Part shown: positions 1 through 64,000 of the stretch, piece by piece
How positions within the stretch are numbered: position 1 is the first letter of the stretch
Layout of the letters: each line of letters begins with the position of its first letter
Assembly (NCBI GenBank): GCA_002964805.2
Contig: PUDQ02000069.1
Coordinates: forward strand, 1-64,000
DNA length: 64,000 nucleotides
Source: Trametes villosa
Lineage: Eukaryota > Basidiomycota > Agaricomycetes > Polyporales > Polyporaceae
Direction of reading: 5' to 3'
Position numbers and translations under genes: made by a program
The notes under the pieces: generated by a model
Databases searched by the model: none
What the model was told of the DNA's origin: nothing
The model's input: only the letters and a program-made list of their open reading frames with translations

Positions 1-2511
1 ACAATCCATATGTAGTCGTATCCGTGCGAGGGCGGAAACGGACCGAAGAAATCCATGGACATAGACGTCCATGGCACCGTAGGTATCGGTAGCGAGTGTA
101 ACAGCCCTATAGGGGGCTGTGTACTTATTTTCGTGGTGTGGCACACGCCGCACGAAATGCAGAACTTGTCTACATCCTTGCGTAACACGGGCCACCAAAA
201 CCACTTGCGCACGTACTCTGACGTGCGCTGAGGTCCAAGATGTCCAAGCGCGCTATGCGCTTGGTCTAACACGAGCTCCTGAAGGGCCCGTTTCCGATAC
301 AGACCACGAGGTATACACAATACCTCGTCGCCTTCACGGTTCTTGGTGTATATCACACCCTCGCGCATTACGAATGCGCGATGCTGAGTAGGCCGTTCCA
401 GTATTTTCTGAAACGTCGGGTCATTAACATAACCTGACTTGACGGCTTTCAGGAAGCCGTCGTCTCCTTCTACCCAGACACGCAAAGAGGGACCCGCAGA
501 TAGCGAGTCCGACAGCGTCACATTGTCGCTGTCCGGGGTTGCTGCAGTCACCGTGATAGGTGCGTGTGCAGCGTAACGAGCCGACTCTACGACTCGTTCC
601 TCTATTAGTTCTTGCACGCGTGTAGCGTGCGCGTTATCTGTCTCTAGCTGCGCGAGTTTCCGCGCAGATCGACGCAACACTCGAGCTGCGCGTAGCTCGA
701 TGAGTCGGGAGAAGGGGAGATCATCCCCTTCAGGATCTAGCCGTAAATCGGCGTTAACATAGTCGAAATCTTCGGCTAGTTCCTCTATGTCGTCGTGTTC
801 GAAGTAGCGGGATAAGCAGTCCGCTACTTTGTTCAGTTTACCTGGAATATAGGTAATCGTCTTGTCGAACCTCGACAAGAATTCGTACCACCGTATCTGA
901 CGGTGGTTAGGACGCTCGAGTCCCTCAAGGAAACTCGAGAGCTCTATGGTCAGTGACTATATTGAGCTTCCGTCCTATGAGCTTGTCCTCCCACTTGAAC
1001 AAGCCTTCCATGATGGCTAGAGCTTCTTGCTCGTAGGTGCGATACGCCCGTTGTGCGGACGTAAATTTCTTCGACAGGAACCCGGCTGGCCTGCAAGTTT
1101 GCCAGTCGGGTCCTTGCCCGTATAACGCTCCGAGTCCATATACGGACGCATCACAGATCAACCAAATGGGATCTGTGGAAGCCGGATCTATCGGCTTCAG
1201 TATGGGCACCTTACACGCGAGTGCTTTGATAGACTCAAAACACTTGTCGTGCAGTGCGCGCCATACGAACGGACGGTCGTTATGGACCATGTCCGATAAC
1301 GGCGATGTATACGCCGTTACATCTGGCATAAAGTGTGCCAGATAGTTTACTAGCCCGAGGAACCGCTGCACCTCGTTATACGAGCGAGGTGTTCGCCAGT
1401 TCCTGATACGGCTCATCTTGTCCGTATCGGCGTGTAGTCCCTTGTCATCTATTCGGTGACCGAGACAATCCAAATCTTTGGAGTATAAGTCGCACTTGCT
1501 GCGGCTTAGGAAAAGCTTCGCCTCTCGAAGCTTTTCGAACACCATCCTTAAGTGTTCTTCGTGCTCCTCCTTGGAGTCCGAAAATACGAAAATGTCGTCC
1601 AAATAGACATGGACGAACCTTCCGATACAGTCACGGAATATGGCTGTCATTAGACGTTGGAATGTGGACGGGGCGTTGGTGTCGCCCTGTTGCATGACCT
1701 CGCTCACGAACGTCCCGTAAGGCGTCGCGAACGCGGTCTTCCAAACGTCCTCCGCAACTATGCGGATCTGTTCGTAGGCGTCGGACAGATCAATCTTCGA
1801 GCGATACTTCGCTCGAGCAACGTCCATCCGGATCTGGTCTTGATCCGGAAACGGTGTCAGGTCGTGCACCGTGTTCTGGTTTCGTTGTCGCGCATCGAGT
1901 ACGGTGCGCAGCTTGCCATTCTTCTTGGCAACGCACAGCAGAGGCGCTGCTTGCGTGACCGTTACCGGTCGCCACCAGCCTGCCTTCACATAGCGATTGA
2001 TTTTCGCTATGAGCTCTGGCTTCACCACGTCCGCGCAACGTGGGAGATGATAGCGATATTTCTTCGCTTCATCGATGAGCGGAATGTGGTGATTGATCTC
2101 CCGGAACGGCGGGAGATGCTCCGGCGCAGGACGCATAATGTCCTCGGTGGCCGCATACCAGCGGTCACGAAGAGCTTTCAGCTCCTCCTCTTCCTCGTCT
2201 ATGACGAACCCAGCGTGGGTTCGTCGGATCTGTTCGTCTTCCCACTGCTCCTTGGCTATCTTGTCCAAGAGCTCGTTGATGCCGTATGGGTCCTCGTACC
2301 CATACTTGTCCCTTCTAGGACCTCGCGACGAATGCATCGTCGGAATGAATTTTTCGCCAATGTTCGGCGGCGAGCTATCTTTGGCTCGTCCTTGGTGTCG
2401 TTCAGGAATCTTAACGGTTTCTACACCGTTCCCTCCCCCTCCTGACGACCCTCCGGACTTGTCGTAACGAGAGTGGGGAGGTTCCACTCTTGTGGAACTC
2501 GCTACGTTGTC
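1..2511 (-). pseudogene. Gypsy-A pol: reverse transcriptase, RNase H, integrase N-terminus (frameshifted, partial)
   Basis: The frame directly continues that of gag-pro after a single TAG at 2512-2514, so pol may be reached by readthrough. Reverse transcriptase shows the catalytic YLDDIFVFS motif near 1600, followed by an RNase H domain with CDASVYGLGA and TDHRALEF. Near 929-933 (TTTCCTTGAGG on the minus strand) one extra C shifts the frame to a TGA. In the next frame the sense resumes with RQIRWYEFLSRF and DCLSRYFEHDD, then an integrase zinc finger (H-x..-H, CISCGVC) and the first part of the catalytic core (WTSMSMDFFGPF) at the window edge. The single-base shift means this copy probably makes no full polyprotein. 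Any chromodomain would lie outside the window. Confidence 0.88.
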
Positions 2512-2514
2512 CTA
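2481..2514 (-). promoter_or_regulatory. in-frame TAG between gag-pro and pol followed by a hairpin (candidate readthrough site)
   Basis: On the minus strand the gag-pro frame ends CAG TAG GAC. The same frame then runs on through reverse transcriptase with no further stop until the frameshift near 930. A 7 bp hairpin, GTTCCAC-AAGA-GTGGAAC (2481-2498), begins 13 bases past the TAG. Gammaretroviruses and some retrotransposons express pol by reading through such a stop. Because hairpins occur all along this element, this one may carry no special meaning, and the TAG could be a simple mutation. Confidence 0.4.
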
Positions 2515-5500
2515 CTGCTTAGGTATAGCAGTACCTTCGAATTGGAATCGAGGAACCCATTTCTTGGGTTCGGGTTTCGCAGTCGTCGAAACCTCAGGAT
2601 CGAACAACGGCAAACTTTTGCCGTTGATTACTACCGTACCTGCACGGAAGTCTAGGATTACTCCATGCTTCCTGCAGAAGGTAGTTCCCAATACGACATC
2701 GTACTTATCGATGTCTACTACGTCAAAGTATTGCGTAGTATTCACAGAGCCCACCTTGAGCTCTGCTTGCGCACCGTAATTGATGCGCGTCTTGCTGCCC
2801 TTGGTTCCCAATTGCAGCCCTACAGGCTGCGCCAGATCGATACGATCTGCGCGACTCAGATACGCCAACTCTGGCGTAATCGAATCGGTCATGCAGCCCG
2901 AGTCGAATAAGGCCAGAGCTGTGACCTTATTGATTGTAATCTCAGCGCATAGTGTGCGCTGGGCCTGGAGCGTGCGCACAGGTTGCGCCGCGGGATCGTC
3001 TATACGACGTATCTTGTTGTCGTATAACCAGGCCTGCTTGTACCCTCGCGTGGGTGCAACCGCCATGGTGTGTAACCGAAGAGGCTCAGGTTCGGCCTCT
3101 TCCAGCGGTGCAATACGCATCGCGATGAAGTATTCATCTGCATCTCCCTCTCCAGGAGATGCGTAATGATCCTCGTCAGGATCATACTGAGATCCTTCCA
3201 GACCATAGTCTGACAACGGATATTCTCCGTTATCGTCTGGGCTATCCGCAAGAGTCTCGGGTTCAGGCTCTTGATCCTCGGGACGAGTTGCCGTGTTGTC
3301 GTCGGCAACGTCTTGTTGTGTAGACGGCTCGTTGCCGTCGTCCGACGTGTCGTCGATGACACGCTGAGCGAACATCCGCTGTACTGTAGCGGATTTCTTC
3401 CCGTAGTTGGGACATTTCGCGTCGCTCGCGAAGTGGCCTATTTGACCACAGGAATAGCACTTAAGAAGTGCTTTCTGAGTCTTATCAATCCGCGCAGTTG
3501 ACGCGGATTGCTGCACCGCGCCAGACTGACGCGGTACCGAACCACCTCGCACGTCTGTCGAAGGGCGTTTAAAGCCAGTAGTAGCTTTATGTATCGTAAT
3601 ATTATTACTACGGGAAGCCGAAGCCGTTGGCTTCCTAAGTACATTACGCACTCCTCGTTGCGGGCGTGCCTCTACCGTCGGCTTAGCACCGGTGTTCGGT
3701 ATAGTATGTGCTCGCGAAGGTTCGCGAGCTAACTTCCGAAGCCGCATAGCGCGCGACTTCTGCTCAATATCTTGAGCCACTTGGTACAATTGTGCCAAGT
3801 CGTGTTCTTGAGGAGACATACCGTTAACAACGGTAAGTAGGTACTCGATGTCTTCGGGTAACGCCTCAATGAACTTCCTACGCAATTGGAAGGGCGTAGG
3901 CTTCTCCCACATCCTTTCGGATATGTACAGCAGCTTCTCATATAAAGCTGCAACCCCTCCGTCACTGGAGCGGTAAACTAGCGAAGCATACTGTTGCTCC
4001 GCAAGTAGGTTCAAATCCTTATGGATGAACCTACCATAGAGTGCTATAACAGTCTCCTCGAATATCCAGTCGCGCTTATCGCGCGACGGAGACTGTATAG
4101 TGTTGTAGAACCACGTAGCGGCATCACCGCTAAGTGCAGTGCCCAATATTCGGACACGGTCACGGTCCATCCTAGGACCCGTGATCCTCAACGTGTTGAA
4201 GTACTCGAGGAGGCCTCGCAGCCATACCTCGAGTGCATCGAGATCGTCCTTCCCCTCGTACGTCTTGGGTGGCGCAAGTTTCGCCACCTTCAAGTACGCA
4301 GGGGGATCACCCTCTGGAGGTGATCCAACCATCTCATCTATCATCCGTACGAGACGGCTGATCGTTACACCATCACGAGGCCCTACTACAGGCCCCGTGT
4401 ATGCCAGCGGTTCCGTAGCTTCCGCTGGCTGCATAGGAGGTAGTCCTCCGTAATATGCAGACGCTCCCATTGAACGTCGAGGGTGTTTCCAGTCCCATAG
4501 TCCAGGCGGCCGTTCTTGACGGTACGCGGGTCCTTGGGACGCAGACATAGGCTCAGCGGGATATTCGCTGGGCGAGGATGGAATTGGCTGCGCGACATGC
4601 GCAGCCCTAGTCGAGCCTTGCGGATGATCGAATGCCACGTTCCAAGGAGGAACGGCATTCTGTGCATCGCCAGTTCGACGGTTTGATGAGGACGGCGGCA
4701 GTTGCGCCGTCGTGTGCGGTGGATCATACAGCCCCGCACGACTCAGTCGTTCAATCCGGCCAGCGACGATACGCTGGCGAGGATCCAACAGTGCATCCTC
4801 TACTTCGCGATCATCCGCGAAGTTCTCCATTTGCGGATCAGCAGCTGAGCTGATATGTGTATCTATGGTTGCCCTTGTCATAGGCAACTCGTCGCTCTCA
4901 TCCTCACCAGCCACGATAGGCTGATGAATGTGGTGCCCTGCATCGGCATCCTCACTTACCGCTATAGCGCGAGCGGTAAGGTCCTCCTCGTCTTCTTCGT
5001 CCATTAGGTCACCTAGGCCTAATTCCGCTAATGCGGACTGCAGAGCGAGGTTCGTCTCGTTTTCTGCCTCGAGTATCTGCTTCTGCAGCAGACGGAATCG
5101 TTTCTTCGATTCCCGAACTACCATGCGCAACGGCGCAAGGTTCAGTGCCGGTGCCGCCGACACTGACGAGCTCGCAGCCAACTGCTGCGAGCGTCCCTCA
5201 CGCAGATCCTGCCAGTCTTGCCCAATGTTGGCAAGACTCCGACTGTTAAGCGAGCTCGCAGCGGAGCCCGATCGTCGTGACGGGCCTGCTTGGTCTGAAG
5301 CCGGTCGTCCAGCATGCACGCTGGCAGTCGCACGACCCCTAGTAGGGTTCGTGGTATCGTCTAAGCCGCCGGATACCACTGATTGTGGTATCGAGGGTCC
5401 ACCCTCGCCCTCTGTAGATCGAGGGAGTGACGTGGCGGGTTGACCCGCGCCGAAATCAGCGCGGGGGGGTTGGTTCGAGGTAGAAGTCGAGGCCCGCGGA

Positions 5501-5541
5501 GTTCGCGGGTCCGTGGGGTTGTTTGAGCTGTGGTGGCTCAT
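2512..5541 (-). CDS. Gypsy-A gag with zinc knuckle and aspartic protease (copy 1)
   Basis: An open frame of 1009 codons from an ATG at 5541, just after the LTR leader. A retrotransposon gag domain lies in the middle (DALEVWLRGLLEYF, DAATWFYNTI, FIEALPEDIEYLL). Next is a zinc knuckle, CYSCGQIGHFASDAKC, with spacing C-x2-C-x4-H-x6-C, two residues longer than the usual last gap. A retropepsin-like protease has ALFDSGCMTDS near residue 885 and DVVLGTTFC further on. The first 300 residues are Ser/Pro/Asp-rich and low in complexity. The frame ends at TAG 2512-2514, but the same frame stays open into reverse transcriptase. The nucleotide sequence is tiled with short perfect inverted repeats throughout. 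Confidence 0.9.
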   Translation of the reverse strand: MSHHSSNNPTDPRTPRASTSTSNQPPRADFGAGQPATSLPRSTEGEGGPSIPQSVVSGGLDDTTNPTRGRATASVHAGRPASDQAGPSRRSGSAASSLNSRSLANIGQDWQDLREGRSQQLAASSSVSAAPALNLAPLRMVVRESKKRFRLLQKQILEAENETNLALQSALAELGLGDLMDEEDEEDLTARAIAVSEDADAGHHIHQPIVAGEDESDELPMTRATIDTHISSAADPQMENFADDREVEDALLDPRQRIVAGRIERLSRAGLYDPPHTTAQLPPSSSNRRTGDAQNAVPPWNVAFDHPQGSTRAAHVAQPIPSSPSEYPAEPMSASQGPAYRQERPPGLWDWKHPRRSMGASAYYGGLPPMQPAEATEPLAYTGPVVGPRDGVTISRLVRMIDEMVGSPPEGDPPAYLKVAKLAPPKTYEGKDDLDALEVWLRGLLEYFNTLRITGPRMDRDRVRILGTALSGDAATWFYNTIQSPSRDKRDWIFEETVIALYGRFIHKDLNLLAEQQYASLVYRSSDGGVAALYEKLLYISERMWEKPTPFQLRRKFIEALPEDIEYLLTVVNGMSPQEHDLAQLYQVAQDIEQKSRAMRLRKLAREPSRAHTIPNTGAKPTVEARPQRGVRNVLRKPTASASRSNNITIHKATTGFKRPSTDVRGGSVPRQSGAVQQSASTARIDKTQKALLKCYSCGQIGHFASDAKCPNYGKKSATVQRMFAQRVIDDTSDDGNEPSTQQDVADDNTATRPEDQEPEPETLADSPDDNGEYPLSDYGLEGSQYDPDEDHYASPGEGDADEYFIAMRIAPLEEAEPEPLRLHTMAVAPTRGYKQAWLYDNKIRRIDDPAAQPVRTLQAQRTLCAEITINKVTALALFDSGCMTDSITPELAYLSRADRIDLAQPVGLQLGTKGSKTRINYGAQAELKVGSVNTTQYFDVVDIDKYDVVLGTTFCRKHGVILDFRAGTVVINGKSLPLFDPEVSTTAKPEPKKWVPRFQFEGTAIPKQ

Positions 5542-5645
5542 TCTTGCTGGATGCGGATGGGGGTTGCTAGGGGATTAGAGTTCGATGACGTGGTTGCACG
5601 TCGAGCCCCAAATCGGGCGATTCTAACACGGTAAGAGTAAAAAAG

Positions 5646-5933
5646 TGTAAAACTCACGAATGTCGGGCACTTCTGATGCCCGCAGTCTCCAAGTACTCTG
5701 GTCCGGGCTCTATTAGGGCTCGGCGTACTCGGGAGATGGTGGGGCAGTTGTAGAAGGCTGCCCTCACCAGACGCGCGGGCTCCGAATACCCGCGCGTCGT
5801 ACGCGTCTATCTACTACATGATATCTACGCGGTATCTTATCCTAGCGCAACTAGCGCTAGGTACTGATCGCGACATAGCGCAACTAGCGCTATGTCCTAC
5901 AAGAACCCGTAACGACCACGGAGGGTCGTTACA
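5646..5933 (-). repeat. Gypsy-A 5' LTR, copy 1
   Basis: On the minus strand it starts TGTAACGACC at 5933. The inner end is placed at TTTTACA (5646) because TGTAA/TTACA make matching inverted termini and the second copy gives the same length (288 bp). No second LTR is visible, so the inner end is a proposal. The LTR begins with a hairpin (GTAACGACC paired with GGTCGTTAC), followed by two hairpins sharing a TAGTT loop and a 10 bp GACGCGCGGG/CCCGCGCGTC stem. The 5' leader continues to the ATG at 5541. Confidence 0.75.
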
Positions 5934-6906
5934 AGATCCGACGCAGACAGCCGCCGCTTCTGATGATCCTGAGAGTCACAAAGAGCGCACGGTAAGTTCC
6001 AGTTTCTCGGGTATTCTTCTTCACACCTTGGCTGATCCGAGCGCTCTCCACCTCCAGGGCACATACTACTTCATGGCGTATGAGATCCTCAAGTTTCCCA
6101 ACGTCATTCATAACACGCACCATGACCTCGAGTCGTTCTACTGGGTACTGCTGTGGGTCGTCGTTCGCCATACCGACCACGGAGAAGAAAGCGGCGAAGC
6201 GCTGTGTAATGACATCTTCCAGTTCGGGAACGACAAGTCCAGCGCGGCTTCAAAGAGGGACTGGCTTGAGGACGCCAAGCTCGACATCCCGGACAACAAG
6301 CCGCTATCCTACCTCCTCAACGGGTTTGCGAAACTCGTCCTCAATCAACTACCAACGAACCGCGACGTCGCCACAGTCCCGCTGGACTACGACTCCGTAC
6401 TCAAGCTGTTCAAGGAGGCTATCGCGATGCCTGGCTGGCCCAAAGCCGACTGGCGACCCTGCACGTTGCTCGACGACCAGAAGCGCACCGGCATTGCTCC
6501 CGTGGATGAGGAAGTCAAACCCGCCGGGCTCATTACCGCTCCGCTCCCCCAGACGACGACTGTGCGCGACGAGCTCGTGCGAGGTCACCCTCCAAACGCC
6601 CCACGTCGTAACCGCAGGCTCCCCTCCATGCGTTCCACTCCGGCGTCCTTCACCCGTCCGAAGCAACCCAAGAAGCGTTCATTCGATAGCGTGGCCGAGG
6701 AAGGAACTTTGACATCGGGACACCGTACAAGGGAGCAGAATAAGCGGCCCAAGACGAGCGCCATGGGGCCACCCCCGGTGCCGAGCCCGAAGACAAGGTC
6801 TCAGTCGCAAGATGGAGGTTCTTCATCGGGGGCGATGCGGAGAAGCGCAAGGGTGCAGGAGAAGCAGAGAAGGTCGGCTTCTGGAGAGGGATCGAGGCCA
6901 TCTTGA
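5934..6906 (+). pseudogene. FunK1-family protein kinase, C-terminal half, truncated by Gypsy-A
   Basis: Right after the LTR an open frame reads into an intron at 5992-6057 (GTAAGT..CAG, GCTGAT branch). Removing it joins HKERT to GTYYFMAYEIL and restores the RTGT..FMA signature that begins the C-lobe region of FunK1 (fungal-specific) kinases. The next segment, HHDLESFYWVLLW, is also typical of the family. The N-lobe, HRD loop and DFG segment are absent and would lie left of the window, beyond the Gypsy-A element. The C-terminal tail (about residues 190 onward) is basic, Ser/Pro-rich and low in complexity, ending at TGA 6904-6906. A longer open frame begins upstream with an ATG inside the LTR; I do not take that as the natural start. 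Confidence 0.8.
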
Positions 6907-7341
6907 ATGCCCCGTTGGGCATGGACAACGCGTATGCTAGTGATGGACACGGTTTGGAGTGGTTAGTTTGTCTGTTCGGATGGACACCTCTGTGCGCATC
7001 TCTTCGCTTTGTATATCTTCTCCTGTGTTTTGCTTGAATTTGTATTTCCTTTCTGCTCTCGCCATTCCTTTGTGTCTGAGTCTGCCCCTCTAACGCGAGT
7101 ACGCGAGCATCGAGAAGAGACCGGAGGGACACACAGTGCTCCGCCGCACCCGCCCGCCGAGCAGGGGTATCAGCTTAACGTGAGCGTTCATGCGCTGTGG
7201 TGCTGTCTTCTTCGACTCTTTGACGATTATCTGTAGTATGTGCGCGGTACGCTCCTTGTAGCGCGGGAGCCTGTACTTGCGTACTATCCCCGTTGGTGAA
7301 GGGATTATTCATCTCCACTCGCGCTCGCTCGGAGGGTGCTC
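6907..7341. other. spacer after FunK1 remnant
   Basis: Presumed 3' flank of the kinase remnant. I see no convincing coding exon. It ends in GTGCTC (7336-7341), which is repeated at 8354-8359 on the far side of the foldback element. Confidence 0.5.
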
Positions 7342-7524
7342 TATGACGGCCCGATTGTACATTTATTAAAAAAACAGCGCAACTGGCTTATCGCCGCGCA
7401 CCGCCACATTAAACAACGCAACTAAGCACTTTCTGATGCAGCGCGCGCACTCGATTCCGCACAGCGCGCGCAACTCATGGCTAGGGGGTTATCCGGAGGT
7501 TAAGTTTACCTCTTATGGTAGCTC

Positions 7525-7605
7525 AAAAAGCGGACCCTAGCGGATTCGAACCCGGGCGGTTATGGCAAAACCGGTAGACGCCTCTACCAACTCGGCCAAC
7601 AGGCC
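7525..7605 (-). ncRNA. tRNA-like Pol III unit (degenerate tRNA-Gly-like)
   Basis: On the minus strand there is a good A box (TGGCCGAGTTGG, 7587-7598), a perfect B box (GGTTCGAATCC, 7542-7552) and a T5 terminator (7525-7529). A 5 bp stem CGGTT/AACCG encloses the 7-base loop TTGCCAT, which would give anticodon GCC. The acceptor and T stems pair poorly and about six extra bases lie before the anticodon stem, so this is a tRNA pseudogene or SINE-type head rather than a working tRNA. Confidence 0.45.
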
Positions 7606-8079
7606 TTTACCAGGTTGAGATTGCTGTTGGGATATGTAGTGTTGTTCAAAAGCCCTGGTATGCATCCTTCCAGCTTGAAGGCCACGGTCGTTTACTTATG
7701 AAAGCAATGAGTTCATTAGTCTTACATACACTTCTCAAACTGTCTTCAATGAGGCCCGGGCTCCTATTAGGCTTTCTCCGGGAGGTTATGAAGTAACCCG
7801 CCGGAGGACTTGATACTTACTAGCAGGTACTATTTAGTAACACTAACGCCGTCATTAGGCGCCCGTTCGTCTAACGGTCTTAAGATCTAAGTGACGATTT
7901 GTTCAGTCTAAACTTCTATTCCTCGCTCAGAAACCAAGGAGGTTAATAGAAGTAACCGAGCTGTGGTAGGGATGTGCTTAATCTACAAGTAGCGACTACC
8001 CTCAGTTCGCAGACGTCTTACCCCGGCGGATTAGGTATTTGAAGCTACATACTGCCGTGTGAAAGGTCAGGAAGTAAGA

Positions 8080-8160
8080 CCCTATGGCCGAACCGTAAAC
8101 ACGGCCTCCCTTCTCAACTAGCGCTCTCGAGTTCGAACCCTGCCCAAGATAACCTTTTTT
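8080..8160 (+). ncRNA. second tRNA-like Pol III unit, divergent from the first
   Basis: The plus strand shows an A-box-like TGGCCGAACCG (8085-8095), a B-box-like AGTTCGAACCC (8130-8140) and a T6 run (8155-8160). I cannot fold a proper cloverleaf. It faces away from the unit at 7525-7605, so the two would transcribe outward from the middle of the element. Confidence 0.3.
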
Positions 8161-8353
8161 AACCTTCTATATACGGACATATGAGCCTCCAGATCACCCC
8201 GCCCCATGCGCGCCGTGCGCGCGCTGGTGTGCGCTGCGTGGGATTTATGCGCGCGGCGGTAAGAAAAGGTTAGTTTCGCGCTGTAATGTGGCTGTGCGCG
8301 CAGATAAACTGACTTTGCGCAACATTTATTAAATGTACAAATGGACCGTCATA

Positions 8354-8731
8354 GTGCTCCAGGTTAGTACTCAGTCTGAACTTCCCATGGTCTGCCAGGC
8401 ATGTCGAGACTTGAGGTTAATGTCCCACCGTGTTTGCTCGGCTTTTCAAACTCCGCTGTGGCGGCATTGCCTTATTGATCTTATCTCCCCGCCCCGCCCG
8501 GCGCCTAATGCGCGCACCTCGCGCGACCTCGCGCGACCGGCGCTTACCGCGACCATCCCGCGCGAACCTCGCGCGCGGCCCCGCGCACGTCGCGCGCCCC
8601 CTCGCGCGCGCGCGCGCGCGCTCCTTTGTTTGCATTTGTATCTAGTCGTCCATCAATGTAACACGTGGCTGGACAGAGTGTCAGTCTGCCGGGGAAACGG
8701 AAAGTGAACGAAATTCTCTCAACTGCCCTAC
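8354..8731. other. spacer, GC-rich
   Basis: Begins with the right target duplication GTGCTC. It contains a very CG-rich run of CGCG repeats (about 8515-8622). Apart from a presumed promoter for the gene at 8732, I see no feature I can name. Confidence 0.4.
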
Positions 8732-9619
8732 ATGGTTAAGAAGCTTTGCACAAACTGCCATGCTCCGAAGGACCTCGCCGAATTCAGACCGCGCGTCAAG
8801 GACGGCAAGTACGGCAAGAAGGGAGAGCCCGCCGCGGTGTGTGGAGAATGTGCCGACAAGCGCAGCGCGAAGCGAAAGCGCAAGGATGAGGAGGAAGGGG
8901 TCGGAGATGGGAAGGGAGTTAGTGAGGATCTAGGCAAGATCACGGCAGAAGCGTTCCTGGAGGTGCTTACCGAGCGCGAGGCGCCGTACAACCTCCGAGC
9001 GCAGGTGGACATCGAGGTGATCGCACCGAACGGGCGCGATTCCTTGCAGACGCGCGCGGATAAGGTGGCCCGGTCCATCGGAGAAGTGCAGATGCTGCAC
9101 TGGAGGTGAGTTACAAACGTTCGGGGCTCTTGAAACTCGGTTTGGCCCGGTGATAATACTGCATTAGTAGGGAAAAGTCGGTCGTGCGCAAGCGGACTCA
9201 CGGGCTAGCTGTATCCTATAGCTGTGCCCAATCCGACGAGCGTGAACACAAGCCGAAGGTTGCGAGAGGGAAGAGCCGGGATAGTCGCCGGATGCCGCGC
9301 TATCCCTGCGTGGGATGGTTGCATATCACCGCAGGCCCCGATTCGAACTCGATGCAAATCTCGGTGAAGCACGCCGTTAGTCATCAGCCATACCTGGATA
9401 TCCAGCTCCCGGAAGAGTGGAAAGCCTATATACGGGAGCACGGGCGCACGCAAACCCCCGGACAGGCGCGTGCCAAATGCTTCCGAGGTTTCATTTGATG
9501 CAGGTACTGACCTTTCCGGACAGATCTGGCAGCACATCACTCGGACCGAAGCCGCAAAGCGCTCGCTGCACGACGTGAGGCTTCCGTTCCGATCCAAGGC
9601 TGTGTACTATTATTGGCAG
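8732..9619 (+). pseudogene. MULE-like transposon protein, N-terminal zinc-binding region (remnant)
   Basis: Three exons give a coherent protein: 8732-9105, 9222-9465 and 9524-9619. Exon 1 has two CxxC pairs (CTNCHAPKDLAEF, VCGECADKRS). Exon 2 begins SCAQSDEREHKPK and carries MPRYPCVGWLHI and a PYLDIQLPEEWKAYI block; exon 3 ends in FRSKAVYYYW. In my recollection this order (CAQ, M.RF.C.GWL, H..PY.DI..PE.WK, KA.YYYW) is the N-terminus of fungal Mutator-like transposase proteins. Intron 2 (9466-9523) needs a GC-AG pair with a clear CTGAC branch. No catalytic DDE region follows, so this is a truncated remnant or a domesticated N-terminal module. The first intron's acceptor (TATAG at 9221) is the least certain join. 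Confidence 0.5.
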
Positions 9620-11241
9620 GTAGTCACCCGCTGATGCACTCAACTATCCCCTAGGGGCAACCAGAGACAGGCCGAGGGCCTTCGGAGGACGAGGCCTGTA
9701 GGGAAGCTAAGCGCAGAGCTGAGGAGAAGCGAGGTTCGAGTCGGGGTGCCCTTGCGGCGAAAGCGCGATGCGCTGGCAAGTCTCGCGCGGATCGCAACAC
9801 GTACGCGGAGCGCTGGCGGGTAGGCTTCGCAGTAAGAGCGCAAGCGGAAACGCTAGGGAAGACGCAGGGGCGCAGTTCGCAACGCAACGCAGGACGCTAT
9901 TCGCAGAGGGGACGCAGACGCAATTGAGCTCCTGAGGGTGAGGGGGGAAGGAATCTGAGTTGTCTAGCGCCCGAGGCGCGAAGATACATGGAGGGATCGT
10001 AACTATCCAAGCCTAGACCCGAGCGCGGCCTAGACTGCCTCTCGGGAGCCGCTCCGCGCCGCGCGCGGCCCGTCGCGCCCGCTGCGCACCCACTGCGCGC
10101 GCGCTCGGAATGCATGCCGCGCCATTAGCGCCCGCACCCGAGAGGGCCCCGCGTGCGCTGCGCCCGCCTCTTGACAGTGACTGGCGCTCCGCGCTGCCCA
10201 ATGAGCTCCTGCGCGCACTTGCTCCCAAGGCCCTGTCGCGAGCTCTGCGCGCGCGCTGCCATCGCGAAATCCAAGTGTGCGCGCCGCCGCCTGTGTCGCG
10301 ATTTCTGGAGTCAGCGGTGCACCGGGCGTATCATCTCCCCCCCACTGAAATCCCGACCGCCCTCGGTCGGCCATCGTGGTGCGTGCGGGCGCGCTGTGCC
10401 GGAACCGGGCACTTCGCGTCGCTAGAGGTGCAGCGACAAAGCGTGATGTGAGGGGCACCCGCCCGCGCTGTGGAGGGTGGAGGACGGAAGGTCGCGGAGT
10501 TTGCGCTCAGTGTGTCGCAAACGTGCTTGATCAGCGTGTACCGCGCCCGCTCGCTGGTCGGCAGTCTCCCGGATGCTCGCTAATGGGGAACGCGAAGGGG
10601 ATAGGCGCGCGCAACACCATTCTTCGCTTGATGGAGGATAGGGTCTTCCGCGGCCAGGCCGCCGCAGGTTGACGTCTATTGCAGTCGCGCGCGCGAGGCC
10701 GTCGTGATCCGAACCGCTGCGCTGCACTAACGCGACTTGTGGCCCGGTGTTGCGGACACCAGTGCGCTCCTAGGCCTCAAGGGATGCGCGCGCACTGGGT
10801 GCGACTCGCGCGCGCTCGGCTCTGGTGGCGAGATAGCGCAGGAGCGCGGGATGGGCGAGGCCGAGTAGCGACGGGTGCTTGTGACGAGCTGGTTGGGTAA
10901 CGAGGCGTCTTGACACATTGGTGACTTCGCGGGTACGCGCCTGGCGGTTCTCATGAGGCGGAACACGTCCTACACGCCGCGCGCAGTAGGGGCCTCCATG
11001 ATGGTCACCGGTAGGCGCCAAATCACCCCATCGCCACGCCTCCCAGGGTAGCGGTAAGCGCGAGCGCGGTCCTCTCTTCGCGATGCCTGGTTCCTTGCCG
11101 CGCTGCGGGTCGCGTTGCCTGCGCAAGCCTCCGCGCCACGCGCGGTCCGCGCGCTGCTCGCTATAAGGCCAGTGCGCTCGCGCTGGGCTGTCCCCTCGAC
11201 CGTCTGACGTGTCCTCGTCCGCCCGCTGGTGTCCGCTCCCA
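9620..11241. other. 1.6 kb region without a confident gene
   Basis: A plus-strand frame open from about 9692 to 9922 encodes an Ala/Arg/Glu-rich stretch that could be an exon of an old transposon gene, but I see no family motif. On the minus strand near 10328-10376 a segment resembles part of the gag at 13437-13484, including a CTCCCCCCCACTGA run and a GACCG..CGGTC hairpin, so this may be debris of a related element. TATAAG at 11162-11167 lies about 75 bases before the ATG of the next gene. Confidence 0.35.
11162..11167 (+). promoter_or_regulatory. candidate TATA box of the Zn2Cys6-like gene
   Basis: TATAAG lies about 75 bases upstream of the ATG at 11242, a plausible distance for a fungal promoter. 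Position and sequence are the only support. Confidence 0.35.
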
Positions 11242-12882
11242 ATGTCTAGCCAGCCCTCGTCCGCGGGGCCTGCACCTCCTGACGGACACGCTGACGTTGC
11301 CCTGGAGCTCCTGGACGAAGTCTTGGAGCCTCTGTGGATGTCTGAGCCCAGCGGTGTCGCCGACGCGACCGACTACCTCTTGTGGGCCGAGCAGGTTGCT
11401 ACCGCCTTGGTACGCCTAGCCGCGACTCCCGTTACCACTGCGCTCGCTGACGCCCTCTTGCTAGGACACCGCGATCGCCTCCGGGGTCGACCCTTCGCGC
11501 CTCGCCGCGTATGCGGACCGCGTCCATCATGTTATCGCGCACCGCCTACCTGGCGCTCGCGACATGTGGCCGGAGTGGGCGAGCGGCGCCCTGCTGCAGG
11601 CAGATGAGCGCGCCCAGGCCGCTGAGGCTGCCCGCCGCGCTGCTGAAGACGAGGCTCGTCGCGCCGCACCTTTTGAGTCTCGCGAGGCTGCACCGCGCGG
11701 TGCTGGAGCGCGCAACTACGCCTCCCTCGCGCCGCCGGCTGCGCTTTCCGCGATGGACCGTCTCCGAGCTCTGGGCGCGTCCGCTCGCCGTTCCACCTCT
11801 GCCTTCGCGACCCCTGAGAAGGAGCCGGACTTGGCCGCTGTCCTGGAACGCCCCAAACCGCGCCCGCGCAACTTCACAATCCCGCGCACGCAGTTGTTCG
11901 ACCACGTCGCCGTCCCGTCGCGCACCTCGTCGGCTACTCCCGCGGGTGCTCCGGCGCCGCGCAAGCGCGACCGAACCCCCGAGGCGTCCCTGGACCTGGA
12001 CCACCTGGTCGAGGAGGAGAGCGATGAGTCGGAGTCCAAAGAAGACGACACTGGGCCCGCTCGCGCGACTCGCTCTGCGACGCGTGGCCAGTCTACCACC
12101 TCGGCGCCGCCTGCCAAGAAGGCGCGCACCTCCGCAAAGAGCAAGGTCACTCGCGCGCCTGAGCCCGAGCTGCTCGCCAACTGGGTGGTGCGTCCGCCTG
12201 TACTCCTACAGGCGCGCGGTAGCGCTGACCTTCTTCCTCTGGTGTAGCAGTACCCACGTTGTGCGAAGTGTGCGGAGCGCGGCCAGACTTGCATCCTTCA
12301 AGAGGACGCGCCGCGTTGCCACCGGTGCGCGCAACACCACCGCCGCTGCATTTTCGGCCCTGAGCCCGGCGTGCCGTACGCGGCCTGGTACGATCAACAG
12401 CGCTTTCCACGCGGTAAAGTGTCCTGGTCTCTGCTCCTATCGCCTGCTGCTGACGCCCTCTCAGCGATCGCGACCTTGAACACCACCGGCCAGGTCGTCT
12501 CCGCGAACTTCGCGACACCGCAGACCGTCCCCGCCCTCGCAGCCGAGCCTGCTAAAGGCAAGGCCAAGTCGGTGGCCGGCAGGTCCTCGGCCAACGCGGT
12601 CGCGTCCGGGTCCGGCACGCGCGCGCGTATCCAGTCCGCTGTACGTCTGTCTTTTGATCTCCTGCGCTTTCTGGCGCGCCGCTGACAGTCCTACAGTCCG
12701 CGCCCGCTGGCACTGCCTCCTTGCGCAACAGCGCGGCCGACAACGCGCGCGTCGAGCTCAGTGGTCTCCGTCTCCGCCGCGTCGCGCTTGATGCGCAGAT
12801 CGGTGAGGTGGAGCGATACCTCCGCGATGTGCGCAGTGCTCCGGCCCGCAACACCCTGCCGTTCTTGGGGGATGATGAGTGA
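11242..12882 (+). CDS. Zn2Cys6-like protein with C-terminal coiled coil (four exons)
   Basis: Exons 11242-11409, 11465-12199, 12248-12640 and 12697-12882 join in phase to 493 residues. All three introns (48-56 bp) have a CTGAC branch. Residues 306-335 hold six cysteines spaced C-x2-C-x6-C-x8-C-x2-C-x6-C, the exact pattern of fungal Zn(II)2Cys6 DNA-binding clusters. It sits mid-protein, after a long Ala/Arg-rich and acidic region (EEESDESESKEDD), not near the N-terminus as in most transcription factors. The last exon looks like a coiled coil (RVELSGLRLRRVALDAQIG). It lies tail-to-tail with a gag gene inside a transposon nest, so it may be a transposon-borne accessory gene. That is inference; the function is unknown. 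Confidence 0.65.
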
Positions 12883-13257
12883 GGGTGCGCAGTCGGAAGG
12901 GAGGGGAGGTGGTGAGCGGGCCGTAAGGTGGTAATGTCCGTAGTCAGTACCCAGATCGTCAATCGCGTCGGCCTGCCCGCGCGCTCCTGCGCGGCGCTGG
13001 TCGGCCTTTCTTGGGTCTCAAGCTGGTCCGCAGGATAAGGGAAGGGGAGAGAGGTGAGAGAGCGCGTGTGAGAGAGCAAAGGGGCGCAAGAGCGAGAGAG
13101 CGAGAGAAAGAGAGAGCGCGCGGGCCAAAGCGAATCAGCGCAATGTACAAAGAAGAAAATGGAAGCGAGAGGGAAGTGGGAGCACGCCAGCGCGCTCTTC
13201 GTATGTGTCCGCATTGTCTGGGAGCCTATCGCGCCTGCGCGTCCGCCATGCGCCGCG
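12883..13257. other. spacer between convergent genes
   Basis: Separates the tail-to-tail Zn2Cys6-like gene and the minus-strand gag. It contains the GA-rich tract listed next and no other feature I can support. Confidence 0.5.
13031..13122 (+). repeat. GA-rich low-complexity tract
   Basis: About 90 bases of almost pure purine with GAGA-type repeats and interspersed GCGC. It lies between the two convergent stop codons. Confidence 0.6.
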
Positions 13258-15867
13258 CTAGTTGTCTTCCAGTGTAATCTCCTCGGTCGCTGGCTCGCTG
13301 TCGTTGCTGTCCTCTAGTCCTGCGATCGCGCGTGTGTCGCCCTCCGCTGTCAAGATGACTCTGGTTCGCTCCGTGGTTCTCCTCGCTCGCGCGCTCTGAC
13401 CTGGCGCTCCGCTCGTTTTCTGGGTGCCTGTGTCCGGTGCATCCTCCCCCCCACTGAGATTGTGACCGTCCTCGGTCACCTGGGCGAGCGTGAAGGGGTG
13501 GGTGAGGCTGCCGGCGCCAGAGAGGCTCCTGCGCGGTCGCGGGGGAAGCCAGTGCGTCGCGCTCTGGCCCTGGCTGATCTGCGTCTCCGCCACTAGTCTG
13601 TGGACGCCGACCAGGTAGAGCGTTTTCGCTGGTCGCGTGCGGAAGGGGCAGTAAGATAAGCGCCTCTTGCGATGGTCCAGCGTGAGGTCCAGGGCAACGG
13701 AGTCGCGCGCCGCTGTGCCAGTAGTTCCAACCGCGACCGCAGAGCCGAGCAATGAGTCAGAGGCGGCAGGTTCGCTTTGTAGGTCTGAGCTGGGTGGAAA
13801 GGCCGCAGTGGCCTCGGGGACGCGATTGGAGGACGGGGGATAGAGCGCAGGTAGAGAGAGAGCGCGTGCGGGATATGAGGACACGGAGCGCGTAGAATCT
13901 GAAGCAGGGGGCACAGGGGTATAGGCGCTGAGGGCGCATCCGTCCCCATCCACCTCCATGATCGCCGCAACCCTAGCGCGGTCTAGCGCCTTGTTGCTTG
14001 CGAGACTCGCGGTCTCTAGCGAATCCTGGTGACGCAAGTCCTGGCTCTCGCGAGGGTCAAGGAGAGAAGCGGCGCAGGCGATGCTGGTGGAGCGCATGGT
14101 GGTCGGAACTGGGGGTGGGGGGTCGGTGTCGCAAGACTTTGCATGTCGCTCAGGAAGGAGGGGAAGGGGCCGCTTTGGCGATCGTGCAGCGGGTGGTGTC
14201 TTCCGCAATGTCTCGGGGATCTCCTCCGCAAACTTAGGGCTGTAGTCTGGAGTACGTGTCTGACAGGCCGCCTCGCGCTCTGGTGCGCTCCGCGTTACTG
14301 GGGGCTTGCCAATATCGCGGCTCGGTGAAAGGGCAGCTGCCTTGCGGCGCGGTTTTGCGAAAGGGTGTTCTCGTGCTTCGCTCGCGGTGGGTCCTTGGCG
14401 TGAGGAAGAGACTGGGGAAAATGTGGGTGGGCGGTTTTCCACTCTTGGGGAGCTGGCCTCGCGCGCGATCATACTGATCATTGCATCGCACATGTCGCCC
14501 ACCGCGATAGCCCTGAGTTGAGCCGGTCCGTGGGATGGGTCATATGCCGTGTCGCGCGTCTTTGCAAAGGGGTTCTCGTGTCCTTTCATGGTAGTCGCTT
14601 CGCGGTACGCGCGCGCTTCACCTGCCGCTGCGTTCGGGGGTAGAACTGGCTGATGAGGTGAGGGGTCGCGCTGGCGCTGGCTAGCGCTAGTGTGTGTCGG
14701 CAGGGGCTCGGCTTGTGGCAGGGAGGGGTGTTTGACGCGTGGCCGGTCGGCGTCCGCATTGCCAGAGCACTCTCGCTCCCTGGGGAACAGCGAAGTCGGT
14801 CGCGAATGTGAGCTGCGGTACGGGGACCTCGCGACACTATTGGCACCATTCTGGCCTTGGCTCTGGCTAGCCTGCTTGAGCATGCGGATCTCGTGCTCGA
14901 GCTGCGCGATGCGCTCGGCTGCGCTGAGCTGGAAGCTAGGCCTGGGAGGGCGGCCATAGTTGTCGCGCGCGACCTCGAAGCTGAGCTGTGCGACCACCGG
15001 CGCCGGCGCGTTCGTGTGATGTGCCAGTGTGCCCGGGTTGCGGCGATGCCACTCGTAGACGCGGTCGCGGATTTTTACGCCTTCGAAGTGTGGGCTGAAG
15101 AGCGTCCTGGGGATGAAGCTGCCATTCGAGAGCACCACATAGCTTTGGTCATTGCGCCTGACGCGACCGCCCCGGATGTCCTCTTCGACGGCCGGGCAGT
15201 TCCGTAGCTGGCAGCTCACGCCGCCGCAGTAGTGGCAGGAGTGTCCACCTGGGGTGTTCGCGGGCGGATACCAAGCTTCACCGTGAGCCGGTGGCGGCAG
15301 CTGGACCTGCTGGGGGCCTCTACCGTGGTTCGCAGTGTGCGCGGTCGCACCCGTGCTCCCTTCGCTGACCGATTGCGCGAGTAGCCTCAGGATGGCGCCA
15401 AGATCCTCCATCTTCACCATCGCTCCGCCGGTGTTTGGCGCGCTCAGTGCCGTGTTTGTCGCAGGCGCAGGCGCAGATGGCAGACCAGACGCGAGGGTGC
15501 CATGGAGGACAAAGACCGCTGCGTTGTAGACGGTCTCCAGCGGGTAGGGGTCGTCAGGGTAATGGTCCGGCTCCTTGAGCTGTAGGCGCTGCAAGACCTG
15601 TTCCCGGAGCGGCGAGCAGATACCGCGCACGAAGAGGCGCGACTGTTCCGACTTAGAGATGCGGTCCGTATTGACGAGGAAGATGGTCTGGGCAAGGAAG
15701 TCGCGATGGTAGCTGGAGAGCTCCGCAATACTGGTGATCGACCGCGTCCTGCGCGCCGCTACAAGAGCCTCGACATTGGCCACCGAGTACTTGCGCGCTT
15801 CGCCCGCCTCAGGGTAGAGTTCCGTGATCGTGCTCTTGAGGTCCTCGTACGACTTCGCATCGCTCGC
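13258..15867 (-). CDS. retrotransposon gag-like protein with Cys4 knuckle, N-terminus cut by Gypsy-A
   Basis: An open frame runs from the Gypsy-A LTR boundary (15867) to a stop at 13258, about 869 codons. Its first residues (ELYPEAGEARKYSVANVEAL, then SSYHRDFLAQTIFLV) match the middle of a gag-like domain common in basidiomycete retroelements, so the natural N-terminus is lost. At about 15197-15238 the knuckle reads CHYCGGVSCQLRNC, a C-x2-C-x4-C-x4-C form where the usual histidine is cysteine. It is followed by VRRNDQSYVVLSNGSFIPRTL, a typical post-knuckle block. SAAERIAQLEHEIRMLKQ suggests a coiled coil. The rest is Ser/Pro/Arg-rich. No protease or polymerase follows in the window. Confidence 0.7.
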   Translation of the reverse strand, partial: ASDAKSYEDLKSTITELYPEAGEARKYSVANVEALVAARRTRSITSIAELSSYHRDFLAQTIFLVNTDRISKSEQSRLFVRGICSPLREQVLQRLQLKEPDHYPDDPYPLETVYNAAVFVLHGTLASGLPSAPAPATNTALSAPNTGGAMVKMEDLGAILRLLAQSVSEGSTGATAHTANHGRGPQQVQLPPPAHGEAWYPPANTPGGHSCHYCGGVSCQLRNCPAVEEDIRGGRVRRNDQSYVVLSNGSFIPRTLFSPHFEGVKIRDRVYEWHRRNPGTLAHHTNAPAPVVAQLSFEVARDNYGRPPRPSFQLSAAERIAQLEHEIRMLKQASQSQGQNGANSVARSPYRSSHSRPTSLFPRERECSGNADADRPRVKHPSLPQAEPLPTHTSASQRQRDPSPHQPVLPPNAAAGEARAYREATTMKGHENPFAKTRDTAYDPSHGPAQLRAIAVGDMCDAMISMIAREASSPRVENRPPTFSPVSSSRQGPTASEAREHPFAKPRRKAAALSPSRDIGKPPVTRSAPEREAACQTRTPDYSPKFAEEIPETLRKTPPAARSPKRPLPLLPERHAKSCDTDPPPPVPTTMRSTSIACAASLLDPRESQDLRHQDSLETASLASNKALDRARVAAIMEVDGDGCALSAYTPVPPASDSTRSVSSYPARALSLPALYPPSSNRVPEATAAFPPSSDLQSEPAASDSLLGSAVAVGTTGTAARDSVALDLTLDHRKRRLSYCPFRTRPAKTLYLVGVHRLVAETQISQGQSATHWLPPRPRRSLSGAGSLTHPFTLAQVTEDGHNLSGGEDAPDTGTQKTSGAPGQSARARRTTERTRVILTAEGDTRAIAGLEDSNDSEPATEEITLEDN

Positions 15868-16155
15868 TGTAACGACCCTCCGCGGTCGTTACGGGTTCTT
15901 GTAGGACATAGCGCTAGTTGCGCTATGTCGCGATCAGTACCTAGCGCTAGTTGCGCTAGGATAAGATACCGCGTAGATATCATGTAGTAGATAGACGCGT
16001 ACGACGCGCGGGTATTCGGAGCCCGCGCGTCTGGTGAGGGCAGCCTTCTACAACTGCCCCACCATCTCCCGAGTACGCCGAGCCCTAATAGAGCCCGGAC
16101 CAGAGTACTTGGAGACTGCGGGCATCAGGAGTGCCCGACATTCGTGAGTTTTACA
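15868..16155 (+). repeat. Gypsy-A 5' LTR, copy 2
   Basis: 288 bp from TGTAACGACC to TTTTACA, the same length as copy 1. It differs from copy 1 at two positions, both in hairpin loops (CTCCGC versus CTCCGT near 15880; CAGGAG versus CAGAAG near 16130). The inner end is inferred from matching TGTAA/TTACA termini. A leader hairpin GACGTG-CAAC-CACGTC lies at 16199-16214. Confidence 0.75.
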
Positions 16156-16259
16156 CTTTTTTACTCTTACCGTGTTAGAATCGCCCGATTTGGGGCTCGA
16201 CGTGCAACCACGTCATCGAACTCTAATCCCCTAGCAACCCCCATCCGCATCCAGCAAGA

Positions 16260-18928
16260 ATGAGCCACCACAGCTCAAACAACCCCACGGACCCGCGAAC
16301 TCCGCGGGCCTCGACTTCTACCTCGAACCAACCCCCCCGCGCTGAGTTCGGCGCGGGTCAACCCGCCACGTCACTCCCTCGATCTACAGAGGGCGAGGGT
16401 GGACCCTCGATACCACAATCAGTGGTATCCGGCGGCTTAGACGATACCACGAACCCTACTAGGGGTCGTGCGACTGCCAGCGTGCATGCTGGACGACCGG
16501 CTTCAGACCAAGCAGGCCCGTCACGACGATCGGGCTCTGCTGCGAGCTCGCTTAACAGTCGGAGTCTTGCCAACATTGGGCAAGACTGGCAGGATCTGCG
16601 TGAGGGACGCTCGCAGCAGTTGGCTGCGAGCTCGTCAGTGTCGGCGGCACCGGCACTGAACCTTGCGCCGTTGCGCATGGTAGTTCGGGAATCGAAGAAA
16701 CGATTCCGTCTGCTGCAGAAGCAGATACTCGAGGCAGAAAACGAGACGAACCTCGCTCTGCAGTCCGCATTAGCGGAATTAGGCCTAGGTGACCTAATGG
16801 ACGAAGAAGACGAGGAGGACCTTACCGCTCGCGCTATAGCGGTAAGTGAGGATGCCGATGCAGGGCACCACATTCATCAGCCTATCGTGGCTGGTGAGGA
16901 TGAGAGCGACGAGTTGCCTATGACAAGGGCAACCATAGACACACATATCAGCTCAGCTGCTGATCCGCAAATGGAGAACTTCGCGGATGTTCGCGAAGTA
17001 GAGGATGCACTGCTGGATCCTCGCCAGCGTATCGTCGCTGGCCGGATTGAACGACTGAGTCGTGCGGGGCTGTATGATCCACCGCACACGACGGCGCAAC
17101 TGCCGCCGTCCTCATCAAACCGTCGAACTGGCGATGCACAGAATGCCGTTCCTACTCGGAACGTGGCATTCGATCATCCACAAAGCTCGACTAGGGCTGC
17201 GCACGTCGCGCAGCCAATTCCATCCTCGCCCAGCGATTATCCCGCTGAGCCAATGTCTGCGTCCCAAGGACCCGCGTACCGTCAAGAACGGCCGCCTGGA
17301 CTATGGGACTGGAAACACCCTCGACGTTCAATGGGAGCGTCTGCATATTACGGAGGATTACATCCTATGCAGCCAGCGGAAGCTACGGAACCGCTGGCAT
17401 ACACGGGGCCTGTAGTAGGGCCTCGTGATGGTGTAACGATCAGCCGTCTCGTACGGATGATAGATGAGATGGTTGGATCACCTCCAGAGGGTGATCCCCC
17501 TGCGTACTTGAAGGTGGCGAAACTTGCGCCACCCAAGACGTACGAGGGGAAGGACGATCTCGATGCACTCGAGGTATGGCTGCGAGGCCTCCTCGAGTAC
17601 TTCAACACGTTGAGGATCACGGGTCCTAGGATGGACCGTGACCGTGTCCGAATATTGGGCACTGCACTTAGCGGTGATGCCGCTACGTGGTTCTACAACA
17701 CTATACAGTCTCCGTCGCGCGATAAGCGCGACTGGATATTCGAGGAGACTGTTATAGCACTCTATCGTAGGTTCATCCATAAGGATTTGAACCTACTTGC
17801 GGAGCAACAGTATGCTTCGCTAGTTTACCGCTCCAGTGACGGAGGGGTTGCAGCTTTATATGAGAAGCTGCTGTACATATCCGAAAGGATGTGGGAGAAG
17901 CCTACGCCCTTCCAATTGCGTAGGAAGTTCATTGAGGCGTTACCCGAAGACATCGAGTACCTACTTACCGTTGTTAACGGTATGTCTCCTCAAGAACACG
18001 ACTTGGCACAATTGTACCAAGTGGCTCAAGATATTGAGCAGAAGTCGCGCGCTATGCGGCTTCGGAAGTTAGCTCGCGAACCTTCGCGAGCACATACTAT
18101 ACCGAACACCGGTGCTAAGCCGACGGTAGAGGCACGCCCGCAACGAGGAGTGCGTAATGTACTTAGGAAGCCAACGGCTTCGGCTTCCCGTAGTAATAAT
18201 ATTACGATACATAAAGCTACTACTGGCTTTAAACGCCCTTCGACAGACGTGCGAGGTGGTTCGGTACCGCGTCAGTCTGGCGCGGTGCAGCAATCCGCGT
18301 CAACTGCGCGGATTGATAAGACTCAGAAAGCACTTCTTAAGTGCTATTCCTGTGGTCAAATAGGCCACTTCGCGAGCGACGCGAAATGTCCCAACTACGG
18401 GAAGAAATCCGCTACAGTACAGCGGATGTTCGCTCAGCGTGTCATCGACGACACGTCGGACGACGGCAACGAGCCGTCTACACAACAAGACGTTGCCGAC
18501 GACAACACGGCAACTCGTCCCGAGGATCAAGAGCCTGAACCCGAGACTCTTGCGGATAGCCCAGACGATAACGGAGAATATCCGTTGTCAGACTATGGTC
18601 TGGAAGGATCTCAGTATGATCCTGACGAGGATCATTACGCATCTCCTGGAGAGGGAGATGCAGATGAATACTTCATCGCGATGCGTATTGCACCGCTGGA
18701 AGAGGCCGAACCTGAGCCTCTTCGGTTACACACCATGGCGGTTGCACCCACGCGAGGGTACAAGCAGGCCTGGTTATACGACAACAAGATACGTCGTATA
18801 GACGATCCCGCGGCGCAACCTGTGCGCACGCTCCAGGCCCAGCGCACACTATGCGCTGAGATTACAATCAATAAGGTCACAGCTCTGGCCTTATTCGACT
18901 CGGGCTGCACGACCGATTCGATTACGCC
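16260..18928 (+). pseudogene. Gypsy-A gag and partial protease (copy 2)
   Basis: The ATG at 16260 opens a frame nearly identical to copy 1. It contains the gag domain, the CYSCGQIGHFASDAKC knuckle and the protease start ALFDSGCTTDS. At 18928 it passes into the Gypsy-B LTR and ends a few codons later at 18987-18989 in LTR-encoded sequence. Amino-acid changes from copy 1 include D to V, PW to TR, E to D, P to H and G to R; most come from loop substitutions. Confidence 0.85.
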
Positions 18929-19069
18929 TGTTAAGATAACGCTTGAAGTGGCGTTCGAGCGCACTCAAAGAGTTATAAATAACAAGTAGATTGATGAGTC
19001 AAGAGTATTGGTTGTTACAGGATGAAACAGGAGATCGAAACTGGGGAAAAGAGAGGGAGAGAGGGGGTC

Positions 19070-19077
19070 CTTATATA
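19070..19077 (-). promoter_or_regulatory. Gypsy-B LTR TATA box
   Basis: TATATAAG on the minus strand, downstream of the TGAGTCA cluster. It is present at the equivalent place in the 5' LTR (about 27328-27335). Confidence 0.6.
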
Positions 19078-19150
19078 CTGTGGGGGGAAGGATCTGCGCA
19101 GCAGATCCGCAGTAAAGCGCAGCACTGCTGCAGCACGTCCGCAGTCAGTA

Positions 19151-19255
19151 TGAGTCAGGTTTGGGCTAAGTATAGTACACCGCAGTCAGGATGAGTCATG
19201 AGGAGTCAGGACGAGTCATATGGACTAAATATAGAGTCTGAGTCAGAGTGAGTCA
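19151..19255 (-). promoter_or_regulatory. cluster of TGAGTCA (AP-1/Gcn4-like) sites in the Gypsy-B U3 region
   Basis: Perfect TGAGTCA cores occur at 19151, 19192, 19239 and 19249 (plus-strand starts), with close variants GGAGTCA at 19202 and CGAGTCA at 19212. They lie upstream of a minus-strand TATATAAG (19070-19077), as expected for U3 control sites. TGASTCA is the known core of Gcn4/AP-1 bZIP factors. The same sites recur in the 5' LTR. Confidence 0.6.
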
Positions 19256-19291
19256 TTGGCCGTATTGGGAACCGAGGATGAAATTGTAACA

Positions 19292-19303
19292 CTACCCCCC
19301 CCT
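19292..19303 (-). other. Gypsy-B polypurine tract
   Basis: On the minus strand an AGGGGGGGG run lies directly before the 3' LTR, the usual plus-strand priming site of LTR elements. Confidence 0.7.
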
Positions 19304-19328
19304 TTAGGTTGACCTTCCAGGTCAACGC

Positions 19329-20825
19329 CTAGTCCGTCATGGTGTCGGTAAAGGCCTTGCGCCGGCGGACGACGAACTCCGGGAGCTTTGGCGGTTCAGG
19401 AAGCTTCGGGGAAGTGGGGATTTGGGCCGAAGCAGGAGTGGGCAGGATTGACGAGGTCGATGCTGCAGTGGCCAAATCCGCTTCAAAATCTTTCCATCCT
19501 CCCGGTTCGCGCATGCTGTCGATAGGGACGCGGATGGCGTAGACCTTGGCCTTAGCGTTCCTGTCGCTGGTCATGTCGAGGCCTGGGTAGTGAGGGTCCA
19601 CCTCTTTGGCGATGGACGAGGCGACATAGCGGAGGGTGGCGAAAGGCATGTGTAGGTCGGCGTCGGGGATGTAGTAGCCGGTCTGGACGCGGAATGCAGC
19701 TATCATAGCGCGTTGGAGAGGGGGTAAGATGGCGGTGGGAATCGCGGCGAGGCGGTTGACGTCGCTGAACTCCGAGGGATGAATAGGCTTTTCCTCTGGC
19801 CAGACTGTCCTGATGAATGCGCGAGTACTCCCGGGGATGGGGGCGATGTAGGCGACGAGGACGTCGGTGTCGGGGTCGTCCATGTAGGAGTCGTCGGACT
19901 CCAGACTGGGCATCGACAACGAGGCAGGCGAGAGAGGGACGTATTCGGGGGATGAGTTGCGAGTGGGCGGTTCGAGGAGAGAGGGCGTTGAGATGGGGGG
20001 AGTATGAACCGATTCGGGGACCGGGGACGTGAGTCGATCTTCGAGGGCTTGCCTCACGTCGTGCCACTCCGAGGAGGAGCTCGTCGACGAGCTGGGGGGT
20101 TCCGGAGTGGAGACTTGTACCTCAGAGAAGTCCACAATAGGGGGCTCGTTCTCCTTGTTGTCGTCCCAACTTTCCCAGTTGCCGTTGGGAACTCCCCACC
20201 TCGTGGTGTCCTCCGTGATCTTGTAGAGGGGGTCACGGCTACCGTTGGTGCCCAGCATGCAGTCGATGCGGGCGGGTCCGTCGTGAGTGGGGTTAGGCTG
20301 CGGGGCGTTCCATCCGGCGCGGCGGCGGGGAAGCAGATCTTCGATCATACCCAGAGCGGGGTAGAGGGCGACTTGGTTGAGGGCGACCTCGGCGATCTGG
20401 ATGATTCTGCTGAAGGCGGCGGTGTAGGAGACGTTCGCCTGCCTGAGGAAAACGATCTCCTGGGGGTCCGGATGGTTCTGGACGTAGTTGTCCATGTGGC
20501 GGAGAGCGGGAAGGACGTCGCCGCACATCCGGTACACGTCGACCCAGTGACGTGTTCCGGGGAGCGAGACGAGGCGTTGATTGACAATCGCCTGGAGATC
20601 GGGGTGGAGGAGAGTCCACCCGAGCCGGTCGGGCAGAGTCCCATTGGAATAGGACGCAGTGGGGAGGCGAGGGAGATGGTCGTAGGTCGGGTTCACCCCC
20701 TTCACAAAGGAGGGTGCAGGAGGGACGAGGCGTCCCAGGACGGGGGCTTGGAGTCGATTGATCGGAGAGGGGGAGTTCGAGGAGCGAGTGCGGTGTTGGC
20801 GGCGAGAGCGGTGGTTGCGGGCCAT
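19329..20825 (-). CDS. Gypsy-B third ORF downstream of integrase, function unknown
   Basis: The frame is open from 20987, overlapping the integrase end, but the first sensible ATG is at 20825, 83 bases past the integrase stop. That gives 498 residues ending near the 3' LTR. The N-terminus is short and Arg/Ser-rich. A central block (LHPDLQAIVNQRL, ALRHMDNYVQNHPDPQEI) and a C-terminal block (PLQRAMIAAFRVQTGYYIPD) look globular, joined by a Ser/Pro/Glu-rich linker. I see no signal peptide or membrane span, so an envelope role is not supported. An intact long frame in this position implies the element uses it. Confidence 0.6.
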   Translation of the reverse strand: MARNHRSRRQHRTRSSNSPSPINRLQAPVLGRLVPPAPSFVKGVNPTYDHLPRLPTASYSNGTLPDRLGWTLLHPDLQAIVNQRLVSLPGTRHWVDVYRMCGDVLPALRHMDNYVQNHPDPQEIVFLRQANVSYTAAFSRIIQIAEVALNQVALYPALGMIEDLLPRRRAGWNAPQPNPTHDGPARIDCMLGTNGSRDPLYKITEDTTRWGVPNGNWESWDDNKENEPPIVDFSEVQVSTPEPPSSSTSSSSEWHDVRQALEDRLTSPVPESVHTPPISTPSLLEPPTRNSSPEYVPLSPASLSMPSLESDDSYMDDPDTDVLVAYIAPIPGSTRAFIRTVWPEEKPIHPSEFSDVNRLAAIPTAILPPLQRAMIAAFRVQTGYYIPDADLHMPFATLRYVASSIAKEVDPHYPGLDMTSDRNAKAKVYAIRVPIDSMREPGGWKDFEADLATAASTSSILPTPASAQIPTSPKLPEPPKLPEFVVRRRKAFTDTMTD

Positions 20826-20907
20826 TGTCGAAGCTGAGGCTGTCGAAGTCGAGGAGGAGTAGTGCGAGGGGGTTGAGGGAATCCAGAGTGGGCAGGGTCT
20901 GGGGATT

Positions 20908-22089
20908 TCAGGCCATCTTGTGCAGCTTCTTATAGCGTTGGAGAGTTGCTTGTGCGTGTTTGAGGTCTTTCTCACGCAGCCACTCATTCTCGTGCTGCGG
21001 ACGGCCTTTCCATGTGACTAGGTACTGGATTCCTCCACGGGCTGGCTTCCTGTGATTGATAATTGCTTCGATTTCCCACTCTTCCTCTCCGTCAATTGTG
21101 TCCGGTGGTGGTGACACGTAATTCGGACCGTGTTCTGGGGTGGTTCGGTAGTGCGTGATCAAGGCGGTGTGAAATACTGGGTGAATCTTCCATGCCTTCG
21201 GGAGTCGGAGTTTCACGGTGGTAGGTCCCATGACTTCGTCGATGACAAAGGGACCTTCTCGTTTTGGTGCGAGTTTCCGGTTGGGATAGGGCAACTTGAG
21301 GTTCGTGGATTCGAGGAACACCTTTTCTCCCTTCTTGAAGGTCACATTGCCTGCTGCCTGTCTCTTGGCCATGGCGGCGGCGGCTTTTGCGTGGGAGGCG
21401 ATGGCGTTTTCTCGGAGTTCCTTGAGGTGATTCAATCGTTCTTCCGTGCTAGGGTGCTTGGGCTTAGGGTGTACGGTGCCTATAGCTCGTGGTTGATATC
21501 CCATCAGAAGTTCGAAGGGGCTTTTCCCAGTGACCGAATGAGTCCGGTGATTGTGCGCGAATTCAAATTGTGGCAAGAGGGTGCTCCACGTGTCGGGGTA
21601 GTTCCCACAATAGATCCGCAGTGCGACTTCGATTTCTTGAATGGTCCGTTCTGATTGTCCGTCGGTTTGAGGGTGGTGAGACGTGCTGAGTGATTGGCCA
21701 ATCCCGAGGAGTTTATTCATTTCTTGGTATGCGTGTGAGATGAATTGCGGGCCTCGGTCGGATATGATGCGGTCTGGAAGTCCAAATCGGGAGTATACAT
21801 CTCTCACGAGAAGATGTGCGGTGTCCATGGCGTTGGTTTCTTTCGTACATTCCGAGAGAACAATGGCCTTGGATTCGTCGTGGTCGACAACCACTTGAAT
21901 TGCGTCGAATCCGTTGGATAAAGGGAGTCCGGTGACGTAGTCCATTGTTATCGTGCCGAATGGCCTTGTTGATCCGCTGTGTGGGATAGGCATCATTCCG
22001 GGTTTGGTGGGATGTGTGTTGACTTTGGCGTTTGGCATGTTGCGCATCCTTTGACGTATTGGGTGATGAAGTGTCGCATGCCTGGCCAC
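20908..22089 (-). pseudogene. Gypsy-B integrase core and chromodomain (frameshifted from RT)
   Basis: In a different frame from RT-RNase H it reads NTHPTKPGMMPIPHSG, then the catalytic core (MDYVTGLP, D of the DDE triad; SDRGPQFISH; HHPQTDGQSERT). It ends with a chromodomain (IINHRKPARGGIQYLVTWKG) and TGA at 20908. The RT frame and this one overlap around 21993-22089. The sense switches near 22020-22035 (AAAGTCAACACA on the minus strand), where one base seems to be missing. That is an unusual place for programmed frameshifting, so I take it as a disabling deletion. Confidence 0.85.
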
Positions 22090-24540
22090 CAGTATTCTCG
22101 GCTGACGAGTTCGAAGGTTTTTTGGATTCCGGGATGTCCCATGACCGCTGGTTCGTGATGTAGGCGGACTACTTCTCGGCGGATATTATCTTCGGGTGGG
22201 ACATAGACTTTCCCTTTGAAGAGAACAATGCCGTCGTCCATGCGCCAGTCGGTCTTGGTTCCAAAAATAGGTTCCTTCTTGAGGTGCCACGCTCCATTGG
22301 TTGAGTCCATGACTGATTTGTCACGAGAAGTGGTGCTGCGGATTAATTCCTGGAGGTCAACGTGGACTGCCTTGGCGAATAGATCTCCCGGGATCATAGT
22401 GACTTCTTCGTTATCGTGGTCTCCCGGGTCGTGGTCCGGTCTTCTGGATAGAGCGTCGGCTTGGACCAGGCTTTTTCCTGGTAGATGTCTGATGACGTAG
22501 TTGAATTCGGATAAGAAGTTGCTCCATCGTGCTTGTCTTCGGTTGAGTTTTCTAGCACTGCGCCAATATGTCAAGTTCTTGTGGTCTGACAGGATTTCCA
22601 CGGGTTGTTTGGCGCCCTCGATGTAGTGTCTCCATGTTTCCAGTGCTCGGATGATGGCAAGGAGTTCACGGTCGTAGATCTGGTAGTTGCGTTCGGTTTC
22701 GGTAAAGGATTTTGATAGATATGCACAGGGGTGCCATATCCCTTCCTCCCCTTTTTGCCTCAACACCGCCCCGGTGGCGACTTTGGACGCGTCGCACTCG
22801 ATTTGGAACGGTTTTGATATGTCCGGTTGAAGCAAAATAGGCTCCTCGATGAAGCGCTTCTTGATGTCTTGGAATGCTTGTTCGCATGCGGGGGTCCACT
22901 TCCATGGGTTATCCTTCCGAGTTAAGTCGTTCAGGGGTCTTGCTAAGTCGGCGAATCCTCGTATGAACCTCCGATAGAAGTTCGCAAATCCTAGGAAGCT
23001 TTGGACCTGTTTGACTGTTGTTGGAGTGGGCCAGTCTTTTAGTCCGTCGAGTTTCACCGGGTCCATTGATACTTGTCCTGGTGATACGATTGCTCCTAGG
23101 AATTCTACCCGTTGAACTTCAAACTCGCATTTCTCTGCCTTGAGGTATAGATCGTTGTCGCGTAGTCGTTCAATTACTAGCCGCGTGTGTTTGCGTAGAT
23201 CTTCAAGGTTGTCGGAAAAGAGTAGGATGTCGTCCATATAGATTACTAGCCATCCTTCGGATAGATAGTCGTGGAAGATGGCGTTCATCATGGTTTGGAA
23301 GGTTGCAGGAGCGTTGCAGAGTCCAAAGAACATGACTGTTGGTTCGAATAGTCCTCGAGGGGTTTTGAACGCTGCCTTCCATTGATCGCCTTCTTTGATA
23401 CGAATGTTGTTGTATCCGGCTCGAACATCGAGTTTGGTGAAGTATTTCGCTCCGCCTAGCTTGTCGAATAGGTCGGATATTAGCGGTAGAGGTCCTGCGT
23501 CCTTGATCGTTCCATCATTGAGGTATCGGTAGTCTTGGACTGGTCGTAGTGATCCATCCTTCTTTTTGACGAAGAAGAATGGTGAGGCCATTGGCGATTT
23601 GGAGGGTCGTATGTAACCTTTGGCCAGGTTTTCGTCCACGAACTTGTCGAGTTCTCCTCGTTCTGCTGGGGATAATGGAATAATCTTGCAGTCACGGGGT
23701 ATAAATTCTGCCTTTAGCTTGATGTCATGGTCCCATGGCCTTGTAATGGGCATGCGCTCCGCGGATTTCTTGTCAAAAACGTCTCGTAGGTCCAACAAAT
23801 ATTCTGGCAGTAATTCTTCGAGTGTCTTGACCTTTTGTCCTTCATGCGCCTTGATCGCTAGATTGGTTGACATTGTTGCTCGTCCAATAGTGAGGTCTTT
23901 GGATTGTTGCCTAAGAGAACTCAAGATTGTATTGGCCTGGACGTTCCAGGTATCATCATCTTCTAGATCTTCCGAGGTTCTCCTGATGAATTGATGGACC
24001 CCTTCTGGGTCTGCTGTTGTTGTTCGTGGTAGTCCCCACATTGGGACTCCTGGTGGGGGGTCGTGATGTTGCTGGTATTCGCGTCGGAGTTGTTGCTTCT
24101 TGATAATCTTCGGGTCAAACTCGAAATGTCCCGAGTCCCAATTGACCCTTGGATTGTATCTTCGGATCCATGGGATGCCTAGGATGGCGTCGTCTCGTCC
24201 TAGGTCGGCGACGTAGAAGTTTGTGGGTAGTTCATGTCCTCGGACCACAAAGTTGGATTCTACTCGGTGGGTGACTTCTCCAATGGTGTTAATGCTGTCG
24301 TCCGCGTTTCGGAATCGGATTGGTTTTGGTAATTTGACCGTAGGGAGATTGTATTGATTGACGATTCGACGGTTGAGGATTGTTGCATCCGCGCCTGAGT
24401 CGAATAGGGCTCGAATTCCGACGACTTTGGGTCCACACTCAACATATCCGGATAGCAGGTATGCATTTCTGCGCTGCTGGCCGATAGTTACAAATGAGAT
24501 GGTGTAGTCCCAGCTACAGGACGAGACGGGCGCCGGGTCC
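21993..24540 (-). CDS. Gypsy-B protease, reverse transcriptase, RNase H and integrase zinc finger
   Basis: The frame is open from just past the gag stop. The protease shows ALFDSGADATIL near 24410 and AILGIPWI further on. Reverse transcriptase has VIYMDDILLFS, and RNase H has ECDASKVATGAVL and LSDHKNLTYW. The integrase zinc finger follows (HEPAVMGHPGIQKTFELV, KGCATCQTPKS). Gag lies one frame back at 24551. Five T residues directly before the gag stop (TTTTTAG) make a -1 slip a reasonable way to enter this frame. Residue order and motifs match Tf1/sushi-type chromoviruses. Confidence 0.88.
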
Positions 24541-24550
24541 GTTCGTCCTC

Positions 24551-26329
24551 CTAAAAATCCAAGCCGTCTTCTTCGTCATCGTTATCTCCTAGGGCTACGA
24601 CACCGATTTCCATTTCTTCGGCATCGTCCGATTCGTCTTCCTTGATAGCACGTGTCTTGGTGGTAGGACCTTTCTTCTTGGGGCAGTTCGCTGCACGATG
24701 TCTGGGCTCTCGACAGTAGAAGCATTTGTTCTCCTTCAGGAGTTGTTGTCGAGTCTTCGGATCCATTCGTGTGTTGGTGTTGATTGCGCGAACTTTCGGA
24801 TTGTCTCCCCGTTTCTTGAAGTTGGGCTTTAGACCTTGATATTCGTCTACCTCGCGGTTCGTCCTCCATCCCCTCTCGATGTGTATAACTCTGTCAATGA
24901 GTTCGTGCATCGTGGTTGGAGCGGGGTATATGAGGGCGAGCTTGGTGCGGAAGTATTGCGGTAGCTTGGTGTTGTACATGGTTTGTTGGGCGTGATCGTC
25001 GTTGATTCTTGCCCTGACGCATAGGTCGAAGAACTTCGAGTTGAACTTGAAGAGATCTTCTTTCGGGTTGTACTTCAGGGTGGCTAGTTCGACTGAAGCT
25101 TTGCCTTGAGGGTCTATTTCGCCAAAGACCAGGCGAAAATCGGCAACCCATTGTCTCCAAGTTCCGAATCCGAGTGGAGCGCCATGCTCGTCTTCTCCAT
25201 TTGCTGCGTCAACCTTGGCTTCGGCCCACCAATGGGTATCGCCTCGCATGTATGAGAGTGCTGAGACGATCTTTGATGTGTCATTGGGATAGTCTTGGGG
25301 GCGACTGAGGAATAAGAGTTGAAGGTCCGTAAGAAATTCGTTGGCCTTGGAGCGATCTCCCATGAAGACCTCGGGTTCTTTGACCTTGCTCTTGTGTCCT
25401 GGGTTGACTTGTCCTGGAGCGTTGCCTTGTGCGTTCGCTCCCGCTTGTCCACCGCCGGGTGGTCCTCCTCCGCCTCCTCCTCCTGGTGGTCCGCCGCCTG
25501 GTCCTCCTCCTTCTTCGTCATCTCCATCGTCTCCGTCTCCTCCTGGGGGTCCGCCTCCTCTTCCTCCACCATGAGGTTCTCCTCCTGGTGGTCCGCCACC
25601 TCCTTGAGGATGGTTATCGTCATCTTCTGGTGGTTGAGGGGCTTGTGATGTTGTTCCTCGTCCAGCCCTTACGGCCGTCGCGAACGGCGCTGCCGTGCTT
25701 GCTGTCTGAGCAGGTTGCGTGATTGTTGATACTGATGACATTGTATCCTCGACGCGCTTGAGAGTTTCCGTGAATTCTCGTGCGGGTATTCTGACCCCAA
25801 TTGGCGTTGTGGGTCTGATGGTTCGTAGGTTGTCCGGTTCGGGACTGGTTTGCCTTTCTTGAGAAGTGTCTTCTCCGCCGAAGTCTTCTTCTTCTGTGGC
25901 TGGTTCGGATGCAGATGCCGGCGATCGCTCGGGATCACTGATCGGCGTGTTCGGGTTTCTGAGATATTCAACTCCTACCAGAGGAGATGGGGCTGGTGTT
26001 TCTGTGACTGGGGTCCTTGGGGATATTGCGCTTGTCCGTCGATGAGTCGATGGTCTAGGAGAGGGAGTAGGGGCTGTCGAAGTGGAAGGTTTGGTTTCGA
26101 TGTATTTCTCGCCTTCTCCTGTGGTGACGTTGTCTGTTTTGGAGCAAGCGAAGAATCCTTGTTTGCTGACGACTTTTTTGTTTAGTCGATGAGGACAGGG
26201 TTGGTATTTGCAGAGTTGGAATTCCCTTTCTTGAGGAGCCCAGTGAATGTCTTTATGTGTATTGTCGTTGAAGTAATGGTCTCTGGTCTTGCAAGGGAGT
26301 CGATCCTTCGGGATGATGTCCGTGGTCAT
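24551..26329 (-). CDS. Gypsy-B gag
   Basis: 592 residues from the ATG at 26329. A Pro/Ser-rich N-terminus is followed by a strongly Gly/Pro-rich run (about 25420-25620), then a gag domain (EVFMGDRSKANEFLTDLQLL, FRLVFGEIDPQGKA) and a normal zinc knuckle CFYCREPRHRAANC near residue 536. It ends in an acidic tail at TAG 24551-24553. ORF1 ends 14 bases upstream in another frame. Confidence 0.88.
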   Translation of the reverse strand: MTTDIIPKDRLPCKTRDHYFNDNTHKDIHWAPQEREFQLCKYQPCPHRLNKKVVSKQGFFACSKTDNVTTGEGEKYIETKPSTSTAPTPSPRPSTHRRTSAISPRTPVTETPAPSPLVGVEYLRNPNTPISDPERSPASASEPATEEEDFGGEDTSQERQTSPEPDNLRTIRPTTPIGVRIPAREFTETLKRVEDTMSSVSTITQPAQTASTAAPFATAVRAGRGTTSQAPQPPEDDDNHPQGGGGPPGGEPHGGGRGGGPPGGDGDDGDDEEGGGPGGGPPGGGGGGGPPGGGQAGANAQGNAPGQVNPGHKSKVKEPEVFMGDRSKANEFLTDLQLLFLSRPQDYPNDTSKIVSALSYMRGDTHWWAEAKVDAANGEDEHGAPLGFGTWRQWVADFRLVFGEIDPQGKASVELATLKYNPKEDLFKFNSKFFDLCVRARINDDHAQQTMYNTKLPQYFRTKLALIYPAPTTMHELIDRVIHIERGWRTNREVDEYQGLKPNFKKRGDNPKVRAINTNTRMDPKTRQQLLKENKCFYCREPRHRAANCPKKKGPTTKTRAIKEDESDDAEEMEIGVVALGDNDDEEDGLDF

Positions 26330-26343
26330 ACACTCGGGTACGA

Positions 26344-27181
26344 CTAGTATTGGGTGTATGGGGTGTGGCTATACACGTTCCTCGTTGCGACCCACTGGAG
26401 GTAGATGTTCTTGGCCGTGAATAGAGCTTGTCCTGAGCTGAGTACGACGGGATAGATTGGGTCCGTAGACTGAAGATTTGTCCACCGACTATGATTTGCT
26501 CGGATTTCTTCTTCCAGGTAGATCCCGAAGTTGTTGAGAATATAGTCGTTGTCTCGATTAACCGGTGGTTCGCCGCGGAAGATTCGAAGTGCCTCTCGGT
26601 AATGGAATACAGCGTCTTGTAGATGGCGCGAAATAAGCGGGTCTACTTCTGGCCTGAATTGGATAGGGTCGTGGAAGTATGTTGCTGCGTTGAGCGCGCC
26701 AATGAGTTGTGATTCGAAGATGAGTGGGTCAAAGGCGAGTTCTTCTTCGTCGTTCGCGGGGTCGGGTGATGATTCCGGTTCTTCGATGACTGAAGGGTCA
26801 ACGTATTCGTCGATTGATCGAGCGAGTTCTTCGTTAGAGAACTGGACGTTCCTGATGTCGAGTTGGTCGTAGTTGAAGCCTGGGACGTGCTCTGGACGTT
26901 CAGCGGCCTCTTCGAGGGTCGTGATGGTGTGCGGACGCGGAGGTAGTTCTTGATGGTACCAGTACGGAGATGCTGGTCGGATTGGCTGGGGACTCCACAC
27001 GTGAAGTTCTTCTTCCTCGTGGAGAGGACTTGAGAATAGTCCGGAACGGACAGATGTTTCGGATGGTGACGACGTGGTGGGCGAGTTGTGGAGTCGACGG
27101 AGTGGGGCTAGTAACGCTCGGGTTACACGCCTACGAAGTTGAGCCCTTACACCGCTACGAGGTGAGGGATCCAGAGTTTCG
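26344..27181 (-). CDS. Gypsy-B 5' ORF (ORF1), no ATG at its head
   Basis: The frame is open from almost the LTR edge to TAG at 26344. It has no ATG in its first part, only a GTG at 27000. The conserved-looking part contains FDPLIFESQLIGALNAATYF and LQDAVFHYREALRIF and an acidic region (SSPDPANDEEELAFD). It may be an N-terminal gag extension expressed in an unusual way, or a decayed frame. I do not recognise a domain. Confidence 0.4.
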
Positions 27182-27187
27182 ATCTAA

Positions 27188-27539
27188 TGTTAAGATAACA
27201 CTTGAAGTGGCGTTCGAGCGCACTCAAAGAGTTATAAATAACAAGTAGATTGATGAGTCAAGAGTACGAGTTGTTACAGGATGAAACAGGAGATCGAAAC
27301 TGGGGAAGAGAGAGGGAGAGAGGGGGTCCTTATATACTGTGGGGGAAGGATCTGCGCAGCAGATCCGCAGTGAAGCGCAGCATTGCTGCAGCACGTCCGC
27401 AGTCAGTATGAGTCAGGTCTGAGCTAAGTATAGTACACCGCAGTCAGGATGAGTCATATGGACTAAATATAGGGGCTGAGTCAGAATGAGTCAGGTCGAG
27501 TCATTGGCCGTATTGGGAACCGAGGATGAAATTGTAACA
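27188..27539 (-). repeat. Gypsy-B 5' LTR
   Basis: 352 bp with the same termini as the 3' LTR. It is 11 bp shorter, lacking part of the GAGTCA-rich segment. Just inside it (27187 downward on the minus strand) I do not recognise a primer site for a named tRNA. Confidence 0.9.
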
Positions 27540-28036
27540 GAGTGCGCAAAGTCAACCTCTGCGACGCCGCCCCCGGCGTGACAGCGTCGGTCAGCTCGGG
27601 GGACATGGCGTCGCAGCGTGCTCAGTGAAAGGGAGATCGAGTGCGGTGTTCTCGCGCTGTGGAGGAGGGACCGGATTTGGAAGGTGGGCATGGGCGCCTA
27701 ACCGCGGGAATTACCGCTGGAAAGAAATAATGCGGGAATAACGGATGTACGTACTTTCTGGGAACGAGGTATGTCATACTCACCGCCTGGTGGCCGAGCC
27801 AGGTTGTTGCAACTGGAACGCTGGACCGAACTCGCTTTGCGCGGCGGACAGCAGCGGACAAAATTTAATGTTGCATGAGGAGAACTCGACGTTGTGCTAG
27901 TGATCGATTTAGAGGGCGATGGATGCTGAGAGGAGTACAAAATGACCGACGACCGGCGGATATCGTTGTGGGGAGTCTGGGACACTCGGCGGAGGGTTAA
28001 AGGAAAGCGGGATCGGTCTTGTTTGGCCGAGTCTAC
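27540..28036. other. 0.5 kb unassigned sequence between Gypsy-B and the Copia element
   Basis: No domain recognised. The minus strand has an open stretch leading to a possible donor site (GTGAGT near 27785), so it could be the 5' part of a broken host gene. It ends with TCTAC (28032-28036), one half of the Copia target duplication. Confidence 0.4.
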
Positions 28037-28603
28037 TGTTGAGGGTAGCGGGGCGCGTCGGCTAGGCCGAGCGCCACGCTGTTGGGAGACGTCGCGACGC
28101 GGGTCGGACGTCTGAGGGCGAGAGCAAAGCGCGTGCACTGAGGTGCGCGCTGTTGGGTAGTAGGGAGAGCGAGGCGCGTTGAACGCGCCTGCGCGTCGGG
28201 TTGGAGAGGAGAGGTACGGGCGCACACCGCGAGCGCAGGGCGTTCGCGGTGCATGCGCGCGCGTCGAGCCCGCCTCGCGCGTGCGCGTGTGCGCGCTCGG
28301 CGCCTGAATCGGACCGGCGCCGAGCGCCTTTGTTTGCTGTTGTTTACTCGAAAAATCCGCGGCCTGTAGGGCGCGCTCGCGAGTTCGTGCACCTCACACA
28401 GTCTTCCTCGAAGCCCGTGTGAGGTGAGTAGTATACTGCTCGGGCTACCGTTATGTCTAGTACTCACATAGCCCGCAGATCTGACGCGATCGCGCTCTAG
28501 GTTAATATTATACACAGTCTTCCTCGAAGCCCGTGTGAGATCTGACGCGATCGCGCTCTAGGTACTCGCCTACCGCCGCTCGTCCACCCGCATAACCTTA
28601 AAA
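28037..28603 (+). repeat. Copia 5' LTR
   Basis: Starts TGTTGAGGG and ends TTAAAA, so it lacks the usual terminal CA. Near its 3' end two units are duplicated: ACACAGTCTTCCTCGAAGCC (twice) and GATCTGACGCGATCGCGCTC (twice). Confidence 0.95.
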
Positions 28604-28625
28604 GGTTATGAGCCCTGCCTTCCAG
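28604..28625 (+). other. primer binding site for a half initiator tRNA-Met
   Basis: Directly after the LTR comes GGTTATGAGCCCTGC. It is complementary to the anticodon arm of initiator tRNA-Met (GCAGGGCTCATAACC, anticodon CAU), with TTCCAG continuing the match into the tRNA 5' half. Priming from a cleaved tRNA-iMet is the known mechanism of Drosophila copia. Confidence 0.82.
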
Positions 28626-28675
28626 CAGTAGCAACAGAACAGAAGCAACAGAACAGCACATCAGAACAGCACACC

Positions 28676-31339
28676 ATGTCATTTGAAACCTCCATCAACT
28701 CGTCCAAATACAGCGTCCCGAAGCTCGCCACCGATGGGTCCAATTGGGTGACGTACCGTGAGAGAATGAAGGTCGTACAGGCAGCGAAGGGGCACATGCC
28801 GCACATTCGCGGGACGATCCGTAAGCCCCCGCTTCCCCCTCCCATCGACCGAGATCTCCCCTACATTGCTCCCCGACCCCCTGCCGAGACGACTCCACCT
28901 CCCCCTGCCGATGCATCTGCTGATGCGACCGAGACCGCCGCGCGCTCGGGACCGGCGGCGACCCGAGATGCCGCCCAAGTTGCCGCCCAGGGTGCCGGGG
29001 CGCAGGAGCCCGAACGAGACGCCTACTCGCACCTCACGGACGAGGCGTACGCCGAACTAGTGGAGAAGATGGAGACGAAGTACGCGGCCTGGGAGACCAA
29101 GGAGGCCGACGCGCGCGCGCTCATCTACGAGACGCTAAGCGATGACTTGTTCATCGAGGTCCAATCGCAGCCGACCGCGAGGGCGCTCTGGCTGGCGGTC
29201 GTCGCTTCATGCGAAAACAAGTCCCTCATGTACGCGAACGCCATCCGGACGCGAATCCAGAACATCCGCTGCCCCGAAGGCGGAGACGTTCGAGCACACC
29301 TGGCGGTGCTCCTGCGCGAGCGCCAAAACCTAGCCGCTGTCGGAACACGTCTCGACGACTCCGAGTTCGCGGCGATCATCACGAACAGCCTACCGGAGTC
29401 GTACCACGCGCGCGTCCAGTCGATCGTGGACATCTCCAGCATATCGGGACACACCATCCCGATCGAGTTCTTAATGAACAAGCTGAACGAAGAGTACGAC
29501 CGCCGCGCGATCATCAAGGCGAACGACGCAGCGCTCGCAGCAGCAGCAGCGCTCGTGACGTCACCCGCGAGCGCGACCGCCGCGAGCGCGACCAGCGGAC
29601 GCCAGCCCGTCGAGTGCTACAACTGCCACGGGCGCGGTCACATCGCGCGGAACTGTCGGAAGAAAGGCGGAGGACGCGAGGGTCAACCGTGGCCGCCCCG
29701 GGCAGCGGGCACGACGAACGCGAAGGACGGCGACGGGGCGGGCGCTAATGCGAACGCGAACGCGAACGCCGCGACGGAGAAGCACCATGGCTTCGTCGCG
29801 CTGGGGAACGCAGTTGCGAGTGCGCTCGCCGCGTCTCCCGGACTGTACGTGGACGTCTTCGACAGCGGCGCAAGCGTCCATCTCTCGCCGTACCGCGAAC
29901 GTTTTGTCTCGTTCACCGAGCTCACTCCGCCCCGTTCCATCACGGCAGCCAACGGCGACGAGTTCCTTGCAACTGGGCAAGGAGACGTCGAAATCTGTGT
30001 CCCGAACGGACCCGTCTCGCGCACGCTGACGCTGAGGAACGTCCTGTATTCACCCTCGGTCGCATTCGCACTCGTGTCAATCCGCAAAGCCGATGAAGGA
30101 GGATACACCACCGTCTTCGAACACAACGAGTGCCGGATCTACGAACGCGCGAGCGAACAGGACATCGCGCGCATCCCCCTCGTAGGCGGGCTCTATCAGG
30201 TCGTGAGCCGATACGTGGACGTCGGCGGCTCCGCAGTCGTCGACGAGGAGTGCGACACGGCTCTCGCGGGCGTGAGCAGCCGACCGGGGACGAAGAAGAT
30301 GCTCGAGGTCACGCCATTCGGCCTGCACCGCTGTCTCGCTCACGTCTCTCTCAAGGCTGCACGCGAGCTGGTCGAGAAGGGACACGTGACGGGAGTGAAG
30401 TTGCTCAAAGACGACACCGACGCCGACGAATCGTGCGAAGCGTGCATACGCTCGAAGATCACTCGGAAGGCGATACCCGACGAAGCGCACGGAGCCCCGC
30501 ACGACTTGGTCATCGAGAAGTACGGCGATAAGTTTCACGCAGACTCGTGGGACGCCGACATGACCTCACTCGGCGGCAACACCAAGGCTGCTCTCTTCGT
30601 AGACGAACGCACGCGCACCCATCACGGTTACCCCACCAAGTCCGTAGCGGAGACGAACCAGTCATACAAGGACCTCGAGGCGGCGGTACTCACGCAAACG
30701 GGCACGCAAATCAAGTGGTTGCACAGCGACAACGGCGGAGAATTCATTGGGCTCAAGACGCACCTCCAGTCGCGCGGCACGCACTGGAGCGCGTCCACGC
30801 CGCGCACGCCAGAGCAGAACGGCATCGCCGAACGAGCGCACCGCGTGCACCGGGAGCGCGTCAGCGCCATGCTGATCGACTCGAACCTGCCAAACTCGCT
30901 ATGGGCGCACGCGTACAAGCATTCCATCTACGTGCACAACCGCACGGGGCATTCAGCTCTGGGTGGGATGACGCCGTACGAGGCACGGTTCGGGACACCT
31001 CCCGACGTCCGGCACCTCCGGCCGTGGGGAGCTCGCATCTGGGTACGACAGGAGAAGCATCACAAGCTCGAGCCGAAGGGCGTGGAGGCTCGCTTTGTAG
31101 GGTTCAGCGAGAACCACCGAGACGCCGTGCACGCGTACTGGCCGGAGAAGAGGGCGGTGACGGTGGTCCGCAACTTCGTGTGGGCAGACGGCGTCGAGGA
31201 CGCTGTCATGAGCGAGGGGGCGAGGTTGGATGAGGAGGAGAAGGAGCCGGGCGAGGAGACCGTCGAGGTTGAAGCTGACGCTCAAGACAGCGTCCACGAG
31301 AGCGACGACGCAGACGAGGACAAGCACGACGACGAGTAG
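28676..31339 (+). pseudogene. Copia gag-protease-integrase half, stopped by the MITE
   Basis: The ATG at 28676 (CACCATG) opens 887 codons. The gag part ends in a zinc knuckle CYNCHGRGHIARNC near residue 313. The protease is VFDSGASVHLS near residue 395. Integrase has an HHCC finger (LHRCLAHVS, CEACIRSK), catalytic D at ADSWDAD (about 621), D at LHSDNGGEF (about 683) and E in PEQNGIAERAH (about 718). A variable acidic region follows. The stop TAG at 31337 is the first three bases of the inserted MITE, not an element codon. The real frame continues at 31974. Confidence 0.93.
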
Positions 31340-31965
31340 TGTTGCAGGGTCCGGTCCTAGGACCGGTCCAGGACCGATGAAGGACCGGGACAGGACTACA
31401 AAAGACCGGACCAGGACCAGCTCCCGACCGGTCCTGGTCCTCAGTCCAGTCCTGGTCCTCCTCCGACAGCCCTATGCTGTAGGACCGAGAGGACTGCATA
31501 GGACCGGTCTAGGACCGCATGAAAAAGACCGGTCAGGACTGGTCAAAGACCGGTCAAAGACCGGTACTACATACACACAAAGCAGTGCTCCCACTAGAAG
31601 CCAAGCATTGAGGACTAGGCATGGGTTAATGACCAGCTCACTGTTGATGTATACCTGCAGGACTTTGCCTTCATGCTTGTAGAATAGGTGCAGGTGATCA
31701 ATTCCATATGCTTTTGGGCTGTCCTTATGTGTTTCCTGTGTGAAATTGGAGAAAGACCGGTCCAGGACTGGTCAGGACTGGTCCGGACCATTCAGCGGTC
31801 TTAGACCGGTCCGGACCAGGACCGGACTGCAGTCCTTTGCGGTCTTTTGAGGACCGCAGTCCTGGTCCTGGTCCTGAATTTTTGGACCAGTCCTGTCCTG
31901 GTCCTGGTCCTGGTCCTTGCTCGAGAGGGCCAAAAGACCGGACAGGACCGGACCCTGCAACACTA
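31337..31965. mobile_element. 629 bp hAT-type MITE inside Copia pol
   Basis: Ends are perfect inverted repeats (TAGTGTTGCAGGGTCC and its complement, at least 22 bp). TAGTG fits the hAT terminal consensus YARNG. The flanking ACGACGAG at 31329-31336 and 31966-31973 is an 8 bp duplication, as hAT transposases make. The two subterminal regions are packed with GGACCGGTCC-like and AGGACTGG/CCAGTCCT units; the centre (about 31570-31750) is plain. No transposase is encoded. Removing the element and one duplication joins the two Copia frames exactly. Confidence 0.93.
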
Positions 31966-31973
31966 ACGACGAG

Positions 31974-33968
31974 CGCGGCGACGACAAGCACGACGGCGAG
32001 CGCGGCGACGACAAGCACGGCGGCGAGCACGACGGCGAACCGCTGAACAGCGACGAAGGTGCCGAAGAGCTTCGCGACGAGCACCAAGACGAACTGCCCG
32101 CCGCCGCAGGCGAAGGCGACATAGTCGAGCAGGCGCCGCCGCCCGCACCCGCTATGGGACGCGGGCAACGTCTCAAGAAGCCGTCGCACCTCGCACGCCG
32201 CATCCTCGAGGGCGAGGGCACCGCAGATGGGCGGAGGCGCGCGCGCGGCCTCGTCGCTGCAGAGATCATGGGAGCTATGAGCACCCTGGAATCTTGGGCG
32301 GAGGAACGTCCCACAGGTGAGTCCCCTACTCCTGAGATCTCCAAGGACTGGGGGGCGGCAGCGCACACGCTAGTCGCCCAGGCAGGGGGCGATCCACTCA
32401 GCGGCGACCCAACCTCACTCCGGGAAGCCCAGGCTGCGCCTGACTGGCCGGAGTGGGAGAAGGCTATCGCCGTTGAAGTAGAGAACCTGAACGCGCACGG
32501 CACGTACGACCTCGTCGAGCGTCCGCCGGGCGCGCACATCATTGGGAGCAAACTCGTCTTCCACCGGAAGCGAGACGCCGATGGGTCTGTCAAGCAACAT
32601 AAGGTCAGAGTAGTCGCGCAAGGGTTCGCCCAGATCCCAGGCGTCGACTACAATGAAACATTTGCACCAGTCGCTAAGTCCAGCTCTCTCCGGCTCATGC
32701 TCGCGCTGGCGGCCCGTTTCGGGTGGCCGCTAATTCAGTTGGACGTGAAGAGCGCGTACTTGAACGGAGATCTGGACGAGGAGATCTATATGCGCCAGCC
32801 GCAAGGAACGGCGGCGCCAGGAGAAGAGCACCTGGTGTGTCGCCTGAAGAAGTCGTTGTACGGACTGAAACAGGCGGGGCACGCGTGGTATAAGACGTAC
32901 AGGCACGCGATGACCGCGCTGGGGATGACGCGCAGCGAAGCCGACCACGCGTGCTTTTGGCAGCACCAGGGCGAGTCGCTCGCAATGGTTGGCACCATTG
33001 TTGACGACATGCTCGTAACGGGGACGCCGGATCTCGTCGAGAGATTCCGGCATGGGATCAAGTCCCATTTCACTGTGACGGACGCAGGCGAGGTAGCATG
33101 GCTGCTCGGCATCGAGGTCGTTCGCGACACCACCGCAGGGACGGTCCGTCTCGCCCAGCGGTCGGCCATCGACACCGTTGTGCGAGCGATGCACCTCGAG
33201 GGGGCGAAACCTGCAAGCACGCCGATCGCTGTCGGAGGCGTCCTGGACAAGACGCAATGCCCGACCACCGCGACCGCTCAAGCGGACATGCTCGGCGTCC
33301 CCTATCGCGAGGGCGTCGGCATGTGCATGTATATTGCGGTCACGACCCGACCCGATATCGCTTACGCCGTTCACAGACTCGCGCAGTACATGAGCAACCC
33401 GGGGCGTCCGCACTGGGAGGCTCTCAAGCGACTCGTACGCTACTTGCTCGGAACGCGCGACTCGTGGCTGGTGTACGGCACGGACGAGAGCGGCCTCACC
33501 GGGTACACGGACGCCGACTGGGGCACGAGCGAAGACACGCGCCACTCCGTGTGCGGGTACGTCTACACGTTCGACGGCGGCGCGATATCCTGGTCGGCCA
33601 AGAAGCAGAACGTCGTGGCCTTGTCGTCGACCGAGGCCGAGTACATCGGGATCACGCATGCCGCGAAGGAGGCGATCTGGTTGCGCTCGCTCCTTAGCGA
33701 CCTCGTTCACCCAGACTTCGCGGGGCACGCGGTACGCCTGTTCAGCGACAACAAGAGTGCCATGGACCTCGCTCGCAACAACGCATTCCACGCGCGTACG
33801 AAGCACATCGACATCAGGTACCACTTCATTCGCGAAGTTGTCGAGCGCGAGCAGGTCCAGCTCGGGTATAGGTGCACCGAGGACATGCCGGCCGACGTCT
33901 TCACGAAGCCACTCACTCGCCGGCGCCTCGACCACCTCATGCGCTTGTTCGGACTGCACGCACTTTGA
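31974..33968 (+). pseudogene. Copia reverse transcriptase and RNase H half
   Basis: 664 codons in the frame that would follow directly from the upstream half. RT shows WPLIQLDVKSAYLNGDLDEE, LKKSLYGLKQAGHAWY and the catalytic TIVDDMLVTG, with IVDD where Copia elements usually have YVDD. RNase H shows GYTDADWG, WSAKKQNVVALSSTEAEY and ending blocks ARTKHIDIRYHFIRE and DVFTKPL. It is severed from its start codon by the MITE. A frame open from 31917 begins in MITE sequence and is not a natural start. Confidence 0.93.
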
Positions 33969-33975
33969 GGGGGCG
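33964..33975 (+). other. Copia polypurine tract
   Basis: TTTGAGGGGGCG directly before the 3' LTR. The stop codon of pol overlaps it. Confidence 0.75.
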
Positions 33976-34542
33976 TGTTGAGGGTAGCGGGGCGCGTCGG
34001 CTAGGCCGAGCGCCACGCTGTTGGGAGACGTCGCGACGCGGGTCGGACGTCTGAGGGCGAGAGCAAAGCGCGTGCACTGAGGTGCGCGCTGTTGGGTAGT
34101 AGGGAGAGCGAGGCGCGTTGAACGCGCCTGCGCGTCGGGTTGGAGAGGAGAGGTACGGGCGCACACCGCGAGCGCAGGGCGTTCGCGGTGCATGCGCGCG
34201 CGTCGAGCCCGCCTCGCGCGTGCGCGTGTGCGCGCTCGGCGCCTGAATCGGACCGGCGCCGAGCGCCTTTGTTTGCTGTTGTTTACTCGAAAAATCCGCG
34301 GCCTGTAGGGCGCGCTCGCGAGTTCGTGCACCTCACACAGTCTTCCTCGAAGCCCGTGTGAGGTGAGTAGTATACTGCTCGGGCTACCGTTATGTCTAGT
34401 ACTCACATAGCCCGCAGATCTGACGCGATCGCGCTCTAGGTTAATATTATACACAGTCTTCCTCGAAGCCCGTGTGAGATCTGACGCGATCGCGCTCTAG
34501 GTACTCGCCTACCGCCGCTCGTCCACCCGCATAACCTTAAAA
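33976..34542 (+). repeat. Copia 3' LTR
   Basis: 567 bp, the same sequence as the 5' LTR as far as I can see by eye, followed by TCTAC. Confidence 0.95.
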
Positions 34543-35412
34543 TCTACCCCTTATATACGTGCAGGACTATGACCCTAGGTCTGTGTTTTTGTCAACTTTG
34601 CGTTTCGAATTCGAGATTAGCTACAGATCGTTCAGACCAAGCAGTGCAGAACTTGACATGTATCGCGAAAGAAGCGTCCATGTTTGTGAGAAGAAGGTGT
34701 GGCGCGTCGATCCGGAAGGAACTACTCGGCCCGCTCAACTCTAACATTCCATTCTCGGACGCGTCTCCGAGTCCTACACAGACGCTACTGCATGCGCGCT
34801 CCACTGACAAGGCGGCGACCGAGGACGGTGTCTCCAGCGACTCCGCGCATATTCTCTCTTCAAGAGCCCGAGGGCTCACCGGTGTTTTGTTGCGGGGTAT
34901 CCGAGGGGGAAAGTGGTAGGTGCCAAGATAAGCAAGACCACGATGGGACATAAGGCCCGACTCGACAAAGAAATCCATGGCAGGATCGTTGGGAAGCGAG
35001 TAAACTGCAAGATTATTCGTCGTTCGATGGTGCCGACATCGCCGGGCTTACAATTCTTAACTTCTATTCGATCGCTGTCGACTCGGGTGGGCTTCTGCGC
35101 GAGCCCCCCCGAGTCGCGTTCCGGAGGGGATCCATCGGATTCTCGTGATGATGTTCTTGCCTATCTCAGAGACGGTGTCGTTTCGGCGGACACGAACTGT
35201 CTACCGCCTTCGAGCCCCGTCAACCGCTCCTCGAGCCTCACTGGTACAGATGTAAGCAAAATACAAGGCATCGAGACTTACCATAATGTTCTGATCATCC
35301 TTACGTCTTCTCGGGAATAAGAATTCAAGAAGGTGATACAACGCTAGCACGAAAAACATACAGAACGCAATACAATACAGATGCACACACCGGTTGAAAC
35401 ACGCACGAACCG
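34543..35412. other. 0.87 kb region between Copia and the permease
   Basis: Starts with the right TCTAC duplication. A minus-strand frame open at 34592-34978 (about 129 codons, containing MDFFVESGLMSHRGL) shows no motif I know. The rest is 3' flank of the permease gene. Confidence 0.4.
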
Positions 35413-38400
35413 CTATATGATGCGGATCCATTGGAGGAACCTCTCCAGCGGATTCTTCGGTACCTCATCCTGGGTGACCAGAGGCGGCACCCTTCCGCGA
35501 ATAAACACCATCTCGTCGAGGGGCGTCATCTGCGTCTGCTTGATGAGCTTGTACCCGAAGGTCAGCAGCAAGAAGAACGGCTACGTTGTTGCGATCAGGC
35601 GGTGCGACTTGAAACGCACAAGTGTAGGGGCACTCACGATGGGAACGTATGCGGATAGGAATTGCGAGACGGGGTCGGACTGCTTCTCTGAGCTGTCATA
35701 CCCAGGCGGTGCGTCGCCCAGGACGTCGGCTGGATGGAATAGACAAGGTCAACAAGATCCCCTCGAGCTTAGAACTGTGGACTTACCTATCCGCCACCCA
35801 TTGTGCACGAATACCGCCCTATCCCGCAATCAGCGACAGTGCTATGATGATGACACCGCGGTAAATGAGGCGTACCATCCGTTCGTAAAGAGAACGACGA
35901 TGCATAACGAGAACGCGTACCATGCCAACTATAGTGTTCGGGTATTCATCATCCGTTCAAATCCCAGTAAGACCCGCTCGCAGCACTCACATATGGCTGG
36001 CCCCACTGTCTGTTCTTCTTGATCTCGTTGAGCTGTAGCATAGTAGCCGCCGCCTCCTCTTCGCTCATCTCCTCGCATTTCTTCTCAACATACGCCGTGC
36101 CCTGGTGCCACCTTCCGTGGACACGCGTCAGCCTGAGTGGCTATATGCGTGCGGGTAGCCAGGACACACCTAATGTATGTATACAGCATCCCAGCCCATG
36201 ATTGAAGCGAGGCAACGCTCGCGACTGCGACGAGCCATTGGAACGCCTGGAAGTCCGTCAGAGACATACGTAATTCCCCATGGCGGGAGAGACCTACCGC
36301 GTTCGCGCTACCCGCCGCATGGCTCAGGAACGTCAGGAGACCCACTGATGCAGACAGCAGTACGCTCGCAAGCGGAAGTACATAGCTCGATGAGCCCTTC
36401 GCCAAGGCCGGATCGGGCTCCTCTACGGCGCCCAAGCCATCCTCCAATGTCGGGCTCTCGCGCGGTTCTATGACCAATCTGCTGTCAGTCATAGGCCCCG
36501 ACGAGCGCATCACCCAGGTATGGAAGTTGCACGCACCTTCTACCACAGAACCCTCTTCCTCATCGTCGCTGTTCGTGTCCGACGCATCCGTCGCCCCGCT
36601 CTCACTCCCGTGTGCTTCCACCGGGCGTGACTGGTTCAGCCGGAAGAGATGCGCGAGGAAGGACGGCGCGTGGCCGCGCCGCGCCAGGAAGAACAGGAAA
36701 CGGCTGCTGATGTAGATGTCCGACGCCGCCGCAGACCACGCTGATATCAGGATGGACGCGTTTACGATATCCGGGAGCTGTCGGCGAGCCGCGCGTTAGC
36801 GATAGCGCGGAGGCGGGAAAATGGCACTACGCACGACTTTGTAGCCCGCGCGGCTGAACGCGATCACGAACGGGGAGTGCCTGCCTGTCTGGTCTTCGCC
36901 TTGCAGGGCCGGATCGGAGGTTGGCACGAGAAGGCCAGCACAAAGTATACCGCCAACATAGAAAAGCGTGCTGGAGTCGTTGACATGTGAGCGATTCCCG
37001 AGCGCATTCTCAAGGAGCGGCAGGCTCACATCCGGATCCAAACTTTCCGCAGAGCGCGCGGGACGTTCTGCGCAATGGGTCAGATCGGGAGGAGTACCCA
37101 TGGTAGAGACGCGTTACCCGTGTGGCGTCTATAACTTCCCCCGCGGCCTGCCGGGTATGTCAGGACATGTCATATGCGCGCGCAGTGGCAAAGATGAGCG
37201 GCGTACTATACCGGGGACCTCGGATCCGAAAAACGAGAAGGACGCCTGCATGATGACCGCCCAGAACCCGAGGAATTGACCTTTGGCACCACCTATACCG
37301 AGGTATTTGGGCGGGAACGGCTCTTTCACCCAGTTCTTGAACCCGATGTACCTGACAAGTGTGTCCCATGAGAACCAGAGTCTCGTGCGGCAAGGTGGTT
37401 GCGTGCCGAACTCACCCTTCATGAGATGCCCCGAGGTCGATGAGTAGGCCGATAAGAACTAGAGAGGCATTCGGTCAGAGAATCCGAAGGATTCTGGGCT
37501 AGGACATGGTAGCTGATAGAACGTACTGATGAGAACAATGGTGGTGACTTTCAAGCACGACAAGTAGAACTCGACTTCGCCATACACTCTCGATGGGAAG
37601 CAATTTATTGCAGTCGCGACGACTAGCTGTAAGCTAAAAGTGAGGGAAAGCCCGGATAGCCGAGGTCCAACCGAAAGAACTTACGAAGAAACCAGACGTG
37701 GCCGCGACTCTGGGTATACGCCATCAGCATACAACAGGGTCATACGGATGCCGAACGCACGGAATTCTCGCCGCGTTCTCCCAGTACCCGAGGACAACAG
37801 CCGCCGCTGTGATCTCTGCCGCTGATACCGAAAGGTATGTCAGTCAAGCTCGTGGGTTAGATACACCGATTCGGGCTCACGTAGTGTGATACTCCAATTG
37901 TACTACAACCCAGTCATCGCAATGAGCACGCGAACAGTGCATAAGACGCATATACTCACCCAGGCGGCCCATCCTAACGAGAAACCGAGCGCAGGATCTA
38001 CGTACAAGTCTGCTAGACCCACAACTCCACCGACGTTGGGCCTACAAGAGGCGTCAGTTCAACGCCGGCTATAGGGTATACTTGTGAACGCCTTACAAGT
38101 AGGCTATCATCTCTCCGATAGAGACGCACAGGCAGTATACGACGCTGCCGACGATCCAGTACCCTAGGAACGCCCCGACCGGCCCTCCATTACGGAGCGC
38201 ATCCTAGAAAAGCGAGAACATACGTTAGTCCTCGCTAAGACCATGAAAAACAGCAGCGCTTACTGCAGAGCCGAGGAAGAGACCAGTACCGATCACACCA
38301 CCTATCATCCCACGAGTCCACTTAGAATTCGAAGCCCATGTTATATGAAGCAGAACACGACCCACCGATGGAGATCATGCCGACTATTCATAGCGAAGCG

Positions 38401-38656
38401 AGTCAGCGACGCTTCTCAAGCAGCGCAAACGAAATGAACGCAATGACGTACTATGTTTGCGGGACAGCTGGGGCGGGAGGTCCGACTTGATGCTCTCCCA
38501 TCGTCGCTGTGAGTTGAGGATACGATCGCGCTGCCTCTGGAACCGCTGCAGCGTAGAGACCGGCGGGGCTACGAAACGCACGCCCGAGGTCGCCTCGGGC
38601 GCACTGGCCACGGGCCGCGCTCGTAGCGGCATCTCGTGGAGGCTCGCGTAGTCCAT
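35413..38656 (-). CDS. amino-acid permease (AAT/APC family), 21 exons
   Basis: Twenty-one exons close in phase to 690 residues. From the ATG at 38656: 38452-38656, 38366-38383, 38264-38301, 38097-38203, 37960-38041, 37881-37902, 37761-37821, 37685-37709, 37527-37626, 37416-37458, 37207-37351, 37118-37147, 37030-37067, 36835-36970, 36298-36777, 36170-36246, 35991-36111, 35876-35928, 35787-35818, 35638-35729, 35413-35580. Family marks in order: GMISIGGVIGTGLFLGSA (first membrane span), GEMIAYLPNVGG, YNWSITLPAEI, QASFSFFGSEVPGI, SPFVIAFSRAGYKV, ASILISAWSAAASDIYISSR and the C-terminal PLDEMVFIRGR. It should import amino acids across the plasma membrane with protons. It is longer than usual (about 550-600) because of an acidic Ser/Glu loop in exon 15. 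Confidence 0.93.
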
Positions 38657-40637
38657 TGTGCAGTTCTCGCAAGCCGCAGAAGGTGGACGGAGGAGTGAGG
38701 GCGGCGGGGGACGATACAAAGACACTTTTCAGCGCGCTCTCTCTCCCTGTTAGTCGCTCTCAACCACAAGTACTGCGCCTGTGCTGAAGCGTACTCGGAA
38801 CGGAACCAGTGTAGTGGGAGATAACGAGCCCCTCGCTCGTCGGAGCATCAAAGGCTGTTCGCAGCTGTCAGGCGGCTCTGAGCAGCCACAGCGACAAGTA
38901 CGTACTTGGTCCACATTCCCCCGTACCTGGCGCGTGCAGCGCCTCCGAGTCTGTTGACTGCAACAGCCTCGTCAACACGTGGCGTGGCGTGTTACATCCC
39001 TGCATCTGGCAACGAGCCAATTAGCGTTCTGAGCTTGATCTGCGCTGCCGCCTAAAAAGACCACGAAATATAACGACTCACGAGGAGCACACATTGCCAA
39101 TCCTGTGTGAGCGGACTATACGTAGAGACTATGTTCATCGACACAAATCTGCCATGGGATGGGTGGAGGATGTCTGTTTCCTGGCTTGAAGTAGACGCGT
39201 GCTTCGTACAAATCGAGGCTTACTAGTATCTACGAACGGATATATCGGAGATTCATCATAGCAATCGGAGTTTACAACGCCGGTTACTTACAAGCTCCCA
39301 TGGATCCAAACGGTCATGGTCCTCTTTGATCTTTGCTCAGCATTATACACGAACCATCATCCTCGACTCTTGCCCTGCTCTATTCTCGAGTCTCCAGGCC
39401 CGTGTACTCGGAAAACCTCATGCACATGCATAGCGCACAACTTCATATATCACTTTGTGCATACCCACATGCTAGGCGTGTGATTGACCCTACAGCTCCG
39501 AAGATAGGGCATCCTCGGCCGGATGTACAACGCTGTAGCGGGTGCCGGAGGAACAAGCCCCTATCCGCCGTCAGCGGATGCAGTAACTGGGGAACAGACA
39601 CAGCTTGTAGCGCATGCAGACCACGCACCCGGGGCGGCCTTCTTGGTCGGTTTGCTTGCTCGTGGATGAGGATGAAGTCATCCGCATCACCGCAACCTTG
39701 CACCTCGTCGAACTCGCACCCTGGACGCCCTGCCAAGCTTGGGCACTGCTTGACGATACGTCCGCGTTGGCCGCACCCTCCCCGGGCCTCCCGGAATCCG
39801 AAAATTTGCTGAACCCTAGTTCACCCTACATCTTCCTTAGCGGGATCGTCGAACGCAAAACGACTGTTGCGGCGAGTGGCATTTGTGGTTTCGCCTGTCT
39901 ATGCGGCTCATTCTTCCCTGCGGTAGCTTTCTAGAATACGCCAAAAATTGTATGTGCGGTCCTGAACGAAAAGCATTGCATGTGCGGATGCGTTGCGTAC
40001 TATACGCCTTCCTAGTTACGAAGGACTGCGACAGCGGGGGCTTGGGTGCACTGCACACCTGGACCTCCCACCGCCGTCGGTAAAAGACGCCCCACCGCAG
40101 CCTGCGACGGGAGTACAGCTGGGCATTGTACAGCATATCTAACCCAACGAACAACACGGTCGCCGACGGTAGCCTGGTTGCCCGTTTGGATCGTCTCTGT
40201 CGTAAGTACTTGCCACGTGTCGGGAGTCGTGGAAAGCAAGCAGCGCCATATGCTCGAGTGTGGAGGTGGCATAGTACTGCCTCCGATTGATGCCCCACAG
40301 GCGACGGCGGGTCTGCGGGCGCAGGGAGGCTCGGAGGTGGATGGCTGTCCGCAGCGGACACAAAGTTGCCAGGTGGGCGCTCCGGGTGCCTCGCGGCTGT
40401 GATCTGTCCATCCCTGGCATGCGACCTGCAGAGATAAGGCGGCGGAGCTTGCGTCCACTCAAGCTGTTCCCGGAGTACGTACGTAGCTCGACTGGGAGAA
40501 TGATACACTGATGGCGAGTCCATAAGTCACCGAGCAGAAGCCACCCGTCGCAGCTATATAGCGCGCCTGCGCGCCTTGGATCCAACCTCTCTCCCTCCTC
40601 GACCTCCATGCCCTAGCATACCCTCGTCGCTCATCCG
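38657..40637. other. 2.0 kb spacer between divergent genes
   Basis: Upstream of both the permease (minus) and the membrane protein (plus). Around 39520-39640 the plus strand encodes CSGCRRNKPLSAV and later TACSACRPRTR, a CxxC..CxxC layout like the MULE-type exon at 8732. The frame is short and I see no continuing gene, so it may be a relic. TATATAG at 40555-40561 is a good promoter candidate for the gene at 40638. Confidence 0.4.
40555..40561 (+). promoter_or_regulatory. candidate TATA box of the membrane protein gene
   Basis: TATATAG 77 bases before the ATG at 40638. Confidence 0.5.
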
Positions 40638-42494
40638 ATGTGGTGCCAGCAGCCCTTCGACCCCTCCGACCTGCTCTCGAACGCGACCCTCGCTGCATTG
40701 GTGTGCTCTGCGCCCCCAGACGACCAATGCGCCTGTGTCGCAATATGCCCTAACGCAGACCTGGCCGGAGTTGGTGTTCGGACCGCGTTCTATCTCCAGA
40801 GCGTCATGAACAGTAAGTTTCTCGCCCTCTCTGTTATGGATGACGATGCGAGCCCTGTGTCAAGGCTGCTTCTGATTTGTCTCCCTGTACCGAACGGCGT
40901 GGTCGTGGAATCAAGTGCTCGGAGCTCGCGTGATCGGGATAACCGGGGTGCCTGAAGTATGCTCGCTGACACTGACCCCACAGCTCTGCTGGTTATCCTG
41001 TCGCGGCGGGACTCCGTGCCCAGCGCGTGGGCCTCTACCCTGCTGACCGCCTCCCTCGTCATCGCCGCGATGGTGCAGAAGGGGAACCAGTCCATCACAC
41101 TGCACCACGCCACATTAACCTTGAAGTGAGCACCGGATATATGAAACAACTCGCTCCGCCTTGCATGCTAACTACTGCTCCACAGCTTCGCTACGCTGTC
41201 GTGTATCAGCTCCTTGGCTGTGGCACCGACACTGTCCATCTGGCGGCTCTCGCCGGAGAGCTACTATAACCGTCAGCTCGCGCGCCACGTCCTAGACACC
41301 ATACATGAAGACAGCACGAGCCCCGCCGTGATCTCGAACAAAGACAGGGCCAAGATCCAGAAGGCGCAGGGCAAGCAGCGGCTCTTCCTCGCGATCGCGC
41401 TCCTCACCCAGGTCGTCCTCCAGTGGGCGTGGGGGATCGTCCTCTTCGTCTCCCCCGTCTACAGCCAGACGAACTGCAGCGGCGGCACGAGCCTGATCTT
41501 CTTCCTCGCGCACTTCACCGCGCGCGAGATCAACCACAAGTACATGGTCGTCTGGGTCTTCTGGCTGCTCTTCTCGCTCGGCATCACGCTCGGCATGACG
41601 ATCGCCCTCGCGCTCACCAGCCCCGCTCGCGCGGGGTTCGCGACGACGACGAACTCCTCCCGCGCGTCCTCGCGTGCAACGCGCTCTTCTTCCATAGTCT
41701 CTTCTGTCCACACCCGCGCCTCGACTCTCAAGGAGCTGCTTCTGTCTGTGTGGAACGCTATCCCGGCTTGGAAGGACCGGGACGCGCAGTTCGTCTTCTG
41801 GTACAACGTCGCTGCGGTCGTGCTCTGGCTCGTCTACATCATCTGTACGCCCGTCTCGCTCCTCTGTGGCTGCTCGCGTTCTGACGACCTCTGGAGCTGC
41901 GGAATTACAGATCCACGCGAACCGCATCTTCGAAGGGGAGAACACCATCTCCAGCTTCGGCCAGGTAAGCCATCTAGCTCCGGTAAGGTAAAGCCATGAC
42001 CGACCAGTGCATTCGCCTCCGCCTCGCAGATTACCGCTCTTCTGCTCGCCATGCAACCCCTTTGGAGCGTGACTGTTGCTGTGTACCGCTGGCCAGCGAG
42101 ACAGCGGAAGCTCGAGCGGCGCCGCCGCCGCGAACAACAGGACCACCTGCAGGCGCTCAACAACGCGAAGGCGCCTCTATCGACGCCGCTCTCGCTGCAC
42201 ATCACCCTGCCGGGGGACACCCCGGCGTCCGCGCCCTCACCCGTACGCGGCCGCGGGCGGGCTCGCTCCGTCCTGGCCCCCGCAGGTCCTCCGGTATCCG
42301 GCGCTGCCGCTGTCGTCACCCCAGACCGCACGCGCGTCGTCCCCGCTGCCGCGCGCCCCCGCCCGCGCACTTCACGTCCGCGCGGAGGCGCCACGCCCGC
42401 TGTCATCGACGTCTACATCCCGCGCACGGGCACGGATGAGTGGAACGAGCTGGTCTCGCTCACGCACCTCCCCCGGGCGCCCACCTTTTCTTGA
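40638..42494 (+). CDS. multi-pass membrane protein, unknown function (basidiomycete family)
   Basis: Exons 40638-40812, 40984-41125, 41186-41844, 41897-41964 and 42030-42494 close in phase to 502 residues. The chain has several hydrophobic spans: VGVRTAFYLQSVMNTLLVIL, TLLTASLVIAAMV, TLNFATLSCISSLAVAPTL, LFLAIALLTQVVLQWAWGIV, VVWVFWLLFSLGITLGMTIA, FWYNVAAVVLWLVYII and ITALLLAMQPLW, so about seven. Before the last span lies ELQIHANRIFEGENTISSFG. The cytoplasmic tail (RWPARQRKLERRRRREQ, then Pro/Arg/Ala-rich) is basic and disordered. Layout and motifs match a membrane-protein family I associate with Agaricomycetes; no function is known to me. The 3' site of intron 3 (GGAG at 41896) was chosen because the nearby ACAG breaks the frame. 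Confidence 0.78.
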
Positions 42495-43750
42495 CCCCGT
42501 TCGCCGCCCCATTTGCTCTTGTGTACTTATCTCTAATTTGTACGCTATCTGGATTCCGTATACTCGACCCGGGCCCCGCATTCTTGTACGTGTACTGCAC
42601 CACCCAACGGACGCACTTGGCTTCCGTCCTCTGTATTCCCCTTATAACGACCACATACCTTACGAGTCTGATGTACTGTACCACCCGAATCTTAACCGTA
42701 TACCCCACATGAACCTTGTGCTATACATGTTCGCGCCTCTGTGAATGCTATCTGCCTTCTCTCCCGACCTGCCGGGTTCATCGCGAACCCCGCGCACGAA
42801 GATGGTTCCCGAGAGGATCCCCAGAGACCGTCGCTCGATCGGCGCCCCAGTGCGGCCCCAGGAAGCTTCGCGCCTTCCCCCGCCCCGACATGTTTCGGAG
42901 CGCCGAGCCTATTGAATACGAGGGCGCAGCGATATCATCGATAGAGGACGGATGGTACGCGCGCGCTGGCACTCCTCTTGCCGGTGGACGCGTACCACAA
43001 TCACGAGCAGTCCGATAGCCTCGTGCTGACTGTATTGAACGTCGGTGTGGGCTTACGTCGCGACCGTGTCACCCGGGCCTTGTACGCGCGCGTTACGGCC
43101 CCAGAAGGACCGCAACGAACCCTCTCCTCGGACAACGCCGCTCTCCCCGAAGAGTATTGTATCACCGCGGCTCCAGAGCTGCTTGACAGGGCGAGCACCT
43201 GAGCGCGATGCACCGGGCGCACGCGGGGGATCGCGCGCCGACATATCCTCCACCGGACCCGGTGTGCAGCCTTCCCAGGGGCGAGCTTCGCCACCGCCGG
43301 AATCGCCGCCTCGCGAAGCACATATTGTGCCTTGCGTCTGCCCTTCTCGCGAGATCACGTTCGCACCCCGGGTCAAAGGAAGAGCTCTAAGTTTGATAAT
43401 TTCCGAGGAGTTAAGTCGTATAGTAGGTGGCGAGGGTATGTATGGACGGAGTGACAGGGATGGTGGGGAGCGCTGGGCAAGTTACACATAAGGATACACG
43501 CCGGGGTATATACAGTGGGTGTGGGATATAGTGGGAAGAGCCGGGGAACGGGGGATAGTACACTGGATAATATATGGTACCGAGGGGGAATGCGTGAGTT
43601 GACGGACGAACGAATGAACGGACGAATGAATGAATGGGCGTATGGATGGGTGATGTTGGGTCCGGAGACTTTAAGAATGCATGGTGACGATGATGAGGCG
43701 AACCGGAGCGGGCACAGGCGGGCGAGGGGCAGAGATGAGCCGGCGACAGG
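42495..43750. other. 1.26 kb spacer between convergent genes
   Basis: Tail-to-tail intergenic DNA after the membrane protein and after the transporter. T-rich tracts near 42500-42720 fit a 3' end region. I see no exon with a recognisable motif. Confidence 0.45.
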
Positions 43751-45356
43751 TCATACGCGGTCGCATAAACGACTGCTCAGCGTGAGTCGTGCCCAAAGCA
43801 TGAACAGCGAGCCCGCGATCATGGATGTGCCCGAGAGCAGGATCATGCCCAGGTACGATCCGCCCTCGGCATTGAGCATTGCCCCTGCGACGGGTCCGCC
43901 GCACAGTGCCCTGTCGCCACAGAGGTCGCGTCAGTTTTTGCATCAGACAGATTGAAGACAGAAGAGCACTTACGGAAAGGAGACGATGCTATACAGTACA
44001 CCAATGCGTGTCCCATACTCCCGCAGCTCCGAGATCTGGACGATACAGGGGATGACCAGGGCGTTGAAGGCGCCAGAGAAGAACCCGTACACGACTGCGA
44101 AGAGCATGATTGCAACGAGGGAGCGCGCGAACGTCCAGAGCACGAGCGTGCAAAGCCCTGAGAGCAATGCGCAGGGGACCATGACATTGAAGCGTCCCAG
44201 TACGTCCGCGAGGAACGCGGGTGCTAGCCGGCCGAGGATGCCGCCCGCGTTCATGACCGAAAGCACGTAGAACGCCGTTTCGTGCGAGATTCCGTGGTCC
44301 GTGGAGTAGTCGACGATGTAGAAGAACGGAATGAAAAGGCCTGGAGGTATGCGTAAGTCGAATGCGATACGCTCGTGAAGACGCGATACTCACCGAAGCA
44401 GATGAGAACACTGCCGACGATGACCAGCTGGAACGGGGTGTCTTGGAAGACCTTAATGTTGAACCATGGCGCGTCATCTTGCGCCTTAGACTGCCGGCTC
44501 GTGATACATGCGATTGCTATGCCGCATAACGCCAGGGATATAAACCCAGAAATGCGGACCGTCCACGCGAAGCCGACGCGGTTGAAGAGTTGTTGGTACA
44601 TGATGGGGTACACCACTCCACCTATGGTATCACTGTCAGAACGCGTGCCGAACATATGAGGAAAGCCTACTTACCGGCTCCAGAGCCTGCGACTGCGATG
44701 CCGAGCGCAGTACTCCTATACTTCTTAAAGTGGGTAGATATTGCTGCAAGGCTAGGATAGAATCTGCGAGGGAATGAGCAATTGGCACTTCGAGTTATTC
44801 TCCAGCTGCAAGCACTCACACAGTCCCGATACCGATAGCTACTAGTACTCCTTGTGCGAGGATATACTGATAGTACTGGGTAGATATGCTCGTCATCATC
44901 GTGCCGAACACGAGTATCAGGGTCCCGATTATGAGGATGAGCCGAGGCCCATGCGCGTCGAAGAGCCGGCCGACGAATCCCCCCTGAAGGTGCGTGAGCG
45001 TCGCAGTCGGCTGCCCCGAACAGCGTGCTTACCGAAAAGAAGAAGACCCAGAGCTGGAGGGAGCCGATCCACGCAATGGTGGACGGCGGGAGATGGCTGA
45101 GCTGGTGCTCAGCGTACCACGTCTGGAACGTGCCGAACGAGTTGAGCTGCCCGAACGAGCAGAAGAGCGCGAGAAAGGCGCCGAAGACGGTGAGCCATGC
45201 CGCAGCACCACCGTCGGGGAAGGCCGCGTCGGCGTCGGCGACGGAGGGCGCGGGGGAGGGCACGTCATTCACGGCCGTGGCTGACGAATTGCTGATGACG
45301 CCGACTACGGACTCCTTCGTGCTGCGCTTCTCCACGTCGGCGTCGGCGTGGGGCAT
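43751..45356 (-). CDS. MFS transporter, monocarboxylate/riboflavin-permease type (MCT family)
   Basis: Six exons (45033-45356, 44820-44983, 44675-44763, 44394-44621, 43974-44340, 43751-43910) give 443 residues. The N-terminal tail is acidic and Ala/Ser-rich, then PDGGAAAWLTVFGAFLALFC, the hallmark D-G-G-x-x-W-L entry of the monocarboxylate porter family (Mch4/Mch5/SLC16-like). Other marks are GGFVGRLFDAHGPRLILIIG, the STALGIAVAGSGAGGVVYPI half-turn, and GRLAPAFLADVLGRFNVM in the second half. About twelve membrane spans are expected. The substrate cannot be told from sequence. Five introns of 53-63 bp; the start ATG (45356) follows a short CT-rich leader. Confidence 0.92.
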
Positions 45357-47275
45357 AGAGGAAACTGAAAGTGGTGGAGAAAGGGAGAGGACGGGCACTG
45401 GCAGCGTGTTACGAGGGGGGAGGCGGACGGCATGTGGAAGAAATAGAGCGTGAATTTATGGAGGGCGCGAGCTGTGCGCTGCGCCGCTCTGGGGACGATG
45501 GCAGCGAACGCGCACATGGAATGACCACTGGCACGTCACGCCGCGCCCCCGCTTCTGGCCTGTCTCCCGGAGAAGCCGTCGAGAGTCGCGCCTTCCCCAT
45601 CACCGCGATGAGTTACCGGAGAGCGTGGACGAGCCGGCGTTGCGGGCTCCCTGCAATAAACCGCGTTTAGCGTTGGCCATGCTCCGCGGAAGCGGGGGAA
45701 AGTGTGCGAAAGGTACGTACTTGTGCAAAATAGGAAGGCGGGGAATGGAAGGCACCCGCTGCTTTCCGCCGGGCGCGGAGGTATAGCCCACAGCGCCCGC
45801 CGCCCACCGACTTGGCGGGCGTGAGAACCCGCGCCGGGTACGTACAAAGCGTCGACGGCGGGTCGAGTAGTGTAATGTCCAAAACAAATACGTGCAGCGC
45901 CGCCGCTGCCTTGCACATACCGCGCAGGACATGATGGATACCGCAGGGGCGCATGTAATGACTCTTCTCCCGCCTCCGGACGCGCCGGAGATAGTCAGCT
46001 CGGCTACCTCGCGGCGTATATCGCACGGACAATAAGTCCTGATATGCTGTACAAAGTTGTGACGATGGCGGCAGCGTTGACGGGAGCGAGGATCAGCGTG
46101 CGCCGCCACCCGTTAGCTGCAGTCTGACTACCGGCACAGGCCACGCGACTGCGTTCGTGGCGTGCATCGCCTCGGAATTAGTCTGGACCACGCGGATACG
46201 GGATCCAGCGACAGTGCCGGAGTCGAGGGCACACTGGGGCAATCTTATGTCGGGATTTGCGGTGCAGGTCCTGATTCCAGAGCGGGCAACTGTCAATACA
46301 AAATCGACAGCATCTGGGGCTGATACTCACAACTTCTGAGTGCACGGTGGGTAGTGACAGTTAGATGCTACGAATCTGATGACCTCATTGCATGCGCACG
46401 AGATAGATAGTGCTATGTAGTAAGCGTGTAGATCGAGATTTGAAGAGGGGCAGTGCGCCGACTCACAGGAGTCATTCTGCATGGGCTTGGGTCCTGGAGG
46501 CTATGTCTTCGGGACCACTGGACAAACAGTGTGTCCCATACCCAGGGCGACGAAGCCGCAAACGACGTGATTTGGCTTTCGAGATGAGCAGATTCCTGGC
46601 CACGCGGGTGATCTTGTATGGTCCAGTCTGCCCGCCGTGATCTAGAGAGTGGGTCTTTGTTATGGGCGGAGTTCAGCCATAGCATACGAGCGGCGGTCCT
46701 GGCTCACTTACAAGTCATACCCGGGTGTAACTAGGCTGCCAAGCACGTACGGAGCCGACGATGGTACGTACGCCGCAAAGCAAGGATCATGTCTAGCGGT
46801 CGGAGACTACCAATGCTTGATCCTGGCTGTCCTGCATCAAATACTGCGGCGCTGAGGATAATGCGGCGCACTAGTAGCAACCGCCGACATCATCGGTTTT
46901 TATACGTACGCGGTCATATGTCGAGCATGGCCTGATATCACTACCACACCCGCATATATGCGTGTTGCTGTGCAAAGTGAGGCAGGAAGGGTGAACTCAC
47001 ATGCTATAACTGTACCTGTCCAGCCCCGCTCAAATCGGGATCGTGTCTAGGTTGCCTAGAGCCGCCGTTTCGACGTGTGGCCTTCAGCGTGTGGCAGGAT
47101 GCGTTGAGCGTTGCGATGCGCCTCGTCGCTGGGCTCGCAAAAGGGGAGAAGTCGCTATTCTGGCAAGCATATCTCTTTCATCGACTCCAGCCAGGACACC
47201 TGTTAACTACACCGTGAAGCTGCCGTGTCGTTAGCCTAGAGTAATTGAAACCAAAGAACCTTACCTCGCAACGGG
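45357..47275. other. 1.9 kb spacer
   Basis: Upstream of the transporter and downstream of the metallo-beta-lactamase. Open frames here are short and of mixed sense, and none shows a domain I know. A small unrecognised gene is possible. Confidence 0.4.
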
Positions 47276-48237
47276 TTATCGCGATGCGATGACCCCCGGC
47301 AGAAACACGCCCCGATCCTTGTTCTCTTCATACCACTGGCAGTCGTGTGCCAGCAAAACAAGCACCTTCGGGTTGTCGAGCAACGTCCGCGTGCGCAGGA
47401 TGTGCTCCTCCGCCAGCGCCTTGTCGGAATGTATGCACCGCACCTGCCCGTCAGGCTGAAGCGCGACCGCAACCTCGCGCTCGCCTCTAAGGATGCGCGC
47501 GTCGTGCGTGGTATCGCCCGCGAGGTAGATCCAGGACCCGGTCGCGTTCGTACGCGCGAGGACGTTGATGTGCCCGGGGAGGTGGCCCGGGGCGTCGATA
47601 ACGTACATGCTCCCGTCGCGGAAGTAGTCGTATGCGCGCGGGAAGGGCCCGACGGACTGTGTGAACTCTTTGTTGAGAAATCGTGTGCGGTCGTGCGGGA
47701 CAGCGGTTTGCATGCAGAGGGAGTCGGGATTGACTGGGTATGCGTGCGCGAGGAGTTCCTCTGCTTCGCCGCCTAAGATGAAGGTCGCGTTGGGGAAGGA
47801 TGAAGCGTCGCCCACGCTGTAAAACGACCATTTGGTCAGCATGTGTCTGTGTAATACTATGGATGAACGCACTGGTCGAAGTGCAGATGGCTGATAATCA
47901 CCGTCTTCACCTCTGCGGGGTCAACACCGCCCTTCCGGAGGCTTTCATCAGCGGTTTGCTGCACGATGACCTCTCTTCCTGCGTTCAGCTGCTGGACCGC
48001 GGGCGGATGCGTCTCCAGGTTCTTCCTGATACCCAGATCGAAGACTAGACTCTCCCCTGAGGCCGAGTGACGGAGAAAGAACGACATCGAAGGACACATC
48101 GCAGATTCGTTAGGTCCTGAACCCGCGACAAAGAGGCGCAGACGCAGCTCGAGAAGCCCAGCTTCTAAGGCCGAGACGTCCATGTATGCCTGGTCCGGCC
48201 TTGGAGGCGGAAGCGAGGAATTCGGATGAGAGGACAT
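47276..48237 (-). CDS. metallo-beta-lactamase fold hydrolase, N-acyl lactonase-like
   Basis: Two exons (47873-48237, 47276-47816) with a 56 bp intron that splits the metal motif: SHLHFD plus H, then VGD, giving HxHxDH at residues 117-122. Further ligands follow in family order: the His of APGHLPGH, the Asp of LAGDTTHD and the His of LLAHDCQW. Length is 301 residues. An N-terminal region (SMSFFLRHSASGESLVFDLG) matches the opening strands of AHL-lactonase-like hydrolases in fungi. It should bind two metal ions and hydrolyse a lactone or ester; the substrate is unknown. No signal peptide is seen, so it is probably cytosolic. It is head-to-head with the ArfGAP gene. Confidence 0.9.
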
Positions 48238-48928
48238 GCTGGGCCTGGGGATGTCGGGTCGTGTCGCAGTGTACCGGCCGAGGTCGATGCTCGCTCTCTT
48301 CGCGTCTTATATGAGGGAAGCGTCTAAATTATCTTGAGCTGCGCTCGGGCCATGCACCACTGAGTTAGCTTCGCAAGCATGTCGCTGGTAAGAGAGCTTG
48401 GTCAGTTGTACCCATGGAAGCTAGGGGCTGGGAAAACAGTCTATTAGTGTCCTTGCCCGCGAGGGCAGGCAGGGACACCGCACGCATTCAATGACTCCAG
48501 GCTCGTGACACAATCTGTTCTTCAAACATTCAATGTCAAAATCGAGTATGAGAGAGTACCGAAGTACGTACCGACCTCGGGCTCGGGATGCCTGTCAAGC
48601 TTTGGAGGGTGAGGATGATTGGATTATTGAGCGTGTCAGGCAGGTTCTCGATCCAAAATTCTCCCTGATTTTCTTCTTAATTCGCATGGTATACTCTGGT
48701 ACATACGCCTCAATCTCATCCTGGACTGTGCATGCGTACCCGAGGTGGTGAGGGAAGGAGGGAGAAGGAACCTTCGCTCGGCGTCTGCAATCTGGCGCGC
48801 GAGGATAGCCACGTGGCGGGAACGGTGAATATCCGGCGGTATCCTTGAGTTAAACTCTACTTACCCGACCACCATCTCCTTCATCGCACCACTTGTCCTT
48901 CTCCTCCGACACCGTCGAACACAGAAAA
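48238..48928. other. shared promoter region of divergent lactonase and ArfGAP genes
   Basis: 0.69 kb between two start codons on opposite strands. A CT-rich stretch (48860-48915) precedes the ArfGAP ATG. No other site that I can defend. Confidence 0.5.
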
Positions 48929-50645
48929 ATGGCAGACCCAACCAAGGCAGAGACTGAGCAGGTTTTCAAAACTCTCAAGGCGCAGAAGGGAAACAAGGTA
49001 CGTCGCGCAGCTCCACCGCACGCGCTGTGCTGATCAACGATCCTCGGTAGATGTGCTTTGACTGCCAGGCTCGCAACCCGACATGGTCGAGTGTCACGTT
49101 CGGCGTGTACATCTGTCTGGAGTGCTCTAGCGTTCATCGCAACATGGGCGTGCATATCAGTTTCGTCCGGTGAGCCAGACATTCGCCAGGCATACGTGTC
49201 ATGTTGCTAAATCCGCCGAAGTTCCACGAACCTGGACAGCTGGCAGCTTAACCAGTTGCGCACCATGAAAGTCGGCGGAAACGCTTCCGCGACGGAGTTC
49301 TTCAACAAGCATGGCGGTGCAGCACTGCTCAGCGACTCGGACACGAAGAAGAAGTACTCGAGCCGCGTCGCGGAGTTGTACAAGGAGGAGCTTGCTCGCC
49401 GCGTGAAGGAGGATGCTGCTAGGTGAGTTCTTACCATATAGATTTTGCAACGTCGTGCGAACGGACTTGCAGGTATCCCGAGAAGATTGTCGTCGAAGGC
49501 GCCGCGGACGCAGCTGCCGCGTCTACTCCCAAAGCAGGCGATGATGATGACTTCTTCTCTTCATGGGACAAGCCCGCCCCTTCCAAGACAGCACCTATCT
49601 CTTCCAAACCTGCTGCACCACCCATCATAGGGCGCTCCGCCAGCGCCTCCACTCCGGCCACAGGGCCACGTACCGTCAGCTCTGCGTCGCTTCGCTCCAA
49701 CTCCGCTACTCCTGCCGGTTCACGACCTACGTCCAAGCTTGGTGCCTCCCGTCTCAACTCGTCCGCGCAGTCTGTGGTCAGTTCTGCCTCCGCTGGCGCA
49801 AAGAAGTCCAAGCTTGGTGGCCTTGGGGCGAAAAAGGCGGCGCCTGTCGACTTCGCCGAGGCAGAGCGGAAGGCTGCAGAGGAGGCCGAACGCATTCGGC
49901 AACTCGGTTACGACCGTGAACGGGAGAAAGCAGAGGAGGAGGCACGCGCACGGCTGGCGGCGGAGTCGGCAAAGTCAGCAGCGGCCGCCAAGGCGAAGTC
50001 GCCAGTAACGAAGTCTATACCTGCGGCGCCTGCTGCACCGAAAGGCAGTGCGCAAGACTTGGAGCGACTCGGGATGGGTATGAAGCGGCTCGGCTTCGGT
50101 GCAGTCCCTGCTCCCGCCGCGGCTTCTTCCAGGTTAGTCCCTACGATACTCCCGCTCTCCCGAGAATCGGGCTGAACAGGGCTTCATTGTTGCAGCGCTG
50201 CTGTAGCGGACGATGCGCCAACGACCGCCCGCGATAAGTTCGGCAACCAGAAGGCGATCTCGTCGGACATGTACTTTGGTCGCAATTCGTACGACCCAAA
50301 CGCCGTCGCAGAAGCACAGACACGCTTGCAGTCATTCCAGGGTGCTTCCTCCATCTCGTCGAACCAATACTTTGGCCGAGACGAAGAAGAGGAGCTTGCC
50401 GGCATGGGTCACGGGGGTGGAGAGGGCGTGATTGGAGACGGCACCCTGTCGGGTCTCGAGTTGGCTGCGAAAGACGCGATTTCGCGCGTCTTGGCGAACC
50501 CTGACGTGCAGAACGCAGCTGAGAGCTTGCGCGCGGGTGCATTGAAGGTAGGTTCCGATCTTCGTCGAATAGACTTCAATTGACCTGCAACTGACTCCGC
50601 CATCTACAGCTCTCGGATTATCTCGCTCAGATGTCCGAGCGGTAG
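48929..50645 (+). CDS. GLO3: ADP-ribosylation factor GTPase-activating protein, Glo3/ArfGAP2-3 type
   Basis: Six exons (48929-48997, 49051-49169, 49222-49422, 49473-50132, 50196-50547, 50610-50645) give 478 residues. The ArfGAP zinc finger is at the N-terminus: [20 protein letters not shown] then CLECSSVHR, i.e. C-x2-C-x16-C-x2-C, followed by the arginine-finger region [13 protein letters not shown]. The C-terminal part carries ISSDMYFGR and ISSNQYFGR, repeated motifs known from Glo3/ArfGAP2/3 and linked to coatomer-coated vesicles. It should stimulate GTP hydrolysis on Arf1 at COPI coats of the Golgi. The middle is Ser/Ala/Lys-rich with an Ala/Glu-rich probable helix. Splice phases all close. 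Confidence 0.95.
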
Positions 50646-51443
50646 TTTGTTGGCTATATACCACGTGCCGGGCGTTCTCGTTTTCACCGTCTGGCTGGGA
50701 TGGAATTAGAGTGGCTTCTCTACGCGTCAGTTCTCCTTCGTCGAGGGACAGCTTCGGCAGTACACTGGGCCATGTGCGTACCCTCGGTTTTCGAATATTT
50801 ATCAACTTGTGTTGGAGGACACCTCGTGTGCGGCCCCGCGGGACAGTGACGCACGCTTGACGATGGACAGGGAGTGTCGTAAGTCATCCTTCTCAATCAT
50901 GCGGACCGCGGTCACGCTCGTCCATCATCCAGGAAACTGCTTCTAGCGAGGCTTCTGCCAGAACCGGGGACGGTTCGGCGCAAAGTCGGGTCGCCCGCCC
51001 GTCCCTGCTCCTCCGCCCGGTCCTCGCTGACCCAGCTTGTTTCACCCCATGTTCACCGACGTCAGACGACGGGCGCGTCGCCTCGGGGCGCCGCCCTGGC
51101 CGTCGTCAGCTGCCGCGCGCGTATGTCGCAGGGGTGCATGGCTGCGCCGTCGCAGTGACAGTGCGCCACCGCGCGGCCTGCCCGCCTGAACGGGGGGCGG
51201 GGCGAACGGGAAATCCGCCCTTCTGAACGGGTTTGTCGCCATCCTGACGCGGGCGCATGTTTCTCCGACATGCGCCCACCGCTGCACGGCCTGAATCCGC
51301 TGAACGGGCGGCGCAAAAAACACCAGCGGGCGGACGCTATAAAAGCTGGGTGGGGCGGGCGAGAGGAGGACAGAACCACTGCGCTCTACAGCTCTCCAGC
51401 CCACACACAGCCCGCTCGAAACCGACCCAGCCCTCGAATCGAT
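50646..51443. other. upstream region of the first GH12 gene
   Basis: 0.8 kb. Holds the 3' end of the ArfGAP gene and a CG-rich promoter with a TATA box at 51338-51345. G-rich stretches such as GCGGGG near 51192 resemble sites of the carbon-catabolite repressor CreA/Cre1, which often controls cellulase genes; this is inference from a short motif. Confidence 0.45.
51338..51345 (+). promoter_or_regulatory. TATA box of the first GH12 gene
   Basis: TATAAAAG, 99 bases before the ATG at 51444, in a CG-rich context. Confidence 0.7.
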
Positions 51444-52410
51444 ATGCGCTTCTCCACGCTCTTCTCCCTCGTCGCCGTCGCAGCGTCCGTCGCAGCCCAG
51501 ACGACCCTCACCGGCCAGTACGACTGCGCGCCCGCGGGGGCATACACCCTCTGCCAGAATCTCTGGGGCGAGAGTACGCGCATTCCTCTCCCCTTCTCCC
51601 CTAGCCGGCATTTACTGACGGTGAATCTCAGGCGCCGGTGTGGGCCACCAGAGCTCGACGCTGCTGAGCACGAACGGGAACAGCGTCTCGTGGCGCACGG
51701 TATGGAACTGGCAGAACGGCCCGAACAACGTGAAGAGCTACGCGAACGTCGAGCACAACACCGCCAAGGGCGTCCAGCTCGCCAGCCTCCAGTCGGCCCC
51801 GACCTCCTGGCAGTGGCAATACGAGAGCGAGTCCAGCGGGATCCGCGCTGATGTCTCGTGCGTACTTTCCTCCATGGCTCACTCGCGTGACACTGTTGCT
51901 GAGTGAACCCCACAGGTACGACATCTGGACTGGTTGGGCCGCCACTGGCAACCCCGCGTCCTCCGCGTCCTCGTACGAGATCATGATCTGGCTTTCCGGC
52001 CAGGGCGGGTACGTTTTCCGTCTTTCATAGTACCGCGCCGATGCTGATCTATGCCCCGGACAGCATCCAACCCGTCGGCTCGCTCGTCCAGTCCGGCATC
52101 AGCCTCGCCGGCCACAACTGGAACCTCTGGCAGGGCCCGAACGCCAACTGGCAGGTGCTCTCCTTCGTCAGCGCCGACGGCGACATCACGAACTTCAACG
52201 CGGACCTCAAGGCGTTCTTCGGTGCGCACCCCATCATATCTCTGCACGGTCTTGCGGACAAGCCGCTGACGGGGCGCGGCAGACTTCATCCAGCAGAACT
52301 ACGGCGTGTCCGAGTGGCAGTACATCCAGGCAATCCAGACCGGCACGGAGCCGTTCGTGGGCAGCGCGAGCCTCCTCACGAACAACTTCAACGTCGCGCT
52401 CAACCACTGA
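51444..52410 (+). CDS. secreted GH12 endo-beta-1,4-glucanase
   Basis: Five exons (51444-51573, 51632-51857, 51916-52008, 52064-52221, 52283-52410) give 244 residues, the usual size of a single-domain GH12. The start encodes a clear signal peptide (MRFSTLFSLVAVAASVAAQT). Family marks: YTLCQNLWGE, SVSWRTVWNWQNGPNNVKSY, the nucleophile region SYEIMIWLS (Glu140) and the acid/base region GTEPFVG (Glu225). It should cut internal beta-1,4 links in cellulose, mixed glucan or xyloglucan outside the cell. It lies tail-to-tail with a paralogue on the other strand, 296 bases away. No cellulose-binding module is present. Confidence 0.95.
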
Positions 52411-52705
52411 GTGCTCTCCGCTGTACCGGTCCCTGCCTTCCCGTTCCGCTTGTCTCGGATGGTCGTCTCTGCTGTCTCGTGTACTACTGTAATCCGCGCA
52501 TGATCTGTACCCTTTGTATGCCCCGGTCGTCCTTGAAGCAATTGGAGTCCCCTTTCTTGGAATCACAGTCCTCGGCGTGAGCGCGTGCCAGGAAGATCGG
52601 CAGTGCCTCGCCCAGCGGGGCAATCCATACTCCCTACATGATGAATCTACAACATAGATAAAACGAGCGGTACAATGTGCACACGAGCGGAGGATCTAGC
52701 CCCCG

Positions 52706-54236
52706 CTAAACAAACAACCTGAACCAGCTCCGCCTCTCCCGCCGCTTCTTCAGCCCTTGCCCCGGGGTCTGCAGGTAGCACTGAGGCCCGCCGGCCTTCC
52801 GGACCCCGACTTGGATCGGGACGAAGGTGGACTGGGGGTCGGAGGATGGCGTGGCGCTTGACGAGGATAGGGTCGAGTTGGCTGAGTGTGCTATTGACAT
52901 ACTCGATGACGAGGACGATGTTCCGGAGGCTGCGCTGGAGGCGTGCGTGGCCGTCGGCGAGGGCGACGGAGAGAGGGACGGAGTCGGTGAAGGCGACGGA
53001 CTGCTGGGCGTGTCGGCGTCGGTAGATATGTCGACACTGAAGTTGGTGGTGACGAGCTCGGCGCTGCCTGTGAACGGCTCCGTGCCGACTTGGATCGCCT
53101 GCACGAACTATGGGCACAGGGCGCTGAGAATCTATGTTTGGAATAATTGTGAGGAAGCTTACCTGTGTCTTCGCGACTCCTTGCTGGTCGATCAGGTACT
53201 CTATACGCAGGCGACGTTCGTGAGGACCCGCTCTGTATGACCAAAATGCGCAACAAAGCAACTTACGGAAGAAGTCGGCGAGGTCCGCACGGAAGTCCGT
53301 GATGTCGCCCTCGGCGGTGATGAACGAGAACACGTCCCAGTTCGAGTTCGGGCCGTGCTTGAGCGTCCAGGTGTGCCCGCCCACGCGGAGGTTCTGCGCG
53401 ACCACATTGCCGATCCCGCCCACCCTACAGTCCGGAAAGTCGCGTGAGTCGGGTACGATGCCAGTAACGGGTTAATCAACACGCACCCTCCACGTTGGGA
53501 TAACCAAATCATACTAGGCGCAAAAACAGTGTAAGCTTGAGCGGCGGTTTTGGTACGGTAATAGTGCTCACATCTCGTAGGACGAAGCCGCAGATGCTGG
53601 GTCTCCAGCTTTGGGGACGCCTGTCCAAAGGTCGTAGCTGCGATGCAAGTTCAGCGAAGAGAAGATCCACACAGCCATTCTACGTACGAGACGTCCGCCC
53701 TGAGGTCAGGGTCGGCTGACTTGTAGAACCACTGCCAGCTTGTGGGCGCGGTCACGATGTCCTGGAGCTACTCCCGTTCGCAAATATCAACGATCCGGTA
53801 TCCTTACTACGCGTCGGCCTGGGATATGCTCACCTGCATACCCTTGGCGGTGTTGTGGTACAAGTTGGGGTCTATAGTATGCGAACTCGTCAACCAGACA
53901 ACATAGACAACAATTTGATGTCTCGTACAGCTCTTGACATTGTCCGGACTCTGCGACCATTGGTACTTTGTCGACCACGAAGCGGAATTGCCGTCCGCGG
54001 AAATGAGCGTTGTAGTCTGTGAGCCCACGCCCGTGTCTGCGAAATCGGCATACTGTCAGCAGATCTAGCGCCGAGTACGAGGTAAGATGTGGCTTACTCG
54101 CGCCCCAGAGATTCTGGCAGAGCGTGTACGCGCCTGCGGCGGTGCAGTCGTTGCCCTGCAGCGTGGTCTGCGCGGCAGCCACGCTTGCAAGTGTAACGAC
54201 GGCCGCGGCGAGGCCAGCAGCACAGAGGCGCCCCAT
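52706..54236 (-). CDS. secreted GH12 endoglucanase paralogue with Ser/Thr/Pro-rich tail
   Basis: Nine exons (54098-54236, 53929-54036, 53834-53871, 53688-53761, 53572-53637, 53487-53513, 53267-53424, 53163-53200, 52706-53098) give 346 residues. Signal peptide MGRLCAAGLAAAVVTLASVA, then YTLCQNLWGANTGVGSQ, SWSTKYQWSQSPDNVKSY, the nucleophile in SYEIMIWLS (Glu141, split by an intron at the Ile codon) and GTEPFTGSAEL (Glu223). Unlike its neighbour it has about 100 extra residues at the C-terminus, rich in Ser, Pro and Thr, ending in a basic KKRRERRSWFRLFV. No CBM1 module is visible there. The extra introns relative to the neighbour suggest the pair is not a very recent duplication. Confidence 0.92.
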
Positions 54237-54908
54237 AAGTTAACAACTATCTGTCGAAGAGAGTAGAAATCAAAGGTTCGTCAGTTAAGCCGTTGAAGGA
54301 GTGATCAGAGTAGGTGAAGGCCGCGTGTGGCTCGCGCAAGAGCAGATATACGCACCCACGGGCCACGGAGTCGTAGCTTGGACAACACGTGTCGAAGCGC
54401 AAGTCCAACTTGGCCGCTGGCGGCGTAAGGGGAAGCCGGATGTGCACGGACAATGCGCGCGTGCAATTTGCACAAAGTCGTGACAGGTCGGCGCCTCGCC
54501 GCGGAGAGGCCCCGGACCTGGATACGGAGGTCGATGCCCATGCCGAGAATGCGCGGGGCGACGGATCAGGGCATGTGTGCGTCGGAGTGAGAGATCCGTG
54601 TCGGAATGTCCGGATGTCCTGCTGGTGTGTGGATGAGCCTTGGTGGGGACAAGGTTTGACTTCAGATATCCTAGACCTGATAGAGCTAAGAACCTAGTGA
54701 GATGACAGCGCGTATAGTATGGAGCGCCCGACAGAAAGTTCGTATTCGCGATGCAGCCGCATGCCTACCATGCTGCAGGCAGAACAGGCGAAGCCGCTGC
54801 AGATCATACCCATGGGTCGCTCAAACCCCGGCATGACCTCCGCACATCCCCCACACAGGGAACCAGGGAACCTGGATGTGCATATCTGGATATCCAGCCC
54901 CGCGCGCC
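54237..54908. other. upstream region of the second GH12 gene
   Basis: 0.67 kb shared with the 3' end of the GNAT gene. A GTATATCTG motif (54343-54351 on the minus strand) is a weak TATA candidate. I see no gene. Confidence 0.45.
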
Positions 54909-55435
54909 CTATAGCGCGCACATCATCCGTACGTACTCGATATCGCCCTTGAAGAACGTGTCCCCAAACTTCCGCATCCCCCTCCGCTCGTACCACCCCG
55001 CCGCGCTCAGGCGCGCGTCGCACCATACCGCCGTACACTCCATGTCACGCGCCGCAACCGCGAAGACGTGCGCGAGCAGGCGCGTTCCGATGCCCTTGCC
55101 CTGGTGCTCGGGCGCGCACGCGAACTTCCGGAAGCGCGCGGCGCGTGGTGGAGGCGCGTCTGGTGGGGGCGCGTCCGAAGAGGTGGGGAGAGGGTCATGG
55201 AAGACCGAAATGACGGCAACTGCGGTGGGTGATCCAGGGAGGAATGCGCCGTAGTGGAGGCCTGATGCGTCTTCTGGCAGTAGGACGTGCGAGACGGGGT
55301 GGTCTGGCCACAGGACGGAGTGGCGGAGGGGCACCGTCTCTTCTGCGCTGATCTGCCGTATCTCTACAGAGGAAATGTGTTATGAGCGGCTGCTTTCTGG
55401 TGTGAAAGGTACTTACCGATCGACTCCGTGGACAT
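54909..55435 (-). CDS. GNAT-family N-acetyltransferase
   Basis: Two exons: 55417-55435 (only 19 bases, MSTESI plus one base) and 54909-55363, giving 157 residues. Motif A of the fold is present as APEHQGKGIGTRLL, the acetyl-CoA pyrophosphate loop (Q-x-x-G-x-G), with upstream strands VAVISVF and FRKFACAP and a C-terminal YERRGMRKFGD, the usual YxxxGF-like helix. A Pro/Asp-rich insert sits in the middle. It should transfer an acetyl group from acetyl-CoA to an amine; the substrate is unknown. The tiny first exon is supported by a good donor (GTAAGT) and by phase. Confidence 0.9.
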
Positions 55436-55708
55436 GGCTGTTTAGAGCGAAGCAGATGGAACGACTCATTCCTTCAGCCTGCCCTAGCGTCTATCTTATC
55501 AGCATGAACGTAACGGTATGGTGGAATCTGTGAAGCTCGATTTTGCAAGGCGGAAACTTTCAGCGCACGCCATTCCGCGTTGTCTGCTGGGGACATAATC
55601 ACCATGTCACTTCGCGTTGAAGGATGCCGACGAGGGAGAGGGGGTGCTTGCAAAGATGGGACGGGTATAGATGCAAAAAGCGTGGTCACACGCACACTAT
55701 GAATACAG

Positions 55709-56576
55709 CTATTTCAAGAGTTCCTCGACAATTCGGTCGTCATTGATATTTGCCACATTTGCGCCGCGGTAGTTCAGTCGCCTCAGCACATCGATCTGTC
55801 CGCCGCCCACGCGCAAGCGCGCCACACGTCAGCTAACCGCACAGACAGGGACAGGAAGTCAGCAGGTACGCACCACCTTCGCCCGCTCGAACCCGAGCGC
55901 CTCGAACCGCGCGACGTGCGCCCTCTCCAGCCCGGCCATGGCGATCTCGTCCCGCTCCGTGGCCTTCCCGGCCTTGCCCGCGCCGCTCTTCCCGCCCCCA
56001 GGTCCCCCAGCGTACGCGGCCGTCCAATAGCGCGCGGTCTCCTCGAAGCTGCTCTTGCTCGTCATGTAGTGCTTCGCGACCTCGGCGTCCTGCGGGTCGC
56101 GCGGCTCGGGGGAGCAGAGGAGAGACTGGAGGGAGATGAGCGTGCTCTTGAGCGTGAGCACGGGCGACCATGCGTCCTTGAGGATGTCGAGACAGATCGC
56201 GCCGGACGCGGAGGAGACGTTCGGGTGGTACACTTTCGTGATGAACTTCATCTTCACCGGCTGGAAGGGGTAGTTCTCCGGGATGATGATGTCCTGCGGG
56301 GTGGCGATCGGGTGAGTACATGGGCGGAAGCGGCGGTGGCTAGGGCGTGCGTACGACTTGGAAGCGGCCGCCCTCGTAGGGCGTGTCCTCTGGTCCATCA
56401 AAACCCCCAATGAGATGGAACGGACTGTCATCTACGAGGTCAATGGTGATCCGCGACGACTTGTCGTTCTTGCAGTCTGGGACCATGCATCCAGGGTAAG
56501 TGGATGTGGCTCTGGATGTCTGCGGATGCGCCGCACCTGCAATCTCCTTGTTTACTCTGCGTAGTCTGGCGTCCAT
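55709..56576 (-). CDS. UBC1: ubiquitin-conjugating enzyme E2, Ubc1/UBE2K type with UBA tail
   Basis: Four exons (56537-56576, 56355-56476, 55874-56293, 55709-55795) give 222 residues. The UBC core shows the HPN motif (YHPNVSSASGAICLDIL) with the active-site cysteine at residue 88 and the DAWSPVLTLKSTLISLQSLL helix. After a Gly/Lys-rich linker comes a second small domain (VARFEALGFERAKV, then IDVLRRLNYRGANVANINDD), a C-terminal UBA fold that marks the Ubc1/UBE2K class. It should build or extend K48-linked ubiquitin chains for proteasomal decay. An intron splits the UBA domain. Confidence 0.95.
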
Positions 56577-57328
56577 CGCGTTCTAGTCGTGGGGTCGTAT
56601 CGATACAGATGGTGGATGAAGTACAAGTGAGATTTATACAGAAAGTGGCGGTCGTGGACGTCGAGGCAAAGGCTTGTTCGGCAACGCCCGTGCGGAATGC
56701 TTTGGCGGCTTTGTGGCGGCCACCGCGTCCTCCTTTCCTCTCCCCCAACCGTCCCGCTTTTCATTTGGACAATCATTTTTGTGCATGCTCTCTAGCGTCG
56801 TCTTTATGTCGGATGCCACCCTGCGGAAAACTTCTACGAGTTATGCTGAGTGCATCGCTGCGACGCAGCCGCCGCTAGGTCACAAGTGCATCTTCAAGTT
56901 GACATTCTCTTGAGTACATTTCAGACCTCCCTGCCGCCGGAACGTTACAGATGTCAGACTCAACCTAGAGAGCCGACCGTCTATTCTGCGGCCAATCCCT
57001 GTCTCTTACTCCTACTCTCGGTCTCTGTGTGTACCGGTCCCCGATGCGTTCTCTGGCTCTGCGGGTCTCCCACGACCAACAGCTCAGGCGGTCTGTCTGC
57101 GGAAGTCAACGATGTCATCTGACGGTCTCCGGATATATCACTCTGCAGGAGACTCTCGTGTCTATCTATGCATATCAAGTCTATACATGGGTAGACTTTA
57201 CGCCCCGCCTACCAGTCTACGCCCGTCTGCCTGCCTGTTCCCCATCTGCCATCTCCGGCTTGTCTTAACGCAGTCTCGTACCAGGTTTACTACTCCGTGC
57301 TTATTTTATCACTATCTGCAGGTTTGGA
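56577..57328. other. promoter region between divergent E2 and ThDP-enzyme genes
   Basis: 0.75 kb between two start codons on opposite strands. TATCTGCAG just before 57322 looks like a 3' splice site, so the ThDP-enzyme message may have a 5'-UTR intron. No coding exon recognised. Confidence 0.45.
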
Positions 57329-59477
57329 ATGTATACGACAGCCTCAGTGTTCTTCAAGACCCTTGCTGACGCGGGGATCACCCACGCCTTCGTGAACTGG
57401 GGCAGCGACCACTCGGCCTTTCTCGAGGATCTGCACCGTCAGCGGACAGAACATGGGAAGACCGTGGTCGAGATAGTGACCTGTCCTAGCGAGTATGTCG
57501 CACTTAGTGCCGCGCACGGGTATGCGCAGATCACTGGCAAGCCGGCGGTGGTGATCGTCCATGTCGATGTTGGCACACAGGTGCGTCGGTCTCCTCTTGG
57601 GCTATTGTCGGGATCGTGAGGGCTGACTGGCGGTTCAAGGCGTTGGCGGGCGCCGTGCACAACGTCGATAGAGGACAAGTTCCTGTTTTGATCTTCGCAG
57701 GGTCATCGCCGTTCACTGCGAATGGAGAGCTTCGCGGTACTAAGAATGAGTTCATAATGTGGATACAAGGTAGGCAGATATCACGGACTTCACTTCTCGA
57801 GCATGCCGTCAATGCTACCTCCCCTGCGCTTCCTGACGTCACTAATTATTTCTTCAGATGTTCCGGATCAACCTGCGATCGTACGCCAGTATATGCGCTA
57901 CACGGCCCAAATTCAGAGCGGTAAGAATGCGTCGAAGGTCATATCGCGGGCGCTGCAGATGTAGGTCGTGCATCCAAGGCTAGAACCGCCTTCAACTGAT
58001 CCCATTCCATCGGAATAGTGCTACAAGTCAGCCCAAAGGACCAGTCTATCTTTGGGCCCGCCGCGAGGTCACGGATGAGGACGTCGACGAAGCAACGTTC
58101 AACGCCGTCATCCCTCCGAAGAAATGGCCATCAATCTCACCTCCCGCACTGACCCCACATGGTGCGCATGCATTTCCTCGCGCATATAACGCCCAATAAC
58201 GAGTCCCACAGCGGTCAAGACGATCGTGACCGCACTCATCAAAGCGGAGTATCCGCTCATAGTCACCGCCAATGCAGGCCGAAACCCCGCCGCAGTTCCC
58301 CTCCTTGCCGAGCTCTCTAGCACTCTCGCAATCGGCGTCATCTCCTGCGCGCCGTCCTCGCTCGCGCTCCCCTCCAGCCACCCGCACCATCTCGGCTACT
58401 TCTTCGGTGGGAAGCTGCCCTACCTCCCCGACGCCGATGTCGTGCTCCTACTCGACGTCGACGTGCCGTGGGTAGACGTGAATAACAACGCCCCGCGAGC
58501 CGGCGCACGTGTGTTCGTCGTAGACACCGATCCACTCAAGCGCACCTTCGGCTGGTCGCACGTCGACGCGGACATGCTCTGCACCGCGGATGCCGAAACG
58601 GCCCTCCGCCAGCTGCTCGATGCCGTCTACGCGCCAGACGCCAATTTATATGCCGCTGCGTTCCAAGCGCGGAGGCAGACACTAGCGGAATCCCGGGCGA
58701 CCTGGCATGCACAGCTCTCGCACGCAGAGACCTCCCTCGCCCCCGACGGCGTGAAGCCAAGCGTGCCCTTCCTGCTCGCCGCGCTCCGCAACGCCGTCGC
58801 CGCGGGAACGCCCAGCGCGGGACAGAAGGTGCTCTGGCTGAACGAGGCCGCGAGCGCGTCTGGGCTCATATGGAACCACATCGGCGCGGACACCCCGGGG
58901 AGCATGTTCATGTCGGGCGGGACGAGCCTCGGGTGGGTGCTGGGCGCGAGTGTGGGTGCGTCGATTGGGGCGCAGGTCGCGGAGCGGGACGTCGAGCTCG
59001 TGGTGTCGTTGACTGGGGACGGGAACTACCTCTTTGGGGCGCCGGCGGCGACGTTTTGGGTGGCGCGGCGGTACAACACGGTATGCACTTACGCCTAGAT
59101 GCGAGTTTGCCTTTCCTGACTAGCATATAGCCGTTCCTGATGATCGTCGTGAACAATCATGGGTGGTTTGTACGTGTCCCCTTTACCTCCCGCTATCCAC
59201 TGGCTCCCCTGACGTGCGCTCGCAGAGCCCAAAATACTCGATGCGCGCCGTGCATCCCACTGGCTTGGGCAGCGCCGTCTCAGGCGAGAAGTTGACCGTT
59301 GGGTTCGGACAGGAGCACAATGCAGACTACGCGGGGGTAGCCGCGGCCGCGGGCGGCGCATGGGCACGGCAGGTTGCCCGCGCCGACGAACTGAAGGGGG
59401 CGTTTGAGGAGGCGATCCGGGTTGTCAGAGAGGAGCGGAGGTGTGCTGTAATCGACTGCATTATCGAGTCGATCTAG
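57329..59477 (+). CDS. thiamine-diphosphate-dependent enzyme, acetolactate-synthase-like
   Basis: Seven exons (57329-57580, 57640-57769, 57858-57960, 58019-58161, 58212-59080, 59131-59169, 59226-59477) give 595 residues with the three-domain order of the POX/AHAS family. The N-terminal PYR domain has the conserved Glu in the IVTCPSEYVALSAAHGYAQ block. The C-terminal PP domain has LTGDGNYLF and VVNNHGW, the G-D-G..N-N ThDP/metal-binding motif (residues 478-480 and 507-508). The central domain contains ADVVLLLDVDVPW. It should cleave or join 2-keto acids or aldehydes using ThDP. Whether it is an acetolactate synthase, benzaldehyde-lyase or oxalyl-type enzyme cannot be decided. No mitochondrial presequence is seen. 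Confidence 0.92.
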
Positions 59478-59935
59478 GGAGGGTGCGTGTTTTGTTTGGT
59501 CATGATGTCTGCTACTCATCGGAAGGGCGTGCAGGTGCTATCCGTACTGGACGAATGCAGCTGTCGAGATCGATACAGTCAAGCAGAGCTCGCGTGTATA
59601 GCCGCCGCGCGCGGCTGACATAAAATTACGCGACAAGTTCACGACTAGTCACTGATGCTTGAATATCCCAGGCTGTTTTATCTGTTGAGCGGCGCCCCTC
59701 TCCTTATGGCATACCAGTTTGCGCCCCACCGCGAGTGGTCCCTCTTACGCCTTAGAAGGATACGAGCACCCGGGTACCAGCAGGTGGAGGTATGTATGTC
59801 AATCCCTGGCCGGTTTTGCAACACATGCTCATCCCTGATCCGAATCGCCGAACGAGTCAGAACCTACACGGACTCAACAGATAGGCGCCTTAGGCTCCAA
59901 CGCAACTGATAACAACACACTCACACTCGCCCTCC
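59478..59935. other. upstream region of dioxygenase copy 1
   Basis: Contains TTACGCCTTAGA (59745-59756) and ACGAGTCAGAA (59852-59862), a motif pair also found before copies 2 and 3 at the same spacing. Unlike those, there is no TATA box between the second motif and the ATG. Confidence 0.55.
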
Positions 59936-60618
59936 ATGTCCTCGAGAAAGTCCAAACCCTACCTCACCCCGGAGCAGCTCGCTCTAAAAGAGCACCCCTG
60001 GCAGATCAACCGTGCGATTATTCGCAAGCCGCCCTTCTGCCAGGGAATTATCCCCCTACCCTCCGACGACTTCACGCTGTTCTATGCCAAGGATGCCAAC
60101 GCACGGTGCGCGTTGTACATTCCCCTCGTCGATGGCCACGACGCGGATCTGTCTCCCTAGCCAGCTCAACCTTGCCAATGTCTCGTCCGAAGAACCCCAG
60201 CACCTCGCAGGTACGTGCGATCCTGCTACCTTTGGTCTCGGCCAGGAAGCCGTCCACGACGAGACATACCACAAAGCGGGGAAGCTCGGCGCAAGCGACT
60301 CCATGCTCAGATGCGTCCCTGATACTTCAGGCATCCTGAATGACATCCGGACTGAACTGCTTGTTGAGGGTCGCGGCTCGGAAAAATCCGTCCGAGCGGA
60401 ACTGTACATGCTGAACGTATACGGTCAGTCCACTCGTATTCTGCTTATATGGTCACTCTGGATGTGATACGTGTGTGCGCTCAGGACCGGATGCGTTGTT
60501 CAAATCGCACGTACTAGTAGACACCCCTGGCAGCCTTCAAGGCGTGTCGCGTGCATGCGCTCGTCTAATACCCGTTATCACTCGGCACAAGGTGTGGCAA
60601 GCATGCACGTTGGCGTGA
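59936..60618 (+). pseudogene. Fe(II)/2-oxoglutarate dioxygenase paralogue 1, truncated
   Basis: Exons 59936-60105, 60161-60423 and 60485-60618 follow the same pattern as the next two genes; exon 2 is the same length (263 bases). It starts MSSRKSKPYLTPEQLALKEH and has KPPFCQG and HLAGTCDPATFGLG in common with them. Exon 3 reads KSHVLVDTPGSLQG and then loses the family sequence, stopping at TGA 60616-60618 after 188 residues. The metal site H-x-D is spoiled (HVLVD) and the distal His and Arg are missing, so it cannot be an active enzyme of this type. Its promoter pair is kept but the TATA is not. Confidence 0.85.
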
Positions 60619-60938
60619 TGAACACTGACTCGAGATGAGTTGGCACTGGAATGTCGCTCCTTTCGGCAAGAGATGCCGCTTTCAGGTTGCTAACCACGGG
60701 CGCAGGAAGTTTTCAATGAACAGCCCTCTGGGAATGGTGTTCCGCGTCTTACGTCTTAGACGTCTAGACAGGCAAGAACACTCGGATTTGTGCAGACGAA
60801 AGTACGTAAACAACCACTGGTTCCGCAACACGTGTATGCTCCTGATTAGGTCGCATCGGACGAGTCAGAATATGCACTGCGCCGACATATAAATGCGCCA
60901 CATCCTCGCGGAAGCTAAGAACAACATCACTCGCTCCC
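60619..60938 (+). promoter_or_regulatory. promoter region of dioxygenase copy 2
   Basis: TTACGTCTTAGA (60749-60760), ACGAGTCAGAA (60860-60870) and TATAAAT (60888-60894) precede the ATG at 60939. The first two recur upstream of copies 1 and 3 with about 107-111 bases between starts. Confidence 0.65.
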
Positions 60939-62442
60939 ATGTCTGCAAGGAAGTCCAAAAAGTCCCCGCCTAACCCTCCCACGGAGGTTGATCCCGCGCT
61001 GAAGGCCCAGATCAGCCAGATCAGCCAGGCGATTGTACGCAAGCCGCCCTACTGCCAGGGGACCATCCCTCTTTCCGCAGACGATTTCACTCTATTCTAT
61101 GGCAAGGATTTCAACGCACAGTACGTGTTTTCCTAGCCTTTCGTGCTCATGGCCGCATAGCCGATCTCCTTTCCTTTAGCCGACTGAACCTTGCGAATGC
61201 GTCGCCCGAGAATCTCCAGCACCTCGCGGGAACGTGCGACCCTGCGACGTTCGGCCTCGGTCAAGAGGATGTCTATGACGAGACCTACCGCAAGGCGGGG
61301 AAGCTCGACGCGCCCGACTTCATGCTCGGATTCACTCCGGATGCATTGGGCCTACTTGACGTCGTTCGTGCTGAGCTACTCGTCGAGGGTCGCAACTCAG
61401 CCAAGTCCATCCGAGCGGAGTTGTACAAATTGAACGTGTATGGTACGCTTGTTTTGTCACTCGCCTCATGGCGACGCTGGATCTAACGCACCTCCTCACC
61501 GCAGGTCCGGACGCGTTCTTCAAGGCGCACGTGGATACACCTCGCAGCGAGCTGATGTTCGGCTCACTCGTGATCGTCTTCCCGACGACGCACGAAGGCG
61601 GGGCACTCCTGCTGCGCGAGCGCGTGGCCGAGCAGATCCAGGAGTGGACGTTCGACTCTGCCGCCCTGCTCGCTCAGGAGACACAGCCGTCGATTGCCTA
61701 CGTCGCGTTCTATAGCGACGTAGAGCACGAGGTCATGCCTGTCCTGTCTGGACACCGCGTTACAGTGACCTATAACCTGTACTACGTCCAGGAGGACGGC
61801 GCAGACGGCGCGGCCCTCGTGCAGCTGGCGCACCCCGTTCCGACGAACGAGGGCTCGTTCCGGGAGACACTGAAGCGCCTACTCGCCGATCCGACGTTCC
61901 TGCCCAAAGGCGGCAACCTCCTGTTCCCTCTCCGCCACCAATACCCGCTCTCCACCGCGCCGAAGCGCGAGCACGAGGCCCGGAAGGCGCTGCAGGATGT
62001 CGCAGCACGCCTCAAGATGAGCGACGCCCTTGTCCTGCGTATCATGCGCGAGCTGGGGCTGGACACGTCCCTGCGGGTCGTCTACGAGGAACGGACCCCG
62101 TACTTCGGCGTGCAATACATCATGTGCGACCGTATCCCCAAGCTCGATGGCATCGAGCTCGAGGACGACCTGTCCGACTACCTCCGGCGCATGGCTGGGG
62201 GCGTATTACTCAACCCTGACCTCAAGAGGCAGCCGTGGTATGCGAATGCGTCGGATGGCGTTGCGCAGGTGCACTGGATCAGCTCCGGCCCCTGGCAGGT
62301 CAACTCGGTCAAGACTACCTTCATGGCGCATGGGAACCAGGCCGAACTGGCTCACACGTACTGGAAGCTCAGTCTCCTCGTGCGCGTCGGTCCGGCAGGA
62401 GCCAGGGGCGTCGTAGAAGCTGGCGCTTCCAGTGGGAAGTAG
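60939..62442 (+). CDS. Fe(II)/2-oxoglutarate-dependent dioxygenase paralogue 2 (intact)
   Basis: Exons 60939-61120, 61180-61442 and 61505-62442 give 460 residues. The dioxygenase core has KAHVDTPRSELMFG (His157-x-Asp159), EHEVM (distal His223) and GHRVTVTYNL (Arg233, ten residues after the His, the 2-oxoglutarate contact), as in prolyl-hydroxylase-like 2OG oxygenases. A basic N-terminal leader precedes a conserved block KPPYCQGTIPLSADDFTLFYG. The region after the core (ARLKMSDALVLRIMRELGL) is unassigned. The substrate is unknown. It is the middle of three tandem paralogues in one orientation, with shared promoter motifs and a TATA box. Confidence 0.9.
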
Positions 62443-62726
62443 CGGTACCCAGTGATGATGGGGCCCGTTACGAGCTCTTTTAGTGTCAGAACGTAGGAGC
62501 AACTTTGTGATACGATTCACCTCCTGCCAACTTACGTCTTAGAAGACCGAGAGCATTCAAATATCAATAAGGGGCAGTACGTCAATCCTCTTCCGTTCCA
62601 CATCACGTGCGATTTTTTCAAAGAGTGTGGGTAGCGTCAGACGAGTCAGAATGTGCACAAGCCCGATGATATAATGGAGGTGCTAGAAGATGACTTCGGC
62701 GAGAGTATCAACGATCTCACCCTTCC
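62443..62726 (+). promoter_or_regulatory. promoter region of dioxygenase copy 3
   Basis: TTACGTCTTAGA (62532-62543), ACGAGTCAGAA (62641-62651) and TATAAT (62670-62675) lie before the ATG at 62727, in the same order and spacing as upstream of copy 2. Confidence 0.65.
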
Positions 62727-64000
62727 ATGTCCGCGAGGACCTCCTCACAGTCAAAGCCTGACCCTCCCCCAGAGGAGCTCGCTCGGAAAGAGCAAATCAA
62801 GCGGCTCTGCCGGGCAATCTTTCGCAAGCCACCCTACTGCCAGGGAACAATCCCCCTTTCCGCCGACGATTTCATCCTGTTCTATGGCAAAGATCTCAAC
62901 GCACAGTGCGTGTCTGTGCTCCCTCCTATACCATGCCCATCTAGCTCATATGCTTTACTTTAGCCGGTTGAATCTCGCTGATGCGTCGCTGAAAAATCTC
63001 CAGCATCTCGCAGGGGCGTGCGACCCCGCTACGTTCGGCCTCGGGCATGAAAACGTCTACGATGAGACGTACCGCAAAGCGGCGAAGCTCGACGCGTCGG
63101 ACTTTACACTGAGATTCACCCCGGATACCTTGGGCCTCCTCGACGTTGTTCGGGCCGAGCTGCTCATCGAGGGACGCAAATTGAGGCAGCCCATCCGGGC
63201 AGAGTTGTACAAAATGAACGTATACGGTGAGTCTGTTCTGTCCCGACTCTCCCGTAGACCAGGAACGCTGAATATCATATGCAGGACCGGGAGCCTTCTT
63301 CAAGCCGCACGTTGATACTCCTCGGAGCGAGCTGATGTTCGGTTCACTCGTGATCGTGTTCCCGACGACACACGAGGGCGGGGCCCTCGTGCTGCGCGAA
63401 GATCAGCGGGCGGAGTCGGAGTGGGTGTTCGACTCTGCTGCTTTGCTCGCGGGAGCGCCACAGCGGTCGATCGCCTACGTCGCGTTCTACAGCGACGTAC
63501 AGCACGAGGTCATGCCTGTTCAGTCGGGATACCGAGTGGCGGTCACCTACAACCTGTACTACGCTCAAGAGGGAGATTCCGAGGGGGATACGCCACCTCA
63601 GCCCGTCCCGACCAACGAGGGCATGTTTCGAGAGACTCTACAGGGCCTGCTGGACGACCCGACGTTCCTTCCTGAAGGCGGCAACCTCTTGTTCCCTCTC
63701 CGTCATCAGTACCCTATCTCCACAACCCCGCAGAGCGACGAGAAAGCCCGACTGGCGCTGCAGGGCGTCGCGACGCGGCTCAAATTGAGCGACGCCCTCG
63801 TGCTGAAGATCGTGCGCGAGCTAGGACTGGACGCATCCATGAGCGTCGTCTACGAGGAGCGCAAGGAGTCCCCCGGGCTGGGACTCACCAGCTTGCGGTA
63901 CACGATGTGCGACCGGATCGTTCGGCTCGATGATATCGAGTTCGAAGAAGGCTACCTCGAGTACGCCGCTGGAGGCGTGGTGCTCTACCCCGACATCAAG
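62727..64000 (+). CDS. Fe(II)/2-oxoglutarate-dependent dioxygenase paralogue 3 (3' end outside window)
   Basis: Exons 62727-62905, 62964-63226 and 63285 to the window end. Exon 2 is again 263 bases. The core is intact as far as visible: KPHVDTPRSELMFGS (H-x-D), QHEVMPVQSGYRVAVTYNLY (distal His and Arg), then the downstream block ATRLKLSDALVLKIVRELGL. It is close to paralogue 2, with a shorter tail in the loop after the core. No stop codon occurs before 64000. Confidence 0.9.

Follow-up and report, generated by a model that had tools for sequence, protein, structure and literature searches.

Tiling of a Gypsy-A retrotransposon with short hairpins

The locus analysed here raises the question of whether a retrotransposon can carry a near-continuous string of short hairpins through its coding sequence and, if so, what maintains such an array. 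The window, a 64,000-nt stretch of Trametes villosa DNA, contains parts of Gypsy-A, a Ty3/Gypsy element of ~10.5 kb in which the tiling runs throughout and reaches background level at the 3' LTR. The initial annotation was placed at 15868-18928, which is a truncated copy; a longer, inverted copy lies at 1-5933, the two sharing 99.4% identity across 3,061 bp (2873-5933 against 15868-18928). The relevant features are:

15868-18928, + strand: truncated Gypsy-A copy; Gypsy-B starts right after 18928
15868..16155, + strand: 5' LTR of the truncated copy, 288 bp, TG start, with six hairpins of at least 6 bp
16260..18928, + strand: gag coding region with zinc knuckle, cut at 18928 (open frame 16227-18989; the start ATG at 16260 is our choice)
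1..5933, - strand: second Gypsy-A copy, continuing past base 1 of the window, with the same tiling
5646..5933, - strand: 5' LTR of this second copy, positioned via its match to 15868-16155
2512..5574, - strand: gag and zinc knuckle open frame
925..2511, - strand: RT and RNase H open frame
3..956, - strand: open frame of the integrase zinc-binding domain, here in a frame different from that of RT

The LTR at 15868..16155 matches the 3' LTR of copy C10 (L067:351-638) at 98.6%, and the 5' boundary in four other copies is identical to that of C8 or one base off, C140 excepted. With RT ahead of integrase, RNase H and LTRs present, and a match to Pfam SH3_Tf2-1, Gypsy-A is presumably a chromovirus-type Ty3/Gypsy element comparable to Tf1/Tf2. 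It shares with these elements the gag zinc knuckle, RT, RNase H, integrase, SH3_Tf2-1 and LTRs, but differs in having a 905-codon ORF after the integrase, which returned no Pfam match, and in a match to the integrase chromodomain (PF00385) that scores 19.8 bits, under the curated cut-off of 25.1.

Hairpin density relative to controls and shuffles

Perfect hairpins with stems of at least 7 bp and loops of 3-12 nt were counted per kb across the window:

1-5933: 12.1
15868-18928: 11.1
5934-15867: 0.8
Gypsy-B, 18929-27539: 0.7
Copia, 27540-34600: 2.7, part of it accounted for by short tandem repeats
34601-64000: 0.8

The earlier report that the pattern was not seen in Gypsy-B and the host genes agrees with the densities of 0.7-0.8 per kb in Gypsy-B and two other control stretches, the Copia region standing at 2.7. 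With stems of at least 6 bp, the inverted copy carries 17.9 hairpins per kb, and the truncated copy holds 70, 55, 34 and 19 hairpins of at least 5, 6, 7 and 8 bp, respectively. About 60 hairpins had been claimed for gag, and we counted 63 non-overlapping ones (stem at least 5, loop 3-12) in 2,700 nt, against a mean of 23.6 (maximum 32) in 60 synonymous-codon shuffles. Five base pairs is a weak criterion, and the excess in gag becomes decisive with longer stems; at stems of at least 6, 7 and 8 bp, gag contains 48, 30 and 15 hairpins versus 7.0, 2.2 and 0.8 in codon-preserving shuffles (maxima 15, 6 and 5). The RT/RNase H region yields 37, 23, 15 and 10 hairpins of at least 5, 6, 7 and 8 bp, compared with 11.3, 3.0, 0.9 and 0.1 in shuffles, and in gag and RT stems of at least 6 and at least 7 bp lie at z 12-19 over codon-preserving shuffles. 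In sequence taken from another copy, hairpins of at least 6 bp number 14 versus 1.5 in the integrase C-terminus and 40 versus 10.1 in the ORF downstream of integrase (ORF3). The proposal that LTR, RT and integrase share the tiling is borne out by the excess in RT and the integrase end and by the six hairpins of the 5' LTR.

Chance, base composition or codon bias could be invoked, since the stems are richer in GC (0.62 vs 0.54 outside). It had been set beforehand that counts no higher than in synonymous-codon shuffles of equal dinucleotide content would speak against the array; synonymous and dinucleotide shuffles were run separately, and the array stands well clear of both, with the codon-shuffle z just given, a mean folding z of -3.3 against dinucleotide shuffles, and values mostly near zero in other families. 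These explanations thereby retain a negligible probability. The hairpin array is a genuine feature: with protein and codon usage kept constant, it exceeds chance by a wide margin. The hairpins catalogued in 15868-18928 are:

15869..15892: 9 bp, loop 6
15905..15929: 10 bp, loop 5
15940..15960: 8 bp, loop 5
16003..16031: 10 bp, loop 9
16409..16429: 8 bp, loop 5
16563..16587: 9 bp, loop 7
16609..16631: 9 bp, loop 5; unpaired in the C128 relic
16688..16707: 7 bp, loop 6; innermost G-C changed to A-T (compensated) in the C128 relic
16821..16846: 9 bp, loop 8; preserved in the C128 relic
16978..16999: 8 bp, loop 6; both arms altered in the C128 relic, where the alignment is uncertain
17195..17215: 8 bp, loop 5
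17372..17398: 8 bp, loop 11
17475..17497: 8 bp, loop 7
17767..17796: 9 bp, loop 12; equivalent to window 4005-4034, where it occupies sense positions 1899-1928 of the inverted copy
18072..18091: 8 bp, loop 4; first described as 9 bp with a 2-nt loop, the minimum loop here being 3
18291..18315: 9 bp, loop 7
18616..18635: 8 bp, loop 4
18639..18661: 8 bp, loop 7
18699..18723: 8 bp, loop 9
18775..18800: 8 bp, loop 10

Two alignments of the C128 relic were made, which disagree at one hairpin. All six hairpins cited originally were recovered (16978-16999, 18072-18091, 18291-18315, 18639-18661, 887-907 and 1321-1343), although two of them, given as 18292-18314 and 1322-1342, are each one pair longer.

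Local, strand-symmetric folding

In 350-nt segments, the folding-energy excess is 32.5% for Gypsy-A (16 segments, covering ~5.6 of 10.5 kb) and 1.9% for Gypsy-B. Most of this excess is attained by 35-50 nt, and the structure is therefore local; a search for enrichment of longer-range pairs found none. Over 73 segments of 120 nt, the mean folding z relative to dinucleotide shuffles is -3.3 for the sense and -3.1 for the antisense strand, with 84% of segments below -2. An excess of G-U pairs over A-C mismatches is absent in Gypsy-A (16 vs 11), in its relatives (10 vs 20) and in controls (11 vs 16), all small numbers. Transitions shared among copies give 10 G.T vs 12 A.C in stems and 62 vs 79 outside, an unchanged ratio. 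The array consists of short, unbranched Watson-Crick hairpins across the whole element, LTRs included.

Loops of 5-7 nt are favoured, and the spans of hairpins with stems of at least 7 bp peak at 20-23 nt (46/72 hairpins). The idea that small RNAs dictate hairpin length is weak, as longer spans are enriched as well and self-folding 22-mers are only modestly raised (61% vs 50% in synonymous shuffles).

Selection on stems during transmission

Some two dozen copies reside in one genome, and each insertion acts as a recorder of neutral decay, which allows selection during transmission to be separated from mutation after insertion. Comparison with 24 other Gypsy-A copies, some of them fragmentary, gave single-copy variants per site of 0.044 in stems, 0.053 in loops and 0.045 outside, against 0.010, 0.059 and 0.042 for variants common to at least two copies. 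This stem depletion of shared variants is 4-6-fold overall and ~4-fold at synonymous sites, is stable across nine choices of the hairpin-defining copy, and recurs in synonymous transitions found in at least two copies (stem 10/402, loop 20/188, outside 87/962). Conservation of stems merely through protein constraint is excluded by the depletion at synonymous sites. Loops are the fastest-evolving part of the hairpins. Variants that spread are hence scarce in stems and private ones are not, a pattern that marks purifying selection in the course of transmission. Since hairpins are kept in multiplying lineages and decay in single resident copies, the folded shape itself is suggested to help the element survive. 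Compensatory double changes in the A family are few, confined to two pairs of the hairpin at 17767..17796; C105, C49 and C69 have both pairs compensated, and C140 and C92b show a C.A intermediate. In the full alignment of the A' pair L031 and L036, stems show no depletion (0.177 vs 0.193 outside).

An origin without benefit has to be weighed against this selection, namely quasipalindrome correction, in which a template switch during replication at an imperfect inverted repeat copies one arm onto the other and would both make and keep perfect hairpins. Such mutagenesis yields perfect inverted repeats with short loops, as seen in Gypsy-A; the strict Watson-Crick pairing and the equivalence of coding and non-coding regions also agree with it, and correction to the parental arm could likewise deplete shared stem variants. 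However, it is expected to leave one-arm tracts and raised protein change, and Gypsy-A displays neither. Differences between A and A' fall on either arm (68 left, 68 right), one-sided hairpins in that comparison number 3/35 vs 6.5 expected, and amino-acid change in stem codons is not clearly raised (22/112 vs 63/361). The compensated pairs sit in a single A-family hairpin, for which a one-arm-changed intermediate exists. Hairpins created by single-copy variants occur at 0.042 vs 0.041 in the control (n = 330), a weak test as these variants are mostly post-insertion. Given the two-arm changes and the control-level hairpin creation, we regard template-switch conversion as highly improbable. Structured RNA, silencing evasion, packaging and a mutational trace had originally been offered unranked; the stem conservation in transmitted variants, the fast loops and the few compensatory pairs now make selection for structure very probable and disfavour the mutational trace.

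Gain and loss of arrays among relatives

In the related families A', C15 and C1 the arrays are weaker and sit at positions unrelated to those of Gypsy-A, with weak enrichment in the gag parts of A' (z 1.1 and 2.5). Pairing conservation between relatives is low (84/168 for A in A', control 0.555; 63/144 for A in C15, control 0.445), and this position comparison rules out common inheritance of hairpin positions by A and A'. Independent gains of arrays in several related families are strongly suggested, with point substitutions that affect either arm and mainly third codon positions as their source. The gains cannot be counted, because 6/10 inner branches in a tree of 13 rows are open and long branches are present. 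As positions are unconserved between families and loops evolve fastest, we infer that the benefit lies in being paired anywhere rather than in particular hairpins.

The related elements C35, C77 and C140:763 of the same genome have no array, and it is missing in most of 12 other Gypsy loci; host silencing alone, therefore, does not force an array. The third ORF is not supported as a correlate of the array, as the array-free C35 has a weak distant match to it (E 4e-4) and also contains an open frame of comparable length. No relatives were found in viral contigs. Proteins of 83-85% identity are known from Trametes.

Proposed function and competing explanations

We place the probability of the complete reading, a selected array that shields the element from RNA silencing, at roughly 0.4. 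Of the possible mechanisms, a role of the structure in evading silencing appears the likeliest, albeit at less than even odds, judging from sequence comparisons. Sense and antisense RNA that fold within ~35 nt would hide the element from RNA silencing: target sites may become inaccessible, guides derived from the element could fold on themselves, and sense-antisense annealing or RdRP copying might be slowed, while stems of at most 11 bp would be too short for treatment as long dsRNA. The lack of G-U preference and the equal folding of strands are what one would expect if both polarities have to fold. The host retains RNAi genes, with at least four Argonaute, seven RdRP and three tandem RNase III loci. 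More tentatively, nearly every ~35-nt stretch of both strands may have been selected to self-fold by strict Watson-Crick pairs, such that sense RNA, antisense RNA and cDNA resist hybridisation. This would be a sequence-independent, whole-genome counter-defence to homology-based silencing, encoded by synonymous codon choice and acquired independently by several element families within one fungus, and a distinct principle rather than GORS (discussed below) in a new host.

The same array might instead structure the sense genomic RNA for the element's own cycle, through Gag/nucleocapsid docking, particle compaction or stabilisation. The zinc knuckle in gag, the favoured loops of 5-7 nt and the end of the array where the transcribed element ends would suit such a role; sequence-independent recognition would allow hairpins to shift freely, and arrays that differ among families of one host fit an element-encoded partner. 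Nevertheless, G-U pairs are not favoured over A-C mismatches and antisense folds as well as sense, which weakens a sense-RNA-only explanation, as does the lack of longer-range enrichment; we consider it unlikely. Strict Watson-Crick pairing, strand symmetry and locality within ~35 nt would equally suit putative hairpins in single-stranded cDNA that protect or organise it during reverse transcription. The best loop size for DNA hairpins is 3-5, however, as against the optimum of 5-7 here, and other Gypsy families do without an array, leaving this DNA-level role a still less likely candidate. The purpose of pervasive structure becomes testable in a kingdom with deletable RNAi genes, and the array suggests a counter-defence independent of any suppressor protein.

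Comparison with known structured genomes

Large-scale RNA structure, so far discussed for RNA viruses, is here found in a retrotransposon. The description of the array as new holds for retrotransposons, in that no earlier report of a hairpin-tiled one appeared among the matches listed from the openly licensed literature; it does not hold more widely, GORS in RNA viruses being a close precedent (PMC7642675). Yeast Ty3, likewise a Ty3/Gypsy LTR retrotransposon with structured RNA, has a genomic RNA whose well-folded core makes up ~19.4% (PMC11381356); unlike in Gypsy-A, element-wide hairpin tiling is not mentioned in the accessible sections of that source.

As described in PMC7642675, GORS comprises a genome-wide folding-energy excess with dozens to several hundred unbranched stem-loops that follow one another along coding sequence, pairings that are not homologous between relatives, less diverse paired sites, and avoidance of long uninterrupted duplexes. 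On that description, Gypsy-A is alike in each respect: folding excess, sequential unbranched stem-loops (counted in sequence as perfect local hairpins), unconserved pairings, less variable paired sites and the avoidance of long duplexes. GORS belongs to positive-strand RNA viruses, whereas Gypsy-A is an LTR retrotransposon with RT and integrase, and may thus be said to work like GORS, not to be it. Relative to the viral structures as reported there, its hairpins are shorter and perfect, its strands fold equally and it has no G-U preference. Its excess of 32.5% is higher than the values quoted in the same text, where SARS-CoV-2 stands at 15% and the top virus at 23.4%, with programs and shuffle numbers differing between the two analyses.

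Extent and organization of Gypsy-A

Gypsy-A, a hairpin-tiled Ty3/Gypsy element, is represented in the window by two copies with 99.4% identity across their common 3,061 bp. The gag of one copy breaks off at 18928, at the junction with the LTR of Gypsy-B (18929–27539), which served as a control.

15868–18928: 5′ part of a Ty3/Gypsy element (LTR, leader, gag with zinc knuckle)
from 15868: LTR of 288 bp with a TG start
1–5933: second Gypsy-A copy, inverted, extending over RT, RNase H and part of integrase
L063:663–3380: 905-codon open frame (third ORF), 3′ of integrase, in the C10 copy elsewhere in the genome

In the 46.7-Mb host genome, which comprises 140 contigs, a search with gag DNA recovered 32 matches, fragments counted. 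The C10 copy continues with SH3_Tf2-1, a chromodomain match (below cut-off), the 905-codon frame and a 3′ LTR, and its coordinates summed with those of the C8 copy give a full length of ~10.5 kb. This third frame, which had no Pfam match, is proline-rich, with a charged, coiled-coil-like stretch judged by eye; the search recovered just two protein relatives, with identities of 45% and 37%, one of them belonging to Trametes coccinea, and its counterpart in A′, a related family with a weaker array, is 36–44% identical. Among the best 120 of 526 protein hits, the best named relatives belong to Trametes, which makes a host within Polyporales likely.

Hairpin density and folding energy

We counted non-overlapping perfect inverted repeats with loops of 3–12 and compared the counts with 60 synonymous-codon shuffles per sequence.

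Table. Hairpins per kb by minimum stem length
Region	≥6	≥7	≥8
Gypsy-A segments	17.9 / 18.0	12.1 / 11.1	6.7 / 6.2
Gypsy-B	2.2	0.7	0.35
34601–64000	2.6	0.8	0.3
Copia region (27540–34600)	5.1	2.7	1.1

The dense short hairpins that the initial annotation had described along Gypsy-A, and their absence from Gypsy-B, are both borne out: for stems of at least 6, gag holds 48 against 7.0 in shuffles and RT/RNase H 23 against 3.0, with no excess in Gypsy-B (5 vs 4.5) or in the open frame at 13261–15888 (2 vs 7.4), and a mild one in the Copia frame (14 vs 7.8). The end of integrase is tiled too, as is the third ORF, and density returns to background where the 3′ LTR ends. Stems in the window copies reach at most 11 bp. 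Relative to loops of 60–150, enrichment reaches 20-fold at loop 5 and 18-fold at loop 7, and the ratio scatters about 1 for loops of at least 15; lengths 5 and 7 are commoner than 4 and 6. Loops shorten slightly as stems of at least 6 lengthen (Spearman −0.23, p 0.02), a correlation that disappears once stems of 5 are counted (−0.09, p 0.28).

Folding energies computed in 120-nt windows with 40 shuffles each were strongly negative across the 73 windows of Gypsy-A (mean z −3.28 sense, −3.05 antisense; −3.45 and −3.43 with G-U forbidden) and near zero in Gypsy-B and the 40–46 kb stretch (−0.27 to 0.12, 74 windows each). With 12 dinucleotide shuffles per window, the excess at 350 nt (16 windows) was 32.5%, against 1.9% in Gypsy-B, and at 35 nt it was 45% against 8.0%. 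PMC7642675 gives ~15% for SARS-CoV-2, 7.5–10.7% for HCV and a highest value of 23.4%, obtained with programs and shuffle numbers not like ours.

Selection on stems among Gypsy-A copies

Variants from 24 other copies, many fragmentary, were placed on the window copy. Single-copy variants, presumably mostly younger than insertion, are nearly equal per site in stems (0.044), loops (0.053) and outside (0.045), whereas those common to at least two copies stand at 0.010, 0.059 and 0.042, and those in at least five at 0.0007 (1/1,536), 0.0265 (19/716) and 0.012 (44/3,681). At both thresholds, loops are also richer in shared variants than non-hairpin sequence. Defining hairpins in a single copy favours pairing in that copy, so the count was redone with nine defining copies, each excluded from its own count; at a minor count of at least 4, stems held 0–2 sites (of 1,118–1,570) against 9–16 in loops (of 514–728). 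Synonymous transitions in at least two copies, from a set one copy larger, fell in 10/402 stem, 20/188 loop and 87/962 outside sites (p = 1.6e-6; shared-versus-single contrast, p = 8e-5). The hairpin at 17767–17796 passes from T-A through C.A (C140, C92b) to C-G in three copies (C105, C49, C69), which also carry a double change from G-C to A-T.

The relic C128, at 82–84% identity, diverges by 0.115 in stems, 0.210 in loops and 0.159 outside; 136 of its 169 stem pairs are the same, 28 are altered on one side, 4 on both yet paired, and 1 on both and unpaired. In A′, three diverged copies show fewer variants in stems than outside (0.016 vs 0.044, 0.036 vs 0.073, 0.013 vs 0.054), loops being clearly more variable than stems in just one of them, and three near-identical copies have none in stems or loops. 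Full MAFFT alignment with the A′ locus L036, part of which aligned poorly, counts against this: A′ stems showed no depletion (0.177 vs 0.193 outside). Local self-pairing is under selection across Gypsy-A in transmitted lineages, rather than a product of decay or chance. G>A and C>T changes are in excess in C128 (74/150 among changes listed) and in single-copy variants, which we take to fit cytosine deamination or RIP-like mutation.

Origin and turnover of the array

The family survey covered 24 loci (longest open frame, stems of at least 6, synonymous-shuffle z). The excess is lacking in the relatives C35 (z −2.0), C140:763 (−0.6) and C77 (−0.1) and in a family 40% identical (−0.2), and 12 further loci range from −1.7 to 2.9; A′ pol (10.3, 8.5, 6.4, 4.9), C15 (8.8) and C1 (5.8) are enriched, with A′ gag at 1.1 and 2.5. 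The exception among the further loci is a distant Gypsy at C39:96000–99000 (24% RT identity), with a mild excess of 15 vs 5.9 (z 4.3).

Inheritance hairpin by hairpin is ruled out, since stem pairs are kept between families at chance level only: A pairs are paired in A′ in 84/168 cases (control 0.555) and in C15 in 63/144 (0.445), and A′ pairs in A in 47/89 (0.539). Differences between A and A′ number 68 on each arm and alternate more than random (one-sided hairpins 3/35 vs 6.5 expected, sd 2.2). Third positions are the most divergent, in stems (0.60) and outside (0.59) alike, pairs joining two third positions are the rarest class (32/506 stem pairs), and amino-acid divergence is not clearly higher in stem codons (22/112 vs 63/361). 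In our reading, the array is built from point substitutions on whichever arm can change, retained if pairing is gained. Single-copy variants created hairpins no more often than control (0.042 vs 0.041, n = 330), a weak test because most such variants postdate insertion.

Folding molecule and proposed function

Selection acting on sense RNA would be expected to tolerate G-U. In small numbers, no such preference is visible among single interior mismatches (GT 16, AC 11, other 17 in A; 10, 20 and 29 in A′, C15 and C1; 11, 16 and 36 in controls) or shared stem transitions (10 G.T, 12 A.C; outside 62 and 79), and both strands fold equally, so the folding would involve both RNA strands, DNA or a strict-pairing rule.

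We infer that the array would shield the element from host RNA silencing; in the host, Argonaute is encoded at no fewer than 4 loci, RdRP at 7 or more, and two RNase III domains occur together at 3 or more. Against this, related families of the same host lack an array, and just 61% of 22-mers fold at ≤ −2 kcal/mol vs 50% in synonymous shuffles. Rival explanations would have the array serve Gag docking or RNA compaction, or protect cDNA. As described in PMC7642675, the pervasive genome-scale RNA structure of RNA viruses (GORS) likewise comprises sequential stem-loops, non-homologous pairing among relatives and less diversity at paired sites; Gypsy-A differs as an LTR retrotransposon with a larger folding excess, strand symmetry and no visible G-U preference. 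We regard the array as GORS-like in the way it works but do not count it as GORS. For Ty3 RNA, PMC11381356 describes a well-folded core of about 19.4%; no published hairpin-tiled retrotransposon was found among openly licensed literature.

Other features of the window

A Copia-type element at 28037–34542 has 567-bp terminal direct repeats that are 100% identical and is therefore a recent insertion; its mild hairpin excess sits in 28562–31336, and GGACC-type repeats at 31.5–31.9 kb are part of the cause. A cluster of 7-bp inverted repeats at 8519–8621 was rejected as tiling, being accounted for by a CG-dinucleotide-rich low-complexity patch. Three tandem related stretches at 59924–64000 (~0.5–1.3 kb each, 69–73% identical) are probably a duplicated gene family.
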